A DNA stretch of 54,623 nt from Acidobacteriota bacterium (lineage in GTDB: Bacteria; Acidobacteriota; Terriglobia; Bryobacterales; Bryobacteraceae). Each line of letters opens with the position of its first letter. The stretch's first letter is position 1. Below, one piece after another: positions 1 to 54,623 of this stretch. The stretch lies in NCBI GenBank assembly GCA_016871015.1, contig VFZX01000007.1:1-54623 (forward strand), written 5' to 3'. The notes beneath the pieces were generated by a model. The model saw only the letters and a program-made list of their open reading frames with translations, did not search any database and was not told the origin of the DNA. Both the position numbers and the translations under genes were made by a program.

Positions 1-720
1 CTACGCGTACCCGAGGACGCAACGGATATCGTGGCGGAGGACATTCAGTATCCCGGCAAGGCTGGAACGCTCTTTGCGCACCTGGCCAAGCCGAAAGATC
101 TGACCGAGGCACTTCCGGCGGTGATTGTCATTCACGAGAACCGCGGACTGGTGCCGCACCACCGCGACATGACGCGGCGGTTCGCACGGGCCGGATTCAT
201 CGGCTTGGGCGTGGATCTGCTGTCGCGCCAGGGTGGCACGCGATCGATACCCGAAGCTCAGCTAACCCAGGCCTATGGCCGGACGCTTGTCCCCGAGCGG
301 CTTGAGGACCTGCAATCGTCGGTCGACTACCTGAAGTCGGAGGGGTTCGTCCGTGCGGACCGGATTGGCGTGACCGGCTTCTGCGCGGGCGGCGCCAACA
401 CCTACCTGCTGGCGTTCAACTCCAAGGACATCGCGGCGGCTGCTCCGTTCTACGGGGCTCCTCCAATGCCGATTCCCGACATCACCGGAGTCGCTCCGCT
501 TTGCGTGTTCCTGGGTGACGTGGATCCGGGCACCAACGCCAACATCCCGGCGCTGCTCACAGCGATCAATGCGGCCCGTGCTTCCGCCGAGATGCACATG
601 TGGGCTGGGGCACGGCACGCGTTCATGAACGACACTGGCGCCGCCTTCAACGCGGCTGCCGCGTGCACATCCTGGGACATCCTGCTTGGATTTTTCCGCC
701 GGCACTTGTTCCGGGCTTAG
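1..720 (+). CDS. Dienelactone hydrolase family protein, 5'-truncated by the window edge
   Basis: An alpha/beta hydrolase of the dienelactone hydrolase (DLH) family, which hydrolyses ester or lactone bonds in small molecules. The reading frame is open to base 1, and the residues before the GTG at 31 still read like the family (VPEDATDIV), so the gene very probably begins upstream. Counting from that GTG, the nucleophile is Cys118 in GFCAGG (usually GFCFGG), the acid is Asp163 or Asp165 in FLGDVDPG, and the base is His196 in GARHAFMN. The IHENRGL oxyanion-region motif is at 34-40. The triad is complete, so the enzyme should be active. The true substrate cannot be told from sequence. No partner gene is visible; the next gene starts 126 nt downstream. 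Confidence 0.85.
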   Translation, partial: LRVPEDATDIVAEDIQYPGKAGTLFAHLAKPKDLTEALPAVIVIHENRGLVPHHRDMTRRFARAGFIGLGVDLLSRQGGTRSIPEAQLTQAYGRTLVPERLEDLQSSVDYLKSEGFVRADRIGVTGFCAGGANTYLLAFNSKDIAAAAPFYGAPPMPIPDITGVAPLCVFLGDVDPGTNANIPALLTAINAARASAEMHMWAGARHAFMNDTGAAFNAAAACTSWDILLGFFRRHLFRA

Positions 721-846
721 AGGGCCAGTAACGGATTCCCCAAGAAAAAGCTCAGCGCGGGGGCCCGAGTTGTGGCAAGATGGTAGGGCCTGGGTTGGGC
801 GACCTGGGCCCAATTCAAACCTCACCAGGAGGGTGCGTTTAACATC

Positions 847-1254
847 ATGCAAGAGCTCATCAATTCGATGGTCAAATTCTCCGCCGCCATGGCCATGTTC
901 AGCATGGAACAGATGCGGACTTCCGCCAAAATGGCGATGGAGCCGAAGGCGGCCATGTGGAAGTTCAAGGATTCCCTCGACGCCGTGACCGCGGCGATCA
1001 ACAGCAAGCTTGAAAAAGGGAATCAGGAGACAGCCGACAAGATCTCCAAGACCGGCAGCGACATCATGGACCGGACCATGACGGTGGTCAGCGATTCCAC
1101 CACGGACCTCAAGGAGATGTTGCAAGCTGGCACAGAGATGCTGCGAAAAGCGTCGGAAACAATGGTAGAGGCGCTGGCTAAGATGACGGATCAGGCAAAG
1201 GCGGCCGCGGGGGAGCCCCAAGCGGCGGCAGAAGCCCTGTCGCCGAAGTCCTAA
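847..1254 (+). CDS. Phasin-like small helical protein
   Basis: A 135-aa protein that is almost all predicted amphipathic helix, very rich in Met, Ala and Lys, with no signal peptide. Composition and length resemble phasins, which coat polyhydroxyalkanoate granules or other lipid surfaces. An Ala/Pro-rich tail (about 118-135) is also phasin-like. The AGGAGG at 827-832 is a strong Shine-Dalgarno sequence but sits 14 nt from the ATG, which is unusually far. It is the first gene of a same-strand run with a UbiB-like pseudokinase, a cNMP-binding protein, two START-fold proteins and two ArsA-like ATPases, a context consistent with a lipid-surface protein. The family call is inferred from composition; it could be another coiled-coil protein. 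Confidence 0.5.
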   Translation: MQELINSMVKFSAAMAMFSMEQMRTSAKMAMEPKAAMWKFKDSLDAVTAAINSKLEKGNQETADKISKTGSDIMDRTMTVVSDSTTDLKEMLQAGTEMLRKASETMVEALAKMTDQAKAAAGEPQAAAEALSPKS

Positions 1255-1311
1255 CCCCTCTGGCTACGGATCCTCCGGAGCCGGCCATCAGCGCCCCAAC
1301 GGAAGAATTAG

Positions 1312-2757
1312 ATGGCGGAGCCGTCTCGAAACCCAAGCGGCGGACCAGGAGCCGGCGCAAATCTGACTAGTCTATTCAGCGGCGAAGATCCTCTGTCCGG
1401 CGCGTTTGCGGTGTTCCTTACCTACCGGTCGGACGTGTTGCGGGCCGGCCAGGTGGCCGGGCTTCGCACGCGCCGGGCAAATACGCTTCCCGCTATTGCG
1501 TTTGCGGCCGCAGGTGTGGCGCTGGAAGCGACACCCTGCTGGAGCACCGCGTCCACCTGTGCCTACAAAGGCCAGTGGAACGGCCGGACGGTCGTGCTTC
1601 AAGCAACCCGGGACCCGATTGGCACGAGCGATTGGGCGGGGTTTGACAAGAGGGTCCGCGAAGAGTTCACGGGCGCGATCGAGCCCGAGCGGAGCGGGCA
1701 GCTACTGGCGCAGTTCCGCGAATGGATGGCGCTCGGAAACGACCCGGTTCGCGAGCGGGCCTACCTCGAGGCCATTGCCTCGCTCGAGGGCAAGGTGGCC
1801 GCCGGCTACCCGAAGGTGGTGCCGGAGTTGTGCGGAGGCAAGGTACTGGCTTGGGAATGGGTGGAAGGAGAGCCCGTGTCACGGCTGCTCGCCCAGGGCT
1901 CGAAGCAGGCCGCCGGGCAGTTGGCCGAACTTGTGCTGGAACAGATCTTGACGTTGAACGTCATTGACGCTGAACTCGATCTCGATCAGATCGTCTCCGC
2001 AGGCGGAAGGCTGGTGGTCCGGAGGGCAAACCGTTTGGTCGCGGTTCCCGCGCCGCAGGTCCGGACGGCGATGCGGTATGTCGCGGCGGTGCTGTCCGGC
2101 AACTCGCCGGTGGCGGCGCGGGCGCTGCTGAAGCTCGCCTGGGGCCGTGATGCCGCCGGACAACTGGAATCGAAGCTCGTCGATGAGCTGGCCCATCTGA
2201 CACCCGAGTTGAAAGGCCGCTACCGGTTTCCGCCGAGCGCCGCGGTGTTTGAGAGCAATTGGAGGGCGCTGGCCCGGCTGAACGGATCGGCTCCGTTGTT
2301 CCTGGACAGCATGCACCGGAACCTGATTGCAGTTGGATACTGGAACTCGGAGATTCTCCCCGGCACAGATGCGATCGCCGACTCGCAGCCCGCGGTGCTG
2401 GGACGGCTGGCGCGCCAAAGGCTCGGGAATCTATTCGACCGCCAGACGATCGGAGAGTGGGTGGGAGGCTCGGGCCTTCTGGTCTTCGAAACGTTCCGGC
2501 AGATGAGCCGGTTCGCCGATGAATTCCGGGAGAACGAACTGGCGGTCGGCGTGGACGCCAGAGGCGGCGAAGAGGACCCGGCAGGAGGCAACCAGGTGGT
2601 GCGCCAGTGGATTCTCGCCGTGGTATTGTTTGTGGTATTTGCGGTGGCCGTGCGCTGGGCGGCGATGGCGCCGGCGCCCTGGGCAGCGGCATGCGCGGGG
2701 ATCGCAATCGCCGCGGCGGGAGGCCTCTTCTGGTCTGTTGCGCGCAGCTCGGGATAG
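1312..2757 (+). CDS. UbiB/ABC1-like membrane pseudokinase
   Basis: A 481-aa protein resembling the UbiB/ABC1/COQ8 family, atypical kinases that assist quinone and isoprenoid-lipid metabolism. The clearest match is YPKVVPELCGGKVLAWEWVEG (166-186), equivalent to the family's P-x-V-y-p-E-l-c-x-x-r-V-L-t-m-E-w-l-e-G segment. Two C-terminal membrane helices (about 428-475) match UbiB topology. Catalytic elements are missing: the VAVK lysine position reads VVLQ (Gln97), the HADPHPGN catalytic loop is replaced by NVIDAELD (216-223), and no DFG is visible. The N-terminal KxGQ motif is also not clear. It probably acts as a membrane scaffold or lipid-handling protein, not a kinase. GGAAG 8-9 nt before the ATG is a plausible ribosome site. 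Neighbours include COQ10-like START proteins. Confidence 0.7.
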   Translation: MAEPSRNPSGGPGAGANLTSLFSGEDPLSGAFAVFLTYRSDVLRAGQVAGLRTRRANTLPAIAFAAAGVALEATPCWSTASTCAYKGQWNGRTVVLQATRDPIGTSDWAGFDKRVREEFTGAIEPERSGQLLAQFREWMALGNDPVRERAYLEAIASLEGKVAAGYPKVVPELCGGKVLAWEWVEGEPVSRLLAQGSKQAAGQLAELVLEQILTLNVIDAELDLDQIVSAGGRLVVRRANRLVAVPAPQVRTAMRYVAAVLSGNSPVAARALLKLAWGRDAAGQLESKLVDELAHLTPELKGRYRFPPSAAVFESNWRALARLNGSAPLFLDSMHRNLIAVGYWNSEILPGTDAIADSQPAVLGRLARQRLGNLFDRQTIGEWVGGSGLLVFETFRQMSRFADEFRENELAVGVDARGGEEDPAGGNQVVRQWILAVVLFVVFAVAVRWAAMAPAPWAAACAGIAIAAAGGLFWSVARSSG

Positions 2758-2784
2758 TGTGAGACCCTGAATGGAATAGGAATC

Positions 2785-2790
2785 TAGAGT
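2785..2790 (+). promoter_or_regulatory. Possible -10 hexamer TAGAGT
   Basis: TAGAGT lies directly against the ATG at 2791 and exactly 6 nt before the in-frame ATG at 2797. That is the spacing seen at other presumed leaderless starts in the window. AGGAA at 2778-2782 could instead serve as a weak ribosome site for 2791. Confidence 0.3.
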
Positions 2791-3720
2791 ATGGAAATGA
2801 AACAGTTGCTCCAGAGAGTCGATTACTTTAAGGGCCTGGACGGCAAAGCGCTGGACCGGCTGGCCGACGCAGCGATTCTCCGGAACTATCCTGCGGGCGA
2901 GGTCATCGTCAAGCAAGGCGAGACAGGCCTCGGTCTGTACGTGATCACGCGCGGCCGCGTGAGGGTCGAAAAGGAAATGCCGAACGGACAGCCCCCGCTC
3001 AAATTGAACGAGCTGCCGACCAAGGAGACATCCGCCTTCGCCGAGATGGCGGTCATTGACAATCAGCCCCGCTCGGCCACTGTCCGCTCGATCGAGGAGA
3101 CCGAGTGTATTTTGCTCACGCGCGACAGCATGACCAAGCTGATGCAGAAGTACCCTGAAATTGCCGTGGGCATCGCACGCGATCTCGCGCAGAAGCTCAG
3201 GGCGGCGAACGACCTGCTCGCCGCGACCGGACAAAAGGGAAATGCACCGGCGCCGGCTGCCGGGGCCGCTCCGCCGAGCCCAGCCCCACCGCCGGCCGCT
3301 GAGGGCACAACCGACGCCCCGAAGGCGGAGTCCAACGGAAACGCGCCGGCTGAAGGCTTCAAGGCGAGCGCCCAGAAAACGCTGCTCAGCGTCTTCGACC
3401 GGCTTTACACGATGAAGGCTCTGACCAAATTCTCGGTTGCCGTGATCGGGTGTCCGGTGGAGGGCGTGGCCGCGGATTCGATCGGAGAGATCCGGCTGGG
3501 CGAGGTGAAGGCGGTGATCCTGCCGAGCCGGTCGAAGACCGGGCTGCGGCTGCAGGCGCTCGAATCCGGCGAGTTCACGCTCGATGTGTTGCGGCCGGAG
3601 GGCGGCGGGCCCATCCGCTTCGGCCCCATGCCCCTTGATCCCGGCGAAGACTGCCGCCTGGATCTGAGCAGCGGAGAGCCCATGCTCTACCGGAACGGCA
3701 TTCCGGCCGGGGGAAGGTAG
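2791..3720 (+). CDS. Cyclic-nucleotide-binding domain protein with novel C-terminal region
   Basis: A 309-aa cytoplasmic protein. Residues about 10-140 form a CRP-type cyclic-nucleotide-binding beta-barrel with an intact phosphate-binding cassette: Glu85 in FAEMAV and Arg94 in QPRSATV. It therefore probably still binds cAMP, cGMP or a related ligand. A Pro/Ala-rich linker (about 150-188) leads to a C-terminal domain (about 190-309) that I do not recognise. There is no helix-turn-helix, so it is not a CRP-type transcription factor. The gene ends 2 nt before the next START-protein gene. It is probably a ligand-sensing regulator of the lipid/ArsA cluster. The alternative start is the ATG at 2797. 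Confidence 0.8.
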   Translation: MEMKQLLQRVDYFKGLDGKALDRLADAAILRNYPAGEVIVKQGETGLGLYVITRGRVRVEKEMPNGQPPLKLNELPTKETSAFAEMAVIDNQPRSATVRSIEETECILLTRDSMTKLMQKYPEIAVGIARDLAQKLRAANDLLAATGQKGNAPAPAAGAAPPSPAPPPAAEGTTDAPKAESNGNAPAEGFKASAQKTLLSVFDRLYTMKALTKFSVAVIGCPVEGVAADSIGEIRLGEVKAVILPSRSKTGLRLQALESGEFTLDVLRPEGGGPIRFGPMPLDPGEDCRLDLSSGEPMLYRNGIPAGGR

Positions 3721-3722
3721 CG

Positions 3723-4253
3723 ATGCCCCAATTCACGATCAACCGGCAGCACGCCGAGCCCGTAGGGGCGTCAGCGGAGCTGGTGTATGACGTGCTGACC
3801 GACTACAACACCTACGGCGAGTGGATGCCGCTGATAGCCAAGGGCCACCTGATGGCCCGGGAGGGCGATCTGGCAATTGTCGAGTTCGACCTGACGAGCG
3901 GCGCCCACTTCACGGTGGAGGGCATTCACACCCGGAATCGAATGGTGCTGACGCGTCCGATTGCGGGGGACTGCCCGTTTACTAAGATGCAGTGGGACAT
4001 ACAACCCGAGGACTCTGGAAAGTCGCGGGTTAGTCTGGCGGTTCGCCTCCGCCCGAACGTCAAGATGCTGCCAAGCGCTTTCGGCTGGTGCAAGGGATCC
4101 GTGCGGGCCTTCACGGCCCACCTCTCGGCTTATTCGGCCGACGTTTCGGTGTCAGGCCCGGATGGGGAGAAGCTCCTGGAAGTCATGGAGACCGAGGACG
4201 GTCTGGTCTGTTGGATGAATGGCAAAAAATACGTGATGAAGGAGTCCCAATGA
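3723..4253 (+). CDS. SRPBCC/START-fold protein (COQ10-like), paralog 1
   Basis: A 176-aa SRPBCC (polyketide cyclase/dehydrase, COQ10-like) protein. The family forms a hydrophobic cavity for lipids, quinones or polyketides. Diagnostic residues are VYDVLTDYNTYGEWMP (21-36) at the first helix, followed by the long curved sheet and a C-terminal helix (about 119-137). After the domain comes a tail (150-176, LLEV..T..G...W.NGKKY) that also occurs on the next gene's product. There is no signal peptide. It starts 2 nt after the cNMP protein and overlaps the next start by ATGA, so translation is coupled. The ligand is unknown; beside a UbiB-like protein, an isoprenoid lipid or quinone is a reasonable guess. 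Confidence 0.85.
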   Translation: MPQFTINRQHAEPVGASAELVYDVLTDYNTYGEWMPLIAKGHLMAREGDLAIVEFDLTSGAHFTVEGIHTRNRMVLTRPIAGDCPFTKMQWDIQPEDSGKSRVSLAVRLRPNVKMLPSAFGWCKGSVRAFTAHLSAYSADVSVSGPDGEKLLEVMETEDGLVCWMNGKKYVMKESQ

Positions 4254-4837
4254 TCAAGGCCGTCATCAACGTTGCCGCGCCGCGGTACCACGTCTACCAG
4301 GTCTTGACCGATTACGAAAAGTACAAGCAGTGGCTCCCCAACTGCACCGGCTCCGTGATCGCCTCGCGCGAAGGCAATCGCGTGGACACCGACATCACCG
4401 TCAACATGATGAAGACGGTGACCATGGGCTTGCGGTTTGAGTCCGATGGGGCGCATTCCCTGACATTCAGCCTGCTCAAGAGCAGCGATCTGAAGGGGTA
4501 CTCGGGTTCTTACCGCCTGATGGATGCGGCTGACGGAGTGGGCACGGTGGTGATCACGGAGATGGATCTCGACGCGGGCGGCATGGTCCCGCGGTTCATG
4601 GTGGACCGCATGGCCAAGAAGTCGATCGACGACACCGGCAATGCACTCCGCGAGTACATCAAGAAGCTTCCCCCTCCGGCCGCGCCGCCTCCGGCTGCGG
4701 CTGGCGCCGTTGAGGCTGCCAAACCAGCTCCGGTGGCCGCGCGCCCCAAGCGGGCAAGGCGTGTGTTGCGCGTGCGCAAGACCGCATCCGGTTATCAGAT
4801 TTGGTACATGGGCCGGGAGTTCGAGGTTAAGGGCTAG
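4250..4837 (+). CDS. SRPBCC/START-fold protein (COQ10-like), paralog 2
   Basis: A 195-aa SRPBCC protein. The ATG at 4250 is chosen because it overlaps the previous stop (ATGA) and places the first beta strand (MIKAVINVAAP) exactly at the N-terminus; the frame is open further upstream. VYQVLTDYEKYKQWLPN (15-31) is the same lipid-binding-family signature as in the preceding gene. A Pro/Ala-rich linker (141-170) carries a C-terminal 25-residue tail (171-195, VLRVRKT..GYQIWYMGREF) that aligns without gaps to the tail of paralog 1. The two are probably ancient duplicates that bind related lipids or form a pair. The gene is followed 9 nt later by the first ArsA-like ATPase. Confidence 0.85.
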   Translation: MIKAVINVAAPRYHVYQVLTDYEKYKQWLPNCTGSVIASREGNRVDTDITVNMMKTVTMGLRFESDGAHSLTFSLLKSSDLKGYSGSYRLMDAADGVGTVVITEMDLDAGGMVPRFMVDRMAKKSIDDTGNALREYIKKLPPPAAPPPAAAGAVEAAKPAPVAARPKRARRVLRVRKTASGYQIWYMGREFEVKG

Positions 4838-4846
4838 TCCGCAGGC

Positions 4847-5743
4847 GTGCAGTCGCGAATCGCGGTCTTCTGTGGAAAGGGCGGAGTCGGAAAGACAACA
4901 CTTGCCCTGGCGCTCGGACTGAGGCAGGCGAACCGGGGAAGACGCGCGGTGGTGGTGACTTCGCATCCGTTGCCGGAACTCGCGCTGGCCGTATCGCTCA
5001 CGGGGCTTGCGGCGCGGCTCCCAGAGGCGGCGAAGAACCTGTTTGTGGTGCACCTGGATTCCAAGGAGCTGCTGGCCGATCTGGTCCGGCGCAGTTTTAC
5101 CATGCCGCTGCTCGCCGACCGGATCATCGCGAGCAGCATCTATCAGAGTCTGGTCGAGGTGGCGCCCGGACTCAAGGAGTTCTATTTCCTGTCGCGCCTT
5201 CAGCAGCTTGCCGAGCGGAAACAGGGCCTGCGCGACGAGCCGTTGAGCTACGATCTGCTGATCTGGGACGCGCCGGCAACGGGCCATTTCCTGGGCACGC
5301 TGCGGGCGGCGCGCAGCTTCGAGGCGTACCTCAGCGGTCCGTTGGCCGCCGCGGGAGCTGAGGTGGGACGCTTCTTCTCGAGTCCTGGCCGCATCACCAT
5401 CCTCCCGGTGAGCACGCCGGAAGAGATGGCGCTGCAAGAGATGTCGGAGATGTGCGCCGAGCTCCAGGAGAACTACCAGCTTCGTCCCGCCACGATCCTG
5501 CTGAACATGGCGTCGCCGGTGCTCAATGCGACCGAGGGCCAGGTGGCCGCAATCGAGGAGGATGCGGCGAATCCGGCGTTGCGGTTCGCCCTGGGCCGGG
5601 CGCGGCTGGAACGGGAGCGCGCCGGGCAAGTCGAATCGGCCACAGGTACGCTGGTGACGGCGGTCACACGGATCCGGCACACCAGCAGCGATATCGACCT
5701 GCTCGAATCATTAGGCGCGCAACTGGACGGGCTTCCAGTATGA
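4847..5743 (+). CDS. ArsA/Get3-like ATPase, subunit 1
   Basis: A 298-aa deviant-Walker-A ATPase of the ArsA/Get3/MinD superfamily; members load tail-anchored proteins, anions or other cargo. The P-loop GKGGVGKTT (10-18) has the signature lysine Lys11. Switch II is WDAPATGH (140-147, ArsA: DTAPTGH). The switch-I region reads TSHPLPEL where ArsA has STDPA, so the catalytic aspartate is His40. The start is GTG at 4847, close to the P-loop as usual. The last bases overlap the second ATPase start (ATGA). No metal-binding cysteine triad of arsenite pumps is visible, so arsenic export is unlikely. It probably forms a heterodimer with the next gene product. Confidence 0.85.
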   Translation: MQSRIAVFCGKGGVGKTTLALALGLRQANRGRRAVVVTSHPLPELALAVSLTGLAARLPEAAKNLFVVHLDSKELLADLVRRSFTMPLLADRIIASSIYQSLVEVAPGLKEFYFLSRLQQLAERKQGLRDEPLSYDLLIWDAPATGHFLGTLRAARSFEAYLSGPLAAAGAEVGRFFSSPGRITILPVSTPEEMALQEMSEMCAELQENYQLRPATILLNMASPVLNATEGQVAAIEEDAANPALRFALGRARLERERAGQVESATGTLVTAVTRIRHTSSDIDLLESLGAQLDGLPV

Positions 5744-6753
5744 AAATTACAGTGTTCGTGGGGACGGGCGGTGTCGGTAAGACATCAGTCGCCGCCGCCA
5801 CGGGACTGGCCCGGGCGAGGGCCGGACACCGGTGTCTGGTGCTGACCATTGATCCGGCGCGGCGGCTGCGCACTGCCTTGGGGCTGACCGGAGCGCCCGA
5901 AGAACAGCAGGTCCGGCTGGATCCAGCGGCGCCAGGGGAACTGTGGGCCGCGATGCTCGATGTCCGTGCGACACTCGACGAGGCGGTCCGCCGTTATGGA
6001 GATCCGGAGCTGCAGCCGCGGATCCTGGCCCATCCAATCTATGCGGCCATCGCCGATTCCCTTGCCGGAATGCAGGAGCTGATGGCGGTGGAGCGGATCG
6101 ACCAGTTGCGGTTGCGGGGCTTTGAGGAGATCATCGTCGACACCGCGCCTTCGCGGCACGCACTCGAGTTCCTGGACAAGCCGGTGGCGTTCGCCAATCT
6201 CGCCGATTCATCGTGGGTGAAGCTGATCGGCCGGACCTACAAGTTCGTCGAGGCGACCGGGATGCTGTCGGTGGGCCGGGCGACGATGGAAATCTACCGC
6301 AAGGTGGAGTCCATTCTCGGAGCGCGGCTGGTGAGTGATGTGCTCGACTTCTATTCGCTGTTTGTATCGATCGCCGAGGGCTACGGCGAGCGGGCGCGCA
6401 AGACTGTGGCGATGCTGCGCGATCCGGCGGTAACGGGCTTCCGCGTGGTCACCGCGCCGCAGAAGGCGGTCCGTGACGCCCGCTTCTTCACCGAGGCGCT
6501 CGCCGGACGGAAGTTCCGCGCCGAGGCGTTCTATGTGAACCGGATGTGGCCTTATGATCCGGGCGCGGGGGGTGGAACGGGCCTGGCAGGTGAGTTGATC
6601 GAGTGGTACCGCGACGAGCGATCCGCCCAGCAGGCGGGCTTTGAGGCGCTGCGGGCCGAACTGCGCGTTCCGCTGGCGGCGCTGCCAGAGCTTGACCGGG
6701 ATGTGGAAGGCGTGGCCGACCTCGAGCGGATCGCCCGCAACCTACTTCCGTAG
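5740..6753 (+). CDS. ArsA/Get3-like ATPase, subunit 2
   Basis: A 337-aa ArsA/Get3-like ATPase. The ATG at 5740 is chosen for the ATGA overlap and because MKITVFVGTGGVGKTS places the P-loop at residues 8-16; the open frame upstream has no family similarity. The signature-lysine position is Thr9 (GTGGVGKTS), so this subunit cannot supply the trans lysine, but switch I keeps its aspartate (Asp38 in LTIDPARRL). Switch II is VDTAPSRH (133-140). These features are the mirror image of subunit 1. Paired ArsA-like ATPases of this kind occur in actinobacteria as well. The gene converges with, and overlaps by 12 nt, the DUF2490 gene on the other strand. Confidence 0.85.
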   Translation: MKITVFVGTGGVGKTSVAAATGLARARAGHRCLVLTIDPARRLRTALGLTGAPEEQQVRLDPAAPGELWAAMLDVRATLDEAVRRYGDPELQPRILAHPIYAAIADSLAGMQELMAVERIDQLRLRGFEEIIVDTAPSRHALEFLDKPVAFANLADSSWVKLIGRTYKFVEATGMLSVGRATMEIYRKVESILGARLVSDVLDFYSLFVSIAEGYGERARKTVAMLRDPAVTGFRVVTAPQKAVRDARFFTEALAGRKFRAEAFYVNRMWPYDPGAGGGTGLAGELIEWYRDERSAQQAGFEALRAELRVPLAALPELDRDVEGVADLERIARNLLP

Positions 6754-7428
6754 CTTCCAGGGTGGCGCAAAGACCTGGAACATGAGCGTGTGGTTGTGTT
6801 CGAGGACCCGGCCATTGCGCTGCTGCAGCGTGTGCTCCATGAAGCCGGCCTCGACGCGCCAGCCACTTGTGAAGCTGTGTCCCAGGAGGGCCATCAGCCG
6901 GTTTTGATCAAACGCCTTTGGGGGCTTGTTCGGCGCGATGTTGAACATGATCTCGTCGCCGGCGGTCCAGTACCAGTGCTTCGACCCGGCGATCGGACGC
7001 CGGATCATGAGGCGGTAACGGAAGCGGTGCTGGTAGCGGTGCGTCGGGCCGATCCAGCGCTCTTCCCAACGGAAGCGGTGCGACAGGCGGGTGACGCCGC
7101 GCGTCTGGTCCCACAGCAGGTCCTGATATAAGCGGTTCTCGTCGAAGTCCGCCGCGACCGGCGCTTTGCCATAGCGGTAGGTGCGGATGAACCCGTATCC
7201 GGCGCCGGCCTTGAGCCCGGGCCGGATCTGTTTGAGAAGCGAAGTCCGGACGAGATACTGCTGCGGTTCAGCGATCGCTTCATTGCGTCTGGCCTGGAAC
7301 TCGGTCCACCAGGACCAGCCGTTGCCGAGTCCATACTCGCCAAAGTAGTTGAACCAGCCGTTTACGTTTGGAACGCCTTCCGCATGAAGGACCGCTGAAA
7401 ACACGCACACCAGGACCAAAAGCCGCAA
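6742..7428 (-). CDS. DUF2490-type outer-membrane beta-barrel protein
   Basis: A 228-aa protein with a short signal peptide (MRLLVLVCVFSAVLHA, cleavage near 16), a regular alternation of Trp/Tyr/Arg-rich strands and a final aromatic strand (HTLMFQVFA). This matches DUF2490 proteins, predicted outer-membrane barrels of unknown function. Motifs such as RFRWEERW and HRFRYRLMIR are typical. The start is TTG at 7428, because no better in-frame start exists before the signal peptide. A TACAAT hexamer upstream on the minus strand, near 7450, could drive it. The 3' end overlaps the ArsA-like gene by 12 nt in convergent orientation. Confidence 0.75.
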   Translation of the reverse strand: MRLLVLVCVFSAVLHAEGVPNVNGWFNYFGEYGLGNGWSWWTEFQARRNEAIAEPQQYLVRTSLLKQIRPGLKAGAGYGFIRTYRYGKAPVAADFDENRLYQDLLWDQTRGVTRLSHRFRWEERWIGPTHRYQHRFRYRLMIRRPIAGSKHWYWTAGDEIMFNIAPNKPPKAFDQNRLMALLGHSFTSGWRVEAGFMEHTLQQRNGRVLEHNHTLMFQVFAPPWKLRK

Positions 7429-7502
7429 GATTAATTCCAGTTCTTAATTGTACCCGTGTCGGACTTGCGGGCGTCGGAAGGAGCAGAAAGGCCGAGATCC
7501 AA

Positions 7503-7937
7503 ATGAGAACAACGATCCTGATGACAATAATTTGGACTGCCCTTGCGACAGCCCACGACTCCAACCCCGGCCCCGGCTACCGCGGCGGTGGAGGCGGCGG
7601 ATACGGATACGGAGCCTCTTCGCGCGGCAACGATCCGGTACGCCTCGCCATCCGTGACCTCGAGACAATCTATTCCCGCGCCCGCGTCGACCATCATGAG
7701 CGGGACCACTTCCGGAAGGCGATCGGCGCATTGCGTGAGTTCGAGGACCGCGCCTATCGCGGACGGTTTGACGAGCATCTGATCAACCGGGCGATTGAGG
7801 ATATGAGCCATCTGGCTGCGGCGCAGCAGTTGCACCCCCGGGCGCGCGGAGTGATCGGCGAGCGGATGCGGGACCTGCGAGGCTTCTGCGAACGGGGATC
7901 GCGCGGTGGCTACCCCGGCTACCGCGGCCGGTACTGA
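7503..7937 (+). CDS. Small secreted Gly/Tyr/Arg-rich protein of unknown function
   Basis: A 144-aa protein. The ATG at 7503 is chosen because it begins a clean signal peptide (MRTTILMTIIWTALATA); the frame is open upstream without family-like sequence. Two low-complexity Gly/Tyr/Arg blocks, around residues 27-42 (GYRGGGGGGYGYG) and at the C-terminus (RGSRGGYPGYRGRY), flank a helical core (about 46-125) rich in Arg, Glu and His. No domain is recognised. It lies alone between the DUF2490 gene (divergent) and a small minus-strand gene. It could be an envelope-associated or RNA/polysaccharide-binding protein, but the sequence does not decide. Confidence 0.6.
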   Translation: MRTTILMTIIWTALATAHDSNPGPGYRGGGGGGYGYGASSRGNDPVRLAIRDLETIYSRARVDHHERDHFRKAIGALREFEDRAYRGRFDEHLINRAIEDMSHLAAAQQLHPRARGVIGERMRDLRGFCERGSRGGYPGYRGRY

Positions 7938-8109
7938 GCAGGAATACCCAGGCTCGAGAGAGGGGGCCAATGCTCGAGCCTTCGGCATGACGAGGCCGGT
8001 GCCGGAGCACGAGCGTGACCGGTTCCGGAGCTACCGCGGCCAGCACCAGGATCCGGCCGTCAAGACTTCCAAGGCGTCGCTGAAGCACCGGATTGCTTCT
8101 TGCAGGTTG

Positions 8110-8304
8110 TCAACACGATTCCCGATGAGCCTTTCCGAATAGCTTCAAGTCCTCCGGCGGCTCGATCTTCCGGGCCGGCAGTGAGAACGCCCGATTGTCA
8201 GCGAAATGGTCGAAGAAATACGTCATGACATCGGCGAAATCCTTACCGCTCACCAAGCGCCGCTCCAACTCCTTCACCCGGCTCGGGTCGAACTTCTTCG
8301 GCAT
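8110..8304 (-). CDS. Short conserved-looking hypothetical protein, possibly truncated
   Basis: A 64-aa product from the ATG at 8304 (MPKKFDPSRVKELERRL). The frame is open a further 12 codons upstream to 8340. The N-terminal part, with MTYFFDHFADNRAF, looks like a genuine protein with a coiled helix. It ends soon after LKLFGKAHRESC. Immediately downstream (8109 to about 7950) other minus-strand frames carry protein-like stretches (LQEAIRCFSDALEVLT in one frame, SLDGRILVLAAV in another), which suggests that a longer gene has decayed by frameshift. No function is recognised. Confidence 0.5.
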   Translation of the reverse strand: MPKKFDPSRVKELERRLVSGKDFADVMTYFFDHFADNRAFSLPARKIEPPEDLKLFGKAHRESC

Positions 8305-8353
8305 GCCCCTATCGTCTCCTACCGCGCGCGCAATGTCCAACCGGGGATTGTGC

Positions 8354-8359
8354 CATAAT
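8354..8359 (+). promoter_or_regulatory. -10-like hexamer CATAAT
   Basis: CATAAT ends 10 nt before the ATG at 8370 and overlaps the alternative ATG at 8358. This argues for the 8370 start and for a very short or absent 5' leader. Confidence 0.4.
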
Positions 8360-8369
8360 GCCTTCGATC

Positions 8370-9557
8370 ATGACCCGCCGATCCTTTTCCAGCCTTCTCC
8401 TCGCCGCGCCCGCTTTCACCGCGCCCGCCAAACATGGCATGGACCCGGCGCGCCTCCGTCTCATCCCCGAGCGCATGAAGTCGTTTGTGGACCGCAGCCA
8501 GGTGCCGGGAGTGGTGACCCTGGTCCAGCGCCGGGGCGAGGTCGCCGCGCTCGATGCAGTGGGCTGGCGCGACATCGAAAACAAGAAGCCGATGCAGGCC
8601 GACACGCTCTTCCAGATCGCGTCGATGACCAAGCCCGTGACCGGAGTGGCGGTGGCGCTGCTTGCCGAAGAAGGCAAGCTCGCCTTCAGCGATCCGGTGG
8701 AGAAACACCTGCCCGAATTCCGGGGACTCTGGGTGGCCTCGAAGTCCGGCCAGCACTCGCGTACCCTGGTCAAGCCGTCTCGCGTGATCACCATCCGCGA
8801 CCTGATGACGCACACCTCGGGAATGTCCGGCGAATATCCGGCCGGACTCAGTGACGTGAGGGAGAAAGGCAACCGCACGCTCGCCGAAGTGGTCCTGATC
8901 GCCTCGCAACAGCCGCTCGAATTCCAGCCCGGCACCCAGTACCTCTACAGCAACACTGGGATCGACACGCTCGGCCGGATCGTCGAAGTACTGGCCGACC
9001 AGCCGTTCGACAAATTCACCGCCTCGCGCATCTTCGAGCCCCTCGGCATGAAGGACACGTTCTTCTATCCCACGCCCGACAAACTCGACCGGATCGCCGT
9101 CATCTATGAGCAGAAGGACGGAAAGCTCACGCCAGCGGCGATCGACCGCGAGCGGCGCAACTACCGGTACACGCGCGCCTCGGGCGGGCTGTTTTCCACC
9201 GCGCGCGACATGGCCGCGTTCCACCAGATGAACCTCAACGGCGGCACGCTGAACGGCAAGCGCGTGCTGTCGAAGTCGGTGGTCGAAGTGATGACGCAGG
9301 TCCACACCGGATCGATCGCGCCACGCGGCAATGCCGATGTGGGCTGGGGACTCACGTGGCAGGTGGTCCGCGGCCCCGGGGGCACGCTCACCGGCCAGTC
9401 GATCGGCAGCTATGGACACGGTGGAGCGTACGGGACCGGCGGCTGGATTGATCCAAAGAAGGAACTCGTGGGCGTGTTCATGATCCAGCGGCAGGGAGGC
9501 GGGGCCACTGAAGTCAACACGTTCATGGAGCTGGCCGCGGGCGCGGTGGAGAGCTGA
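8370..9557 (+). CDS. Secreted serine hydrolase, class C beta-lactamase fold
   Basis: A 395-aa enzyme of the beta-lactamase/esterase (class C, PF00144-type) family, which acts on esters, amides or peptidoglycan-related substrates. Counting from the upstream ATG at 8358, it has SMTK (nucleophile Ser89, Lys92), YSN (Tyr197-Asn199) and HGG (354-356) in the order SxxK-YxN-HxG, so it should be active. The ATG at 8370 gives MTRRSFSSLLLAAPAF, a Tat-like signal, and avoids overlap with the presumed -10 box. The stop overlaps the next start (TGATG), so the two genes are co-translated. Substrate is not predictable; such enzymes are often misnamed beta-lactamases. Confidence 0.88.
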   Translation: MTRRSFSSLLLAAPAFTAPAKHGMDPARLRLIPERMKSFVDRSQVPGVVTLVQRRGEVAALDAVGWRDIENKKPMQADTLFQIASMTKPVTGVAVALLAEEGKLAFSDPVEKHLPEFRGLWVASKSGQHSRTLVKPSRVITIRDLMTHTSGMSGEYPAGLSDVREKGNRTLAEVVLIASQQPLEFQPGTQYLYSNTGIDTLGRIVEVLADQPFDKFTASRIFEPLGMKDTFFYPTPDKLDRIAVIYEQKDGKLTPAAIDRERRNYRYTRASGGLFSTARDMAAFHQMNLNGGTLNGKRVLSKSVVEVMTQVHTGSIAPRGNADVGWGLTWQVVRGPGGTLTGQSIGSYGHGGAYGTGGWIDPKKELVGVFMIQRQGGGATEVNTFMELAAGAVES

Positions 9558-10747
9558 TGACGCGGCGGCAGGCAGTCTTGGGCGCCGCGACAGTGATGAC
9601 GGCGCGTGCCGCGGGTTCGGTGCGGCGGGTCCATTCACAGCCGTCGTGGGTGATCAGCAACGATCAGGTGGAACTTGCGCTCACGGTGCTCGGCGGGCAC
9701 ATGGCGCCGGTCCGGTTCCATCGTGGAGACGCAGGCGCGTTTCAGCCCTATCATATTTCGCCCTGGCAGGATGAACGGATCAAGGTGGATGTGCCGGTAC
9801 TGGTGCCCTTGCGCGGAGACTTCTTCTGCATGCCGTTCGGTGGCGGCAAGGAACGCGATGGACGCGAGCATCCACCGCACGGCGAGACCGCCTGCATGCA
9901 GTGGCGGCTTGTGGAATCGGGCAAGAAAGGCGCGGTGACGGCGCTGCACACGGCAATTGACACCAAGGTCCGCGCGGGGCGCGTCGCCAAGCGCCTGATG
10001 CTGGTGGATGGCCACAACATCGTCTATTCGCAGCACCGGATCGAGGGCTTCGCCGGACCCACAACGCCTGGCCACCACGCGACGTTGAGACTACCGGACC
10101 AGGAAGGGTCGTTTCGCCTGGCCTCCAGCGCGTTTGACTACGGGACCACGCATCCGGCAGCGTTTGCCGACACCACCAAGGGCGAGTATCAGTCGTTCGC
10201 GATCGGCGCGCGGATCGACCGGCTGTCGAAGGTCCCGCTCCGGTTCAAGGATGCGGCGTCCGACGCGGACATGACGGCTCTGCCCGCACGCACCGGCTAC
10301 GTCGACCTGATGGCGGTCTATAAGAAACCGGGTCCGCAGCCTGCGTGGATGTCCGCGGTGAACCAGCGCGAAGGATACGTGTGGTTCTCCCTCAAAGATC
10401 CCGCGATGCTGCCGGGAACGGTGTTTTGGCTCGAGAACCGCGGCCGGCATCAATCGCCATGGAGCGGCCGGAACCGCTGCCTCGGGCTCGAAGATGTCTG
10501 CTGGTACTTCGACCAGTCCTACGAGGACAATCCGGTTTCGCGGCTGGGGATCCCCACGTTCCGCACGATGGACGGCGCCCGGCCCACGGTGATCAACTAC
10601 ATTCAGGGCGCGGCCCGTGTGCCGGAAGGATTCGATATCGTTGAGCGGGTGGAGTTCGAAGCCGGGCGCATCACACTGATCGCCCGCAGCGGCAAGAGCG
10701 TGGCTGCGCCGGTGAACCACGAGTTCTTGCGGTCGGGGGAGTTGTAG
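9557..10747 (+). CDS. Exported protein of unknown function, possible beta-sandwich (mutarotase-like) fold
   Basis: A 396-aa protein with a Tat-like leader (MTRRQAVLGAATVMTARAAG). The body is beta-rich with phrases such as LTVLGGHMAPVRF, HGETACMQW and HATLRLP that recall the galactose-mutarotase/aldose-1-epimerase superfamily, where conserved His residues bind a sugar. This resemblance is weak and the function is unknown. It is translationally coupled to the serine hydrolase (1-nt overlap), so both may act on the same exported substrate. The gene ends 21 nt before the response regulator, leaving room for that gene's own promoter. Confidence 0.7.
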   Translation: MTRRQAVLGAATVMTARAAGSVRRVHSQPSWVISNDQVELALTVLGGHMAPVRFHRGDAGAFQPYHISPWQDERIKVDVPVLVPLRGDFFCMPFGGGKERDGREHPPHGETACMQWRLVESGKKGAVTALHTAIDTKVRAGRVAKRLMLVDGHNIVYSQHRIEGFAGPTTPGHHATLRLPDQEGSFRLASSAFDYGTTHPAAFADTTKGEYQSFAIGARIDRLSKVPLRFKDAASDADMTALPARTGYVDLMAVYKKPGPQPAWMSAVNQREGYVWFSLKDPAMLPGTVFWLENRGRHQSPWSGRNRCLGLEDVCWYFDQSYEDNPVSRLGIPTFRTMDGARPTVINYIQGAARVPEGFDIVERVEFEAGRITLIARSGKSVAAPVNHEFLRSGEL

Positions 10748-10756
10748 CCCGGATGG

Positions 10757-10762
10757 TAGCAT
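10757..10762 (+). promoter_or_regulatory. -10-like hexamer TAGCAT before response regulator
   Basis: TAGCAT lies exactly 6 nt upstream of the GTG at 10769, within the 21-nt intergenic gap. No Shine-Dalgarno sequence is present, which fits leaderless transcription. CATAAT at 10760-10765 is an overlapping alternative. Confidence 0.45.
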
Positions 10763-10768
10763 AATGGG

Positions 10769-12088
10769 GTGAAGTCTCTGCTGGTTGTGGAGGACGATAC
10801 CGGCCTCCGCGGCACGTTGGTTACGTTTCTCGAACTGGAGGGGTACAAGGTGGACGCGGTCTCGACCACGCGCGAGGCACTGGCGCGCCTGGACTCGGGA
10901 CACTACCCCATCGTCGTATCCGACATCTACCTCGATGAGCGCTCCGGCCTTGACGTACTCGAAGCCGCCCGCCGTGGCAATCCCGGTTGCGCTGTCATTC
11001 TCATGACCGGCCGCGCGTCGATGGAGACCGTCATGAAAGCCACCGCCATCGGCGCGTTCGACTACCTCGCCAAACCTTTCGAGCTCGACCTGTTGTTGGA
11101 GACGGTGAAGCGCGCGGAGAAATCACTGGAGCCCGCCGACCCGGGCGACGAGGAGACCGACATCGACGACCTCCCGGAAACCGAGTTGATCGGCAGCTCT
11201 CCGGCGATGGTGGACCTGTACAAGAAACTCGTGCGCGTCGCCCAAACCGGCGCCACGGTGCTGATTGAGGGCGAGACCGGAACAGGCAAGGAGATCGTGG
11301 CGCGCATGATCCACAAGTCGAGTCCGCGCGCCTCGATGCCCTACCAGCCGGTTGACTGTGCGGCCATCGCTCCATCGCTGCTGGAGAGCGAGCTGTTCGG
11401 CGCCGTGCGCGGCGCCTACACGGGAGCCGACCGCGACCGCAGCGGGCTCATCGAAGCTGCCAATCGCGGTACGGTGTTCCTGGACGAGATCGGTGAGATT
11501 GACGCTGCGTTCCAGACGCGGCTGCTGCGTTTCCTGGAGGAGCGCACGGTGCGTCCCGTAGGTTCGAGCAAGCAGATCAAGGTCGATGTCCGGATCGTTG
11601 CCGCCACCAACCGGGACATCGCGAAGATGGTCGAAGAGGGCAAGTTCCGCGAGGATCTTTGGTTCCGGCTCAACGTGGTGACTCTCGACCTGCCGCCGCT
11701 GCGCGAGCGCACCGGGGATGTCCGCCTGCTCGCGCACTTTTTCCTGAAGCGCTACAACGAACGCTACAACTTGACGGCGCGTCTCACCGAGTCCGGCGAG
11801 AAGGAACTCGACAGCTACACTTGGCCGGGCAATGTCCGGCAGTTGCAGCACTTGGTCGAGCGGCTGGCGATCCTGGCTCCGGGCGGGCGGATCGACGCAG
11901 CGGCGGTCCGTGAGGCGATCCAGGCGATGGAGCCGCGCGATCACGCCACGGAGACGCTGGCGGACGCCGAAGCCGAGCAGATCCGTAAAGTGCTGTCGGC
12001 GACGAATAACAACAAGTCCCGCGCGGCGCGGATCCTGGGAATCGAGCGGAAGACGCTGTACCGGAAACTCGAGCGGATGGGCCTATAG
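10769..12088 (+). CDS. NtrC-family sigma-54-dependent response regulator
   Basis: A 439-aa three-domain regulator. The receiver domain (1-118) has acidic pocket Asp9/Asp10, phosphoacceptor Asp52 and Lys102. The AAA+ domain (about 138-370) has Walker A GETGTGKE (168-175), Walker B GTVFLDE and the sigma-54 contact loop GAYTGA (215-220, usually GAFTGA). A Fis-type helix-turn-helix is at the C-terminus (about 395-439, ending RKTLYRKLERMGL). It should activate sigma-54 promoters when phosphorylated. No sensor kinase lies next to it, so it is an orphan. The start is GTG. Its end overlaps the convergent HAD gene by 6 nt. Confidence 0.95.
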   Translation: MKSLLVVEDDTGLRGTLVTFLELEGYKVDAVSTTREALARLDSGHYPIVVSDIYLDERSGLDVLEAARRGNPGCAVILMTGRASMETVMKATAIGAFDYLAKPFELDLLLETVKRAEKSLEPADPGDEETDIDDLPETELIGSSPAMVDLYKKLVRVAQTGATVLIEGETGTGKEIVARMIHKSSPRASMPYQPVDCAAIAPSLLESELFGAVRGAYTGADRDRSGLIEAANRGTVFLDEIGEIDAAFQTRLLRFLEERTVRPVGSSKQIKVDVRIVAATNRDIAKMVEEGKFREDLWFRLNVVTLDLPPLRERTGDVRLLAHFFLKRYNERYNLTARLTESGEKELDSYTWPGNVRQLQHLVERLAILAPGGRIDAAAVREAIQAMEPRDHATETLADAEAEQIRKVLSATNNNKSRAARILGIERKTLYRKLERMGL

Positions 12089-12769
12089 CGCCGCGGCGAT
12101 GAGGTCTGAGAGTTCGGTCAGGTTGTCGACCACCAGATCCGGTGGATGGCCGGCGAAGGTCTCCGGCTGGAATCCGAACGTGACACCGCAGGCCGCAATG
12201 CCCGCGTTGCGTGCGGTGCGAATGTCCACCGAGCTGTCACCGACCATGATCGACTCCGCGCGGTCCACGCTGAACTCGCCGAGCAGAGTCTCGATGCCCA
12301 CCGGGTGCGGTTTCTTCTCCGGGAAGCTGTTGCCGCCATAGACGCGCTGAAAATGGCCGCCCAATCCCAGTCCATCAATGATGCTCTGGCTGAACCGGAC
12401 AGGCTTGTTGGTCAGCACCGCCATGCGAACACCTGAGGCGAGCAGGGCGTCCAGCGCGGGCTGCACGCCCGGGTAAAGGCGGGTGTGGTCGAGCATGTGT
12501 TCCCAGTAGTAGCGCAGAAAATACTCGAGCCCGCGCTGGACGTTGTGCTCCGTGGCGTGCTCGCCGAGCGTGCGCTGGATCAGCACCGGCGCGCCGTTTC
12601 CCACGTAGGACGCGATCAGCGCGGGGTCGAGGGGCGCCAGATCCAGATGTTCGCGGACGGCGTTGACCGAATTCACCAAGTCCTGCTGGGAATCGATCAG
12701 TGTGCCGTCGAGATCGAAAATCGCCAAGCGGACCCGGCCTAGACGGAATCCGTTTTCAAACCGTACCAA
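12083..12769 (-). CDS. gph: HAD-family phosphatase, phosphoglycolate phosphatase-like
   Basis: A 228-aa haloacid-dehalogenase hydrolase. Motif I is FDLDGT (18-23), with nucleophile Asp19 and acid Asp21. Motif II is VLTNKP, motif III the KKPHP lysine, and motif IV GDSSVD. A helical cap between motifs I and II identifies subclass I, as in phosphoglycolate phosphatase Gph, which removes 2-phosphoglycolate. Substrate assignment in this family is uncertain. The ATG at 12769 overlaps the cvpA end by 31 nt; an in-frame TTG at 12727, just after the cvpA stop, is the alternative start and begins right at LAIFDLDG. Third gene of a purC-cvpA-gph operon. Confidence 0.85.
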   Translation of the reverse strand: MVRFENGFRLGRVRLAIFDLDGTLIDSQQDLVNSVNAVREHLDLAPLDPALIASYVGNGAPVLIQRTLGEHATEHNVQRGLEYFLRYYWEHMLDHTRLYPGVQPALDALLASGVRMAVLTNKPVRFSQSIIDGLGLGGHFQRVYGGNSFPEKKPHPVGIETLLGEFSVDRAESIMVGDSSVDIRTARNAGIAACGVTFGFQPETFAGHPPDLVVDNLTELSDLIAAAL

Positions 12770-13281
12770 AGCTTCTTGACCTTCTCATATGTCTTGTCGA
12801 ATCCCTGGCGCAACTCCGCGGGCGCCATCTGCGCCATCACGTTCGCCGCTCCCATCACGTAGGGGGCGATCTGGCTCTGCGCCACGGCGGGCGGCGGCGG
12901 ATTCCGCGTGAACGCACTCACCATGAGGACGATAGCGACCGACACGATGGTCCCGCGCAATAGCCCGACACCGGCGCCAAACAGTCCATCGAGCCAGCCG
13001 AGTCCGGCCTTCTTGAGGGTCCGCGCAATCAGCCAGCCAAGCAGTGAGCCCACCACCAGGCAGGCCACGAACACGGCGATGAATCCGATGACGTTGGCCA
13101 CCGCGCGATGGCTTACGTAGTCGGTGAAAACGCTGCCCGCCGCCCCGTACAGCCAGATCGAAGCGACTACCGCCACGATGCTTGAAACAAAGCCAATGAC
13201 GGTGCGGGCCAGTCCGCGCCGGAGCCCGGCGAAAGCGCTGGAACACAGGATGATCGCAAGCAGGATGTCAAGCCAGTTCAT
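12739..13281 (-). CDS. cvpA: CvpA family membrane protein
   Basis: A 180-aa inner-membrane protein of the CvpA (colicin V production) family. Four hydrophobic segments lie at about 4-24, 28-50, 63-88 and 103-126. The N-terminal MNWLDILLAIIL and the LRRGLARTVIG loop are typical. CvpA proteins often sit near purine biosynthesis genes, and here the gene overlaps the purC stop by 4 nt (ATGA). The biochemical role is unknown; the family is linked to envelope integrity. The hydrophilic C-terminus (about 130-180) is cytoplasmic or periplasmic. Confidence 0.85.
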   Translation of the reverse strand: MNWLDILLAIILCSSAFAGLRRGLARTVIGFVSSIVAVVASIWLYGAAGSVFTDYVSHRAVANVIGFIAVFVACLVVGSLLGWLIARTLKKAGLGWLDGLFGAGVGLLRGTIVSVAIVLMVSAFTRNPPPPAVAQSQIAPYVMGAANVMAQMAPAELRQGFDKTYEKVKKLWYGLKTDSV

Positions 13282-14162
13282 AACGTCTTTCCGGTCAGCA
13301 GATGGTACGCCTCGCGGTACTTCCCGCTGGTTTGTGCAGCCACGTCATCAGGTAGCGCGGGCGCGGGTGGCTGTTTATTCCAGCGAATGGACTCGAGGTA
13401 GTCGCGCACGTACTGCTTGTCGTAGGAGGGTTGGGCGCCACCGGGCGAGTAGCCGGCGGCGGGCCAGAATCTCGAGGAATCCGGCGTGAGGACTTCGTCG
13501 GCTAGGATCAACTCTCCGCCGTGGAATCCGAACTCGAACTTCGTGTCGGCGAGAATGATGCCGCGGGAGGCGGCATAGCTCGATGCGCGCGCATAGATGG
13601 CCAGGGTCAAATCGCGGAGGCGTGCCGCGAGGTCCGCGCCCACCAGCTCCGCCGCTCGTTCGAACGGGATGTTCTCGTCGTGCCCGGACTGAGCCTTGGT
13701 GGCGGGTGTGAAGATGGGGTCCGGCAAGTGTGCGCTTTCGATGAGTCCGGCCGGCAGCGGGATTCCGCAGACAGCGCCAGTCTGGCGGTACTCCTTCCAA
13801 CCCGAGCCCGACAGGTAGCCGCGCGCAACGCATTCGACGTCAATCATCCGGGCGCGCTTCACCAGCATCGAGCGCCCCTCCAGTTGATCGTGATACAGGG
13901 GAAACGGATCCGGGTACTGGCTCACATCGCTGGTGATGAAATGGTTCGGAACAAGGTCCTTGAGGAAATCGAACCAGAAGATGGACAACTGCGTGAGCAC
14001 GCGGCCTTTGTCCGGAATTCCGGTCGCAAGGATGTAGTCGAACGCCGAGATCCGGTCGGTGGCGACGATGACCAGATCGTCTCCGGCTGCATAGATGTCA
14101 CGGACCTTGCCGCGCGACACCAAAACAACATCGGGCAGATTTGTTTCGAGGATCAGGGCCAC
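13278..14162 (-). CDS. purC: Phosphoribosylaminoimidazole-succinocarboxamide synthase (SAICAR synthetase)
   Basis: A 294-aa enzyme for the eighth step of de novo purine synthesis: CAIR plus aspartate plus ATP gives SAICAR. Recognisable segments are GKVRDIYAAGDDLVIVATD (18-36), ISAFDYIL (38-45), the RSMLVKRARMIDVECVARGYLSGSGWKEY region and the ILADTKFEFG motif. Length matches the family's approximately 300-aa form. The start is GTG at 14162, with TATGAT 8 nt upstream and a weak AGGGA. First gene of purC-cvpA-gph, divergent from a small gene only 22 nt away. Confidence 0.95.
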   Translation of the reverse strand: MALILETNLPDVVLVSRGKVRDIYAAGDDLVIVATDRISAFDYILATGIPDKGRVLTQLSIFWFDFLKDLVPNHFITSDVSQYPDPFPLYHDQLEGRSMLVKRARMIDVECVARGYLSGSGWKEYRQTGAVCGIPLPAGLIESAHLPDPIFTPATKAQSGHDENIPFERAAELVGADLAARLRDLTLAIYARASSYAASRGIILADTKFEFGFHGGELILADEVLTPDSSRFWPAAGYSPGGAQPSYDKQYVRDYLESIRWNKQPPAPALPDDVAAQTSGKYREAYHLLTGKTL

Positions 14163-14169
14163 TCCCTGC

Positions 14170-14176
14170 TATCATA
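14170..14176. promoter_or_regulatory. Overlapping divergent -10 elements between purC and the PCP-domain gene
   Basis: CTATCATAG at 14169-14177 is a near-perfect palindrome that reads TATCAT on the + strand (14170-14175, 9 nt before the ATG at 14185) and TATGAT on the - strand (14176-14171, 8 nt before the GTG at 14162). One 9-bp element could serve two mutually exclusive promoters. Confidence 0.45.
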
Positions 14177-14184
14177 GCGTCCTT

Positions 14185-14424
14185 ATGGATTGGAACGAAG
14201 CAGCCGAGGACCTGCTGCATCAGATCCTGATGACGACGCCGCTGCCAGTGCGCGAGCAGATCAGCGGAAAGATCCGGGACATCGCCGAGGGGATGGCGGA
14301 GGAGGAAGGCAAGAGCCGCGTGGGGACGAACACGGTTGTCCGGGCGTGGGTCGAGTCGACACCGGAAGCACTGCGGGGCGAGCTATCGCGGCAGATGGAG
14401 CGGTTGGGGATCGAGGAGCCCTAG
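14185..14424 (+). CDS. Small PCP-reductase-domain protein
   Basis: A 79-aa protein starting MDWNEAAEDLL. It resembles the short PCP_red domain (PF08369-type), found at the C-terminus of the light-independent protochlorophyllide reductase B subunit and as stand-alone proteins in non-photosynthetic bacteria. Matches are an early Trp, a Pro-x-x-V-R segment (LPVREQIS), a helix IRDIAEGMAEEEG and a final VVRAWVE helix. The role of stand-alone members is unknown. The start at 14185 is preferred over upstream in-frame codons because these overlap purC and the promoter. No chlorophyll genes are nearby. Confidence 0.55.
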   Translation: MDWNEAAEDLLHQILMTTPLPVREQISGKIRDIAEGMAEEEGKSRVGTNTVVRAWVESTPEALRGELSRQMERLGIEEP

Positions 14425-14484
14425 CCTGCCAGCCTACTAGCGAGGCTCCACCCGCATCAGCATTTCGCGCGGCTCACGGTGTGA

Positions 14485-14490
14485 TAAGAT
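14485..14490 (+). promoter_or_regulatory. -10-like hexamer TAAGAT
   Basis: TAAGAT ends 7 nt before the GTG at 14498, inside the 73-nt gap after the PCP-domain gene. There is no Shine-Dalgarno sequence. Confidence 0.4.
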
Positions 14491-14497
14491 TTTCGCC

Positions 14498-15736
14498 GTG
14501 CCGATGCGACATACGGTCTCCTGTCTGCTCGTGGTGGCGCTTGCCGCCGCGCAATCCCCGCCAGAATACGACCTGCTGATTCGCGGCGGACGCGTGATCG
14601 ATCCCGCGAACTCCCTGGACGCCATCCAGGATGTCGCGGTCAGGGGCACGCGAATCGCGCGCGTTGCCACTTCGATCCCGGCGGTCTCGGCAAAGCGCGT
14701 CGTGGATGCCGCTGGCCTTTACGTAGTCCCCGGACTCATCGATCTTCACGCGCACGCCTATGGAACGGAGTTGGCGCTTTCGCAGGACGACACCGCGTTG
14801 CCGGCGGGGGTCACCACGGCGGTTGATTGCGGCGGCGCGGGATGGAGGACGTTCGAGGACTTCAAGGAAACGGTCATTGACCGCTCCGTGACGCGAATCC
14901 TGGTGTTCCTGAATATCGTCGGCGCGGGCATGGTGGGCCCCGCCGCGGAGGACAACCTCGAAGACATGGATCCGGCCGCCACCGCGAACAAGATCAAGCA
15001 GTACCCGGGTCTCATCGTGGGCATCAAGAACGCGCATTTCGGGCTGCCGGGATGGGAGTCTGTCCGGCGCTCGGTGGAGGCTGGACGGCTCTCGAACACG
15101 CCCGTCATTCTCGATAACCACATCCTGACGAAGATGCAACGCACTACTCGCGAGAAGCTGCTCGAGATCCTTCGTCCCGGGGACATGCACACCCACCTAT
15201 ACAATGACCGGCAGGTGGAAGTGGTCGACCGGTTCACGGGCAAAGTGCAGCCGTGGATGTTCGAGGCGCGCCGCCGGGGAGTCCTCTTCGACATGGGTCA
15301 CGGCGCCGGAAGCTTCCTTTGGCCGGTCGCATCGAAGGCGATGGAGCAGGGATTCCCGCCAGACACGATCAGCACCGACCTCCACAAGCTGAGCATCCTC
15401 GGTTCGAAATCGGATATGCCGAACTGCATCTCGAAGATGATGCTGTTGGGCATGACGCTTCCGGATGCGATCGCCCGGTCGACGGTGAATCCGGCCAAGG
15501 CGATCGGGCAGTTTCCGGCGCTCGGAACACTCGGGGAAGGCAAGGAAGCCGACATCGCGGTGCTCGCCACTCGCACGGGAGTCTTCGCCTTCCTTGACGC
15601 GCTCGCCAAGAAGAGGATGGGCCACCAGAAGATCGAGTGCGTGTTGACGGTACGCGCCGGCCGCGTCGTCTTTGATCGCGACGGTCTTGCGTTCCCGGAT
15701 TGGAGAAAGGCCGGCGATTATGGGGTGACGCCGTGA
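14498..15736 (+). CDS. Exported metal-dependent amidohydrolase/deacetylase
   Basis: A 412-aa secreted amidohydrolase of the dihydroorotase/EF_0837-like amidohydrolase-deacetylase group. The signal peptide covers about residues 1-19 (HTVSCLLVVALAAAQS). Metal-site residues appear complete: HxH at His84/His86 (DLHAHA), candidate carbamylated Lys177 in GIKNAHF, His208 (ILDNH), His231/His233 (DMHTH) and Asp294 with His296 (STDLHK). It therefore probably hydrolyses an amide or cyclic imide outside the cytoplasm. The start is GTG; an ATG at 14504 is the alternative. Its stop overlaps the next amidohydrolase start (GTGA), a tandem duplicate with degenerate active site. Confidence 0.88.
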   Translation: MPMRHTVSCLLVVALAAAQSPPEYDLLIRGGRVIDPANSLDAIQDVAVRGTRIARVATSIPAVSAKRVVDAAGLYVVPGLIDLHAHAYGTELALSQDDTALPAGVTTAVDCGGAGWRTFEDFKETVIDRSVTRILVFLNIVGAGMVGPAAEDNLEDMDPAATANKIKQYPGLIVGIKNAHFGLPGWESVRRSVEAGRLSNTPVILDNHILTKMQRTTREKLLEILRPGDMHTHLYNDRQVEVVDRFTGKVQPWMFEARRRGVLFDMGHGAGSFLWPVASKAMEQGFPPDTISTDLHKLSILGSKSDMPNCISKMMLLGMTLPDAIARSTVNPAKAIGQFPALGTLGEGKEADIAVLATRTGVFAFLDALAKKRMGHQKIECVLTVRAGRVVFDRDGLAFPDWRKAGDYGVTP

Positions 15737-16857
15737 CGCGCCGGTCCGCACTGAAGTTGATCGGCGCTGCTTCCGCGGCGGCCCAAGAGACGATCTTCGA
15801 CTTGCTCATCAAGCACGGCGAGGTCTTCGATCCGGCTTCCCGCCGCCGGGGCCGGTTCGACATAGGCATCACCGGACCTCGAATCGCAAAGATCGCTCCA
15901 TCCCTCCCCGCCTCGCGTTCGAGACTGACGATCGACGCCGGAGAGTACCTGGTCACACCCGGCCTCATCGATCTTCGCGTCCACTGCGACACGCTTCTGT
16001 CCGGCGGCGTCCACGCCGGCCATCACGCGACGCGGAGCGGCGTCACCACGGTTGTCGACTCGGGAAGCGCCACGGCCTCGAATCTCGACGAATCCTATTC
16101 ACGAATGCGCGTGGCGGCTCATACCCGTATCCTGTGTTGGCTCCGCTCGGACCAAGATGCGTCCGTGGATTCGGTGGCCGCCACGGCGGCGAAGCATCGC
16201 GACATCATCGCGGGAATCTGGGCCCCGAAGGCGGAGGATCTGCCGCGCGCCAGAACGCTCGCTGCCGCCATCGGGAAGCCACTGTTGACCGGAGCGCCCA
16301 GCGCCGCGAGTTTGAAACAGGGTGAGATCCAGACCCAGGTTTTCGCGCCGGATGCGTCCGCCGTCGATGACAAGCGGAAGCTCCGGCCAGAATTGGCCAG
16401 CGCTCGCGGCCGAGGCGTCCTGTTCGACAGCGGCGACTTGTGGTTTCGGATCGCGGGTCCCGCGATCGGCCAAGGCTTTCTTCCCGATACGGTCTCGACG
16501 AACCTGACCGTCGGATCCGCGCGGTTGCCCGAAGCCAGCATGATGACTACGCTCTCCAAGCTCGTCAATCTTGGCGTCACTGTCAACGACGCGCTCGAAC
16601 GGGTGACGGCGGGCCCCGCCCGCGCGCTTCGGCGACCTGATCTCGGAACGTTGCGCGAAGGCGGTCCGGCGGATCTCGCCCTGATTGCGGTCGAAAGCGA
16701 GCGCCGCGGATTCCTGGACGCCGGACATACCCGCTTGTCCGGCGGCAAGTCGCTCCGCGCCGCGCTCACCCTGCGCCAAGGCAAGGTGGTATGGGACCTC
16801 GATGGGCTCGTGTCGGCGGACTGGCTGCACACCGGACCATATTCGAACTTCCGCTGA
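15733..16857 (+). CDS. Amidohydrolase-fold paralog lacking metal ligands (probable pseudoenzyme)
   Basis: A 374-aa protein starting at GTG 15733 (overlap GTGA), with a Tat-like leader MTRRSALKLIGAASAAAQ. It aligns along its length with the preceding amidohydrolase: shared VTPGLIDL, SGVTT, GVLFD, FLPDTVST and GKVVWDLDGL. Almost every metal-site residue is changed: HAH becomes RVH (Arg82, His84), GIK becomes GIW (Trp163), the DNH loop becomes TGA, HTH becomes QTQ (200-202), GHG becomes SGD, and TDLH becomes TNLT (257-259). The frame is intact and the fold residues are conserved, so this looks like a selected non-catalytic partner, not decay. It could bind the same substrate or form a heterodimer. 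Confidence 0.8.
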   Translation: MTRRSALKLIGAASAAAQETIFDLLIKHGEVFDPASRRRGRFDIGITGPRIAKIAPSLPASRSRLTIDAGEYLVTPGLIDLRVHCDTLLSGGVHAGHHATRSGVTTVVDSGSATASNLDESYSRMRVAAHTRILCWLRSDQDASVDSVAATAAKHRDIIAGIWAPKAEDLPRARTLAAAIGKPLLTGAPSAASLKQGEIQTQVFAPDASAVDDKRKLRPELASARGRGVLFDSGDLWFRIAGPAIGQGFLPDTVSTNLTVGSARLPEASMMTTLSKLVNLGVTVNDALERVTAGPARALRRPDLGTLREGGPADLALIAVESERRGFLDAGHTRLSGGKSLRAALTLRQGKVVWDLDGLVSADWLHTGPYSNFR

Positions 16858-16866
16858 CCCCGGCGG

Positions 16867-17937
16867 TCATCCGAGCGTTTCGAGCGCTTGAATCACGGCC
16901 TTGATGTAGCCGTATCCGAAGGCGAACGCCTGCCTTAGGTCCGGATCGCCGGGATGAGTGGGCATGTGGTCCGGCATCAACATGTACGGATAGTCCACCT
17001 CCCACAGCGTCCGCGCGACCTCGATCATGTTCATGTCGCCGTTGTCCGGATAGACCTCGTAGAAGTCATCGCGTTTGCCCACGATATTGCGGAAGTGGAC
17101 GTTGAAGATCTTCTTCCGTTGGCCGAAGTAGCGGATCACGCCGTGGATCTCGCGAGCCGGCTCGGACAGCATCTCGGCAACCGTGCCCACGCACAAATTC
17201 AGGCCGTGATAGGGGCTCTCCTGGATCGACACGAAGCGTTTCAGCCCTTCGACAGTGCCGAGCACCCGGTCGACTCCGCGATAGCCGGACTTGGGTACGC
17301 CAGGGTCGTGGGGGTGGCCTTGCGCGCGGATCTTGTATTCGTTGCAAACGGGAATCACACGGTCCAGAAAATATGTGATTCGTTCCCAGTAGGCGTCCGC
17401 GTCGACCCGGCCGGCCTCGGTCAGTTGATCCGCATCGGTGACGTCCTTCCATCTCCAGGTGCTGTATCGTGCGCCTCCGCGGCCCGGGGTCGTGCCCGTT
17501 CTCACGTTGAATAGGATCCGGAGGATGTACTTGAAGCTTGGAATACCCGCCTTGGAGCACGCGACGATCACTTTGTGGATGTAGTCGATCTCGCGATCCC
17601 GTTCCGGGCTCCTGCCGAGTGCGATGGCGCTCGCCGGCGGCTGATGGATGCGAGGCTGCTCCGCGACGTCGAGCCGAATCCCGAACTTTTCGCAGAGATC
17701 CCGAGCTCTGGAGAGGTCATCCACCATCGTCGCTTCGGTCCACTTCAATGGCCACCCCGCGATGTGATCGACGGCATGCCGCTTCAGGTATTCGAGAGAC
17801 TCCTGCTCGAGAGGCACGCCCTGCGTGCCGGGGTGCATCCGGACCGGCCGGCGCGGTTTGGCGAACGAGGGCATTCGCGTGAAGGCGCCCGCAATCGCGG
17901 CGCAAGCGGCGGTTCTTCGCGTGATTCGGAGGTTCAT
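16867..17937 (-). CDS. Exported mannonate dehydratase-like TIM-barrel protein
   Basis: A 356-aa protein. The ATG at 17937 is chosen: it begins a Tat-like leader (MNLRITRRTAACAAIAGAF) and lies 7 nt after TATACT. The body resembles UxuA-type mannonate dehydratases (D-mannonate to 2-keto-3-deoxygluconate), a xylose-isomerase-like barrel. Key matches are FNVHFRNI, DNGDMNMIEVARTL and YMLMPDHMPTH near the C-terminus, the metal-binding region of UxuA. An exported position is unusual for UxuA, and substrate may differ. It is divergent from the large TonB-dependent receptor, which suggests joint carbohydrate or uronate use. Confidence 0.75.
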   Translation of the reverse strand: MNLRITRRTAACAAIAGAFTRMPSFAKPRRPVRMHPGTQGVPLEQESLEYLKRHAVDHIAGWPLKWTEATMVDDLSRARDLCEKFGIRLDVAEQPRIHQPPASAIALGRSPERDREIDYIHKVIVACSKAGIPSFKYILRILFNVRTGTTPGRGGARYSTWRWKDVTDADQLTEAGRVDADAYWERITYFLDRVIPVCNEYKIRAQGHPHDPGVPKSGYRGVDRVLGTVEGLKRFVSIQESPYHGLNLCVGTVAEMLSEPAREIHGVIRYFGQRKKIFNVHFRNIVGKRDDFYEVYPDNGDMNMIEVARTLWEVDYPYMLMPDHMPTHPGDPDLRQAFAFGYGYIKAVIQALETLG

Positions 17938-17944
17938 GCGCTCC

Positions 17945-17950
17945 AGTATA
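17945..17950 (-). promoter_or_regulatory. -10-like hexamer TATACT
   Basis: TATACT (minus strand) ends 7 nt before the ATG at 17937, within an alternating TATATA stretch. GGAG in the spacer could also act as a weak ribosome site. Confidence 0.5.
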
Positions 17951-18014
17951 TACTCGAGGGCTTCATTGTGCCCAGCGTCCCAGTGTGATATTGATATTCT
18001 CATCTCTTCTCCAC

Positions 18015-18020
18015 TGGAGG
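18015..18020 (+). promoter_or_regulatory. Shine-Dalgarno TGGAGG fixing the receptor start
   Basis: TGGAGG lies 5 nt before the GTG at 18026. It decides the receptor start within a frame that stays open back to 17825. Confidence 0.65.
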
Positions 18021-18025
18021 TTAAG

Positions 18026-21000
18026 GTGACGTCTCGAAGCGCGTTGGTCTCGCGGGTGAGGTGGTGCGCGGCCCTGGCCGCGAGTCTGCTCCCCACTGTC
18101 ACGTTCGAAGTGCGCGCACAATCGGTCACGCAAACGGTTCAAGGACAGGTGGCTGACTCGAGCGGCGCCGCCGTCCAGGGAGCCCGGGTGACGATCCGCA
18201 ACGTGAATACAGGCGTCGAGCGGACCCAGCAATCGAACGAAGCCGGACTGTATGGCTTCCAACTGGTCGAAGTGGGCAGCTATCAGGTGAGGTGCGAACA
18301 CAGCGGATTCCGCGCGCAGGTGGTGAACGGCCTTCGAGTCGAAACCGCCGCGCAAGTGCGGCAGGACTTCTCGCTCGAAGTCGGCGCGGTCACGGAAACG
18401 GTAAACGTCGCGGCAAGCGCGGTGACGCTGAACACGGAGAACGCGATCGTGGGCACGGTTGTGGAGAACAAGAGGATCGTCGAGCTGCCCTTGAACGGAC
18501 GCAACATCGTTCAACTCGCCGTCCTCACCCCAGGCGTGCAGTTCGGCAATCGCTCCGGACTCAACAATGGCGAGGGTGGCTACATCCCGAACGGAGCGTT
18601 CTCGGTGAGCGCGAACGGAGTTCGCGAGTTGCATCAGGTGGTCAGCATCGACGGCACGAACGCCGCTGACCCGCGCCGCGCTATCACACCCTTCGTGCCC
18701 TCGATCGAGGCTGTTGAGGAGTTCAAGATCCAGACCAGCAGCTTTTCGGCTGAATATGGCTTCGGCGGAGGAGCCGTGGTGAACATCACGATGAAGAGCG
18801 GAACGAACGCCCTGCATGGAACGCTCTTCGAGTTCCTGCGCAACGACAAGTTCGACGCCGAGAACTACTTCCTCAACTTCCAGAATCCCCCCGGACGTCC
18901 ACGTGCGCGCAAGGACGCCCGGCGGCTGAACCAGTTCGGCTTCGTCGCCAGCGGACCGATCGTGAAGAATAAGACGTTCTGGTCAGCGAATTGGGAAGCT
19001 CGCCGCGAGCTCACCACCGGCATCGGCGAGGCGACCTATCTTACCGAGCGGATGCGGACTGGCGATTTCGGCGAAGTCCTCACTGGAACCCTCAATCCCG
19101 CCACGGGCCGGCTGTTCCGGCAGCCTATCGTGGTCTTCGACCCGTTCACCGGTGATCCGTTCCCGAGTAACGTGATCCCCGCGGCGAGACTGCATCAAGG
19201 CGTTGTCCGGAATATCCTTCCGATCGTTCCACGCGCTCAGTTCCAGACCGCCGATCCGCTCGACATCAACTTCCGCCGGCCCCTGGCGAACCCGTTGAGC
19301 GTCGACCAGATCTTCGGGCGCATCGATCACCATTTCAACGAGAGGGACCGCATCTTCGGGCGTCTCGCCTGGAACGAGAGCTCTCAAACATCGCCGCGAG
19401 TGAATCCAAACTTCGACCACGTCACCGATACACGCACCATCAACCTCGCGACACAGTGGGTTCACGTGCTCAGGCCGACCATGGTCAACGAATTCCGTTT
19501 CGGCTTCCAGTTCTTCGACTTTGGCGTTCAGAGCCCCCGGGCGGGCTCGACGAGCTTCTCAATGGACGGGCTCGGAATCGGCCAGTTCCGGGTCGCCAGC
19601 GACGGCAATCGCCCACTGACCAAGGATGAGCACGGATACCCGAATCTCTCCCTGTTCAACATCGATGACCGGCGCGAGTTCAACAATCCTGACCGGTTCG
19701 AATTCGGCGACCATCTCTCCTGGAGCCGGGGCCGCCACACCGTGAAGCTCGGATTCGAGCTCAACCGCATCAAGATGAACGACGCCGGCGCCAACCTGCC
19801 CACCGGTCGAGTCAACTGGAGCGCCAATGAATCCGGGCTCAACTTCGCTTCGTTCATGCTTGGGGTTCCATCCACCACAGAGACGGCGGAGGGCTTGCCG
19901 CTGACGATTCCCGTCTCCACACGCTGGGGAACCTACATCAACGACGACTTCAAGATTCATCCGCGGCTGACGTTGAACTTCGGCCTCCGCTTCGACTACA
20001 GCGGCAATCCGCGCGATTCGAAGGGGCTGTGGCGCACGCTGAACTTCCCGGGAGAAGGACGCGGCGTCGAGCACCGCAATCCAGCCACGGGCCAGTTGAT
20101 TCCCACGATGGGTCCCGAATCCGTCGACAGCCGTGGCGCCGTGAAGCTTTGGCAGCAGGACATCCGGTTCTTCATGCCTCGTTTGGGCATCGCGTTCCGG
20201 CCCACGGACAAGTGGGTCATTCGAACCGGAGCGGGATGGTTCTCGAACCTGATGCATTGGAACGCGTTCACGATCCTCAATCTGAATCCTCCGAAATCCG
20301 GCAGCCTGCTCTTTCAACAAGTGACCGATGCCGTACGGACCACTCCCGTCGTGGGAGCGGACAGCAGGTCATACGACGTGCCGCTGCGGCGGATCCGCCC
20401 CGCTTCGACGCCGATTACGTTGAACGACCCGTTCCTGTCGGCGGGCGGCGGACAGGCCGTATCGCGGCCAGTGTCCGTGCTGCATGTGCGCCCGGACCTC
20501 AATGACGGCGACATCTGGAAATGGAGCTTCGACATTCAACGCGAGCTTCCGTGGGGCGCCGCCACAACGATCGGATACGTCGGCAGCAAGGGATCGTTCG
20601 TGGGCAACAGCATGACTCCGTACAACGACGCGGACCCGTCCCCCAACACGAACGTTCAAGCGCGGAGGCCGTTCCCATTCTTCTACGATCCGGCCACGCC
20701 GCAACTGGGCGTGCAGGCCTTGGCGAACATCCGCTACCTGGAGGCCACCGGCAATTCTTTCCATCACGGGCTGCAGGCCAAGCTGGAGAAGCGTTTTGCG
20801 CGGGGACTCGCCACCGGCGTCTCCTACGTATTCAGCAAGTCCCATGGCGATGGCGAAGCCGGGGGCAACGAAGAGGGCGGCTTCCAGCGCCCCAGGATCG
20901 ACAGGCGGGATGGCCGCGGCCGCTACCGGTTCGACCAGACCCACAACTTCGTCGCTCACTGGGTCTGGGAAATGCCGAGCAAGAGTTTGCCGGGATTCCT

Positions 21001-21499
21001 GAAACATGTTCTCGGCGGATGGCAATCGAACGGCATCCTTTCCCTGCGCACCGGCTTCCCGTTCACCGTCGGACAAGGCAATGATCTGAACACAGGCGCC
21101 GCGGTCATTCGCCCGGACCGAATCGCCGACGGGCGGTTGGACAAGCCTACGCGCGATCTTTGGTTCGACACTCAGGCATTCCAACGCGTCACCTGCAATA
21201 TCCCCGCGCGGCAGGACCGCTGCCGTTTCGGCAACGCGGGCTACAACATCCTCACTTCACCCGGGCAACGCAACCTGGACTTCGGATTGTTCAAGAACTT
21301 CGACTTCGCGGAAAGCTATCGCCTCCAGTTCCGGTCGGAGTTCTTCAACGCGACCAATACGCCGTACTTCGGGAATCCGAACGGCATCGGCTTCGCCGCG
21401 ATCAACTCGCTGACTCCAGATGGCGTCCGGATGGGCGAGGTTCGCAGTCTGCGAAATCCGATGCGGATCATTCAGTTCGGATTGAAGCTGTCGTTCTAA
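18026..21499 (+). CDS. Oar-like TonB-dependent outer-membrane receptor with carboxypeptidase-regulatory domain
   Basis: A 1157-aa outer-membrane protein. A signal peptide (about 1-31, ending in VRAQS) is followed by a carboxypeptidase D regulatory-like Ig domain (about 35-110: VQGQVADSSGAAVQGARVTI..), a TonB plug domain (NGRNIVQLAVLTPGV; VSANGVREL; FKIQTSSFSAEYGFGGGAVVNI) and a beta-barrel with the terminal strand IIQFGLKLSF ending in Phe. This architecture is abundant in Solibacter-type Acidobacteria and imports or binds large substrates. The start is GTG 18026, from the Shine-Dalgarno sequence and signal peptide. No TonB/ExbBD lies nearby. The divergent mannonate-dehydratase-like gene hints at a uronate or glycan substrate. 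Confidence 0.93.
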   Translation: MTSRSALVSRVRWCAALAASLLPTVTFEVRAQSVTQTVQGQVADSSGAAVQGARVTIRNVNTGVERTQQSNEAGLYGFQLVEVGSYQVRCEHSGFRAQVVNGLRVETAAQVRQDFSLEVGAVTETVNVAASAVTLNTENAIVGTVVENKRIVELPLNGRNIVQLAVLTPGVQFGNRSGLNNGEGGYIPNGAFSVSANGVRELHQVVSIDGTNAADPRRAITPFVPSIEAVEEFKIQTSSFSAEYGFGGGAVVNITMKSGTNALHGTLFEFLRNDKFDAENYFLNFQNPPGRPRARKDARRLNQFGFVASGPIVKNKTFWSANWEARRELTTGIGEATYLTERMRTGDFGEVLTGTLNPATGRLFRQPIVVFDPFTGDPFPSNVIPAARLHQGVVRNILPIVPRAQFQTADPLDINFRRPLANPLSVDQIFGRIDHHFNERDRIFGRLAWNESSQTSPRVNPNFDHVTDTRTINLATQWVHVLRPTMVNEFRFGFQFFDFGVQSPRAGSTSFSMDGLGIGQFRVASDGNRPLTKDEHGYPNLSLFNIDDRREFNNPDRFEFGDHLSWSRGRHTVKLGFELNRIKMNDAGANLPTGRVNWSANESGLNFASFMLGVPSTTETAEGLPLTIPVSTRWGTYINDDFKIHPRLTLNFGLRFDYSGNPRDSKGLWRTLNFPGEGRGVEHRNPATGQLIPTMGPESVDSRGAVKLWQQDIRFFMPRLGIAFRPTDKWVIRTGAGWFSNLMHWNAFTILNLNPPKSGSLLFQQVTDAVRTTPVVGADSRSYDVPLRRIRPASTPITLNDPFLSAGGGQAVSRPVSVLHVRPDLNDGDIWKWSFDIQRELPWGAATTIGYVGSKGSFVGNSMTPYNDADPSPNTNVQARRPFPFFYDPATPQLGVQALANIRYLEATGNSFHHGLQAKLEKRFARGLATGVSYVFSKSHGDGEAGGNEEGGFQRPRIDRRDGRGRYRFDQTHNFVAHWVWEMPSKSLPGFLKHVLGGWQSNGILSLRTGFPFTVGQGNDLNTGAAVIRPDRIADGRLDKPTRDLWFDTQAFQRVTCNIPARQDRCRFGNAGYNILTSPGQRNLDFGLFKNFDFAESYRLQFRSEFFNATNTPYFGNPNGIGFAAINSLTPDGVRMGEVRSLRNPMRIIQFGLKLSF

Positions 21500-21524
21500 A
21501 CCGTCGCGCGATGTGCCAGCCCGT

Positions 21525-23043
21525 CTAAAAGCTCCGCGGCTTTCCGTGAATCGGGACGACGGTCTTGACGTCCCACCCCATCCGCTGGACCTGTGCGCGC
21601 AGGGTTTCGGCGGGCAGGTCCGCTTCGATCGCGATCTTTTCCCCTGGCACGTAGGCCATCAGCATTCCTTCCACATGAGCCAGCGGATGCACGTAGCTGA
21701 TGTGCATCGTGCGCGATCCGCTCGTCAGCGTGTAGTTCTCGCGCACCAGTTCGTACTGATAGCCCTCAGTCAATTCCGTCGGCGGCCAAAGCGACACCAT
21801 GTCCGGAGCCAGTGTCCGCGGCGCGTAGTTGAGCACGTCACGGTTGTAGAATTCGAAATTCTTGAAATGCGTGATGATCGTGGCGCCGATGTGCATGTAT
21901 GTGCGGAGGCCGCCGGCATGGTCGAAGTGCTGGTGCGTGTTGACCACGTAGCGGATCGGCTTGTCCGGAATCAGGCGCACCACCTCCTCGATCACGGCAA
22001 GGCTGCGCTTCTCGTCGAGCGGAGCTTCCACCACGGCAATGAACTTGTCGAACTCGACCGCGACGCTGTTGTGCGTGCCGCCGCCCACCAGGTACACACC
22101 TGGGGCAAGCCGTTCCGAAGCCACCACCACGGGGAACTCCGCCGCCCGGACGGCAGCCGGGACTGCCACCTCAGGACACGCATTGGCCCGAATATCCTTT
22201 AGCGGACCGCCGAAGGCGTTGTGTCCCGCGCTAATATTGAGCGCGCCGAAGTTGTCGTCCCAGCCCTCATGGTGGTGCCAAACCGTCGGGAAGCGGATGC
22301 CGCCGCCCAAGTCCGCGTAATTCTCATTGGCGAACTCGTGCTCGTAGTTCATGTCACCGAGGACTGGATCCGGCACCCAGGTGTGAACCCGCTGGATTAG
22401 GTTCTGGCGGTTGATGGTGGCGTCGACACGGTACTTGCCGAGCATCCGGATGGACACCACCGTCACCTTCTCGGGCACAGTCGTCGGCCCATCGCGGCCG
22501 GACGCCGAGCTCCCACCGCCACACGGCACGTGGATTCGCTCCCGGCAACGCGGCAGCCTTGAGGAATCCATGGGGATTGAGCCAGAGGTCGACTTGCCAG
22601 CGCTCGGCATCATCGGGATGCGCGGGAACGGGAGGCGATCCCGGACCGTCCACCGACCAGCCGAACTTTCCGGAAACGAAGAACTGCTGGCGCCTGTTGC
22701 GCTGCAATGGAGTCCCACCCCTCCACCCCAGACCGTACTTCCATGAAGCGGGATTCAAGCCTGGTCCGCGGTCGAACTCCTCGCGCATCGCACCGGTCTC
22801 CCAGTTCATGGTGCGCGTGTAGTTGGTCAGCGGCTCGCCTTTCGGCCAGTCGACGTTCCAGGCAAGTTCCCGCTGCTGGCCCACCGCGCCCGTATAGGCG
22901 GTCCCGGACACCGTCACGCACCGGAGCTGATCAGCGCCGATCGCACGTCGCGCCGCTTCGAGCACCGGTTTGGGGTCCACGAATCCGGGCGGGAACTGCG
23001 CGATGCAGGGAAGGCTGAGAAGGGCGACGAGAGCGGGCCGCAT
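21525..23043 (-). pseudogene. Exported metallo-beta-lactamase-fold hydrolase, split by a frameshift
   Basis: Two overlapping minus-strand frames together make one protein of about 505 aa. The first (from 23043) has the signal peptide (MRPALVALLSLPCIA) and N-terminal region to PHGFLKAAALPGANP. The second, one nucleotide out of phase, continues with VPEKVTVVSIRMLGKYRV and holds the MBL domain, with the metal motif THQHFDHAGG and a late IAIEADLP. The shift lies about 22505-22550 in GC-rich sequence. Either the gene is disrupted or the assembly has an indel. TACCAT 6 nt before the ATG at 23043 looks like its promoter. Family members are hydrolases of unknown substrate. Confidence 0.75.
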
Positions 23044-23045
23044 CT

Positions 23046-24860
23046 TCAGATGGTACCCGCTTGCTTGCCTCCTCCGTGAAGCTCGTTCTTCAGGCGGTTG
23101 TAGCGCGCCACGATCGTGTCGATCTGCGCCTCGGCGGTCCGTTTGCCGCGGGCGATGATCTCGGGCGCCTGGTCAAACTCGAGCATCGTGATGCCGCTCA
23201 TCAGCGGCGCCATGACGATGTCAGCGGCGGACTCCGCCCGCGCCTGTCCGATTTCATGGCCCATCACGAACATGCAGCGCATCATCACGTCGAAGGCGTT
23301 GAACGGATACCGGCGCCGGACGGGAGCTTCGTCGATCGGTGACATCGCGTTGACGGCCACGGCAAAGTCCGCGCCCATCGCGCGGATCAGCTTTACCGGC
23401 ACCGGATCCATGATGCCAGCGTCGACCAGCGTCGCCTTGTCGCGTCCGAGCGGCGGAAGCAAGCCTGGCAGAGCGATCGACGCGCGGATGCACTGGACCA
23501 GCGTCCCGTCCTTGATCGCGTACTCCTTGCCTTTGGTAATGTCGACCGCATTGGCCCAGTACGGCGTATCTGCTTCATTCACGGCACGGCCGCCAAAGTA
23601 GCTTTCAAAGACCTTCAACGCCACCTTTTCATTCACCAGGCACATCTTCCACAACCGCCACTCGATGAACCGCCGCGTGCGCGTGCGCCAGTAGTCGGCG
23701 ATGCTGGTCATTTCGTCGATCGACATGCCGGTGGACCGCAACGCGCCGATCACGCTGCCCATCGAACATCCGGAGAGCAGATCGACCGGGAGCCCGGCTT
23801 TTTCGATCACCGACAGGACGCCGATGTGCGCCCAGCCCCAGGCCGCGCCGCCCCCTAAAGCAACTCCCACCTGGATCCGGCCGATGTGGCGGGCGATCGA
23901 GTCCACCGTGCGCTTGAACCGCGGCGAGACCCCGCGCTCCTCAGCGCCGGCCGCGTCCTGCAACAACTGGTTGTGGCCATCCAATTCCGGTAGCGAAGGG
24001 CGCGCTGCGCTCTGGACCACGAAGTAGCTCGGGGCAGCGGCGCTGCCGGTGGCAGGCGTCAGCGGGACCGGATCCCCGGGGCCGAGAAGATAGCCCTGGA
24101 AGTTTGTGAGCCCTGCGATGGCCGGGCCAATCGCCGCGGCGTGCTGCCCGCAGGGATTCAGCACGATGATGTCGTGCGCGCGGCGCCATTCGGTGAGCTG
24201 CGCGGCGAGACGAGCCCGCATGTCGGCGTCAGGGGTGCGGACCGGCCAGCAGCACTGGCTCGTGTATCCATCGGTCCGCTGGACTGCTTCTCCGCCCTCT
24301 GCGCCCAGTTCGACCAGCAGCGTCTGGCGGCCGGTCTCTCCGCCAAGCGAAGCCGCCAGGCAGCGGGCAAACGCGCGCGGAGCCTCAAAATGCGGTCCGT
24401 TGTGCAGCAGGACCACCGGGAGATCCGCCGCCTTCGCCTTGCCGATCACCGTACGCTGCAGGCGCTCGGCAGTGACTTGCAGCAGGCCGCGCAGGATCGC
24501 GTCACGCCGCTCGGGGAGCAGGTTTACCGAATCGCGCGGCAGGACCAGCAACTCCGCATCGAGCTCGACCTCGACATCAGCGATCGCCGCCCGGCCGGTG
24601 ATGAGCGACAGCTCACCAAAAATCTCGGGCGGTTGCAGATGTGCCACCGTCTCCCGCACCTCGCCGCGATTGATGCGAACCGCCATGCGGCCACTGCGGA
24701 TGAAGTACACCGCAGGGCTCGTGGCGTCCTGCTTAAGCACGACCGCGCCGGCCGGATGCCGCTCGACATGGAACAGCGTGGCGATGTCGCCAAGCTGGTC
24801 CAGCGGCACGTCCCGGAAGACGGCGGTTGTCCTCAGAAAATCGCGAATCTCGGTTTGCAT
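23046..24860 (-). CDS. NTE-like patatin phospholipase with N-terminal cyclic-nucleotide-binding domain
   Basis: A 604-aa protein similar to neuropathy-target-esterase-type patatins. A cNMP-binding barrel (about 10-130) has FGELSLITGRAAIADVEV at the phosphate cassette; the usual RSA arginine is replaced (GRAAIADV), so ligand binding may be lost. Residues about 145-285 resemble a degenerate P-loop/ParA-like Rossmann fold without Walker A. The patatin domain (330-530) has oxyanion loop GGGAAWGWAHIG, nucleophile Ser366 in GCSMG and Asp480 in VDAGIMDP. It should act as a lysophospholipase or esterase at the membrane. It lies 13 nt after moxR and just before the MBL gene. Confidence 0.9.
   Translation of the reverse strand: MQTEIRDFLRTTAVFRDVPLDQLGDIATLFHVERHPAGAVVLKQDATSPAVYFIRSGRMAVRINRGEVRETVAHLQPPEIFGELSLITGRAAIADVEVELDAELLVLPRDSVNLLPERRDAILRGLLQVTAERLQRTVIGKAKAADLPVVLLHNGPHFEAPRAFARCLAASLGGETGRQTLLVELGAEGGEAVQRTDGYTSQCCWPVRTPDADMRARLAAQLTEWRRAHDIIVLNPCGQHAAAIGPAIAGLTNFQGYLLGPGDPVPLTPATGSAAAPSYFVVQSAARPSLPELDGHNQLLQDAAGAEERGVSPRFKRTVDSIARHIGRIQVGVALGGGAAWGWAHIGVLSVIEKAGLPVDLLSGCSMGSVIGALRSTGMSIDEMTSIADYWRTRTRRFIEWRLWKMCLVNEKVALKVFESYFGGRAVNEADTPYWANAVDITKGKEYAIKDGTLVQCIRASIALPGLLPPLGRDKATLVDAGIMDPVPVKLIRAMGADFAVAVNAMSPIDEAPVRRRYPFNAFDVMMRCMFVMGHEIGQARAESAADIVMAPLMSGITMLEFDQAPEIIARGKRTAEAQIDTIVARYNRLKNELHGGGKQAGTI
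23050..23055 (-). promoter_or_regulatory. -10-like hexamer TACCAT before the MBL gene
   Basis: TACCAT (minus strand) lies exactly 6 nt before the ATG at 23043, within the last codons of the patatin gene. Confidence 0.4.
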
Positions 24861-24873
24861 GCTCGCTCTGGAC

Positions 24874-25878
<1,005 letters not shown>

Positions 25879-25882
25879 TCAA

Positions 25883-26542
25883 CTATTCTATGCTGATCGG
25901 CTCCCTCCACTTGAGCTCGGCATCGGAGCGCCGGACGTAATTGGCGTCCAGCAGGGAGGGGTCCACTGCCAGGCCGGCGGCAAGTTGGCGTGCGGCGATG
26001 CGGGCGACAGCGGGTGCAAGTCCGCGCGGTGCGATCACCACCGGCGCGGCGAGGCGGACGGAGGCGAGCACACCGGGGTCCTGCGTCACGAACTCAAAAT
26101 CCCCTCCGGGCAGAGTGGCGAGCCAGGCAGTAAGCGGCCCCACGAATTCGGCGCCCACCAGCGTGCCCCCGGCGGTGTACACGCCACCATAGACTTCACC
26201 GCGCCGCGCATCGATCACGGCGGCGCGCAGGCTGGCAGTCCCGTAGGCCGCAATCGCCGCCAGGTTCGACACGGCTACAGCGGGACGGCCGAGTGCTTCC
26301 GCAAGTCCCTTGACCGCGGACAGGGCCACGCGGACGCCGGTGAACGAGCCCGGACCCGCTCCCGCCGCGAAGCAGTCCATCCCGGACAAGCCCGAGGGCG
26401 CCATCTCCCCGATCAGGCCGAACAGCTTGTGTGCGTGGCCGTCTTCGGAATAGAGAATCGTTTCCGAGAAAATCGCATCTCCGCCAAGCAGGCACACACT
26501 GGCGTACTCCGTGGCCGTGTCAATGGCGAGGATCCGCGCCAC
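25883..26542 (-). CDS. tsaB: tRNA threonylcarbamoyladenosine biosynthesis protein TsaB
   Basis: A 219-aa ASKHA-fold protein that partners TsaD in making the t6A37 modification of ANN-decoding tRNAs. Diagnostic are ILAIDTATEYASVCL at the N-terminus, GPGSFTGVRVALSAVKGLAEAL (64-85) and the DARRGEVYGGVY motif. The GTG at 26542 is chosen because it overlaps the upstream stop by one base (TAGTG) and places ILAIDTAT at the N-terminus. TsaD and TsaE are not in the window. It is translationally coupled to an upstream glycosidase-like gene, an odd pairing. Confidence 0.93.
   Translation of the reverse strand: MARILAIDTATEYASVCLLGGDAIFSETILYSEDGHAHKLFGLIGEMAPSGLSGMDCFAAGAGPGSFTGVRVALSAVKGLAEALGRPAVAVSNLAAIAAYGTASLRAAVIDARRGEVYGGVYTAGGTLVGAEFVGPLTAWLATLPGGDFEFVTQDPGVLASVRLAAPVVIAPRGLAPAVARIAARQLAAGLAVDPSLLDANYVRRSDAELKWREPISIE
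25885..25890 (-). promoter_or_regulatory. -10-like hexamer TAGAAT before moxR
   Basis: TAGAAT (minus strand) lies exactly 6 nt before the GTG at 25878 and overlaps the tsaB stop codon. It suggests leaderless expression of moxR and downstream genes. Confidence 0.45.
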
Positions 26543-28377
26543 TACTCGACCCGGATCACGCGGTCGAGCGCGTACACCTTTCCGTTGCCGTTGATGCCGT
26601 AGAGCCGCAGGTTGACCACTGCCGGATACGTTCCGGTGAGCCGCTTGGGGATCGTGAACGTGCCAGATGGCGCGGTGCCGATCACGCGGTAACCGCGCGT
26701 ATCGTTGGTCGCCTCCACGGTCCACACGTACTGCATGGATTTGGCGGCTCTGGTCTCGCGCGTCAGCTTCACGCCAAACGGCGTGGGCTTGCCGGCGGCC
26801 AGCGTGTCGGCGGATGGGGACTCGATCGCAAACGGGATCTTGGCCGGCGTCCGCTCCACATCCTGCTTGAAGACCGGCCTCGATTCGAACCTCCAGGACT
26901 TGAGCATTCCGCGTTTACGTCCGTCGCGGGACAGGTGCAGCACCCAGTCGCTCGAGTTGTCAGGGGGCTGGCCGGTGAAGCGTTCACCCTTGAAATCCTT
27001 CTTCTCGTTGATCACCTCGCCGTCTGACGGCCGGAACCAGTAGACCTCGTACTTTTTCTTCTCCACCACGAGTTCCACCGGGCCCGGCTTCTCGAGATAG
27101 ACGATGTACTCGACTCCGCCGAGCGCCAGCCCACGGCCTCCGTCCACTTCGAAAAAGGGCTCCAACTCCCAGAAGCGCGTCTCCTCGAAGAAGCCGTACC
27201 AGTTGGTCATGGCCTTGGCGCCTGGGGAATCCAGGTATTTGGCCTCCACCTCGAACCTTCGCCCGCCGTACGTGCCCGTGTTGCCGAACGTTGGATACAT
27301 GCCGTTCATCGAGATGTTCCACAGCGTCTTGCGGAACTCGTCGCTGCCGACATGGTGGGGATGCGACTTCCCCGCCCCCGAATCCTCGTAGGCGAACTCG
27401 CTGTTCACCAGTGGCACGCGCAGGATCTGGCGTTCCACCGCGCCCAACGCCCAGGAAGAGGTTTGGTAGATGGCGTGAGTCATCCACTTGTCGCCCAGCA
27501 GCGGAGCGGACGTCGCCACAGTGTGCGTCGAACGCGGATGCTTGTAGCTATCGTACTTTTCGAGGTACCCGGCGAGTTCGAGCAGCAACCCGCGGCCGTC
27601 CTCGTACTCCTCAAATTCCTGAACTCCCTGCCAGGTGATCATCATCGGGGAATAGCGCGATGCGACGAATTTGATGTAGCGTTCCCGCTGCTGCCGCGCC
27701 GGGAACACCTGTGCCAAATGGTTCTCATCGCCCGCCAGCACCAGGTCGGCGAAGATCCCCTTGCGGTTCATGGCCACGATCCGGCTGTCGACCTCGCGGA
27801 AGTGGTCGAAGTTCGGCTGGTCGGGACCGTTGAATCCAACGCGGTACTTGGGATCCTGGTGGAGCAGCAATCCGCGGATATGGTTGAAGCGCTGTTTGGC
27901 GCGCGCCTCCACCATCTGGTCGAACACGCCGCGGTCGATCCAAGGAAACCGGTAACTCGTGTCGCCCATCCAAAGGTGCGCCAGGCGGTTCTCGGTGTAC
28001 TGCCACGCGTGCTGATTGGCTGGACGCAGGAATCCGGGCGATCCGGAATCCGGGGCGTTGAACTGGACCTGCTTGCCGTTGATCGAAGGGAGGTTCGAGG
28101 TGACACGGAAATCCCAGGCGCCCGCATCGGCAGGCGCGAACCGGATCACGAATTTGTTGCCGCCGTCCCAAAAGCCGTGAATCAATTGCGTCCGGTGCTT
28201 GGGCGAGCGGAATTCGGCGTGCAACGTGGCACTGAGGTAGGGATTGGGATGCGCGGTGAGGTCGGCGGCCGCAGCTTCAAATACGAAGTCGCAGGAGGAG
28301 TACGTGGGCACGGAGGCGCACTCCTGAGCGAGGCCGGCCACTACCGGCAACAACGCCGCGGCGGTCAGGCGAGACAT
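26542..28377 (-). CDS. Secreted DUF5060/DUF4038 apiosidase-like glycoside hydrolase
   Basis: A 611-aa secreted protein with a signal peptide (MSRLTAAALLPVVAGLAQ). An N-terminal DUF5060 beta-sandwich (about 25-105; HGFWDGGNKFVIRFAPADAG) is followed by a TIM-barrel domain (about 120-420) like DUF4038 apiosidase-type hydrolases, with RFPWIDRGVFDQMV, YSPMMITWQGVQEFEEY and VNSEFAYED, then C-terminal sandwich domains (about 430-611). Probable action is cleavage of plant cell-wall glycans outside the cell; the substrate is not determined. TAAATT stands 6 nt before the ATG. It heads a run through tsaB with a 1-nt overlap. Confidence 0.82.
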   Translation of the reverse strand: MSRLTAAALLPVVAGLAQECASVPTYSSCDFVFEAAAADLTAHPNPYLSATLHAEFRSPKHRTQLIHGFWDGGNKFVIRFAPADAGAWDFRVTSNLPSINGKQVQFNAPDSGSPGFLRPANQHAWQYTENRLAHLWMGDTSYRFPWIDRGVFDQMVEARAKQRFNHIRGLLLHQDPKYRVGFNGPDQPNFDHFREVDSRIVAMNRKGIFADLVLAGDENHLAQVFPARQQRERYIKFVASRYSPMMITWQGVQEFEEYEDGRGLLLELAGYLEKYDSYKHPRSTHTVATSAPLLGDKWMTHAIYQTSSWALGAVERQILRVPLVNSEFAYEDSGAGKSHPHHVGSDEFRKTLWNISMNGMYPTFGNTGTYGGRRFEVEAKYLDSPGAKAMTNWYGFFEETRFWELEPFFEVDGGRGLALGGVEYIVYLEKPGPVELVVEKKKYEVYWFRPSDGEVINEKKDFKGERFTGQPPDNSSDWVLHLSRDGRKRGMLKSWRFESRPVFKQDVERTPAKIPFAIESPSADTLAAGKPTPFGVKLTRETRAAKSMQYVWTVEATNDTRGYRVIGTAPSGTFTIPKRLTGTYPAVVNLRLYGINGNGKVYALDRVIRVE

Positions 28378-28383
28378 GCTCTC

Positions 28384-28389
28384 AATTTA
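28384..28389 (-). promoter_or_regulatory. -10-like hexamer TAAATT
   Basis: TAAATT (minus strand) lies exactly 6 nt before the ATG at 28377, in the short gap after the zinc-ribbon gene. There is no Shine-Dalgarno sequence. Confidence 0.4.
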
Positions 28390-28395
28390 GCCGCA

Positions 28396-28644
28396 TCACG
28401 GCGCGTGCTGCAAACATGCGGCGACGCGGGCGATTGCCTCACCCGCTGGAGTGGAATGCAATCCTTGAGCACGCGTCGAGAGATCGTGTGCCTCCGCGTA
28501 GTCGCCCCTTGCCAGTGCGGACCGGGCGGATTCCCGCAGCGTGTGCGCCGCCACTGCCACCCGCATCAACGGCTCAAGCGATGCACCGCAGCGCGAGCAC
28601 TGAATCTGGCCGCGGAACCGCGCGCCGCAAACCGGACACTTCAC
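28396..28644 (-). CDS. Small zinc-ribbon protein of the Hsp70 operon
   Basis: An 82-aa protein with an N-terminal zinc ribbon of two CxxC knuckles (CPVCGARFRGQIQCSRCG, Cys3/6 and Cys16/19) and a helical pair (about 28-78) resembling a single TPR-like hairpin (SALARGDYAEAHDLSTRA). Its ATG overlaps the dnaK-like stop by 4 nt, so it is the last gene of the chaperone cassette. It may act as a client or cofactor adaptor, in loose analogy to the zinc domain of DnaJ, which the J-protein of this operon lacks. The role is inferred from position. Confidence 0.75.
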   Translation of the reverse strand: MKCPVCGARFRGQIQCSRCGASLEPLMRVAVAAHTLRESARSALARGDYAEAHDLSTRAQGLHSTPAGEAIARVAACLQHAP

Positions 28645-30446
28645 TCCTTGCCTCCGACGAAGAAGATCAACTCGCTTAGGCTGTGCGCGGCGCTCTTGTA
28701 CTCCTCGACGTCGCCTTCGCGCATCGCGTTGGTGATGCGCTCGATCAGATCGATGGTCTCCTCGCGGTCATCGGGATGCATCGAACCCAGCAACGTTCTC
28801 GCCTTGCTGAGGAGCTGGTCGGCTTCACCTGCCAGGTCGGATGGCAGCGACGGAGCCCTTTCCGGGCTGACTTCCTCCGTAGCCACTTGCTCGATGTCCC
28901 ACAGACCCTCTTCGTCCTCTTCCATGCGGGACCCATAGATCTCCTGCAGGCGGCTGCGCGCCTCAGCGATCTCTTTTTCGCTTTTGGCTTCAAGTGCCTT
29001 CGCGATGGTGATTTGCTTACTTTTCCCCGTCTGCTTCTCGATCGCCGTCACTTCCAGGATTCCGTCCAGATCCAGCCGCATCCGGCAGAGGACCTCATTC
29101 AGATCCTCCCCTTTGGACTCAGCCAGCCCCGAGATCCGGAAGTCGCCCACCGGGACGTTCTTGAGCGCGTCTTCATCTTCGCCCTGGAACACGCGGACCT
29201 CGACCGTGGTCTGCTCCGGGTGCGTCGTATAGAACCGCTCAGTCCGGGTGAGCGGAAGCGGCGTATTGCGCTGCACGATTGGCTTGTAGCAGTGCGGATA
29301 AGGAAAGCCTCCGCGGTCGCCCAGATAGGCGACGCCGAAGGAATACGGAGAGACGTCCACCAGCACGCGGTCGACATGTTGGCCACTCAGGCGCGAAGCC
29401 ATCACACCAGCGCCGAGCGCCACGCACAGGTCGGGATGAACATCCTGCCGCGGCTCGAGGTCGCAATGGCGCCGGAGGAGGCTCGAGACCAGCGGGGTGC
29501 GCGTGGATCCGCCGACAAGCAGAATCGCGTCCAGGTCGCCCGGGCTCTTGCCGGAATCGCGCAACGCCTTGGACACGCTGTCGAAGGTGGTTTCGACCAG
29601 CGGCTGGATCATCTGCTCGTACTCCTCGCGCGAGATCTCGACTTCGAGGTGGAGCGGCTTGCCGCCGTCCATCACCAGCGCCTCCTCGCGGATCTTGACG
29701 TAGGGTTCAAAGCTCAGCCGTTTCTTGGCCTCCTCAGCCGCCCACCACAGGCGTGCCTTGGCCGACGGATACTTGGTGACGAATACTCCGTGGCGTTGCT
29801 CGAATTCCTGGGCCAGGCGTCCCGCCAGCAGGTCATCGAAATCGTCGCCGCCGAGGTGGTTGTTTCCGTGACTCGCCAGGACCTCGGTAATGTCGCCCTC
29901 CATGGTCACGATCGAGACGTCGAACGTTCCGCCGCCCAAGTCGTAGACCATCGCGGTGTGGCGCTTGCCTTCGCCATAGCCATAGGCAAGGCTGGCCGCG
30001 GTGGGCTCGTTGAGGATGCGCACCACATCGAGTCCGGCCAGTGCTCCGGCTTCACGGGTGGCATTGCGCTGTGCGTCGGAAAAGTATGCCGGCACGGTGA
30101 TCACGGCCTTTTCCGGCCGCTGGCCGAGGCTTTTGTGAGCCCACTCGACCAGTTCCCGAAGGATCAGCGACGAGATCTCCGAGGGACTGAACTGCTTGTC
30201 CCCCAGATCGACCTTCTCGGCGGTTCCCATCCGGCGCTTGATACTGCGCACCGTCCGCTCCGGATAAACCCGATGCTGGTTCCGCGCCGATTCACCCACC
30301 AGGAGTTCTCCCGAAGGTGAGATCCCGACCACCGACGGCAGGATCTTCCTCTCACCTGGACCCAGCACCCGCACCTCGCCACCAACAAACGCCGCGACCT
30401 CTGAGTTGGTGGTTCCAAGATCGATCCCGACAATGAGCTCACTCAT
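28641..30446 (-). CDS. Divergent DnaK/Hsp70-family chaperone
   Basis: A 601-aa Hsp70. The ATPase domain has phosphate-1 GIDLGTTNSEVA (7-18), VITVPAYFSDAQRNAT, phosphate-2 VYDLGGGTFDVSIV and adenosine motif LLVGGSTRTPLV, all intact. The substrate-binding domain (about 370-490) is recognisable but divergent, and the C-terminal helical part is short and acidic (MEEDEEGLWDIEQ). It is shorter than housekeeping DnaK (about 640 aa) and lacks the usual disordered tail. The ATG at 30446 follows AAGGAG by about 7 nt and overlaps the grpE-like stop by 4 nt. With its own GrpE-like and J-domain genes it forms a dedicated system separate from the main chaperone. Confidence 0.93.
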   Translation of the reverse strand: MSELIVGIDLGTTNSEVAAFVGGEVRVLGPGERKILPSVVGISPSGELLVGESARNQHRVYPERTVRSIKRRMGTAEKVDLGDKQFSPSEISSLILRELVEWAHKSLGQRPEKAVITVPAYFSDAQRNATREAGALAGLDVVRILNEPTAASLAYGYGEGKRHTAMVYDLGGGTFDVSIVTMEGDITEVLASHGNNHLGGDDFDDLLAGRLAQEFEQRHGVFVTKYPSAKARLWWAAEEAKKRLSFEPYVKIREEALVMDGGKPLHLEVEISREEYEQMIQPLVETTFDSVSKALRDSGKSPGDLDAILLVGGSTRTPLVSSLLRRHCDLEPRQDVHPDLCVALGAGVMASRLSGQHVDRVLVDVSPYSFGVAYLGDRGGFPYPHCYKPIVQRNTPLPLTRTERFYTTHPEQTTVEVRVFQGEDEDALKNVPVGDFRISGLAESKGEDLNEVLCRMRLDLDGILEVTAIEKQTGKSKQITIAKALEAKSEKEIAEARSRLQEIYGSRMEEDEEGLWDIEQVATEEVSPERAPSLPSDLAGEADQLLSKARTLLGSMHPDDREETIDLIERITNAMREGDVEEYKSAAHSLSELIFFVGGKE

Positions 30447-31198
30447 ATCGCTTCTCCTTGATGCGCGACCCGTGCGGGCGCTCTGGCTACGCGCACCTGG
30501 GCGGTGCGGAACACGGCGCCGTTCCACTCAAATCCCGTCCGGTAGACTTCGAGCACGGTTCCATCTTCTTCCAATGTGGACTCCTCGATATCGACCGCGT
30601 TCATCCACTGTGGGTCGAACTGCTCCCCGAGGGCGTCCACAGGCTGGACATTCCACTCGAACAGCATCCGGTCCAGCCGCTGCAGCGTCAGCTCGTAGCC
30701 CTTGAGGAGCGCGGCACGCGTTGCTTCCGCCTGTGGATCGGGCTGAGGCGCTGCGCCGGACCAGCGCGCGTACCAGGGCCGCGGCGCCACCGGTGCCGGA
30801 GTGGAAGCCACCCTCAACCCGCGCTCGAGACTTTCCCGCAGATCCAGCAGTCCGTCGAGGACCTCGCGCCGGCACTTTCGCTCGGCCTCGCGCGCCAGCT
30901 CACGCTCGCGCTCGCGATACGACGCGCGGATCTCTTCCGCCACCCGTCCCGGCTGCGCGCTAACAGCATCAGTGAGGTCCTTGAATCCCCGCCCCTGAAG
31001 CCTGGTCTCCTGCGTGAGGGCGGTGATGGCCGACCACATGGCGAACGCGTCCGTTGGATTCGGCGTGCCGCCCGCACTGTTGTCCGAAAGCAGTTCCGGC
31101 GCGATCCCCGGAGGCAATGGCTCGGACGCAAGCGCCTCATCAAGCCACCGTCCGAACCGCGCGAGGATCTGGTCGCGCTCCGGGGCCTCACTTGCCAC
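30443..31198 (-). CDS. GrpE-like nucleotide exchange factor
   Basis: A 251-aa protein. The C-terminal part (about 170-245) matches GrpE: a helix (LLKGYELTLQRLDRMLFEW), then VDALGEQFDPQWMNAVDIEE, VLEVYRTGFEWNGAVFRTAQVRV, equivalent to GrpE's G-x-x-F-D-P-x-x-H-x-A-V and G-Y-x-x-x-x-x-v-l-R-x-A-x-V-x-V. The usual FDPxxHEA His is Trp-Met here. The long N-terminal region (about 1-90) is not GrpE-like. The GTG at 31198 is chosen from GAGGAGGG about 5-7 nt upstream; it overlaps the J-protein end by 11 nt. It should serve the adjacent Hsp70. Confidence 0.82.
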   Translation of the reverse strand: MASEAPERDQILARFGRWLDEALASEPLPPGIAPELLSDNSAGGTPNPTDAFAMWSAITALTQETRLQGRGFKDLTDAVSAQPGRVAEEIRASYRERERELAREAERKCRREVLDGLLDLRESLERGLRVASTPAPVAPRPWYARWSGAAPQPDPQAEATRAALLKGYELTLQRLDRMLFEWNVQPVDALGEQFDPQWMNAVDIEESTLEEDGTVLEVYRTGFEWNGAVFRTAQVRVARAPARVAHQGEAI

Positions 31199-31487
31199 GC
31201 CGGCCCTCCTCGATTGCCTGGATCCACGGTTCGGGTCCAACAAACGTGCGCGTCCGCTCAGCCGTTGTGAGCAAATTCGGTAACGGATCCATCGGATCAG
31301 CCTCCATCAAACGCAGCACGCGGGCCTTCGAATCCCGCAGACCGTCGTAGGCATCCCGCACTTGTTCGAACTCGGTGGGCGAGGAATCCGGAGGGAAGCG
31401 CTTCACCATGCGCAGGTACGCCGCGCGGATCTCCTGTTCTGAGGCGTTCTGCTCAACTCCCAGAACCTCCCATGGACTCATTGCCAT
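31188..31487 (-). CDS. J-domain protein with PPD in place of HPD
   Basis: A 99-aa protein whose first 55 residues form a J-domain: PWEVLGVEQNASEQEIRAAYLRMVKRF then PPD (32-34) and FEQVRDAYDGLRD. The invariant His of the HPD tripeptide, needed to trigger Hsp70 ATP hydrolysis in known J-proteins, is Pro32. The rest (56-99) is short, with no zinc or client-binding domain. GGAGGAGG lies just before the ATG, inside the last codons of the helical-repeat gene; the two are 2 nt apart. Either the cognate Hsp70 interacts differently or this is a non-stimulating targeting subunit. Confidence 0.85.
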   Translation of the reverse strand: MAMSPWEVLGVEQNASEQEIRAAYLRMVKRFPPDSSPTEFEQVRDAYDGLRDSKARVLRLMEADPMDPLPNLLTTAERTRTFVGPEPWIQAIEEGRRGK

Positions 31488-31489
31488 CG

Positions 31490-33847
31490 CTATCTCCTCC
31501 TCCCCCGTCCGCCGCCCCTGCCAAAAACACGGCGTGTAAACTCTTCGGGCGGCTCGCCGCTTTCGAGCGCTTCCGCCAGTTCCTCAAGCAGAGCCGCAAA
31601 CGCCTGGTCCGGCCGGCCGGCCCCGGAGGAGGAATCGAAGGACCGGAAGTCTGACCAGCTCGGGTCGTGCTTGCGGTAGTCGGGACCAGTTTGCCGGCTG
31701 TTGGGATACTGCGTCGCCTCGCGCTCCTGTTTCCGCACAATGTCAAAAAGGGCTTGTGACAACTGGCGGGTTCCAAACGAGCCCTCCGACATGCGAAGAC
31801 AGTCGTTGATCGTCTCGGCATCCTGCACCTGCCGCGCAAGGGACAGCGAGGCCGCGACAACGCAGGCACGCCGGTGCTGCTGGTGCGGAGGAACGGCGCG
31901 GGAGCGCAGGTAAAGGAAGCGCCCCTCCGTGGGGCCACCCAATGCAAGTCCGGCCGCGGAGATCGCATAGGTCAATTCGGGCTGCGCACCCCGCAAGGCG
32001 AGTTCTCCGAGCTGCCTGAGTTGCATGGCGTCACGAAGGGCGCCGGATCGCAGGATGCCGCTCAGTTCCTTCGCCCAGGGCTCCGGAACGGGAAGAACGG
32101 CGCTGATGGCGCGCATGATCAGGTAGACACGGATCATCGCCTCCGGGATCCGCTGCCGTTGTTCCGGCGGAAACGTATCCGGCGGCGGTAGATGGGAGGC
32201 GGGCCGGAACACCGTTCCAACGGCGTAAAGCAACAGAGCAGCGGCGGGCTCGCCGAGCAGCGCCGCGATCTGGCCGCGCGGCTCACGGGCGTCCACGCTG
32301 CCGTCGAAAACGAGGCGGACCTCATGCGTCAGGGCGGGTAGCAGCGCAGGCAGGTCGGCCATCCTGAATTGCGTCGCGGCCTCGAAGTCGGCCAAGTCCC
32401 GGTCGGCGAGGCGGCGGTTCCGCGTGTTCAGGTGGCGGTGGAGGATCTTGATCAGCAGCCGCAGCCGCGCGTTGCGCACGCCGGGATTCATCGGCGCCAA
32501 GGCTTCGGCTGTGGCGAGCTCCTTTTCGGCCTTCTGGAGCGCGTTGCGGGTCTCGAACTGCTGCAGGCGGAACAGCACCGGCTCAATGTCGGTGGGCCGG
32601 ACCCGGCGCCACTCCGTTGCCGCCTCCTCGGCGGCCTTAGGAAACCGTTCGGACAGCGCCTTGACCCAAGCGCTGAAGTTCCCAGCCGAAGGATCCAACT
32701 CGCAGGCAGCCCCAAAGACGCCGTGCGCATCCTGGGCGTAGTCCTCAAACATGCGCGCCTGCACAGTGGCTGCGTGAATCAGGATCACCGCTTCTTCGCG
32801 GCCCGGCTTGATCCAGCCTTCGGCGACCGCGGCTTTGCGGAAGCGCTGCCATTCGCGGGCCGCGCGTTCGTGGTGCTGGATCAGCTCGGCCGCCCGCGCC
32901 GTTAGCCGCGTCAGGTAGGCGTTGGGTATGAGGTCCGTGACGCCCATCGCGCGCATCAAGTTCCTGGTGTCAACCGGGCGGACAGTAGTCTTGGCAAGAA
33001 TGTGCGCGCGAAGCCGTTCCAGCAGGGTTGGCGCGCTGATCTCGCATTCCTTTACCGCCGCGGCCACGGCCTTCATCAGCTTCGACTCGGCGTCTTCGCG
33101 GAGGGCCTTGTCCACGGACTTCAGCAAGCTGGCCAGGTTTTCCGATCCCGGCCTCGGCGAAATGAGGTTCCGAAGCGACAGGGTTCTGCCCTTGGGACCG
33201 GGCTCATCGTCCTTCATCGTGCTACTCAGGACCGCTGCCAGGGGCTCCACCGCAGCGTTCGCCGGGATCGCTGCCAGATGCTGCGCCGCGGTCTCGTCGT
33301 CTTTCCGGTAAAAGGCCGAGATCGCGCGGATCAGACTCTTCCACGGCGCAAACGGGCTGCGGCGGGAAATGTCGGGCAGCAGGACATCGGAGTCCTCAGT
33401 ACGTTGCGATGTGGCCCGCTCAAAGGCGCTCCACACCGATTCAGCCACCTGGCGCAGGGGGTGTCCCTCCGGCAGCACGGCGGCCAACGCGCGCGGATCG
33501 GTGACCTCACTGACGATCCGGCCGTGGATCCGGTCCCGGTCTTCAGCGGAAAGGCCTGGGTCCGCCAGGACCGCGGCCCAGCCGAGGACCTTCGGCGGAG
33601 AAGCATCCAAGCGGAACGCCGAGCCCGGATAGCGGTTGCGAACCAGCTCGCGCAACGTGTCCGCCTCTTGCGTCAGTCCACGCACGCGAAGGTCGCGAAT
33701 CCGCTCGCCGTATGCCTGAACCAATAGCCGCTCGGTGCTCTCAGTGCCCCAGTTGCGATGGAGTTCCTTGGCTTGGTCCACCGCGCTCCGGTAATCCCTC
33801 CGCGCCAGAGCCTCTTGAACTTTCTCAATCGCCTTCTCCGGGATCAT
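31490..33847 (-). CDS. Large helical-repeat protein of the Hsp70 operon, function unknown
   Basis: A 785-aa, almost entirely helical protein with degenerate TPR-like repeats at the N-terminus (MIPEKAIEKVQEALARRDYRSAVDQAKELHRNW), in the middle (about 420-470) and late (about 640-720). It ends in a Ser/Gly/acidic stretch and a basic Gly/Arg tail (FGRGGGRGRRR). There is no signal peptide or membrane helix. I recognise no named family. Its stop is 2 nt before the J-domain gene, and its ATG shares a base with the upstream amidohydrolase stop (TAATG). It is probably the scaffold or client adaptor of the chaperone cassette; the basic tail could bind nucleic acid or acidic surfaces. Confidence 0.75.
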   Translation of the reverse strand: MIPEKAIEKVQEALARRDYRSAVDQAKELHRNWGTESTERLLVQAYGERIRDLRVRGLTQEADTLRELVRNRYPGSAFRLDASPPKVLGWAAVLADPGLSAEDRDRIHGRIVSEVTDPRALAAVLPEGHPLRQVAESVWSAFERATSQRTEDSDVLLPDISRRSPFAPWKSLIRAISAFYRKDDETAAQHLAAIPANAAVEPLAAVLSSTMKDDEPGPKGRTLSLRNLISPRPGSENLASLLKSVDKALREDAESKLMKAVAAAVKECEISAPTLLERLRAHILAKTTVRPVDTRNLMRAMGVTDLIPNAYLTRLTARAAELIQHHERAAREWQRFRKAAVAEGWIKPGREEAVILIHAATVQARMFEDYAQDAHGVFGAACELDPSAGNFSAWVKALSERFPKAAEEAATEWRRVRPTDIEPVLFRLQQFETRNALQKAEKELATAEALAPMNPGVRNARLRLLIKILHRHLNTRNRRLADRDLADFEAATQFRMADLPALLPALTHEVRLVFDGSVDAREPRGQIAALLGEPAAALLLYAVGTVFRPASHLPPPDTFPPEQRQRIPEAMIRVYLIMRAISAVLPVPEPWAKELSGILRSGALRDAMQLRQLGELALRGAQPELTYAISAAGLALGGPTEGRFLYLRSRAVPPHQQHRRACVVAASLSLARQVQDAETINDCLRMSEGSFGTRQLSQALFDIVRKQEREATQYPNSRQTGPDYRKHDPSWSDFRSFDSSSGAGRPDQAFAALLEELAEALESGEPPEEFTRRVFGRGGGRGRRR

Positions 33848-35031
33848 TACATGGACCTCCGGCTAACGACCTCGCCGTCAATCACGACACCGGTCACGTG
33901 GCTGGTGTATTCAAGCGGATCGCCGTCGAACAGCGCCAGGTCCGCGTCCTTGCCCGGCTCCAGAGTGCCGACCCGCGCGTCGATCCCAAGCATCCGCGCA
34001 GCGCCAATCGTCAGCGCCCGCAACGCTGGTTCACTGCCCAGCCCATTGGCCGCCGCCACTCCGGCTTCGAACAACACGACCCGCGTTTTTGGTACGTAAC
34101 TCTCAAATCCGCTCTGCATCGCGAAGGGGATCCCCACTTTGGCCAGCATAGCAGCCGTTTCGCGGCTCAGATTCTCAGCCTCGCCGGACGTGCGCTGCAT
34201 CGTGGGATGAACAATCACCGGAAATCCGGACGCCTTCACCGCGTCAAGCACCTGGTGGACCTCAGCGGCGCCGTCGAGCACGATCCGGATGTTAAACTCC
34301 CGCGCGATCCGGATAGCGGTGATAATGTCGTGCGCGCGATGCGCCGTGACCAACAGGGGCTTCTCGCGCGCGATCACGCGTCCCAGCGCTTCCAGGCGGA
34401 GATTGCGCTCCTTGTCCTTCCTGGTGTCGCGCACATATTCTTGCGCCTTCACCAGCTCGGCACGCAACAACGCGACGGCCTTCGCCCGCGTCCCCGGGGA
34501 CTTGCCCGGCTCCGCCTTGGCGCCGTCACCTAACGTGACCGCGATCATCGCCTCCGGGACCAGAACTCCCTGTCCAGTGCCCCTGGCCGCGGTCTTGACG
34601 ATCATGGTCTGACCGGAGATCAGTGCGCCGGGGCCGTGGCCCGTGTGCAGCGTCGTCATACCCAGATCGCGAAGGAACTCGACCAGGTGCTCGCGCGGGT
34701 TGTACCCATCCACCGCGCGCAGCTCAGGTTGAATCGCAGTGGTCCGGTCGAGTTGTTCCTGGTCGTGCGGTTGATTGAGGTAGCCCGTGAAACCCGCAAC
34801 GGTATGCGCGTCGATCAAGCCAGGCGTCACCACCGCGGCGTTGAGCGTGCTGTATCCGGTCGGAAGCGCGACTTGCGCGGCGGGGCCAACGCGCTCGATC
34901 TTTCCGTCGCGGATCAACACCACGCCGTTTCGGATCGGAGGCCCGGCCATGGTGTGGACCAAATCGCCCCGGACAGCCAACTGTGCCAGCGCTGCCAATG
35001 GCGCGAGCATTGCCAGTGTATACCGTATCAT
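33847..35031 (-). CDS. Exported amidohydrolase with altered HxH motif
   Basis: A 394-aa secreted protein of the imidazolonepropionase-like amidohydrolase superfamily, with a signal peptide (MIRYTLAMLAPLAALAQ). It is a clear paralog of the next gene upstream (shared VTPGLIDAHT, TTLHTGHGPGALISGQTM, GTRAKAVALLRAELVKAQEY, GTLEPGKDADLALFDGDPLEYTSHV). The metal HxH is HTV (His76, Val78), and the Asp of the HTDDG motif of the paralog is replaced in MQSGFES. LVTAHRAHD keeps other histidines. Activity may be lost or changed. Overlaps: 4 nt with the upstream gene, 1 nt with the downstream helical-repeat gene. Confidence 0.85.
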   Translation of the reverse strand: MIRYTLAMLAPLAALAQLAVRGDLVHTMAGPPIRNGVVLIRDGKIERVGPAAQVALPTGYSTLNAAVVTPGLIDAHTVAGFTGYLNQPHDQEQLDRTTAIQPELRAVDGYNPREHLVEFLRDLGMTTLHTGHGPGALISGQTMIVKTAARGTGQGVLVPEAMIAVTLGDGAKAEPGKSPGTRAKAVALLRAELVKAQEYVRDTRKDKERNLRLEALGRVIAREKPLLVTAHRAHDIITAIRIAREFNIRIVLDGAAEVHQVLDAVKASGFPVIVHPTMQRTSGEAENLSRETAAMLAKVGIPFAMQSGFESYVPKTRVVLFEAGVAAANGLGSEPALRALTIGAARMLGIDARVGTLEPGKDADLALFDGDPLEYTSHVTGVVIDGEVVSRRSM

Positions 35032-36314
35032 TGGCCCTCCGAGTCTTCATCCACATGCACAGCGGAGTCACCCGATCCAGCACCCCAGCCACCGGTCTGA
35101 TGCAGCTTGTCCTTCGGATCGGCGCGGTCAAACACCTTCTTTCCCTCCACCCAGGTCTCGAGGACATGTGTGTAGACGCTCAAGGGATCACCGGACAGGA
35201 TCACCAGGTCTGCATCCTTGCCTGGCTCCAGCGAACCGACGCGGCGGTCGAGCTCCAGCATGATGGCGCCCGCCATGGTCAGGCCGTGGATCGCACGCTC
35301 CCGGGGCATTCCGGCACGTACGGCGAGAGCGGCCGAACGCAAAAAGAGCCGTGAGTCGGTGACGCCGTCGTCGGTGTGGAATCCGACCAGGACACCGGCC
35401 CGGTCGAGGACTGCTCCGGTCGCCCACTGCACGTCCTTGGCCTCGATCTTGCCGCCCGGCGAGTCCAGCAGGATGATCGAGCACGGGACCTTCGCGGCGG
35501 CGATCTCACTGGCCACCGCCCATCCGTCGCTGACGTGCTGGAGGACCATCTTGAACCCGAACTCCTTTTGAATTCGCAGCGCAGTGAGGATGTCGTCATG
35601 GCGGTGCGTGTGGAAGTGCACGGTCCGCTTCCCGTCGAGCACGTCGACGAGCCCTTCCATGCGCAGGTCGCGCGGGGGCTTCTTGTCCGCCTCGGCGCGC
35701 GCGGCCTTGTCCTTGTATTCGCGGGCCTTGATCAGTTGCTCCCGGACCAGCGCCGCCGCCTTGGCGCGCGTACCCGGGCGCGGGGGAGCTCCGCGCGGAT
35801 TGGTTCCGTTAGCCATTTTCATGCCCCCGGCGATGTTCCCGGATGCGTCGCGGATCATCAGGTCGTCGATCACTTTTCCGTCGCGCAGCTTCACGTACAG
35901 AGTCTGACCGCTGTTCAGGAGTCCGGAGCCGGGCATGATGTTGACGGTCGTGATCCCACCGGAGAGTGCCTTCTTGAAACGCGTGTCGCGGACATTGATC
36001 GAATCGAGCGCCCGCGCGTCGGGATGAATCGAAGCGCTCGAGTCGCCGCCGTCGACGCCCCCGATGTGGCTATGGGTGTCCACCAGGCCAGGCAGGATCA
36101 CCTTCCCGGAAACGTCGCGCCGCTCGGCATTTGCCGGAATGCGGACAGCCGGCGTGGCGCCTGCCGCGGTGATCTTGCCGCCCTCGACCACCACGGTCCC
36201 ATTGGCGATTTCAGGTCCGCTGACAGGAATCAGACGGGCGCCGGTAAAGGCGATGGGCCGATCCTGAGCCAGGCACCCGGCTGCCGCCAGCAGGGGCAGC
36301 ACAAACTTCCACAT
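35028..36314 (-). CDS. Exported amidohydrolase (imidazolonepropionase-like)
   Basis: A 428-aa secreted metal-dependent amidohydrolase. The ATG at 36314 is preferred over that at 36320 because TACAAT ends 7 nt before it; it gives the signal peptide MWKFVLPLLAAAGCLAQ. The HxH motif is intact (His81, His83 in LVDTHSHIGG), as are HFHTHRHDD and the catalytic-Asp region FHTDDGVTD, so it should be active on an amide or cyclic substrate, perhaps a dipeptide. GTRAKAAALVREQLIKAREY forms a helical insert shared with its downstream paralog. First gene of the operon that runs into the Hsp70 cassette. Confidence 0.88.
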   Translation of the reverse strand: MWKFVLPLLAAAGCLAQDRPIAFTGARLIPVSGPEIANGTVVVEGGKITAAGATPAVRIPANAERRDVSGKVILPGLVDTHSHIGGVDGGDSSASIHPDARALDSINVRDTRFKKALSGGITTVNIMPGSGLLNSGQTLYVKLRDGKVIDDLMIRDASGNIAGGMKMANGTNPRGAPPRPGTRAKAAALVREQLIKAREYKDKAARAEADKKPPRDLRMEGLVDVLDGKRTVHFHTHRHDDILTALRIQKEFGFKMVLQHVSDGWAVASEIAAAKVPCSIILLDSPGGKIEAKDVQWATGAVLDRAGVLVGFHTDDGVTDSRLFLRSAALAVRAGMPRERAIHGLTMAGAIMLELDRRVGSLEPGKDADLVILSGDPLSVYTHVLETWVEGKKVFDRADPKDKLHQTGGWGAGSGDSAVHVDEDSEGQ

Positions 36315-36321
36315 CAGCATG

Positions 36322-36327
36322 ATTGTA
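36322..36327 (-). promoter_or_regulatory. -10-like hexamer TACAAT heading the amidohydrolase/Hsp70 operon
   Basis: TACAAT (minus strand) ends 7 nt before the ATG at 36314. CTGACA (36348-36343, minus strand) 15 bp further upstream is a possible -35. It overlaps the divergent + strand promoter. Confidence 0.45.
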
Positions 36328-36351
36328 GCCGACGACGGACCGTGTCAGAAT
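36323..36351 (+). promoter_or_regulatory. Promoter TTGTAG-17-CAGAAT for the metallophosphoesterase operon
   Basis: A -35-like TTGTAG (36323-36328) and -10-like CAGAAT (36346-36351) are 17 bp apart; the latter ends 6 nt before the ATG at 36358. The -35 coincides with the -10 of the divergent operon. Confidence 0.45.
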
Positions 36352-36357
36352 GTCTGC

Positions 36358-37266
36358 ATGCGTTCTGATCGGAACAACCGCCGCTTGGTCGGCATGCTGG
36401 TAGTCCTTTTGTTCGGAGGCGTCATCGCCACGCGCGCTGTCACCGAGCCGAAAAACGATTTCAGATTTTCCATCATCGGCGACCGCACCGGCGGAGCCCA
36501 GCCGGAGATCTTCGGCCGCGTATGGCGCGAAGTCGACATGCTCCATCCGGACTTCATTGTCAACGTCGGAGACACAATCCAGGGCGGCAGGGACGAGACC
36601 GCGCAAAACGAGTGGCTTGAGCTGCGGCCCATCTGGGAACGCTACAGCCACTATCCCCTCTATTTCACGCCTGGCAACCACGACGTCTTCTCCGACACCT
36701 CGCGTGCTGTTTACGAGAAGGAAACCAAGCGTCCCAGCTTCTACAGCTTCAACTGGGAGGATGCGCATTTCACGATTCTCGACAACAGCCGGACCAGCGA
36801 CCTGAGTGAAGAGCAGCTCGAATTTCTCAAGAAGGATCTCGAACAGCACAAAGACAAAAATCCGAAGTTCGTACTGTTCCACAAACCCTACTGGATTCCT
36901 CTGTTGATGCTCGGCAACACCGAGTTCCCGCTTCACAAGATCGCCAAGCAGTACGGCGTGCAGCACATCATCAGCGGCCACGGACACCAGTTCGTGCGCA
37001 TTGTCCGGGACGGCATCGCCTACATGGAAGTCGGCAGCTCCGGAGGAACCATGCAGCGGGCTCTTGAGCAGGGTCATGGGATGAAAGAGGGCCGCTTCTA
37101 CCACCATGTCTGGGGCCGCGTACAGGGCTCGAAAGTCACATTCACCGTCAAGGAGATTGACGGGACTAAAGGCGCCGGGCGCATGTTCCGCGCCGAGGAC
37201 TGGGACGAAAAAGGACCGAAGTTCGACACCGGCGATCCCGCCACGACAGAAAAGCCGCGGACCTGA
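36358..37266 (+). CDS. Calcineurin-like metallophosphoesterase, membrane-anchored or secreted
   Basis: A 302-aa protein with an N-terminal hydrophobic segment (about 10-27, LVGMLVVLLFGGVIATRA), then a dinuclear metallophosphoesterase domain. Metal motifs in order: GDRTGG, VGDTIQGG (GDx), PGNHDVF (GNHD), LFHKPYW (His) and SGHGHQF (GHxH). All ligands appear present. It probably acts outside the cytoplasm on phosphoesters. The ATG at 36358 is chosen by its signal-anchor and the CAGAAT element 6 nt upstream. It is followed 3 nt later by an APC permease. Confidence 0.88.
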   Translation: MRSDRNNRRLVGMLVVLLFGGVIATRAVTEPKNDFRFSIIGDRTGGAQPEIFGRVWREVDMLHPDFIVNVGDTIQGGRDETAQNEWLELRPIWERYSHYPLYFTPGNHDVFSDTSRAVYEKETKRPSFYSFNWEDAHFTILDNSRTSDLSEEQLEFLKKDLEQHKDKNPKFVLFHKPYWIPLLMLGNTEFPLHKIAKQYGVQHIISGHGHQFVRIVRDGIAYMEVGSSGGTMQRALEQGHGMKEGRFYHHVWGRVQGSKVTFTVKEIDGTKGAGRMFRAEDWDEKGPKFDTGDPATTEKPRT

Positions 37267-37269
37267 GGC

Positions 37270-38595
37270 TTGTCCGCCGCCAAGCAGAGCCTGGTCCGCG
37301 GACTCGGTCTCCTCGAAGCCACCGCGCTCAACATGAGCAACATGGTGGGGATTGGTCCGTTCCTCACCATTCCGCTGATCATCGCTTCGATGAATGGACC
37401 CCAGTGCATGATCGGATGGGCGCTGGGAACGGTGCTGGCCGTGTGCGACGGGCTGGTGTGGGCGGAACTCTCGGCGGCAATGCCAGGGGCCGGCGGCACG
37501 TACCTGTACTTGCGTGAGGCGTTTGCCAAGACGCGCGTGGGGCGGCTGCTGCCGTTCCTGTTCGTCTGGCAGTTCATCTTCAGCGGACCGTTGGAGATCG
37601 CCTCGGGCTACATCGGATTCGCGCAGTACGTCTCTTACTTCTGGCGGTCGATGAGCGTTTGGGAGGGGCGGCTGGTCGCCGCTGGCGCCGCGGCGCTGGT
37701 GACGTTCCTGCTGTTCCGGCAGATCCGCTCGGTGGGCCGTGTCACGCTGGTGCTCTGGGCGGGGATGCTGGTGACGGTGATAGCGATGACCGGCACCGGA
37801 CTCGCGAAGTTCAATCCAACACTTGCGTTCGACTTTCCCTCGAACGCGTTTGAGCTGTCGCGCGGATTCTTCCTCGGGCTGGGCGGCGCGATGCTGATCG
37901 CGATGTACGACTTTCTCGGCTACTACGACGTCTGCCTGGTGGCGGGAGAAGTCCGGCAGCCGGAACGCAACATTCCCCGCGCGATCCTGATCTCGGTGGC
38001 TGCCGTGGCAGCGATCTACTCGATCATGAACCTGACGATCATGGGGGTGGTGCCGTGGCGCGAAGCGATGCAATCGAAGTTCATCGCGGCCGAGTTCATG
38101 GAACGGGCGGCCGGGCCTTGGGCCGCTTCGGCCATCACTGTGCTGATCCTGTGGACGAGCCTGGCGTCCTGCTTCGCACTCACGCTGGGTTCGAGCCGCA
38201 TTCCCTACGCCGCGGCGCTCGACGGCTATTTTTTCCGGCCGTTCGCCAAGCTGCATCCCGTTGGGCGCTTTCCTACGGTCTCGCTGCTGGTGATCAGCGG
38301 ACTGGCGGTGGCCGCGAGCGTCCTGCCCCTGGACGCCGTGCTCCCCGCGCTGATGGCGGCCCGCATCCTGGTGCAGTTCGTCGCGCAGATCGGCGCTGTC
38401 TACTGGATCCGTACGCACCGTTCTGACATCGAGCGGCCCTTCCGCATGTGGCTCTATCCTGTGCCGGCCATTGTGGCATTCGTGGGTTGGTGCTACGTGT
38501 TCGCCACCTCGGGCTGGCTCTACGCCGGCTACGGACTGCTAACACTTACCGCCGGACTTGCAGCCTTCGCAATCTGGCGTAGAATCGATTCATGA
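37270..38595 (+). CDS. APC-superfamily amino acid permease
   Basis: A 441-aa integral membrane protein with about 12 hydrophobic helices. The first helix carries the APC signature NMSNMVGIGPFLTIPL with the unwound G-x-G motif, and WAELSAAMPGAGGTYLYLREAF is the classic helix 2-3 segment. The gene begins with TTG only 3 nt after the phosphoesterase stop, so it is translated from the same message. Probably imports an amino acid or amine by proton symport; substrate is not predictable. It overlaps the next gene by 4 nt. Confidence 0.9.
   Translation: MSAAKQSLVRGLGLLEATALNMSNMVGIGPFLTIPLIIASMNGPQCMIGWALGTVLAVCDGLVWAELSAAMPGAGGTYLYLREAFAKTRVGRLLPFLFVWQFIFSGPLEIASGYIGFAQYVSYFWRSMSVWEGRLVAAGAAALVTFLLFRQIRSVGRVTLVLWAGMLVTVIAMTGTGLAKFNPTLAFDFPSNAFELSRGFFLGLGGAMLIAMYDFLGYYDVCLVAGEVRQPERNIPRAILISVAAVAAIYSIMNLTIMGVVPWREAMQSKFIAAEFMERAAGPWAASAITVLILWTSLASCFALTLGSSRIPYAAALDGYFFRPFAKLHPVGRFPTVSLLVISGLAVAASVLPLDAVLPALMAARILVQFVAQIGAVYWIRTHRSDIERPFRMWLYPVPAIVAFVGWCYVFATSGWLYAGYGLLTLTAGLAAFAIWRRIDS
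38580..38585 (+). promoter_or_regulatory. -10-like hexamer TAGAAT before the TIM-barrel gene
   Basis: TAGAAT lies exactly 6 nt before the ATG at 38592, inside the permease 3' end. TTGCAG (38558-38563), 16 bp upstream, is a plausible -35. Confidence 0.45.
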
Positions 38596-39527
38596 CCCGC
38601 CGCACCTTTGTTCAGACCGGCGCCGCTGCCGCTCCCGCTTTCGCCGCCGCGAAGCTCCCCGATACCAAGCTCCCGGTGTGCGCGTTTTCCAAGCACTTCC
38701 AATGGTTGAGCGTTCCGGAGGCGTGCCAGTTGGCCGCGTCGATCGGGTACGACGCGATCGACTACACGGTCCGCGCCGGTGGACACGTGCTGCCGGAGCG
38801 CGCCGCAGATGATCTGCCGAAGGCCGTCGAGGTTGCGCACGCCGCTGGACTCGCCACACCGATGGTCACCGCCGGAATCGTGAACGTGAAGACGCCGCAC
38901 GCCGAGCAGGTGGTGCGGACCCTGTCAAAGCTTGGCATCAAGCGCTACCGTTGGGGCGGATTCCGCTATGACACGGCTAAACCCGTGCCGCAACAGATCG
39001 ACGAGTTCCGGGCAATGTCTCAGGATCTCGCGGCGTTGAACAAGCAGTACGGGGTTTGCGCGATGTATCACACGCACTCCGGCGCCGGACAGTTCGGTGC
39101 GTCGATGTGGGACATCTGGCTGACCTTGCGCGACCTGGACAATTCAGCCGTGGGTGTCAATCTGGACATCGGCCACGCAACGGTTGAAGGCGGCCTCGGC
39201 GGCTGGATCAACACGACGCGGGTGATGGCGCCGATGCTGCGTGGCATCGCGTTCAAGGATTTCCGCTGGGAAAAAAGCGCGAAGGGAAAATGGGCGGCCC
39301 GTTGGTGTGCGCTCGGACAGGGGATGGTGAACTTTGCGGAGTTCCTCAAGATGGTCAAGGCGCAAGGGTACGAGGGTCCGCTGCAACTGCACATGGAGTA
39401 TGACGAGCTGGGCGGCGCCGACAGCGGGAAGACGAAGATGTCCATCAGTAAGGACGAGTTCGTGCGGCTATGCAAGCACGACCTGGAGACGTTCCGGTCG
39501 ATGTTGAGGGCCGCCGGGATGGCTTGA
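38592..39527 (+). CDS. Exported sugar phosphate isomerase/epimerase-like TIM-barrel protein
   Basis: A 311-aa protein of the AP-endonuclease-2/xylose-isomerase-like TIM-barrel family. A Tat-like leader (MTRRTFVQTGAAAAPAFAAA) precedes the barrel. Metal-binding candidates include CAMYHTHSG, GVNLDIGHA (Asp, His) and LQLHMEYDE near the C-terminus. Such exported proteins are common in Acidobacteria and Planctomycetes and are presumed to isomerise or epimerise sugars. It overlaps the permease by 4 nt but also has its own -10-like element. Its end faces the PQQ-propeller gene 7 nt away. Confidence 0.85.
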   Translation: MTRRTFVQTGAAAAPAFAAAKLPDTKLPVCAFSKHFQWLSVPEACQLAASIGYDAIDYTVRAGGHVLPERAADDLPKAVEVAHAAGLATPMVTAGIVNVKTPHAEQVVRTLSKLGIKRYRWGGFRYDTAKPVPQQIDEFRAMSQDLAALNKQYGVCAMYHTHSGAGQFGASMWDIWLTLRDLDNSAVGVNLDIGHATVEGGLGGWINTTRVMAPMLRGIAFKDFRWEKSAKGKWAARWCALGQGMVNFAEFLKMVKAQGYEGPLQLHMEYDELGGADSGKTKMSISKDEFVRLCKHDLETFRSMLRAAGMA

Positions 39528-39534
39528 CGGCGCG

Positions 39535-40716
39535 CTACCTCTTGATGTCGTAGGCGTGGAGGTTATCCTGATCCCGCAGGTACAGCCTCCCGTTCGCAAC
39601 CACCGGGTATGACCAGGCGGGACGCTCACCCTTCTCGATCGAGAAGCGCGATTTCTCGCGATAGCCCTCGGGCGAAGGTTCCACCAGCGCCGCGGTTCCA
39701 TTCTCGCCAAACAGGTACAGCATCCCCTCGGCCCAGATCAACGATCCCTTCCCAACGGAGCGGTCCTTCCACGCGACTTCGCCCGACGCCCACTTCATCG
39801 ACGTGAGCACCGCGCTCGAAAAACCGTACAGGTGCTCGCCTAACAGGATCGAGCTTGCGTGATGGTTCTTCATTTCCTGATTGAAGTAGACTTCGTTCGC
39901 TCCACTGCCATCCACCTTGAGCAACGCGCATCCGGTGCCATAGTCGCTCGAATAGAAAACCTGGCCGTTGTGATAAACCGGCGTCGCGACATTGGCCGTC
40001 CGGTTGATGATCTTCGAATACCGCCACAACAGTTCGCCGTTGTCCGCCCGCAGTCCAAGCGCCGCGCGTGCTGTCATCGTCATGATCTGACGGACACCGC
40101 CCACCTGCACCACGATCGCCGACGAGTAGTGAGCCGGATCACTCTGCGTCTTCCAAATCACCTTGCCGGTGTTCTTGTTGAGCGCCACCACCGATGCTCC
40201 GCTGCCTCCTGGGGCGACGATCAGCCTGTCGCCGTCAATCAGCGGTGACTCGCTATAGCCCCAGTGAGGAACGCTGCCACCGAACTCCTTGGTCACATCC
40301 ACTTGCCACAACTTCTTGCCGGTGGCGGCATCGAGACTCGCCAGGTTCCCCGCCGCCGAGAACGCCCAGAGCCGGTTTCCTTCCACTGTCGGCATGCTGC
40401 GCGGACCGTCGCCCCGGCGCTCGGAGAATCCACCGCCGTTGTCGAACCGCCAAAGCTCCTTCCCCGTCTTCTCGTCCAGAGCCACGACGAACTGGTTGCC
40501 GCTTTGTCCCTGAGTGAAGATCCGCCCGCCGGCAACCGTCATCGACGAGTAGCCCTGGCCGAGACCGGTTGCAGTCCAGACCTTCTTTGGACCCTCCGCC
40601 GGCCACTGCTTCAGCAAGCCGGTCTCCGCCGATTTGCCATCCCGGTTCGGACCCCGCCATTGCGGCCAATCCGCGGCGAACGCGGCGCACGCCACCAAGA
40701 GCATCGATTTTTTCAT
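39535..40716 (-). CDS. Secreted PQQ-type beta-propeller protein
   Basis: A 393-aa protein with a signal peptide (MKKSMLLVACAAFAADWPQWRGPNRDG), then PQQ-like propeller repeats with recurrent V-A-L-[DN]-x-x-T-G-K-x-[LV]-W motifs (VVALDEKTGKELWRF, LASLDAATGKKLWQV, VVALNKNTGKVIWKT). WPQWRGPNRDG is the start of the PQQ/BamB-like proteins common in Planctomycetes and Acidobacteria. It lacks dehydrogenase cofactor features, so it is probably a structural or binding propeller. The start is 6 nt after the stop of the upstream small gene. Confidence 0.88.
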   Translation of the reverse strand: MKKSMLLVACAAFAADWPQWRGPNRDGKSAETGLLKQWPAEGPKKVWTATGLGQGYSSMTVAGGRIFTQGQSGNQFVVALDEKTGKELWRFDNGGGFSERRGDGPRSMPTVEGNRLWAFSAAGNLASLDAATGKKLWQVDVTKEFGGSVPHWGYSESPLIDGDRLIVAPGGSGASVVALNKNTGKVIWKTQSDPAHYSSAIVVQVGGVRQIMTMTARAALGLRADNGELLWRYSKIINRTANVATPVYHNGQVFYSSDYGTGCALLKVDGSGANEVYFNQEMKNHHASSILLGEHLYGFSSAVLTSMKWASGEVAWKDRSVGKGSLIWAEGMLYLFGENGTAALVEPSPEGYREKSRFSIEKGERPAWSYPVVANGRLYLRDQDNLHAYDIKR

Positions 40717-40722
40717 GTGCCC

Positions 40723-41226
40723 CTACTTCTTGCGAACCGACTTGAGCAATTGATCGAATGCCGGCTGCGCCAGCCCGATCGTCTTCTGTGGCCCTGTGAG
40801 CTTGATGAACACGGTGCCTTCCGGCGCTTCAACAATCGCGGCGATCATCCGGTAGCCCGGCTTTTTCACCCGCGGACCCATCGGAGGCCCACCCAGGAAG
40901 ACGCCCGAGTGATCGATCGTGGTTACTGGCAGGCCGTTGATTTGCTGCTTCTTGGGAGTGGGAGGCGCCACGCCCGGCTCGAACTGTCCAATCCACCGCT
41001 TGATGTTGGCTTCGATCGAGCCGCCCTGGCCCGGGCCGAAGTAGTAAAACCCGCACTCCCCGTCCTCCGGCTCTCCGGGCTGCTTCGTAATCAGGTAGTT
41101 GGCGGCACGCATCGGCTTTGGGTCATCCTGCCAGCCCTGCGGCCTCGCCCATTCAATTCCAGCGACCGATTCCGCCCATGCGGAAAGGGCTAGTCCGATA
41201 CCGGCAATCACGGCGCTCAGCTTCAT
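40723..41226 (-). CDS. Small secreted protein of unknown function
   Basis: A 167-aa protein. The ATG at 41226 gives a signal peptide (MKLSAVIAGIGLALSAWAES) and lies 6 nt after TATACT; the frame is open further upstream. The mature part has conserved-looking features (GIEWARPQGW, MRAANYLI, ECGFYYFGPGQGGSIEANIKRWIGQF, a central KKQQINGLPVTTIDHSG) that recur in uncharacterised secreted proteins. The final KLTGPQKTIGLAQPAFDQLLKSV resembles lipid- or PsbP-like folds, but I cannot assign a function. It heads a two-gene unit with the propeller protein. Confidence 0.7.
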   Translation of the reverse strand: MKLSAVIAGIGLALSAWAESVAGIEWARPQGWQDDPKPMRAANYLITKQPGEPEDGECGFYYFGPGQGGSIEANIKRWIGQFEPGVAPPTPKKQQINGLPVTTIDHSGVFLGGPPMGPRVKKPGYRMIAAIVEAPEGTVFIKLTGPQKTIGLAQPAFDQLLKSVRKK

Positions 41227-41232
41227 CCCAAC

Positions 41233-41238
41233 AGTATA
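41233..41238 (-). promoter_or_regulatory. -10-like hexamer TATACT
   Basis: TATACT (minus strand) lies exactly 6 nt before the ATG at 41226. AAGACA (41261-41256, minus strand), 17 bp upstream, could be its -35 and overlaps the presumed leu promoter. Confidence 0.5.
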
Positions 41239-41259
41239 ACCGGTGGCTATCCTATTGTC

Positions 41260-41289
41260 TTGAATAATACTCAATGTAAAAAGTATAAA
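41260..41289 (+). promoter_or_regulatory. Presumed leu operon promoter TTGAAT-18-TATAAA
   Basis: TTGAAT (41260-41265) and TATAAA (41284-41289) are 18 bp apart in the most AT-rich stretch here. The leader to leuA would be about 45 nt, too short for a T-box or leucine attenuator. Confidence 0.5.
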
Positions 41290-41325
41290 TTTGCGAAATC
41301 TCTACTTCTGGGCGAGAATCAACCT

Positions 41326-41331
41326 AGGAGG
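41326..41331 (+). promoter_or_regulatory. leuA Shine-Dalgarno AGGAGG
   Basis: A perfect AGGAGG stands 8 nt before the leuA ATG at 41340, unlike most unit-heading genes in the window, which lack one. Confidence 0.7.
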
Positions 41332-41339
41332 TTCCACCG

Positions 41340-42509
41340 ATGTCCGACCGCGTATACATTTTCGACACTACGCTGCGCGATGGCGAACAGTCACCGGGCT
41401 GCAGCATGACAGTTCCTGAGAAGCTGCTCATGGCGCGCAAGCTCGTCGAACTCGGCGTCGACATCATGGAAGCCGGTTTTCCGATCGCTTCCGAAGGCGA
41501 TTTCGAGGCCGTGCGCGCAGTTGCCCGTGAGCACCCTGAGATGAAAGTCGCGGCGTTGTGCCGGGCCACCCGGCTTGACATCGACCGCGCCGCGGACGCG
41601 CTGAAAGGCGCACGCCGGGCCCGGATCCACACCTTCATCGCCACCAGCGCTATTCATCTCACCTACAAGTTGAAAAAATCCCAGCAACAGGTTCTAGATG
41701 AAGCAGTTGCTGCTGTGTCGCTGGCCAAGAATTACTGCGAGGATGTTGAGTTTTCCGCCGAGGACGCCACCCGCACCGACACGGACTACCTCGAAAAGAT
41801 CAGCGTCGCCGTGGTCGATGCCGGCGCCACGACCGTGAACCTGCCGGATACCGTCGGATGGTCCGTACCGCACGAATACGGAGCGCTCATCGGCCGCATG
41901 GTGCGCTCGTTTGGAGACCGCGCGATCCTCAGTGTCCACTGCCATGACGACCTCGGCCTGGCGGTCGCAAACTCGATCGCCGCGGTCCAAGCCGGAGCCC
42001 GCCAGATCGAGTGCACGATCAACGGGATCGGCGAACGGGCTGGAAACTGTTCGCTTGAGGAAGTTGCGGCGGCCTTCGCCGTCCGCAAGGATCAGCTTCC
42101 GTTCGAGACTGGACTCGATCTGCGGCAGCTCTATCCGGCCAGCCAACTGCTGTCGAAAATCATCACTTTTGGGCCCCAGCCGAACAAGGCGATCGTGGGC
42201 GAGAACGCATTTGCCCATGAAGCCGGCATCCACCAGGATGGATACCTCAAGCACCGCGCGACGTATGAGATCATAGAGCCTGCCAGCGTCGGTGTCCCTG
42301 AGGGGCGCCTGGTGCTGGGCAAACACTCAGGCCGCCACGCCTTAAACCAGCGGTGCGAGGACCTCGGATACACGCTCACCAAGCCCCAACTCGACCAGGT
42401 CTATGTTCAGTTCACCGCCCTGGCCGACCGCAAGAAAGGCGTGCGGAACGAGGAGATCGAAGCCATCATCCGCTCCGTTGCCTCCCCCACCTCGGCTGCC
42501 GCGGACTGA
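41340..42509 (+). CDS. leuA: 2-isopropylmalate synthase, short form without regulatory domain
   Basis: A 389-aa enzyme for the first committed step of leucine synthesis: acetyl-CoA plus 2-oxoisovalerate gives 2-isopropylmalate. The catalytic TIM barrel has [12 protein letters not shown] (9-20), [23 protein letters not shown] and the metal [12 protein letters not shown] motif, followed by [14 protein letters not shown] and [10 protein letters not shown]. After the linker subdomain it stops at [12 protein letters not shown], whereas usual LeuA proteins run to about 510-560 aa with a C-terminal leucine-binding allosteric domain. The next gene starts 39 nt later, so the domain is not frameshifted away. 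Position before leuBCD supports LeuA over related homocitrate or citramalate synthases. Confidence 0.88.
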
Positions 42510-42548
42510 CCCACAACACGACACCATCCCACACAATCCGACATAAAC

Positions 42549-43634
42549 ATGGAATTCTCCGTTCTCTCTCTGCCCGGTGACGGCATCGGCGTCGAGGTCG
42601 CTGGCGAAGCGATCCGCGTTCTGAACCACGTCTGCCGGAAGTTCAACCACAAGGCGAACATCACTGAAGGGCTGCTTGGCGGGATCGCCATTCACACCAC
42701 CGGCGGCCCTTTCCCTGCTGAAACCGAGCGCTTGTGCCTCGAAGCCGACGCCACGCTGATGGGCGCCGTCGGACTCCCCGAGTTCGACAACTGGCCGCCT
42801 GAAAAGCGCCCTGAGCGCGGACTCCTGGGAATCCGCAAAACGATGGGCGTGTATGCCAATCTACGTCCCGTGCGCTCCTACCCTGCCCTGCTCGACAGCT
42901 CGCCGCTCAAGAACCACCTGGTCGACGGCGTCGACATGATCATCGTGCGCGAGCTCACCGGCGGTATCTATTACGGCACTCCGCGCGGCATCACCGGAGA
43001 AGGCGCCGCGTCCCGTGGAACGAACACGATGACCTACTCCTGGGCCGAAATCGACCGCGTCACCCGCATGTCATTCGAGCTGGCGCGCAACCGCCGCCGC
43101 AAGGTCACCAGTGTCGACAAGTCGAACGTGCTCGAAACGTCTCAGCTCTGGCGCCGGGTCGCCGTCGAGGTGGCCAAGGACTACCCGGATGTCGAGCTGA
43201 ACCACCTGCTGGTCGACAACTGCGCGATGCAGTTGGTTCTCAACCCGAAACAGTTCGACATCGTCGTGATGGAGAACATGTTCGGCGACATCCTGTCGGA
43301 TGAAGGCGCCGTGCTCGCGGGTTCCATCGGGATGCTGCCGTCCGCGTCGATCGGTGCACGCAAGCCCAACGGATTCTGGGTTGGCTTGTACGAGCCCGTG
43401 CACGGATCAGCACCGGACATCGCGGGCCAGAACAAGGCCAATCCGCTTGGCGCCATCGGATCGGTGGCGGCGATGCTCGAATACAGCTTCGGGCTCAAGG
43501 AGGAAGCCGCCGCCGTCAACAGCGCCGTTGAAGCGGTGCTCAACAGCGGCCAGGTCACAGCCGACCTGCGCCCCAAGGGAACTCCCGCCACCACGACACA
43601 GGTGGGCGAGGCGGTCTGCGAGGCAATCGGATAA
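42549..43634 (+). CDS. leuB: 3-isopropylmalate dehydrogenase
   Basis: A 361-aa NAD-dependent decarboxylating dehydrogenase that converts 3-isopropylmalate to 2-oxoisocaproate. Motifs: [10 protein letters not shown] at the N-terminus, RPVRSYPAL, the active-site [28 protein letters not shown] (catalytic Lys), [38 protein letters not shown] and the NAD-binding [22 protein letters not shown]. Length fits the family. It starts 39 nt after leuA and shares one base with leuC (TAATG). Confidence 0.96.
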
Positions 43635-45040
43635 TGTCCACACCACGTACCATCGTCGAGAAGATCTGGGACTCCCACGTCGTCTCCGAAGCACCGGGCG
43701 CGCCCGCGCTGCTCTACATTGACTTGCACCTGGTCCACGAAGTCACCTCACCCCAGGCCTTCTCCGGACTCCGCGCCCGCGGACTCAAAGTCCGCCGCCC
43801 CGACCTCACCTTTGCCACTACCGACCACTCGACTCCCACCACTCCCCGGCACCTGCCCATCGTCGACCAAATTGCCGCCAAGCAGGTAGCCCAACTCGAG
43901 GCCAACTGCGACGAGTTCGGAATTCCCTGTTACGGATTCCAGAATGACCGCCAAGGGATCGTCCACGTCATCGGACCTGAGAACGGACTCACGCAGCCCG
44001 GCATGACGGTCGTCTGCGGCGATTCCCACACCGCCACCCACGGTGCATTCGGTGCGCTGGCCTTCGGCATCGGCACCAGCGAAGTCGAGCACGTGCTGGC
44101 GACACAGTGCCTGCTGCAGCGCAAGTCCAAGACCTACGAAATCCGCGTCGACGGCCAGTTGAAGCCGGGCGTCTCGGCCAAGGACATCATTCTCGCCGTA
44201 ATCGCCCGGATCGGCATCGGTGGCGGCACGGGCTGCGTCTTCGAGTTCCGCGGTTCAGCCATCAGTGCCCTGTCGATGGAAGAGCGGATGACGGTCTGCA
44301 ACATGGCGATCGAAGGCGGTGCGCGCGCCGGTCTGATCGCGCCCGACGACAAGACTCACCAATACATCTCCGGCCGTCCGTATGCGCCACGGGGAGCGGA
44401 CTGGGACGCCGCGCTCGCCCGGTGGAAGGCGCTGCCCACGGACGATGGCGCGGCCTACGATCTCTCGCTGACGCTCGACGCCAACGACCTCCAGCCGATG
44501 ATCACCTTCGGCACCAATCCTGGCATGGGCATCCCGGTGAGCGGGGTAATCCCCGATCCTTCGGGCCTCGCGGATCCGCTGGAACGGGACTCGCTCGCCA
44601 AAGCGCTCCGCTACATGGATCTCCAGCCCGGCAGGCCGCTCGCCGGACAGCCGGTCAACGTGGTGTTCGTCGGAAGCTGCACCAACTCGCGCATGACCGA
44701 CTTGCGGGCCGCGGCCTCCGTGTTGCGTGGACGCAAGGTGAACCCGAAAGTGCGGATGCTGGTGGTCCCCGGCTCGCAGCCCATCAAGCGGCAGGCTGAA
44801 GCCGAGGGGCTCGACAAGATCTTCCGCGAGGCCGGCGCCGAATGGCGCGAAGCTGGCTGCTCGATGTGCATCGCCATGAACGGCGACCAGCTTCAGCCTG
44901 GTGAGTATTCGGTGTCAACCTCGAATCGCAACTTCGAAGGACGGCAGGGCAAGGGCGGACGCACCTTCCTCGCCAGTCCGATGACAGCCGCCGCCAGCGC
45001 CGTCGCGGGCGCGGTGGCCGACGTGAGGAGCATCCTGTGA
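43634..45040 (+). CDS. leuC: 3-isopropylmalate dehydratase large subunit
   Basis: A 468-aa aconitase-fold subunit that, with LeuD, interconverts 2- and 3-isopropylmalate. It carries the [4Fe-4S] cluster ligands in [12 protein letters not shown] and CSMCIAMN, plus [28 protein letters not shown] and the C-terminal [29 protein letters not shown]. Length is standard. Its stop overlaps the leuD GTG start by 4 nt, ensuring balanced subunits. Confidence 0.97.
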
Positions 45041-45651
45041 GCCAATTCGCCGCCTTTGAATCCCGCATCGTTCCCCTGCCGGTGGACAATGTCGACACGG
45101 ACCAGATCATCCCGGCCCGGTTCCTGAAGACCACCACCAAGGACGGGCTCGGCAAGCAGCTCTTCTGCGATTGGCGTTACCTGGCCGATGGCAGCGAGAA
45201 TCCCGGGTTCATTCTCAACCAGCCCAGAGCCAAGGACGCCGCCGTGCTGCTCGCGGGCGACAACTTCGGCTGTGGATCCTCGCGCGAGCATGCACCCTGG
45301 GCGTTGACCCAGTTCGGATTCCGCGCCGTGATCAGCACCTCGTTCGCCGACATCTTCAAGAACAACTCGTTGAAGAACGGACTGCTGCCCATCGTGGTCT
45401 CCAAAGACATGCACGCCCGCCTGTTCGCGCTTGCCGCGAATGACCGCACGAGCATCACCGTCGACCTCGCCTCGCAATCCGTCACACTCCCCGATGGAGC
45501 CTCGTTCGAGTTCGCCGTCGACAGCTTCTCGAAGACCTGTTTGCTCGAGGGAATCGACGAGCTCGGCTATATCCGCAAGCACGAGGCGCAGATCGCAGCC
45601 TACGAGGGTGGCCGGCCTGTCACGCTGAACACGCTCCAGCCAGCGGCTTGA
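45037..45651 (+). CDS. leuD: 3-isopropylmalate dehydratase small subunit
   Basis: A 204-aa swivel-domain partner of LeuC. Recognised by [41 protein letters not shown] and [14 protein letters not shown]. The start is GTG within the leuC stop (GTGA). Length is normal. It is followed with no gap by an ankyrin-repeat gene that begins directly after the TGA. Confidence 0.96.
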
Positions 45652-46869
45652 GTGGATCTCACGCCGCTCGCCTTCGACTCGCCTGTTGACGCCTACGCGG
45701 CTCAAGCGCGGGAGCTGCTTGGCGCGCATCAATCCGGCCAGGACTGGGCCGTGCGCGCGTTCCATACCCACCACCCGCGCTTTCTCGACGACGTGTATCG
45801 CTGGCTTCCAAAGCGTCTGCCGGATTCTGAAATCCGGGACGCGGCGCTCACCCTCGCCGACGCACAGTTGGCCACGGCCCGCGGCTACAACTTCTTGGAT
45901 TGGGAGGCGCTCACCGCGCATGCAGCCGAAGCCAGCCAGCCCGGATCTCCAGTGCACCGGTTCGAAGCGGCGGTCGAAGCAGTGGTCAATGGCCAGGCAG
46001 ACGAACTCGCCGCGATGCTGCATGCCCACCCGGCGTTGGTCCGCGAGCGCTCCACGAGGGTCACGCATTTCGACCCGCCGGTCCACCGGGCAACGCTAAT
46101 GCACTATCTCGCCGCCAACGGCGTCGAGAACCACCGGCAGCGGACGCCCGCCAACGCCGTCGCCATCGCGCGAATCCTGCTCGAAGCGGGAGCGGAACCG
46201 GACGCGCTGGCCAGCCTGTACGGTGGCGAGTATGCCACCATGAGCCTGCTCGTATCGAGCTCTCATCCCGCCGGCGCCGGACTTCAGATTCCGTTGCTGA
46301 AGATTCTGGTGGACTACGGCGCCTCGGTTGAGTCCACCGGTTCTGAACAGTCCGGATCCCCGCTGTTGACGGCCCTGGCTTTCGGATACGCCGATACAGC
46401 GCGGGCGCTGGTCCACCACGGCGCGCAGGTCAACGACGTGGCAGCCGCCGCAGGACTCGGACTTCTGGAGGACACCGCGCGCCTGCTGCCGTCCGCGTCG
46501 AGCCACAGCCGCCACTGTGCGCTCGCCCTCGCCGCTCAGCTTGGACAACTGGAAGTGACACGGCTCCTGCTCGACGCCGGTGAGGATCCGGACCGGTACA
46601 ACCCAGCCGGTTTCCACGCCCATGCCACGCCCCTCCACCACGCGGCGCTTGCGGGCCATAGCGGCGTGGTCCGCCTGCTGGTAGAACGCGGCGCGCGGCT
46701 CGATATTCAGGACAAGATCTACCACTCGACACCTCGCGGCTGGGCCGAATACAACGGGCACGGCGAGACCGCGGCTCTCCTCAGCTCCCTGCATCCGGCA
46801 TCAGGCATTTCCACCCAGGACTATGGGGAAACACCGAATTTAAACCCGGCGGTCTCCGATGTTGAATAG
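45652..46869 (+). CDS. Ankyrin-repeat protein attached to the leu operon
   Basis: A 405-aa cytoplasmic protein starting with GTG immediately after the leuD stop. Residues about 100-370 contain ankyrin repeats; the clearest are ALALAAQLGQLEVTRLLLDAGEDPD and TPLHHAALAGHSGVVRLLVERGARLDIQD (about 285-360), with the final repeat ending in GHGETAALLSSL. The N-terminal region (about 1-100) is a helical DUF-like domain of similar proteins (FHTHHPRFLDDV). It probably mediates protein binding. It may simply be co-transcribed; no link to leucine synthesis is known. Confidence 0.85.
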   Translation: MDLTPLAFDSPVDAYAAQARELLGAHQSGQDWAVRAFHTHHPRFLDDVYRWLPKRLPDSEIRDAALTLADAQLATARGYNFLDWEALTAHAAEASQPGSPVHRFEAAVEAVVNGQADELAAMLHAHPALVRERSTRVTHFDPPVHRATLMHYLAANGVENHRQRTPANAVAIARILLEAGAEPDALASLYGGEYATMSLLVSSSHPAGAGLQIPLLKILVDYGASVESTGSEQSGSPLLTALAFGYADTARALVHHGAQVNDVAAAAGLGLLEDTARLLPSASSHSRHCALALAAQLGQLEVTRLLLDAGEDPDRYNPAGFHAHATPLHHAALAGHSGVVRLLVERGARLDIQDKIYHSTPRGWAEYNGHGETAALLSSLHPASGISTQDYGETPNLNPAVSDVE

Positions 46870-46915
46870 AGAAAGAGGCACCCAGCCTAGACCACTTGAG
46901 GAGAATGAGAGAGAA

Positions 46916-47113
46916 ATGCAAAGAGCTAAAGACATCCTGTTGCAGATGCGGATTTGGAAGGACACCCGCGGACAGGACCTGATTGAATACGCGTTGATGG
47001 CCGGCTTCGTCGCCGTGGCCGCTGGCGCAATTATGCCCGGCGTCTCCACCAACATTAGCAAGGTCTTTTCGAAGATCTCGGTGTCGATGTCGAACTCCGC
47101 CAACCAGGGTTAG
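46916..47113 (+). CDS. Flp-type IVb pilin, lone gene
   Basis: A 65-aa prepilin. The prepilin-peptidase site is KDTRG|QDLIEYALM: cleavage after Gly, then Glu at +5 and Tyr at +6, the type IVb signature, followed by a hydrophobic helix (ALMAGFVAVAAGAIMPGV). The ATG at 46916 is preferred because an upstream ATG at 46859 lies inside the ankyrin gene; GAGGAG 12 nt upstream may be the ribosome site. The ATG at 46946 (MRIWKDTRG) is another possibility. No tad/flp assembly or prepilin peptidase genes are in the window. Confidence 0.85.
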   Translation: MQRAKDILLQMRIWKDTRGQDLIEYALMAGFVAVAAGAIMPGVSTNISKVFSKISVSMSNSANQG

Positions 47114-47134
47114 TCTGCCCGGGCGTTACGGATC

Positions 47135-47173
47135 AACCGCCGTGCCACAAGCGCGGCGGTTTTGCTTTTTTTT
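47135..47173 (+). terminator. Strong intrinsic terminator
   Basis: An 8-bp perfect stem, AACCGCCG (47135-47142) with CGGCGGTT (47154-47161) and an 11-nt loop, is followed by TTGCTTTTTTTTT. It ends the pilin transcript 22 nt after the stop. The T-run abuts the stop codon of the convergent zinc-ribbon gene. Confidence 0.9.
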
Positions 47174-47931
47174 CACGTCATGTCGACGCGGCTTCCGGAC
47201 GAACCAGTTTGCGGATCGAACTCGGTGGCTGGATTGTAGTGGAGCAGCCTGCCGCAATTCTCACACATCAGCATCTTGTCACGCTTGCGCAGATCCTGAA
47301 ACAGTTGCGGCCGAAGTACCAATTGGCAGGCAGTGCACTGGCCCTTGGTCGCGTCCGACACCATCGACCCCGGATAGCGCCTCGACAGCTTTGCGTAGAT
47401 CGCTGCTCCCGGTCTCGTCAATTTCGTGCTGACCTCGGTCCGCTGCCGCTCGATCTCGGCGAGATGTTTTTGGTGCTGCGCGATCTGCTGCTTCGCCTCT
47501 GCCCGGAAACGCTCGATCTCGGCCTCCTCCTCCTTCAGGCGCCCCTCGGAATTACTGACAGCGCTGTCGAGCCCCTCCAGTAAGGACATCAACTCCAGGA
47601 CCCGGTCCTCAACCTTCCGGATCTGCTCCTGGCAGTACCCGATCTCCTTTTGGAAGGCGTGGTACTGCTCATTGGTCTTGGCGCCCGTCATCTGGTCCTT
47701 GAGCTTCTCGATCTTTTGCACCAGCGCCGCGATTTCGGTGTCGAGCAGCTTGCGATCAGTTTTGGCTTTGCCAAGTGTCGCGCGGTCGCTGTCCAGCCTG
47801 CGCTTATGGGTCGCAAGCCCATCCCGGACCTTGACGAACTCCTTGGGAATTTCGTCGAGCTGTTTCTTATGTTCTGCCGCTCTGAGATCCAGCCCTTCCA
47901 GGCTCACCAGCAATTCAATGTCGGGCAACAT
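47173..47931 (-). CDS. Coiled-coil protein with C-terminal zinc ribbon (DUF164/CT398-like)
   Basis: A 252-aa protein. A long antiparallel coiled coil (about 20-170) is followed by a C4 zinc ribbon, CTACQLVLRP...MCENCGRLLHY (Cys pairs near 200-203 and 223-226). This is the conserved zf-RING_7/DUF164 family found across bacteria, proposed to bind nucleic acids or to assist secretion or flagellar proteins; its role is unsettled. TAGAAT lies 10 nt before the ATG. It is the last gene of the alaS-side minus-strand run. Confidence 0.9.
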   Translation of the reverse strand: MLPDIELLVSLEGLDLRAAEHKKQLDEIPKEFVKVRDGLATHKRRLDSDRATLGKAKTDRKLLDTEIAALVQKIEKLKDQMTGAKTNEQYHAFQKEIGYCQEQIRKVEDRVLELMSLLEGLDSAVSNSEGRLKEEEAEIERFRAEAKQQIAQHQKHLAEIERQRTEVSTKLTRPGAAIYAKLSRRYPGSMVSDATKGQCTACQLVLRPQLFQDLRKRDKMLMCENCGRLLHYNPATEFDPQTGSSGSRVDMT

Positions 47932-47934
47932 CCG

Positions 47935-49575
47935 CTATGGGATTCTAGCATGCGAGAGCCCCAGGACGCGCCGGAAAGGGCCGGGGATGCCGGAAGCCGC
48001 GAGTTCCACCTCTTCGACTCGCAGCAGCCGGCACACACCGAAAAACACCAGTGCGCCCACCGGGACACAGGCCGCAAGGCTTGCCACCGCGGCCATCTTT
48101 CCCGATCCCAGCCAGGCTTCCATGCCGATCGACACTGCTGACACCACCGCACCCATCCCCAGCGCCGCCAGAGCCACACGTGCCACGGTCGAGGCCAACT
48201 CCCACCCGTACACGCCGCCGATCCGGTTGCGCAGGATCCAAAACTGGATCAGAAAACTGGTCAGCGCCACCGTTGAAGTGGTCAGCGCCAGACCGGCGTG
48301 TCCCAGCCGCGTGTAGTTCAGCAAGAGGCTCGCCGCCGCGAAGTTCACGGCGATCGAGGTGAGGCTCACCACCATCGGCGTCCGTGAATCCTTGAGCGCG
48401 TAGAACGCGGGGTTGAGCACCTTGGAGGCCGCGTATCCCGCCAGGCCCACTGTGTAGCAGACCAGAGCGAGCGCAGTCTGCTGCGTGTCATAGCTGGTGA
48501 ACGCTCCGCCCTGATACGTTGCGGCGATCATCTCGCGCGCCAACACCACCAGTCCGATCGAGCTCGGCAGGGTCATCAGGAAAACCACGCCCAGCGATTT
48601 CGACAGCGTCCGCCGGAACTCATCGTGGTTGCCCGAAGCCAGGCTCCTGGTAATCGACGGAAGCGTTGCCGCCGCCACCGCCACGCCGAACAGCCCAAGC
48701 GGCAACTGCATGAACCGGAAAGCACAGCCCAGCCACGTCACCGGACCGTTGGCGCCGCGCACCGGATCCTGGATGAATGAGGCGAAGTGGCTGTTCACCA
48801 GCACATTGATCTGGACCGCGGCGCCGCCCAGGATTGCCGGGCCCATCATCGCGACGATGTGGCGCAGGCCCGGGTCCCTCCAGTCCCATTCGAGCCGGAA
48901 CCGGAATCCCTGTTTGTACAGGCTCGGCACCTGCCACAGAAACTGCACCGCGCCTCCGATGACGACTCCCCACGCCATCCCTTCAATGGGCTCCATCCCG
49001 ATCCGCGGTCCGATGACAAACGCGATCAGCAGACCAGAGGCCACCGAACCCACGTTGAAGAAAAATGACGCGAGCGCGGGCACACCGAATTGTCCGCACG
49101 AGTTCAGCACGCCCATCGTCTGCGCCGCCAGCGCCACCAGCAGCAGGAACGGGAACATGACGCGTGTCAGGTGGACGGCCATTTCGAACTTGCCTGGAAC
49201 CTGGCGGAATCCCGAACCGAACAACCCCACCAGCCACGGAGCGAGCAGCACTCCCATCACGCACAATATGCCGACGAACAGAATCACCGCCGTGCCAACC
49301 AAGTTGACCAGCCGCGCCGCGTCCTCTTTGCCCTTCGTCGCCATTCGCTCCGTAAAAGTTGGAACGAAGGCAGACGACAGCGCGCCCTCGGCGAACAAGT
49401 CGCGTGTGAGGTTTGGGAGGCGGTATGCGAGATTGAAGGCGTCAGTGGCGGCCGAGGCGCCAAAGGTCTGCGCGATGATGGTCTCGCGGACAAGCCCGGC
49501 GACGCGGCTGAGCATCACCGCGGCAGACATCAGTCCAGCCGAACGTACGATGCCTACCGAGGGGGAATTGTCCAT
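47935..49575 (-). CDS. murJ: Lipid II flippase MurJ
   Basis: A 546-aa MOP-superfamily membrane protein with about 14 helices; it flips the peptidoglycan precursor lipid II to the periplasmic face. Signature segments are SRVAGLVRETIIAQTFGASAATDAFNLAYRLPNLTRDLFAEGALSSAFVP at the N-terminus and later RFMQLPLGLFGVAVAAATLPSITR. The C-terminal extra helices (about 430-530) resemble those of MurJ from other bacteria. It starts 9 nt after the M20 peptidase stop and ends 3 nt before the zinc-ribbon gene start. Confidence 0.94.
   Translation of the reverse strand: MDNSPSVGIVRSAGLMSAAVMLSRVAGLVRETIIAQTFGASAATDAFNLAYRLPNLTRDLFAEGALSSAFVPTFTERMATKGKEDAARLVNLVGTAVILFVGILCVMGVLLAPWLVGLFGSGFRQVPGKFEMAVHLTRVMFPFLLLVALAAQTMGVLNSCGQFGVPALASFFFNVGSVASGLLIAFVIGPRIGMEPIEGMAWGVVIGGAVQFLWQVPSLYKQGFRFRLEWDWRDPGLRHIVAMMGPAILGGAAVQINVLVNSHFASFIQDPVRGANGPVTWLGCAFRFMQLPLGLFGVAVAAATLPSITRSLASGNHDEFRRTLSKSLGVVFLMTLPSSIGLVVLAREMIAATYQGGAFTSYDTQQTALALVCYTVGLAGYAASKVLNPAFYALKDSRTPMVVSLTSIAVNFAAASLLLNYTRLGHAGLALTTSTVALTSFLIQFWILRNRIGGVYGWELASTVARVALAALGMGAVVSAVSIGMEAWLGSGKMAAVASLAACVPVGALVFFGVCRLLRVEEVELAASGIPGPFRRVLGLSHARIP
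47942..47947 (-). promoter_or_regulatory. -10-like hexamer TAGAAT
   Basis: TAGAAT (minus strand) ends 10 nt before the ATG at 47931, within the murJ 3' end. Confidence 0.35.
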
Positions 49576-49584
49576 GAACCGGGA

Positions 49585-50952
49585 TCAGGCTGATCCGCCG
49601 TAGAGCTCCAGGAATCGGGCGGCGGTCTGTATGCCAGTGTAGTAGTTTTCAAGTTTGAACTTCTCGTTGGGCGAATGCAGACGGTCGTCCGGGAGTCCGA
49701 ATCCCATCATTACGGTTGGCATCCCAAGGTGCTTGGCGAAGTCGCCGACGATCGGCACCGATCCACCAGACCGGATGTAGACGCACTCCGACCCCATCAC
49801 CTCGTTGAACGCCGACGCCGCGGCACGAATTGCCGCATGATCCGGATTGACGACGATCGCCGGACTCGCGCTCAGCACCCGCACCTCCGTCTGGATCCCA
49901 GGCGGCGTCTCCCGCTCGACCCACCGGCGGAACGCGGCGATCACGTGGTCCGGATCCTGGTCGGGTACCAGCCGGAAGCTGACCTTGGCAAGCGCCTCGG
50001 CCGGGATCACGGTCTTCGATCCCGCGCCAGTGAATCCGCCCCCTACGCCATGCACTTCAAACGTCGGCCGCGACCAGACCCGCTCGAGCACCATGCGGTC
50101 CGGCTCGCCGGTCAGCCGCGCCGATCCCACCTCATCGGACAGGAACGCCGCCTCATCAAACGGCAGGCGCCTCCAACTCCCGATCTCCGCCGGATCCGGC
50201 TCGGCCACTCCCTCGTACACTCCGGGGATCAAGATCCGCCCTTCTTCATCCTTGGCCTTGGCCAGCAGTTGGACCAGTCCGAACACCGCGTTCGGCGCCG
50301 CGCCGCCGTAGAGGCCAGAGTGCAGATCGCGGGAGGGGCCACGCGCGGCCACTTCGAGATAAATGAGCCCCCGCAATCCAACACAAAGCGTCGGCAGGCC
50401 TTCGGCATAGAGCGCGGTGTCCGATACCAGTGCCACGTCGGCCTTGAGCTTTTCCCGGTTCGCCGGAACGTACTTGGCGATCGACACGCCGCCAACTTCT
50501 TCTTCGCCCTCGATCAGGAACTTCACGTTGACCGGCAGCCTGCCATGCACGCGGAGCAGCGTCTCCATGGCCTTGACGTGCATGTACATCTGTCCCTTGT
50601 CATCGCAAGCGCCGCGGGCATGGATGTTGCCATCGCGGATCTGTGGGTCAAACGGGGGCGTGGTCCAGAGCTCAAGCGGATCGGCGGGTTGGACGTCGTA
50701 GTGGCCGTAGCAAAGCACCACCGGCTTGCCGGGCGCGTGCAGCCAATCCGCGTAGACCAGCGGATGCCGGCCCGTCGGAATGATCTCGGTGTTTTCGAGT
50801 CCGGCCTCGGACAGCCGCGAAGCGACCATCGCCGCCGCACGGTCGACATCGGGCTTGTGCTCAGGAAGCGTGCTGATGCTTGGAATCCGGATCAGTTCCA
50901 GCAGTTCATCCAGGAACCGCTGGCGGTTGGCGTCAATGTACTGCGCAATCAT
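49585..50952 (-). CDS. M20-family dipeptidase
   Basis: A 455-aa zinc peptidase of the M20 (PepV/CNDP-like) family that cleaves dipeptides. Metal-site motifs appear complete: CYGHYDVQPADP (His, Asp), ACDDKGQMYMHVKA (bridging Asp), IEGEEEVGG (catalytic Glu and ligand Glu), VSDTALYAEG (Asp) and LHSPNEKF (final His). DLHSGLYGG marks the dimerisation region. No signal peptide, so it is cytoplasmic. AAGGAG before the ATG and a 4-nt overlap with ypdA show it is an internal operon gene. Confidence 0.93.
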   Translation of the reverse strand: MIAQYIDANRQRFLDELLELIRIPSISTLPEHKPDVDRAAAMVASRLSEAGLENTEIIPTGRHPLVYADWLHAPGKPVVLCYGHYDVQPADPLELWTTPPFDPQIRDGNIHARGACDDKGQMYMHVKAMETLLRVHGRLPVNVKFLIEGEEEVGGVSIAKYVPANREKLKADVALVSDTALYAEGLPTLCVGLRGLIYLEVAARGPSRDLHSGLYGGAAPNAVFGLVQLLAKAKDEEGRILIPGVYEGVAEPDPAEIGSWRRLPFDEAAFLSDEVGSARLTGEPDRMVLERVWSRPTFEVHGVGGGFTGAGSKTVIPAEALAKVSFRLVPDQDPDHVIAAFRRWVERETPPGIQTEVRVLSASPAIVVNPDHAAIRAAASAFNEVMGSECVYIRSGGSVPIVGDFAKHLGMPTVMMGFGLPDDRLHSPNEKFKLENYYTGIQTAARFLELYGGSA

Positions 50953-51929
50953 GATAACTCCTTCGCGATCGCAGTGGCGATCGTCTTGCCGTGAAACCGG
51001 CCGTTCTCAATGAAGATCTCGTTGGTATGCATGCCCGCCACCAGGACTCCGGCGAGATAGATCCCCCGCCGCGCACTTTCAAGCGTCTCAGGATCCGTGA
51101 ATGGCCGCTGCGTCTCCTGATCGAACGTGATGCCGTGCGCACCGAGGAACTCGGTGTCCGGCCTGTATCCCGTCATCGCGAACACGAAGTCGTTCTTGAT
51201 CTCCTTGACGCCGGACGGGGTCTCGATCACGATCGATTCGGGCCTGATAGAGCTGACCCGTGAGTTCAGGTACCCGGTGATCTCGCCGTTCTTTAGGCGG
51301 TTCTCGATGTTCGGCCGGATCCAGTACTTGATGTTGCCCGACAGCGAGCCCCGCCGGTGGATCAGGGTCACGCGTGCGCCGGTCCACCACAACTCGAGCG
51401 CCGCAAGCGCCGCCGAGTTCTTGCCGCCGATCACGGCGACATCGTGTCCGTAGTAAGGATGCGGCTCCTTGTAGTAGTGGATCACTTTGGGCAGATCCTC
51501 GCCCGGGACGCCGAGCAGGTTCGGCTTGTCGTAATAGCCCGTGGCGAAGATCACCTTCCGCGCCCGCCACACGCCTTCCGCGCCCACCCGGTTCCGCGCA
51601 TGGACCTCGAACGCGCCATCCTCGCCGGTGACCCGCAGGACCTCGGTGTATTGCTCGATCTGCAACTGGTAGTGGTCCGCCACCCGGCGGTAGTATTTGA
51701 GCGCCTCGGCGCGCACGGGCTTCTCGCCCATCGCCGTCATCGGAATTCCACCGATCTCCAGTAATTCCGGAGTCGTGAAGAATACCAGGTTCGTCGGGTA
51801 ATGATACAACGAATTTACCACGCAGCCCTTGTCGAGCAGGACCGCGTCCACTCCGAGCCGCTTCAACTCGATTCCGCACGCAAGCCCCGTGGGACCGGCG
51901 CCCACAATCACGGCGCTGGCTGAATTCAA
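50949..51929 (-). CDS. ypdA: YpdA-type bacillithiol disulfide reductase
   Basis: A 326-aa two-dinucleotide flavoprotein. FAD-binding VIVGAGPTGLACGIELKRLG is at the N-terminus and the NADPH motif VAVIGGKNSAALAALELWW is central. There is no CxxC pair of thioredoxin reductase, and the overall pattern (YPTNLVFFTTPELLEIGG, FATGYYDKPN, GVLVAGMHTNEIFIENGRFHG) matches YpdA, which reduces bacillithiol disulfide. This implies the organism makes bacillithiol; no bsh genes are in the window. Overlaps alaS by 4 nt upstream and the M20 gene by 4 nt downstream. Confidence 0.9.
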   Translation of the reverse strand: MNSASAVIVGAGPTGLACGIELKRLGVDAVLLDKGCVVNSLYHYPTNLVFFTTPELLEIGGIPMTAMGEKPVRAEALKYYRRVADHYQLQIEQYTEVLRVTGEDGAFEVHARNRVGAEGVWRARKVIFATGYYDKPNLLGVPGEDLPKVIHYYKEPHPYYGHDVAVIGGKNSAALAALELWWTGARVTLIHRRGSLSGNIKYWIRPNIENRLKNGEITGYLNSRVSSIRPESIVIETPSGVKEIKNDFVFAMTGYRPDTEFLGAHGITFDQETQRPFTDPETLESARRGIYLAGVLVAGMHTNEIFIENGRFHGKTIATAIAKELS

Positions 51930-54526
51930 AGCATCGACTCCACCGACCCGTACACCGACTCGATCGCGCCGCCCAGGGCTCCCAGATCCTTGCCGCCGGC
52001 TTCAGCCATATCCGGCCGTCCGCCGCCCTTACCGCCTACCGCCTGCGCGACGGCCCCGGCGAGCTTGCCCGCGTGGACTTTCGCGGTAAGGTCCTTGGTC
52101 ACCGCTGATACGATACCAATGTTACCCTCCTCGCCCGAAGCCAGCACAATCACGCAACTCTTCCACTTGTTCCGGAGCGAGTCGGCTACGGCGCGCATCT
52201 GTGCCCGGTCGAGCCCGTCAGCCACCGCGGACAGCACCTTAATGTTCTTCACCGTCCGGACTTTGGCTTCGAGCGCACCCACCTGCGCCTGCGCCAGTTT
52301 CTCCTTCATCTGCTCGATCTGCCGCTCCAGGCTCCGCTGCTGCCCGAGCAGCTTCTCGATATGATCGATCAACTCCGGTTCGCCGGTCTTCATCAATCCG
52401 GCCAGCCGCTGCAGCGCCGCACTGGAGTCCTGGAAGCGCCGTAGTGCACCGTCGCCCGTAACCGCTTCGATCCGCCGCACGCCCGCGGAAATCGAGCCCT
52501 CATACACGATCTTGCACAGGCCGATGTCGCCGGTCCGCGCAACGTGTGTGCCGCCACAGAGCTCCCGCGAATAGTCCGTCACCGACACGACCCGGACCTT
52601 CTCGGCGTACTTCTCCCCGAACAACGCCATGGCGCCGGTCGCCACCGCGGCGTCGAGATCCATCACTTCGGTGTTGACGGAATTGTTGAGCAAAATCTGA
52701 TCGTTGGCAATCCGCTCGATCTCGGCGAACTCATCCGGGTCGACGCCCGTGTAATGCGAGAAGTCGAACCGGAGCCTTCCAGGATCGACCACGCTGCCCG
52801 CCTGCTTCACGTGTTTGCCAAGTACCTGCCTGAGAGCCGCGTGGAGCAGGTGAGTGGCGGTGTGATTCCGCCGCGTCGCGTCGCGCCGGGCGGTGTCGAC
52901 CTCCGCGTGTACCTCCATTCCTGCCTCCACCGCGCCGAGTGGCTCAATCTTGTGGACCGCCAGCCCAGCCACTCCATAGTAGGTGTCCACGACACGCGCG
53001 ATCTTTGTCCCATTCTGGAAAATCCAACCTTGGTCGCCGGTCTGGCCGCCGGTCTCCGCATAGAACGGAGTCCGGTCGAGCACGATCTCGCTCTTCCCGG
53101 GAAGGTATGCCTTCACCTTCGCGTCCGCCGACAACTGGGTGTAACCGAGAAACTCCGTCCGGCCGGATTCGATCAGCCTCTGGTAGACCGGATCGACGTG
53201 CGCCTTTTCCGCGCCTTTCCACGATGCCCTGGCCCGGGTGCGCTGGCCCTCCATCTCGGACTGGAATCCCGCGGTGTCGACCGCGAGCCCGAATTCCCGC
53301 GCCATCTCCTCCTGCTCGTCGAGCGCGAGTCCATAGGTGTCGTAAAGCTTGAACGCTGCAGTCCCCGGGATAACGCCGTGCTGGGCCGACTTGACCTCGT
53401 CGTGGAAGACCCGCTCGGCGACCTGGAACGTGGTCGCGTAACGGTTCTCTTCGTCTTTGACGACGCGGGCCACCCGTTGGACCGATTCGAGCAGTTCGGG
53501 ATATGCAGGCTTCATCCACTCTGCGACGAATCCGGTCAGCTTGTACAGGAAGGGCCCGGCGCTGCCCGCCCGGCGTGCATGGCGCATGGCCCGCCGCATG
53601 ATCTTACGCAGTACGTAGCCGCGTCCCTCGTTCGACGGAACCACGCCGTCGTGGATCAGGAATGCCGCGGCCCGGGCATGGTCGGCCGCGATGCGGAGCG
53701 CCGCGTCATGCTTGGGATTTTCTCCCGGTGTCACGCCGATCAGTTCAGCCGCCTTGTCACAGATCGCGGCGAGCAGATCGGAGTCGTAGTTGCTGCGCTT
53801 GCCCTGCAGGATCGCCGCCACGCGCTCGAGGCCCATGCCGGTGTCGATCGACGGACGCGGGAGCGGAGTGAAGACGCCGTCCGCGGAGCGGTCAAATTGC
53901 ATGAACACGAGGTTCCAGATCTCAACGAAGCGGCCGCCTCCGTCGAGCGGAAACTCCTCCTGCTCGCGGCCCGGCTCCGCGGCATCCGGGCCGAGGTCGA
54001 AGTGGATCTCGGAACACGGACCGCACGGGCCGGTCTCGCCCATCTGCCAGAAGTTGTCCTTCTCGTCGAGGCGGAAGATGCGGCTCTTGGGGACCCCGGC
54101 GACTTTCTGCCAGAGCTGTTCGGCGTCATCATCCTCACGGAAGACGGTGACATAGAGGCGGTCCTTGGCCATGCCGTACTCCCTGGTGACGAGATCCCAG
54201 GCGAACTCGATGGCTTCGGCCTTGAAGTAATCCCCAAAGGAGAAGTTACCGAGCATTTCGAAGAAAGTATGATGGCGGCGGGTAAATCCGACATTTTCGA
54301 GGTCGTTGTGCTTGCCGCCCGCCCGGACGCACTTCTGAGAGGTGGTGGCGCGCGAGTAGTCGCGCTTTTCGAGGCCGAGGAAGAGGTCCTTGAACTGGTT
54401 CATGCCTGCGTTGGTGAACAGCAGGGTCGGGTCGTTGGCGGGAACCAGGGAAGAAGAGCGGACGATGCGGTGATCGCGCGCGGCGAAGAAGTCGAGGAAT
54501 TTCTGTCGGATGTCGTGACCGGTCAC
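51926..54526 (-). CDS. alaS: Alanyl-tRNA synthetase
   Basis: An 866-aa class II synthetase. The catalytic domain has IRQKFLDFFAARDH, PTLLFTNAGMNQFKDLFLG, RHHTFFEMLGNFSFGDYFK; the editing domain has the zinc motifs RRNHTATHLLHAALR and ELCGGTHVARTGDIG; and the C-Ala oligomerisation domain ends GKGGGRPDMAEAGG. All are intact. Start: the ATG at 54532 directly abuts TACAAT, while the GTG at 54526, 6 nt after it, begins MTGHDIRQKF, which fits the family's usual N-terminus. I therefore prefer 54526. It heads alaS-ypdA-M20-murJ. Confidence 0.96.
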   Translation of the reverse strand: MTGHDIRQKFLDFFAARDHRIVRSSSLVPANDPTLLFTNAGMNQFKDLFLGLEKRDYSRATTSQKCVRAGGKHNDLENVGFTRRHHTFFEMLGNFSFGDYFKAEAIEFAWDLVTREYGMAKDRLYVTVFREDDDAEQLWQKVAGVPKSRIFRLDEKDNFWQMGETGPCGPCSEIHFDLGPDAAEPGREQEEFPLDGGGRFVEIWNLVFMQFDRSADGVFTPLPRPSIDTGMGLERVAAILQGKRSNYDSDLLAAICDKAAELIGVTPGENPKHDAALRIAADHARAAAFLIHDGVVPSNEGRGYVLRKIMRRAMRHARRAGSAGPFLYKLTGFVAEWMKPAYPELLESVQRVARVVKDEENRYATTFQVAERVFHDEVKSAQHGVIPGTAAFKLYDTYGLALDEQEEMAREFGLAVDTAGFQSEMEGQRTRARASWKGAEKAHVDPVYQRLIESGRTEFLGYTQLSADAKVKAYLPGKSEIVLDRTPFYAETGGQTGDQGWIFQNGTKIARVVDTYYGVAGLAVHKIEPLGAVEAGMEVHAEVDTARRDATRRNHTATHLLHAALRQVLGKHVKQAGSVVDPGRLRFDFSHYTGVDPDEFAEIERIANDQILLNNSVNTEVMDLDAAVATGAMALFGEKYAEKVRVVSVTDYSRELCGGTHVARTGDIGLCKIVYEGSISAGVRRIEAVTGDGALRRFQDSSAALQRLAGLMKTGEPELIDHIEKLLGQQRSLERQIEQMKEKLAQAQVGALEAKVRTVKNIKVLSAVADGLDRAQMRAVADSLRNKWKSCVIVLASGEEGNIGIVSAVTKDLTAKVHAGKLAGAVAQAVGGKGGGRPDMAEAGGKDLGALGGAIESVYGSVESML

Positions 54527-54532
54527 CGTCAT

Positions 54533-54538
54533 ATTGTA
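54533..54538 (-). promoter_or_regulatory. -10-like hexamer TACAAT before alaS
   Basis: TACAAT (minus strand) is 6 nt before the GTG at 54526 and touches the alternative ATG at 54532. It argues for a leaderless alaS message beginning near the GTG. The remaining 85 bases to the window end show only a purine-rich tract and no convincing gene. Confidence 0.5.
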
Positions 54539-54623
54539 GCGAAGGCGTGGTAGCATCTCGGCTTGAGCGTCATGAAATGGAGGAGGAGGCGGGCGCGGGT
54601 AATGGGTGAGAAAGTGGCCTGAA

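Follow-up and report, generated by a model that had tools for sequence, protein, structure and literature searches.

A conserved Acidobacteriota gene system of UbiB-like, START-fold, cyclic-nucleotide-binding and Get3-like proteins that may handle a hydrophobic membrane lipid

START folds usually bind lipids. To our knowledge, both the chemistry of the UbiB family and the cargo of bacterial Get3-like pairs such as BagA/BagB are open questions. The BagA/BagB system (Rv3679 and its partner, PDB 6BS3-6BS5) is encoded by two adjacent ArsA-fold genes, an arrangement also found at the locus described here. Analogs of CoQ intermediates stimulate the ATPase of UbiB/COQ8 (PMC7263595), the GET pathway of yeast takes hairpin proteins as clients (PMC9123286), and ABC1K3 is detected in cyanobacterial prenyl-lipid droplets (PMC12923008). 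Prenyl-lipid droplets, known as plastoglobules and cyanoglobules, join a UbiB-family kinase with lipid-binding and coat proteins (PMC12923008), and our locus may resemble them in this; the comparison concerns only how the systems may work. The droplets have an ABC1K kinase and fibrillins, whereas the module encodes ATPases of the Get3 type, START folds and a phasin-like protein.

The window of our study, a stretch of 54,623 nucleotides from an Acidobacteriota draft genome, carries seven neighbouring genes on the plus strand between positions 847 and 6753 (Table 1). The first-pass annotation had described seven same-strand genes, the last five overlapping or close to each other, and this layout is borne out: the intergenic distances are, in order, 57, 33, 2, -4, 9 and -4 nt (negative values are overlaps), with a largest gap of 9 nt among the last five. 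For START2 and ARSA2 we adopted starts at 4250 and 5740 instead of those of the longest open reading frames (4088 and 5452). Scans of positions 600-7000 gave two promoter-like sites (0.8 expected) and two terminator-like sites (4.3 expected), and neither result is informative. A motif-complete UbiB partner, a tail common to the START proteins and an asymmetry of the ATPase pair are observations that go beyond the first-pass annotation.

Table 1. Coordinates and features of the seven genes in the window.
Gene	Position	Strand	Feature
PHAS	847..1254	+	135-aa amphipathic phasin-like helical protein; candidate surface/coat protein
UBIBdeg	1312..2757	+	Degenerate UbiB/ABC1, predicted pseudokinase, C-terminal membrane hairpin
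CNMP	2791..3720	+	Cyclic-nucleotide-binding domain, low-confidence linker, beta-rich C-terminal domain
START1	3723..4253	+	START/SRPBCC-fold protein, W-x-x-G tail
START2	4250..4837	+	START/SRPBCC protein, basic linker, W-x-x-G tail
ARSA1	4847..5743	+	BagA/Get3-type ATPase subunit; P-loop signature Lys kept, switch-I Asp absent (S-H-P)
ARSA2	5740..6753	+	BagB-type ATPase subunit; signature Lys absent (GTGGVGKT), switch-I Asp-Pro kept

That these genes form one conserved system, as had been proposed, is well supported by their recurring order and co-occurrence. With a confidence just short of even, we read the seven local genes as part of an eight-family Acidobacteriota system that handles a hydrophobic lipid of the membrane; the likeliest candidate is a prenyl lipid, for instance menaquinone or one of its precursors. 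In this proposal, a motif-complete UbiB ATPase and the hairpin-tailed UBIBdeg would form an active/scaffold pair at a membrane or lipid droplet, PHAS would coat or bend the lipid surface, and START1 and START2, docking through their common tails, would shuttle the lipid between the membrane and a partner. CNMP would sense a cyclic nucleotide and switch the complex, while ARSA1 and ARSA2 would pair in the manner of BagA/BagB, their heterodimer having just one ATP site, composed of the Lys of ARSA1 and the Asp of ARSA2, and would bring UBIBdeg to the membrane. Family identities, the catalytic motifs lost or kept, the membrane hairpin, the complementary ATPase losses, the conserved order, the unlinked co-occurrence and the shared START tail are all shown by sequence; we infer the physical complex, the identity of the lipid, the client of the ATPases and the direction of regulation.

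The proposal of a UbiB pseudokinase agrees with the degenerate motifs of UBIBdeg. Its score against the Pfam ABC1 model is 18.2 bits, under the cut-off of 22.9, and its ABC1 fold was recognised by profile comparison with the motif-complete UbiB (probability 98.5, E 3.8e-15, 455 columns) and by a Foldseek search with its AlphaFold model, where COQ8A was the first match (E 8.1e-10). A profile search of the PDB returned two ABC1 sequences at E < 1e-3, in the entry groups 5YJZ and 7CY2. UBIBdeg thus shares its fold with the COQ8/ADCK3/UbiB proteins and matches the motif-complete UbiB over its full length, but unlike them it lacks the KxGQ Lys (absent in all nine sequences having that region), the DFG Asp (missing from all ten sequences) and the A-rich loop, and it occurs alongside ATPases, START proteins and a paralogue whose motifs are complete. 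The position aligned with the catalytic-loop Asp holds Asp or Glu in all ten sequences, so that a total loss of activity is a prediction. Among the seven families, transmembrane segments are predicted in UBIBdeg only: a hydrophobic segment stops 3-8 residues before the C-terminus in all ten members, and a two-segment C-terminal hairpin is predicted in nine of them. C-terminal hydrophobic segments also exceed the transmembrane threshold in two of four motif-complete UbiB proteins. The gene for the motif-complete UbiB lies immediately upstream of PHAS in 12 loci and, in the window's genome, on another contig (L198).

Both ATPases exceed the cut-off of Pfam ArsA_ATPase (66.9 bits for ARSA1 and 82.4 for ARSA2), and the solved structure nearest to each is the Rv3679-containing complex 6BS3. 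ARSA2 matches its chain B, which we take to be Rv3680, at E 9.6e-45; by alignment, this chain also lacks the signature Lys (GAGGVGKTT) and keeps D-P-A. As in BagA/BagB-type pairs, the two are adjacent, non-identical ArsA-fold proteins of which the second has no P-loop signature Lys, a residue missing from all 15 genes at other loci of the phylum that score above 130 bits to the ARSA2 profile and kept in four weaker ArsA genes (60-88 bits). The switch-I Asp is absent from all 16 ARSA1 sequences, a possible difference from BagA, and the pair falls under both NCBIfam cut-offs (BagB, 217.3 bits for ARSA2 against 521; BagA, 66.4 against 400, and BagB, 78.6 against 521, for ARSA1). The Get3/TRC40 model TIGR00345 gave 69.5 and 82.1 bits for the pair, with a cut-off of 135, and the CxxC zinc motif of Get3/TRC40 was absent from the 16 ARSA1 and 15 ARSA2 sequences. 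In the ArsA/Get3 identity proposed earlier, the Get3-like part stands, with BagA/BagB nearest, and an arsenite-pump ArsA is not supported: judged from sequence, the pair resembles BagA/BagB, with complementary active-site losses, and is no arsenite pump.

The hairpin of UBIBdeg is a candidate client of this Get3-like pair, and an explanation that we hold to be unlikely, but that keeps appreciable weight, makes protein targeting the chief role of the system, ARSA1-ARSA2 being a bacterial GET-like chaperone dedicated to hairpin-tailed UbiB proteins and the START proteins being co-chaperones and not lipid carriers. It is favoured by the kinship of both ATPases to 6BS3, by the restriction of predicted transmembrane segments to UBIBdeg with its C-terminal hairpin, and by the stretch after switch II, which is longer in ARSA2 (103 residues) than in ARSA1 (47) where it can be measured (12 of 15 and 8 of 16 sequences, respectively). 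However, one genome (G350) has the ATPase pair, a START protein and CNMP, yet neither UBIBdeg nor a full-length ABC1 match (the best being partial, at 37.8 bits), so that UbiB is not the sole client; the usual lipid binding of START folds, a matter of general knowledge, also speaks against it.

Under the lipid-handling reading, which we prefer, START1 and START2 would be the carriers. Both exceed the cut-off of Pfam Polyketide_cyc (PF03364; 42.2 and 40.8 bits against 23.4), which places them in the START/SRPBCC group together with COQ10/RatA, and they differ from the latter in the W-x-x-G tail, common to both families in 24 of 24 sequences, in being tandem paralogues, and in scoring far under the cut-off of the RatA model NF007999 (14.5 and 16.9 bits against 258). 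Consequently, from the earlier description of COQ10-like START proteins we retain the family and not the COQ10 specificity, and the kinship to COQ10 is weak.

We consider it improbable that the genes serve a granule storing PHA or neutral lipid, with a phasin coat and the granule's proteins and regulators. PHAS has a high helical moment and no predicted transmembrane segment, and it stays under all Pfam cut-offs (Phasin_2, 12.8 bits against 24.9); in favour of a granule, one of the 12 members of its family exceeds the Phasin_2 cut-off (31.7 bits), and an acyltransferase adjoins UbiB in G226 and G271. Against it, PhaC_N (PF07167), the sole synthase model used, is absent from 16 of the 17 genomes with an ARSA1 orthologue, the window's included, with a single match of 29.0 bits in G386. 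PHAS, called granule-surface-like in the first-pass annotation, therefore probably does not coat PHA; a droplet of neutral lipid keeps some probability.

Other genera of Acidobacteriota have clusters related to the locus, and so does one genome from a different class (G226); the contig scan used in this survey relied on two peptide patterns and may miss divergent relatives. The gene order is kept in the window and in L089-L092, L117, L118, L121, L123 and L124, and the lowest identities of the relatives to the window's proteins go from 25% (UbiB-like) to 55% (START2); since similar content and order recur at such low identity, a chance neighbourhood is excluded. Gene order confined to close relatives had been named beforehand as refuting a single system, and the order extends past them, to other genera and another class. 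A co-occurrence search across genomes had also been suggested: ARSA1 was found in 16 of 200 same-family genomes, and START2 and UBIBdeg, in 15 and 13 of the 200 at E <= 1e-20, were confined to those 16 among the matches listed, with neither reported at this threshold in the 184 other genomes. These searches fully scored part of the first-look candidates in each genome, and the 200 genomes were taken as one draw across searches by their identical handles in the matches listed. Within-genus permutation products were 1.6e-4 and 4.8e-4 among the genomes listed in the ARSA1 search. START2 was not found in G342, nor in G226, whose genome is 77% complete. At the level of the phylum, an ARSA1 orthologue occurs at high score in 2 of 247 genomes, which indicates an accessory system and not a general quinone pathway.

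It is very improbable that the neighbours have been kept together by shared ancestry alone, with no common function. In the two-pattern contig scan, each of the 21 loci scoring above the gap is an Acidobacteria-type record, as shared ancestry would have it, but presence is patchy inside genera, the presence and absence of the families are matched, and the families co-occur even when unlinked: in eight genomes the ARSA pair lies apart from the other genes, and each of these has START2, UBIBdeg or both. Mirror-tree distance correlations (r 0.65-0.98) are given little weight because they partly reflect shared species history.

Other module genes accompanied only 1 of 20 ArsA regions of the phylum (L036-L055) searched by phmmer, namely L036 of G226, so the ArsA pair alone is no predictor of the module; in this check, gene calling missed even the ArsA genes of L038 and L046, and single-sequence phmmer may miss divergent partners. 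That the pair exports arsenite or another metalloid and has nothing to do with the genes around it is scarcely credible: both pass Pfam ArsA_ATPase, but the arsA equivalog TIGR04291 gives 32.6 and 46.9 bits against 650, and the conserved partners belong to other families.

The claim of a cyclic-nucleotide sensor agrees with the domain of CNMP, which scores 69.1 bits against Pfam cNMP_binding, over the cut-off, and shares with CRP/PKG-type proteins a domain whose pocket Glu and Arg-Ser-Ala are kept in all nine sequences. It differs from them in that Pfam matched no HTH or other DNA-binding domain and no kinase domain, the C-terminal domain being instead predicted as beta-rich in the model; a role as a CRP/FNR transcription factor was rejected on these grounds. 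The best 50 Foldseek matches listed for the model are cNMP-binding or cNMP-domain proteins only. Class III cyclases are present in all 17 genomes with an ARSA1 orthologue, one adjoining UbiB in G366 and another lying one gene away from START2 in G350, but cyclases of these families are widespread and finding them carries little weight; the system may be controlled by a cyclic nucleotide. An anti-phage system of the Pycsar type, triggered by cyclic nucleotides, is extremely improbable. In its favour, CNMP matches the PADLOC PycTIR and two TIR-effector models (46-52 bits), though through its cNMP domain only; against it, PADLOC matches none of the other six proteins, Pfam matches no TIR domain in CNMP and no nucleotide cyclase among the seven, and the CNMP family has no transmembrane segment, so that the Pycsar arrangement of a cyclase beside a cNMP effector with TIR or transmembrane segments is not found among these seven genes.

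In the open-access PMC literature we found nothing combining four of the module's families or host phylum, and nothing treating Get3 and UbiB together; on the topic of granules, phasins and ABC1 kinases, UbiB was unmentioned among the matches listed. Tentatively, and leaning slightly against it, we consider that the module may be a bacterial machine of a kind not described before, which would move or store a prenyl lipid under the control of a cyclic nucleotide; in it, a heterodimeric ATPase of the Get3 type would serve two START carriers with their tails and a UbiB pair of one active and one degenerate member. One gene set here brings together UbiB, a Get3-like pair, START proteins and a cyclic-nucleotide sensor, which co-occur even when unlinked, and candidate partners can now be named: UBIBdeg may be the client and the START tails may serve for docking, while the ATPase pair is predicted to have just one, composite, ATP site. 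If this reading is true, bacterial Get3 proteins would become linked to UbiB function.

The window corresponds to contig C7 of a draft assembly that totals 8.66 Mb and comprises 720 contigs. In it, seven genes follow one another with gaps of 57, 33, 2, -4, 9 and -4 nt, encoding in order a phasin-like helical protein (PHAS), a degenerate UbiB/ABC1 protein with a C-terminal membrane hairpin (UBIBdeg), a cyclic-nucleotide-binding protein (CNMP), two START/SRPBCC proteins (START1, START2) and two BagA/BagB-like ArsA-fold ATPases (ARSA1, ARSA2). The first-pass annotation had proposed them as a candidate undescribed lipid-handling system, and that the genes form one conserved system is well supported by our comparison of relatives. 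With the window's UBIBdeg as sole query, a phylum search gave matches in two of 247 genomes, the window's own and G226, a genome from another class that carries UbiB partner-PHAS-UBIBdeg-ARSA1-ARSA2 without START or CNMP (the UbiB partner is a motif-complete UbiB, lying immediately 5' of PHAS in 12 loci). When the family was searched with an alignment of two ARSA1 sequences, 16 of 200 genomes proved to carry ARSA1, scoring 329-581 bits against 55 bits for the next match; their neighbourhoods were then fetched and genes called. Among the best 80 of 158 relatives kept from a wider contig scan with a 16-sequence ARSA1 alignment, 21 Acidobacteria-type loci show 43-64% identity before a drop to 34% (E 2e-25); 16 of them belong to genomes already found (the window's own not listed) and five are new.

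Gene orders in fetched loci (L) and genomes (G)
Locus or genome	Order	Remarks
Window, L089, L092	PHAS-UBIBdeg-CNMP-START1-START2-ARSA1-ARSA2	
L090	UbiB partner-PHAS-UBIBdeg-START1-START2-CNMP-ARSA1-ARSA2	
L091	UBIBdeg-START1-START2-CNMP-ARSA1-ARSA2	as L090; first gene at contig end
L097	PHAS-START1-START2-ARSA1-ARSA2	CNMP convergent
L096, L099	START1-START2-ARSA1(-ARSA2)	divergent gene for a 142-aa product, plus a further ABC1 protein; CNMP convergent in L099
L117, L124 (new)	PHAS-UBIBdeg-START1-START2-ARSA1-ARSA2	both begin at contig end
L118, L123 (new)	CNMP-UbiB partner-PHAS-PHAS-UBIBdeg-START1-START2-ARSA1(-ARSA2)	
L115 (new)	ARSA pair only	
G271	UbiB partner-PHAS-UBIBdeg-START1-START2-CNMP	apart from ARSA pair
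G438, G443, G415, G423	UbiB partner-PHAS-UBIBdeg-CNMP-START1-START2	G415 START2 broken by contig end
G386	UbiB partner-PHAS-UBIBdeg	~8 kb from ARSA pair, same contig
G342	UbiB partner-PHAS-UBIBdeg	
G350	CNMP-START1-START2	

Across the 22 loci compared (the window and the 21 from the scan), the ARSA pair stands without the other families alongside in nine (L093, L094, L095, L098, L100-L103, L115). START2 is present in seven of eight genomes with an isolated pair (exception G342), as is UBIBdeg (exception G350), the genome of L115 not being among the eight. It is important to consider that different draft contigs for two gene groups do not prove genomic distance; in G271, the ARSA pair and the remaining module each lie more than 100 kb within long contigs. 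At E <= 1e-20, START2 occurs in 15 and UBIBdeg in 13 of the 200 family genomes, all within ARSA1's 16. The hypergeometric co-occurrence with ARSA1, which ignores kinship, is ~1e-21 for START2 and ~6e-18 for UBIBdeg; within-genus permutation over the genomes listed in the ARSA1 family search gave 1.6e-4 and 4.8e-4, respectively.

Profile comparison aligned UBIBdeg with the UbiB partner over 455 columns (probability 98.5, 13% identity), and its AlphaFold model (10 sequences, mean pLDDT 76) has the COQ8A fold. The KxGQ Lys is missing from all nine UBIBdeg sequences having that region and the DFG Asp from 10 of 10; Asp or Glu is retained at the position aligned with the catalytic-loop Asp. All ten end in a hydrophobic segment 3-8 residues from the C-terminus (the L092 sequence is from a truncated start), with a two-segment form in nine. 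The 18 partner-type UbiB genes of the fetched loci all carry KxGQ, the VAVK-type Lys and HADLHPAN; YVDFG was matched in 15, the DFG pattern having halted at a different site in the other three. The window's genome has its partner on contig C105. UBIBdeg is absent from G261 and G280, where a different ABC1 protein lies near START1, with Arg replacing the KxGQ Lys in both and the DFG Asp changed to Asn in G261 (the site is cut off in G280); since both also have a separate motif-complete UbiB, the intact/degenerate pairing may have arisen twice. The 142-aa and ABC1 genes of L099 and L096 apparently stand in for PHAS-UBIBdeg. Directly upstream of motif-complete UbiB, nine loci (L198, L191, L192, L193, L194, L196, L199, L200, L203) encode a protein of ~93-96 aa (114 aa as called in L198), without Pfam match in the two sequences searched, which is a candidate ninth family of the system. 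START2 was not found in G342 by genome search.

Coordinates of features in the window and in fetched loci
Feature	Locus	Coordinates	Strand	Remarks
Dienelactone-hydrolase-type gene	window	31-720		upstream of PHAS
PHAS to ARSA2	window	847-6753	+	seven genes
DUF2490 gene	window	6742-7428	-	convergent, 12-nt overlap with ARSA2 end
604-aa protein	window	23046-24860	-	weak CNMP match, 30% identity over 24453-24809
142-aa protein and altered-motif ABC1 protein	L099	10462-12468		divergent from START1
142-aa protein and altered-motif ABC1 protein	L096	2750-4261		divergent from START1
Second UbiB-UBIBdeg pair	L205 (G423)	6665-9890		no PHAS called in between
Second UbiB-UBIBdeg pair	L206 (G438)	7922-11162		no PHAS called in between
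Small protein	L198 (window's genome, C105)	8365-8709		directly 5' of motif-complete UbiB
Acyltransferase-domain protein	L036 (G226)	5840-7552		adjoins motif-complete UbiB
Acyltransferase-domain protein	L189 (G271)	11065-12588		adjoins motif-complete UbiB; epimerase match too, below cut-off
START-superfamily-looking gene, by eye	L203 (G342)	6617-7018		upstream of small gene and UbiB

START1 and START2 are homologous over their full length including the tail (E 7.7e-13), and W-x-x-G lies close to the C-terminus in 24 of 24 aligned START sequences. All nine CNMP family sequences retain the nucleotide-pocket Glu and Arg-Ser-Ala, and the C-terminal domain of the CNMP model (mean pLDDT 72.6) is beta-rich; class III cyclases are present in 17 of 17 genomes. 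In G366 an FHA-cyclase gene adjoins UbiB, and in G350 a propeller-type cyclase lies one gene from START2. PHAS is amphipathic without a TM segment, and only one of 12 family members passes the phasin cut-off; PF07167 was not found in 16 of the 17 genomes searched.

Both ATPases exceed the Pfam ArsA_ATPase cut-off and fall under those of the arsA, Get3, BagA and BagB models; for each, the closest solved relative is 6BS3 chain B, the Rv3679 chain being matched too. The P-loop signature Lys, which in Get3-type dimers works across the interface, is retained in 16 of 16 ARSA1 and replaced by Thr in 15 of 15 ARSA2, where Asp-Pro is retained; the switch-I Asp is substituted in all 16 ARSA1 (His in 15, Ala in one). 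This Asp places the attacking water in Get3 (PMC10248533). Given these complementary losses and the roles of the two residues, the predicted ARSA1-ARSA2 heterodimer would have a single complete composite ATP site. Elsewhere in the phylum, the signature Lys is missing from 15 of 15 ARSA2-like genes above 130 bits and retained in four lower-scoring ArsA genes; the switch-I Asp persists in some ARSA1-like genes that do not belong to the module. Switch II is separated from the next matched motif by 47 residues in ARSA1 (8 of 16 with pattern matches) and 103 in ARSA2 (12 of 15). Mycobacterial bagAB has been linked to glycerol and nitric oxide tolerance (PMC10597346). That the ATPases deliver the hairpin-tailed UbiB is a proposal specific enough to be tested; G350, which has the ATPase pair but no UBIBdeg, weakens it. 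Judging from the protein families, prenyl-lipid handling is a plausible candidate role for the module.
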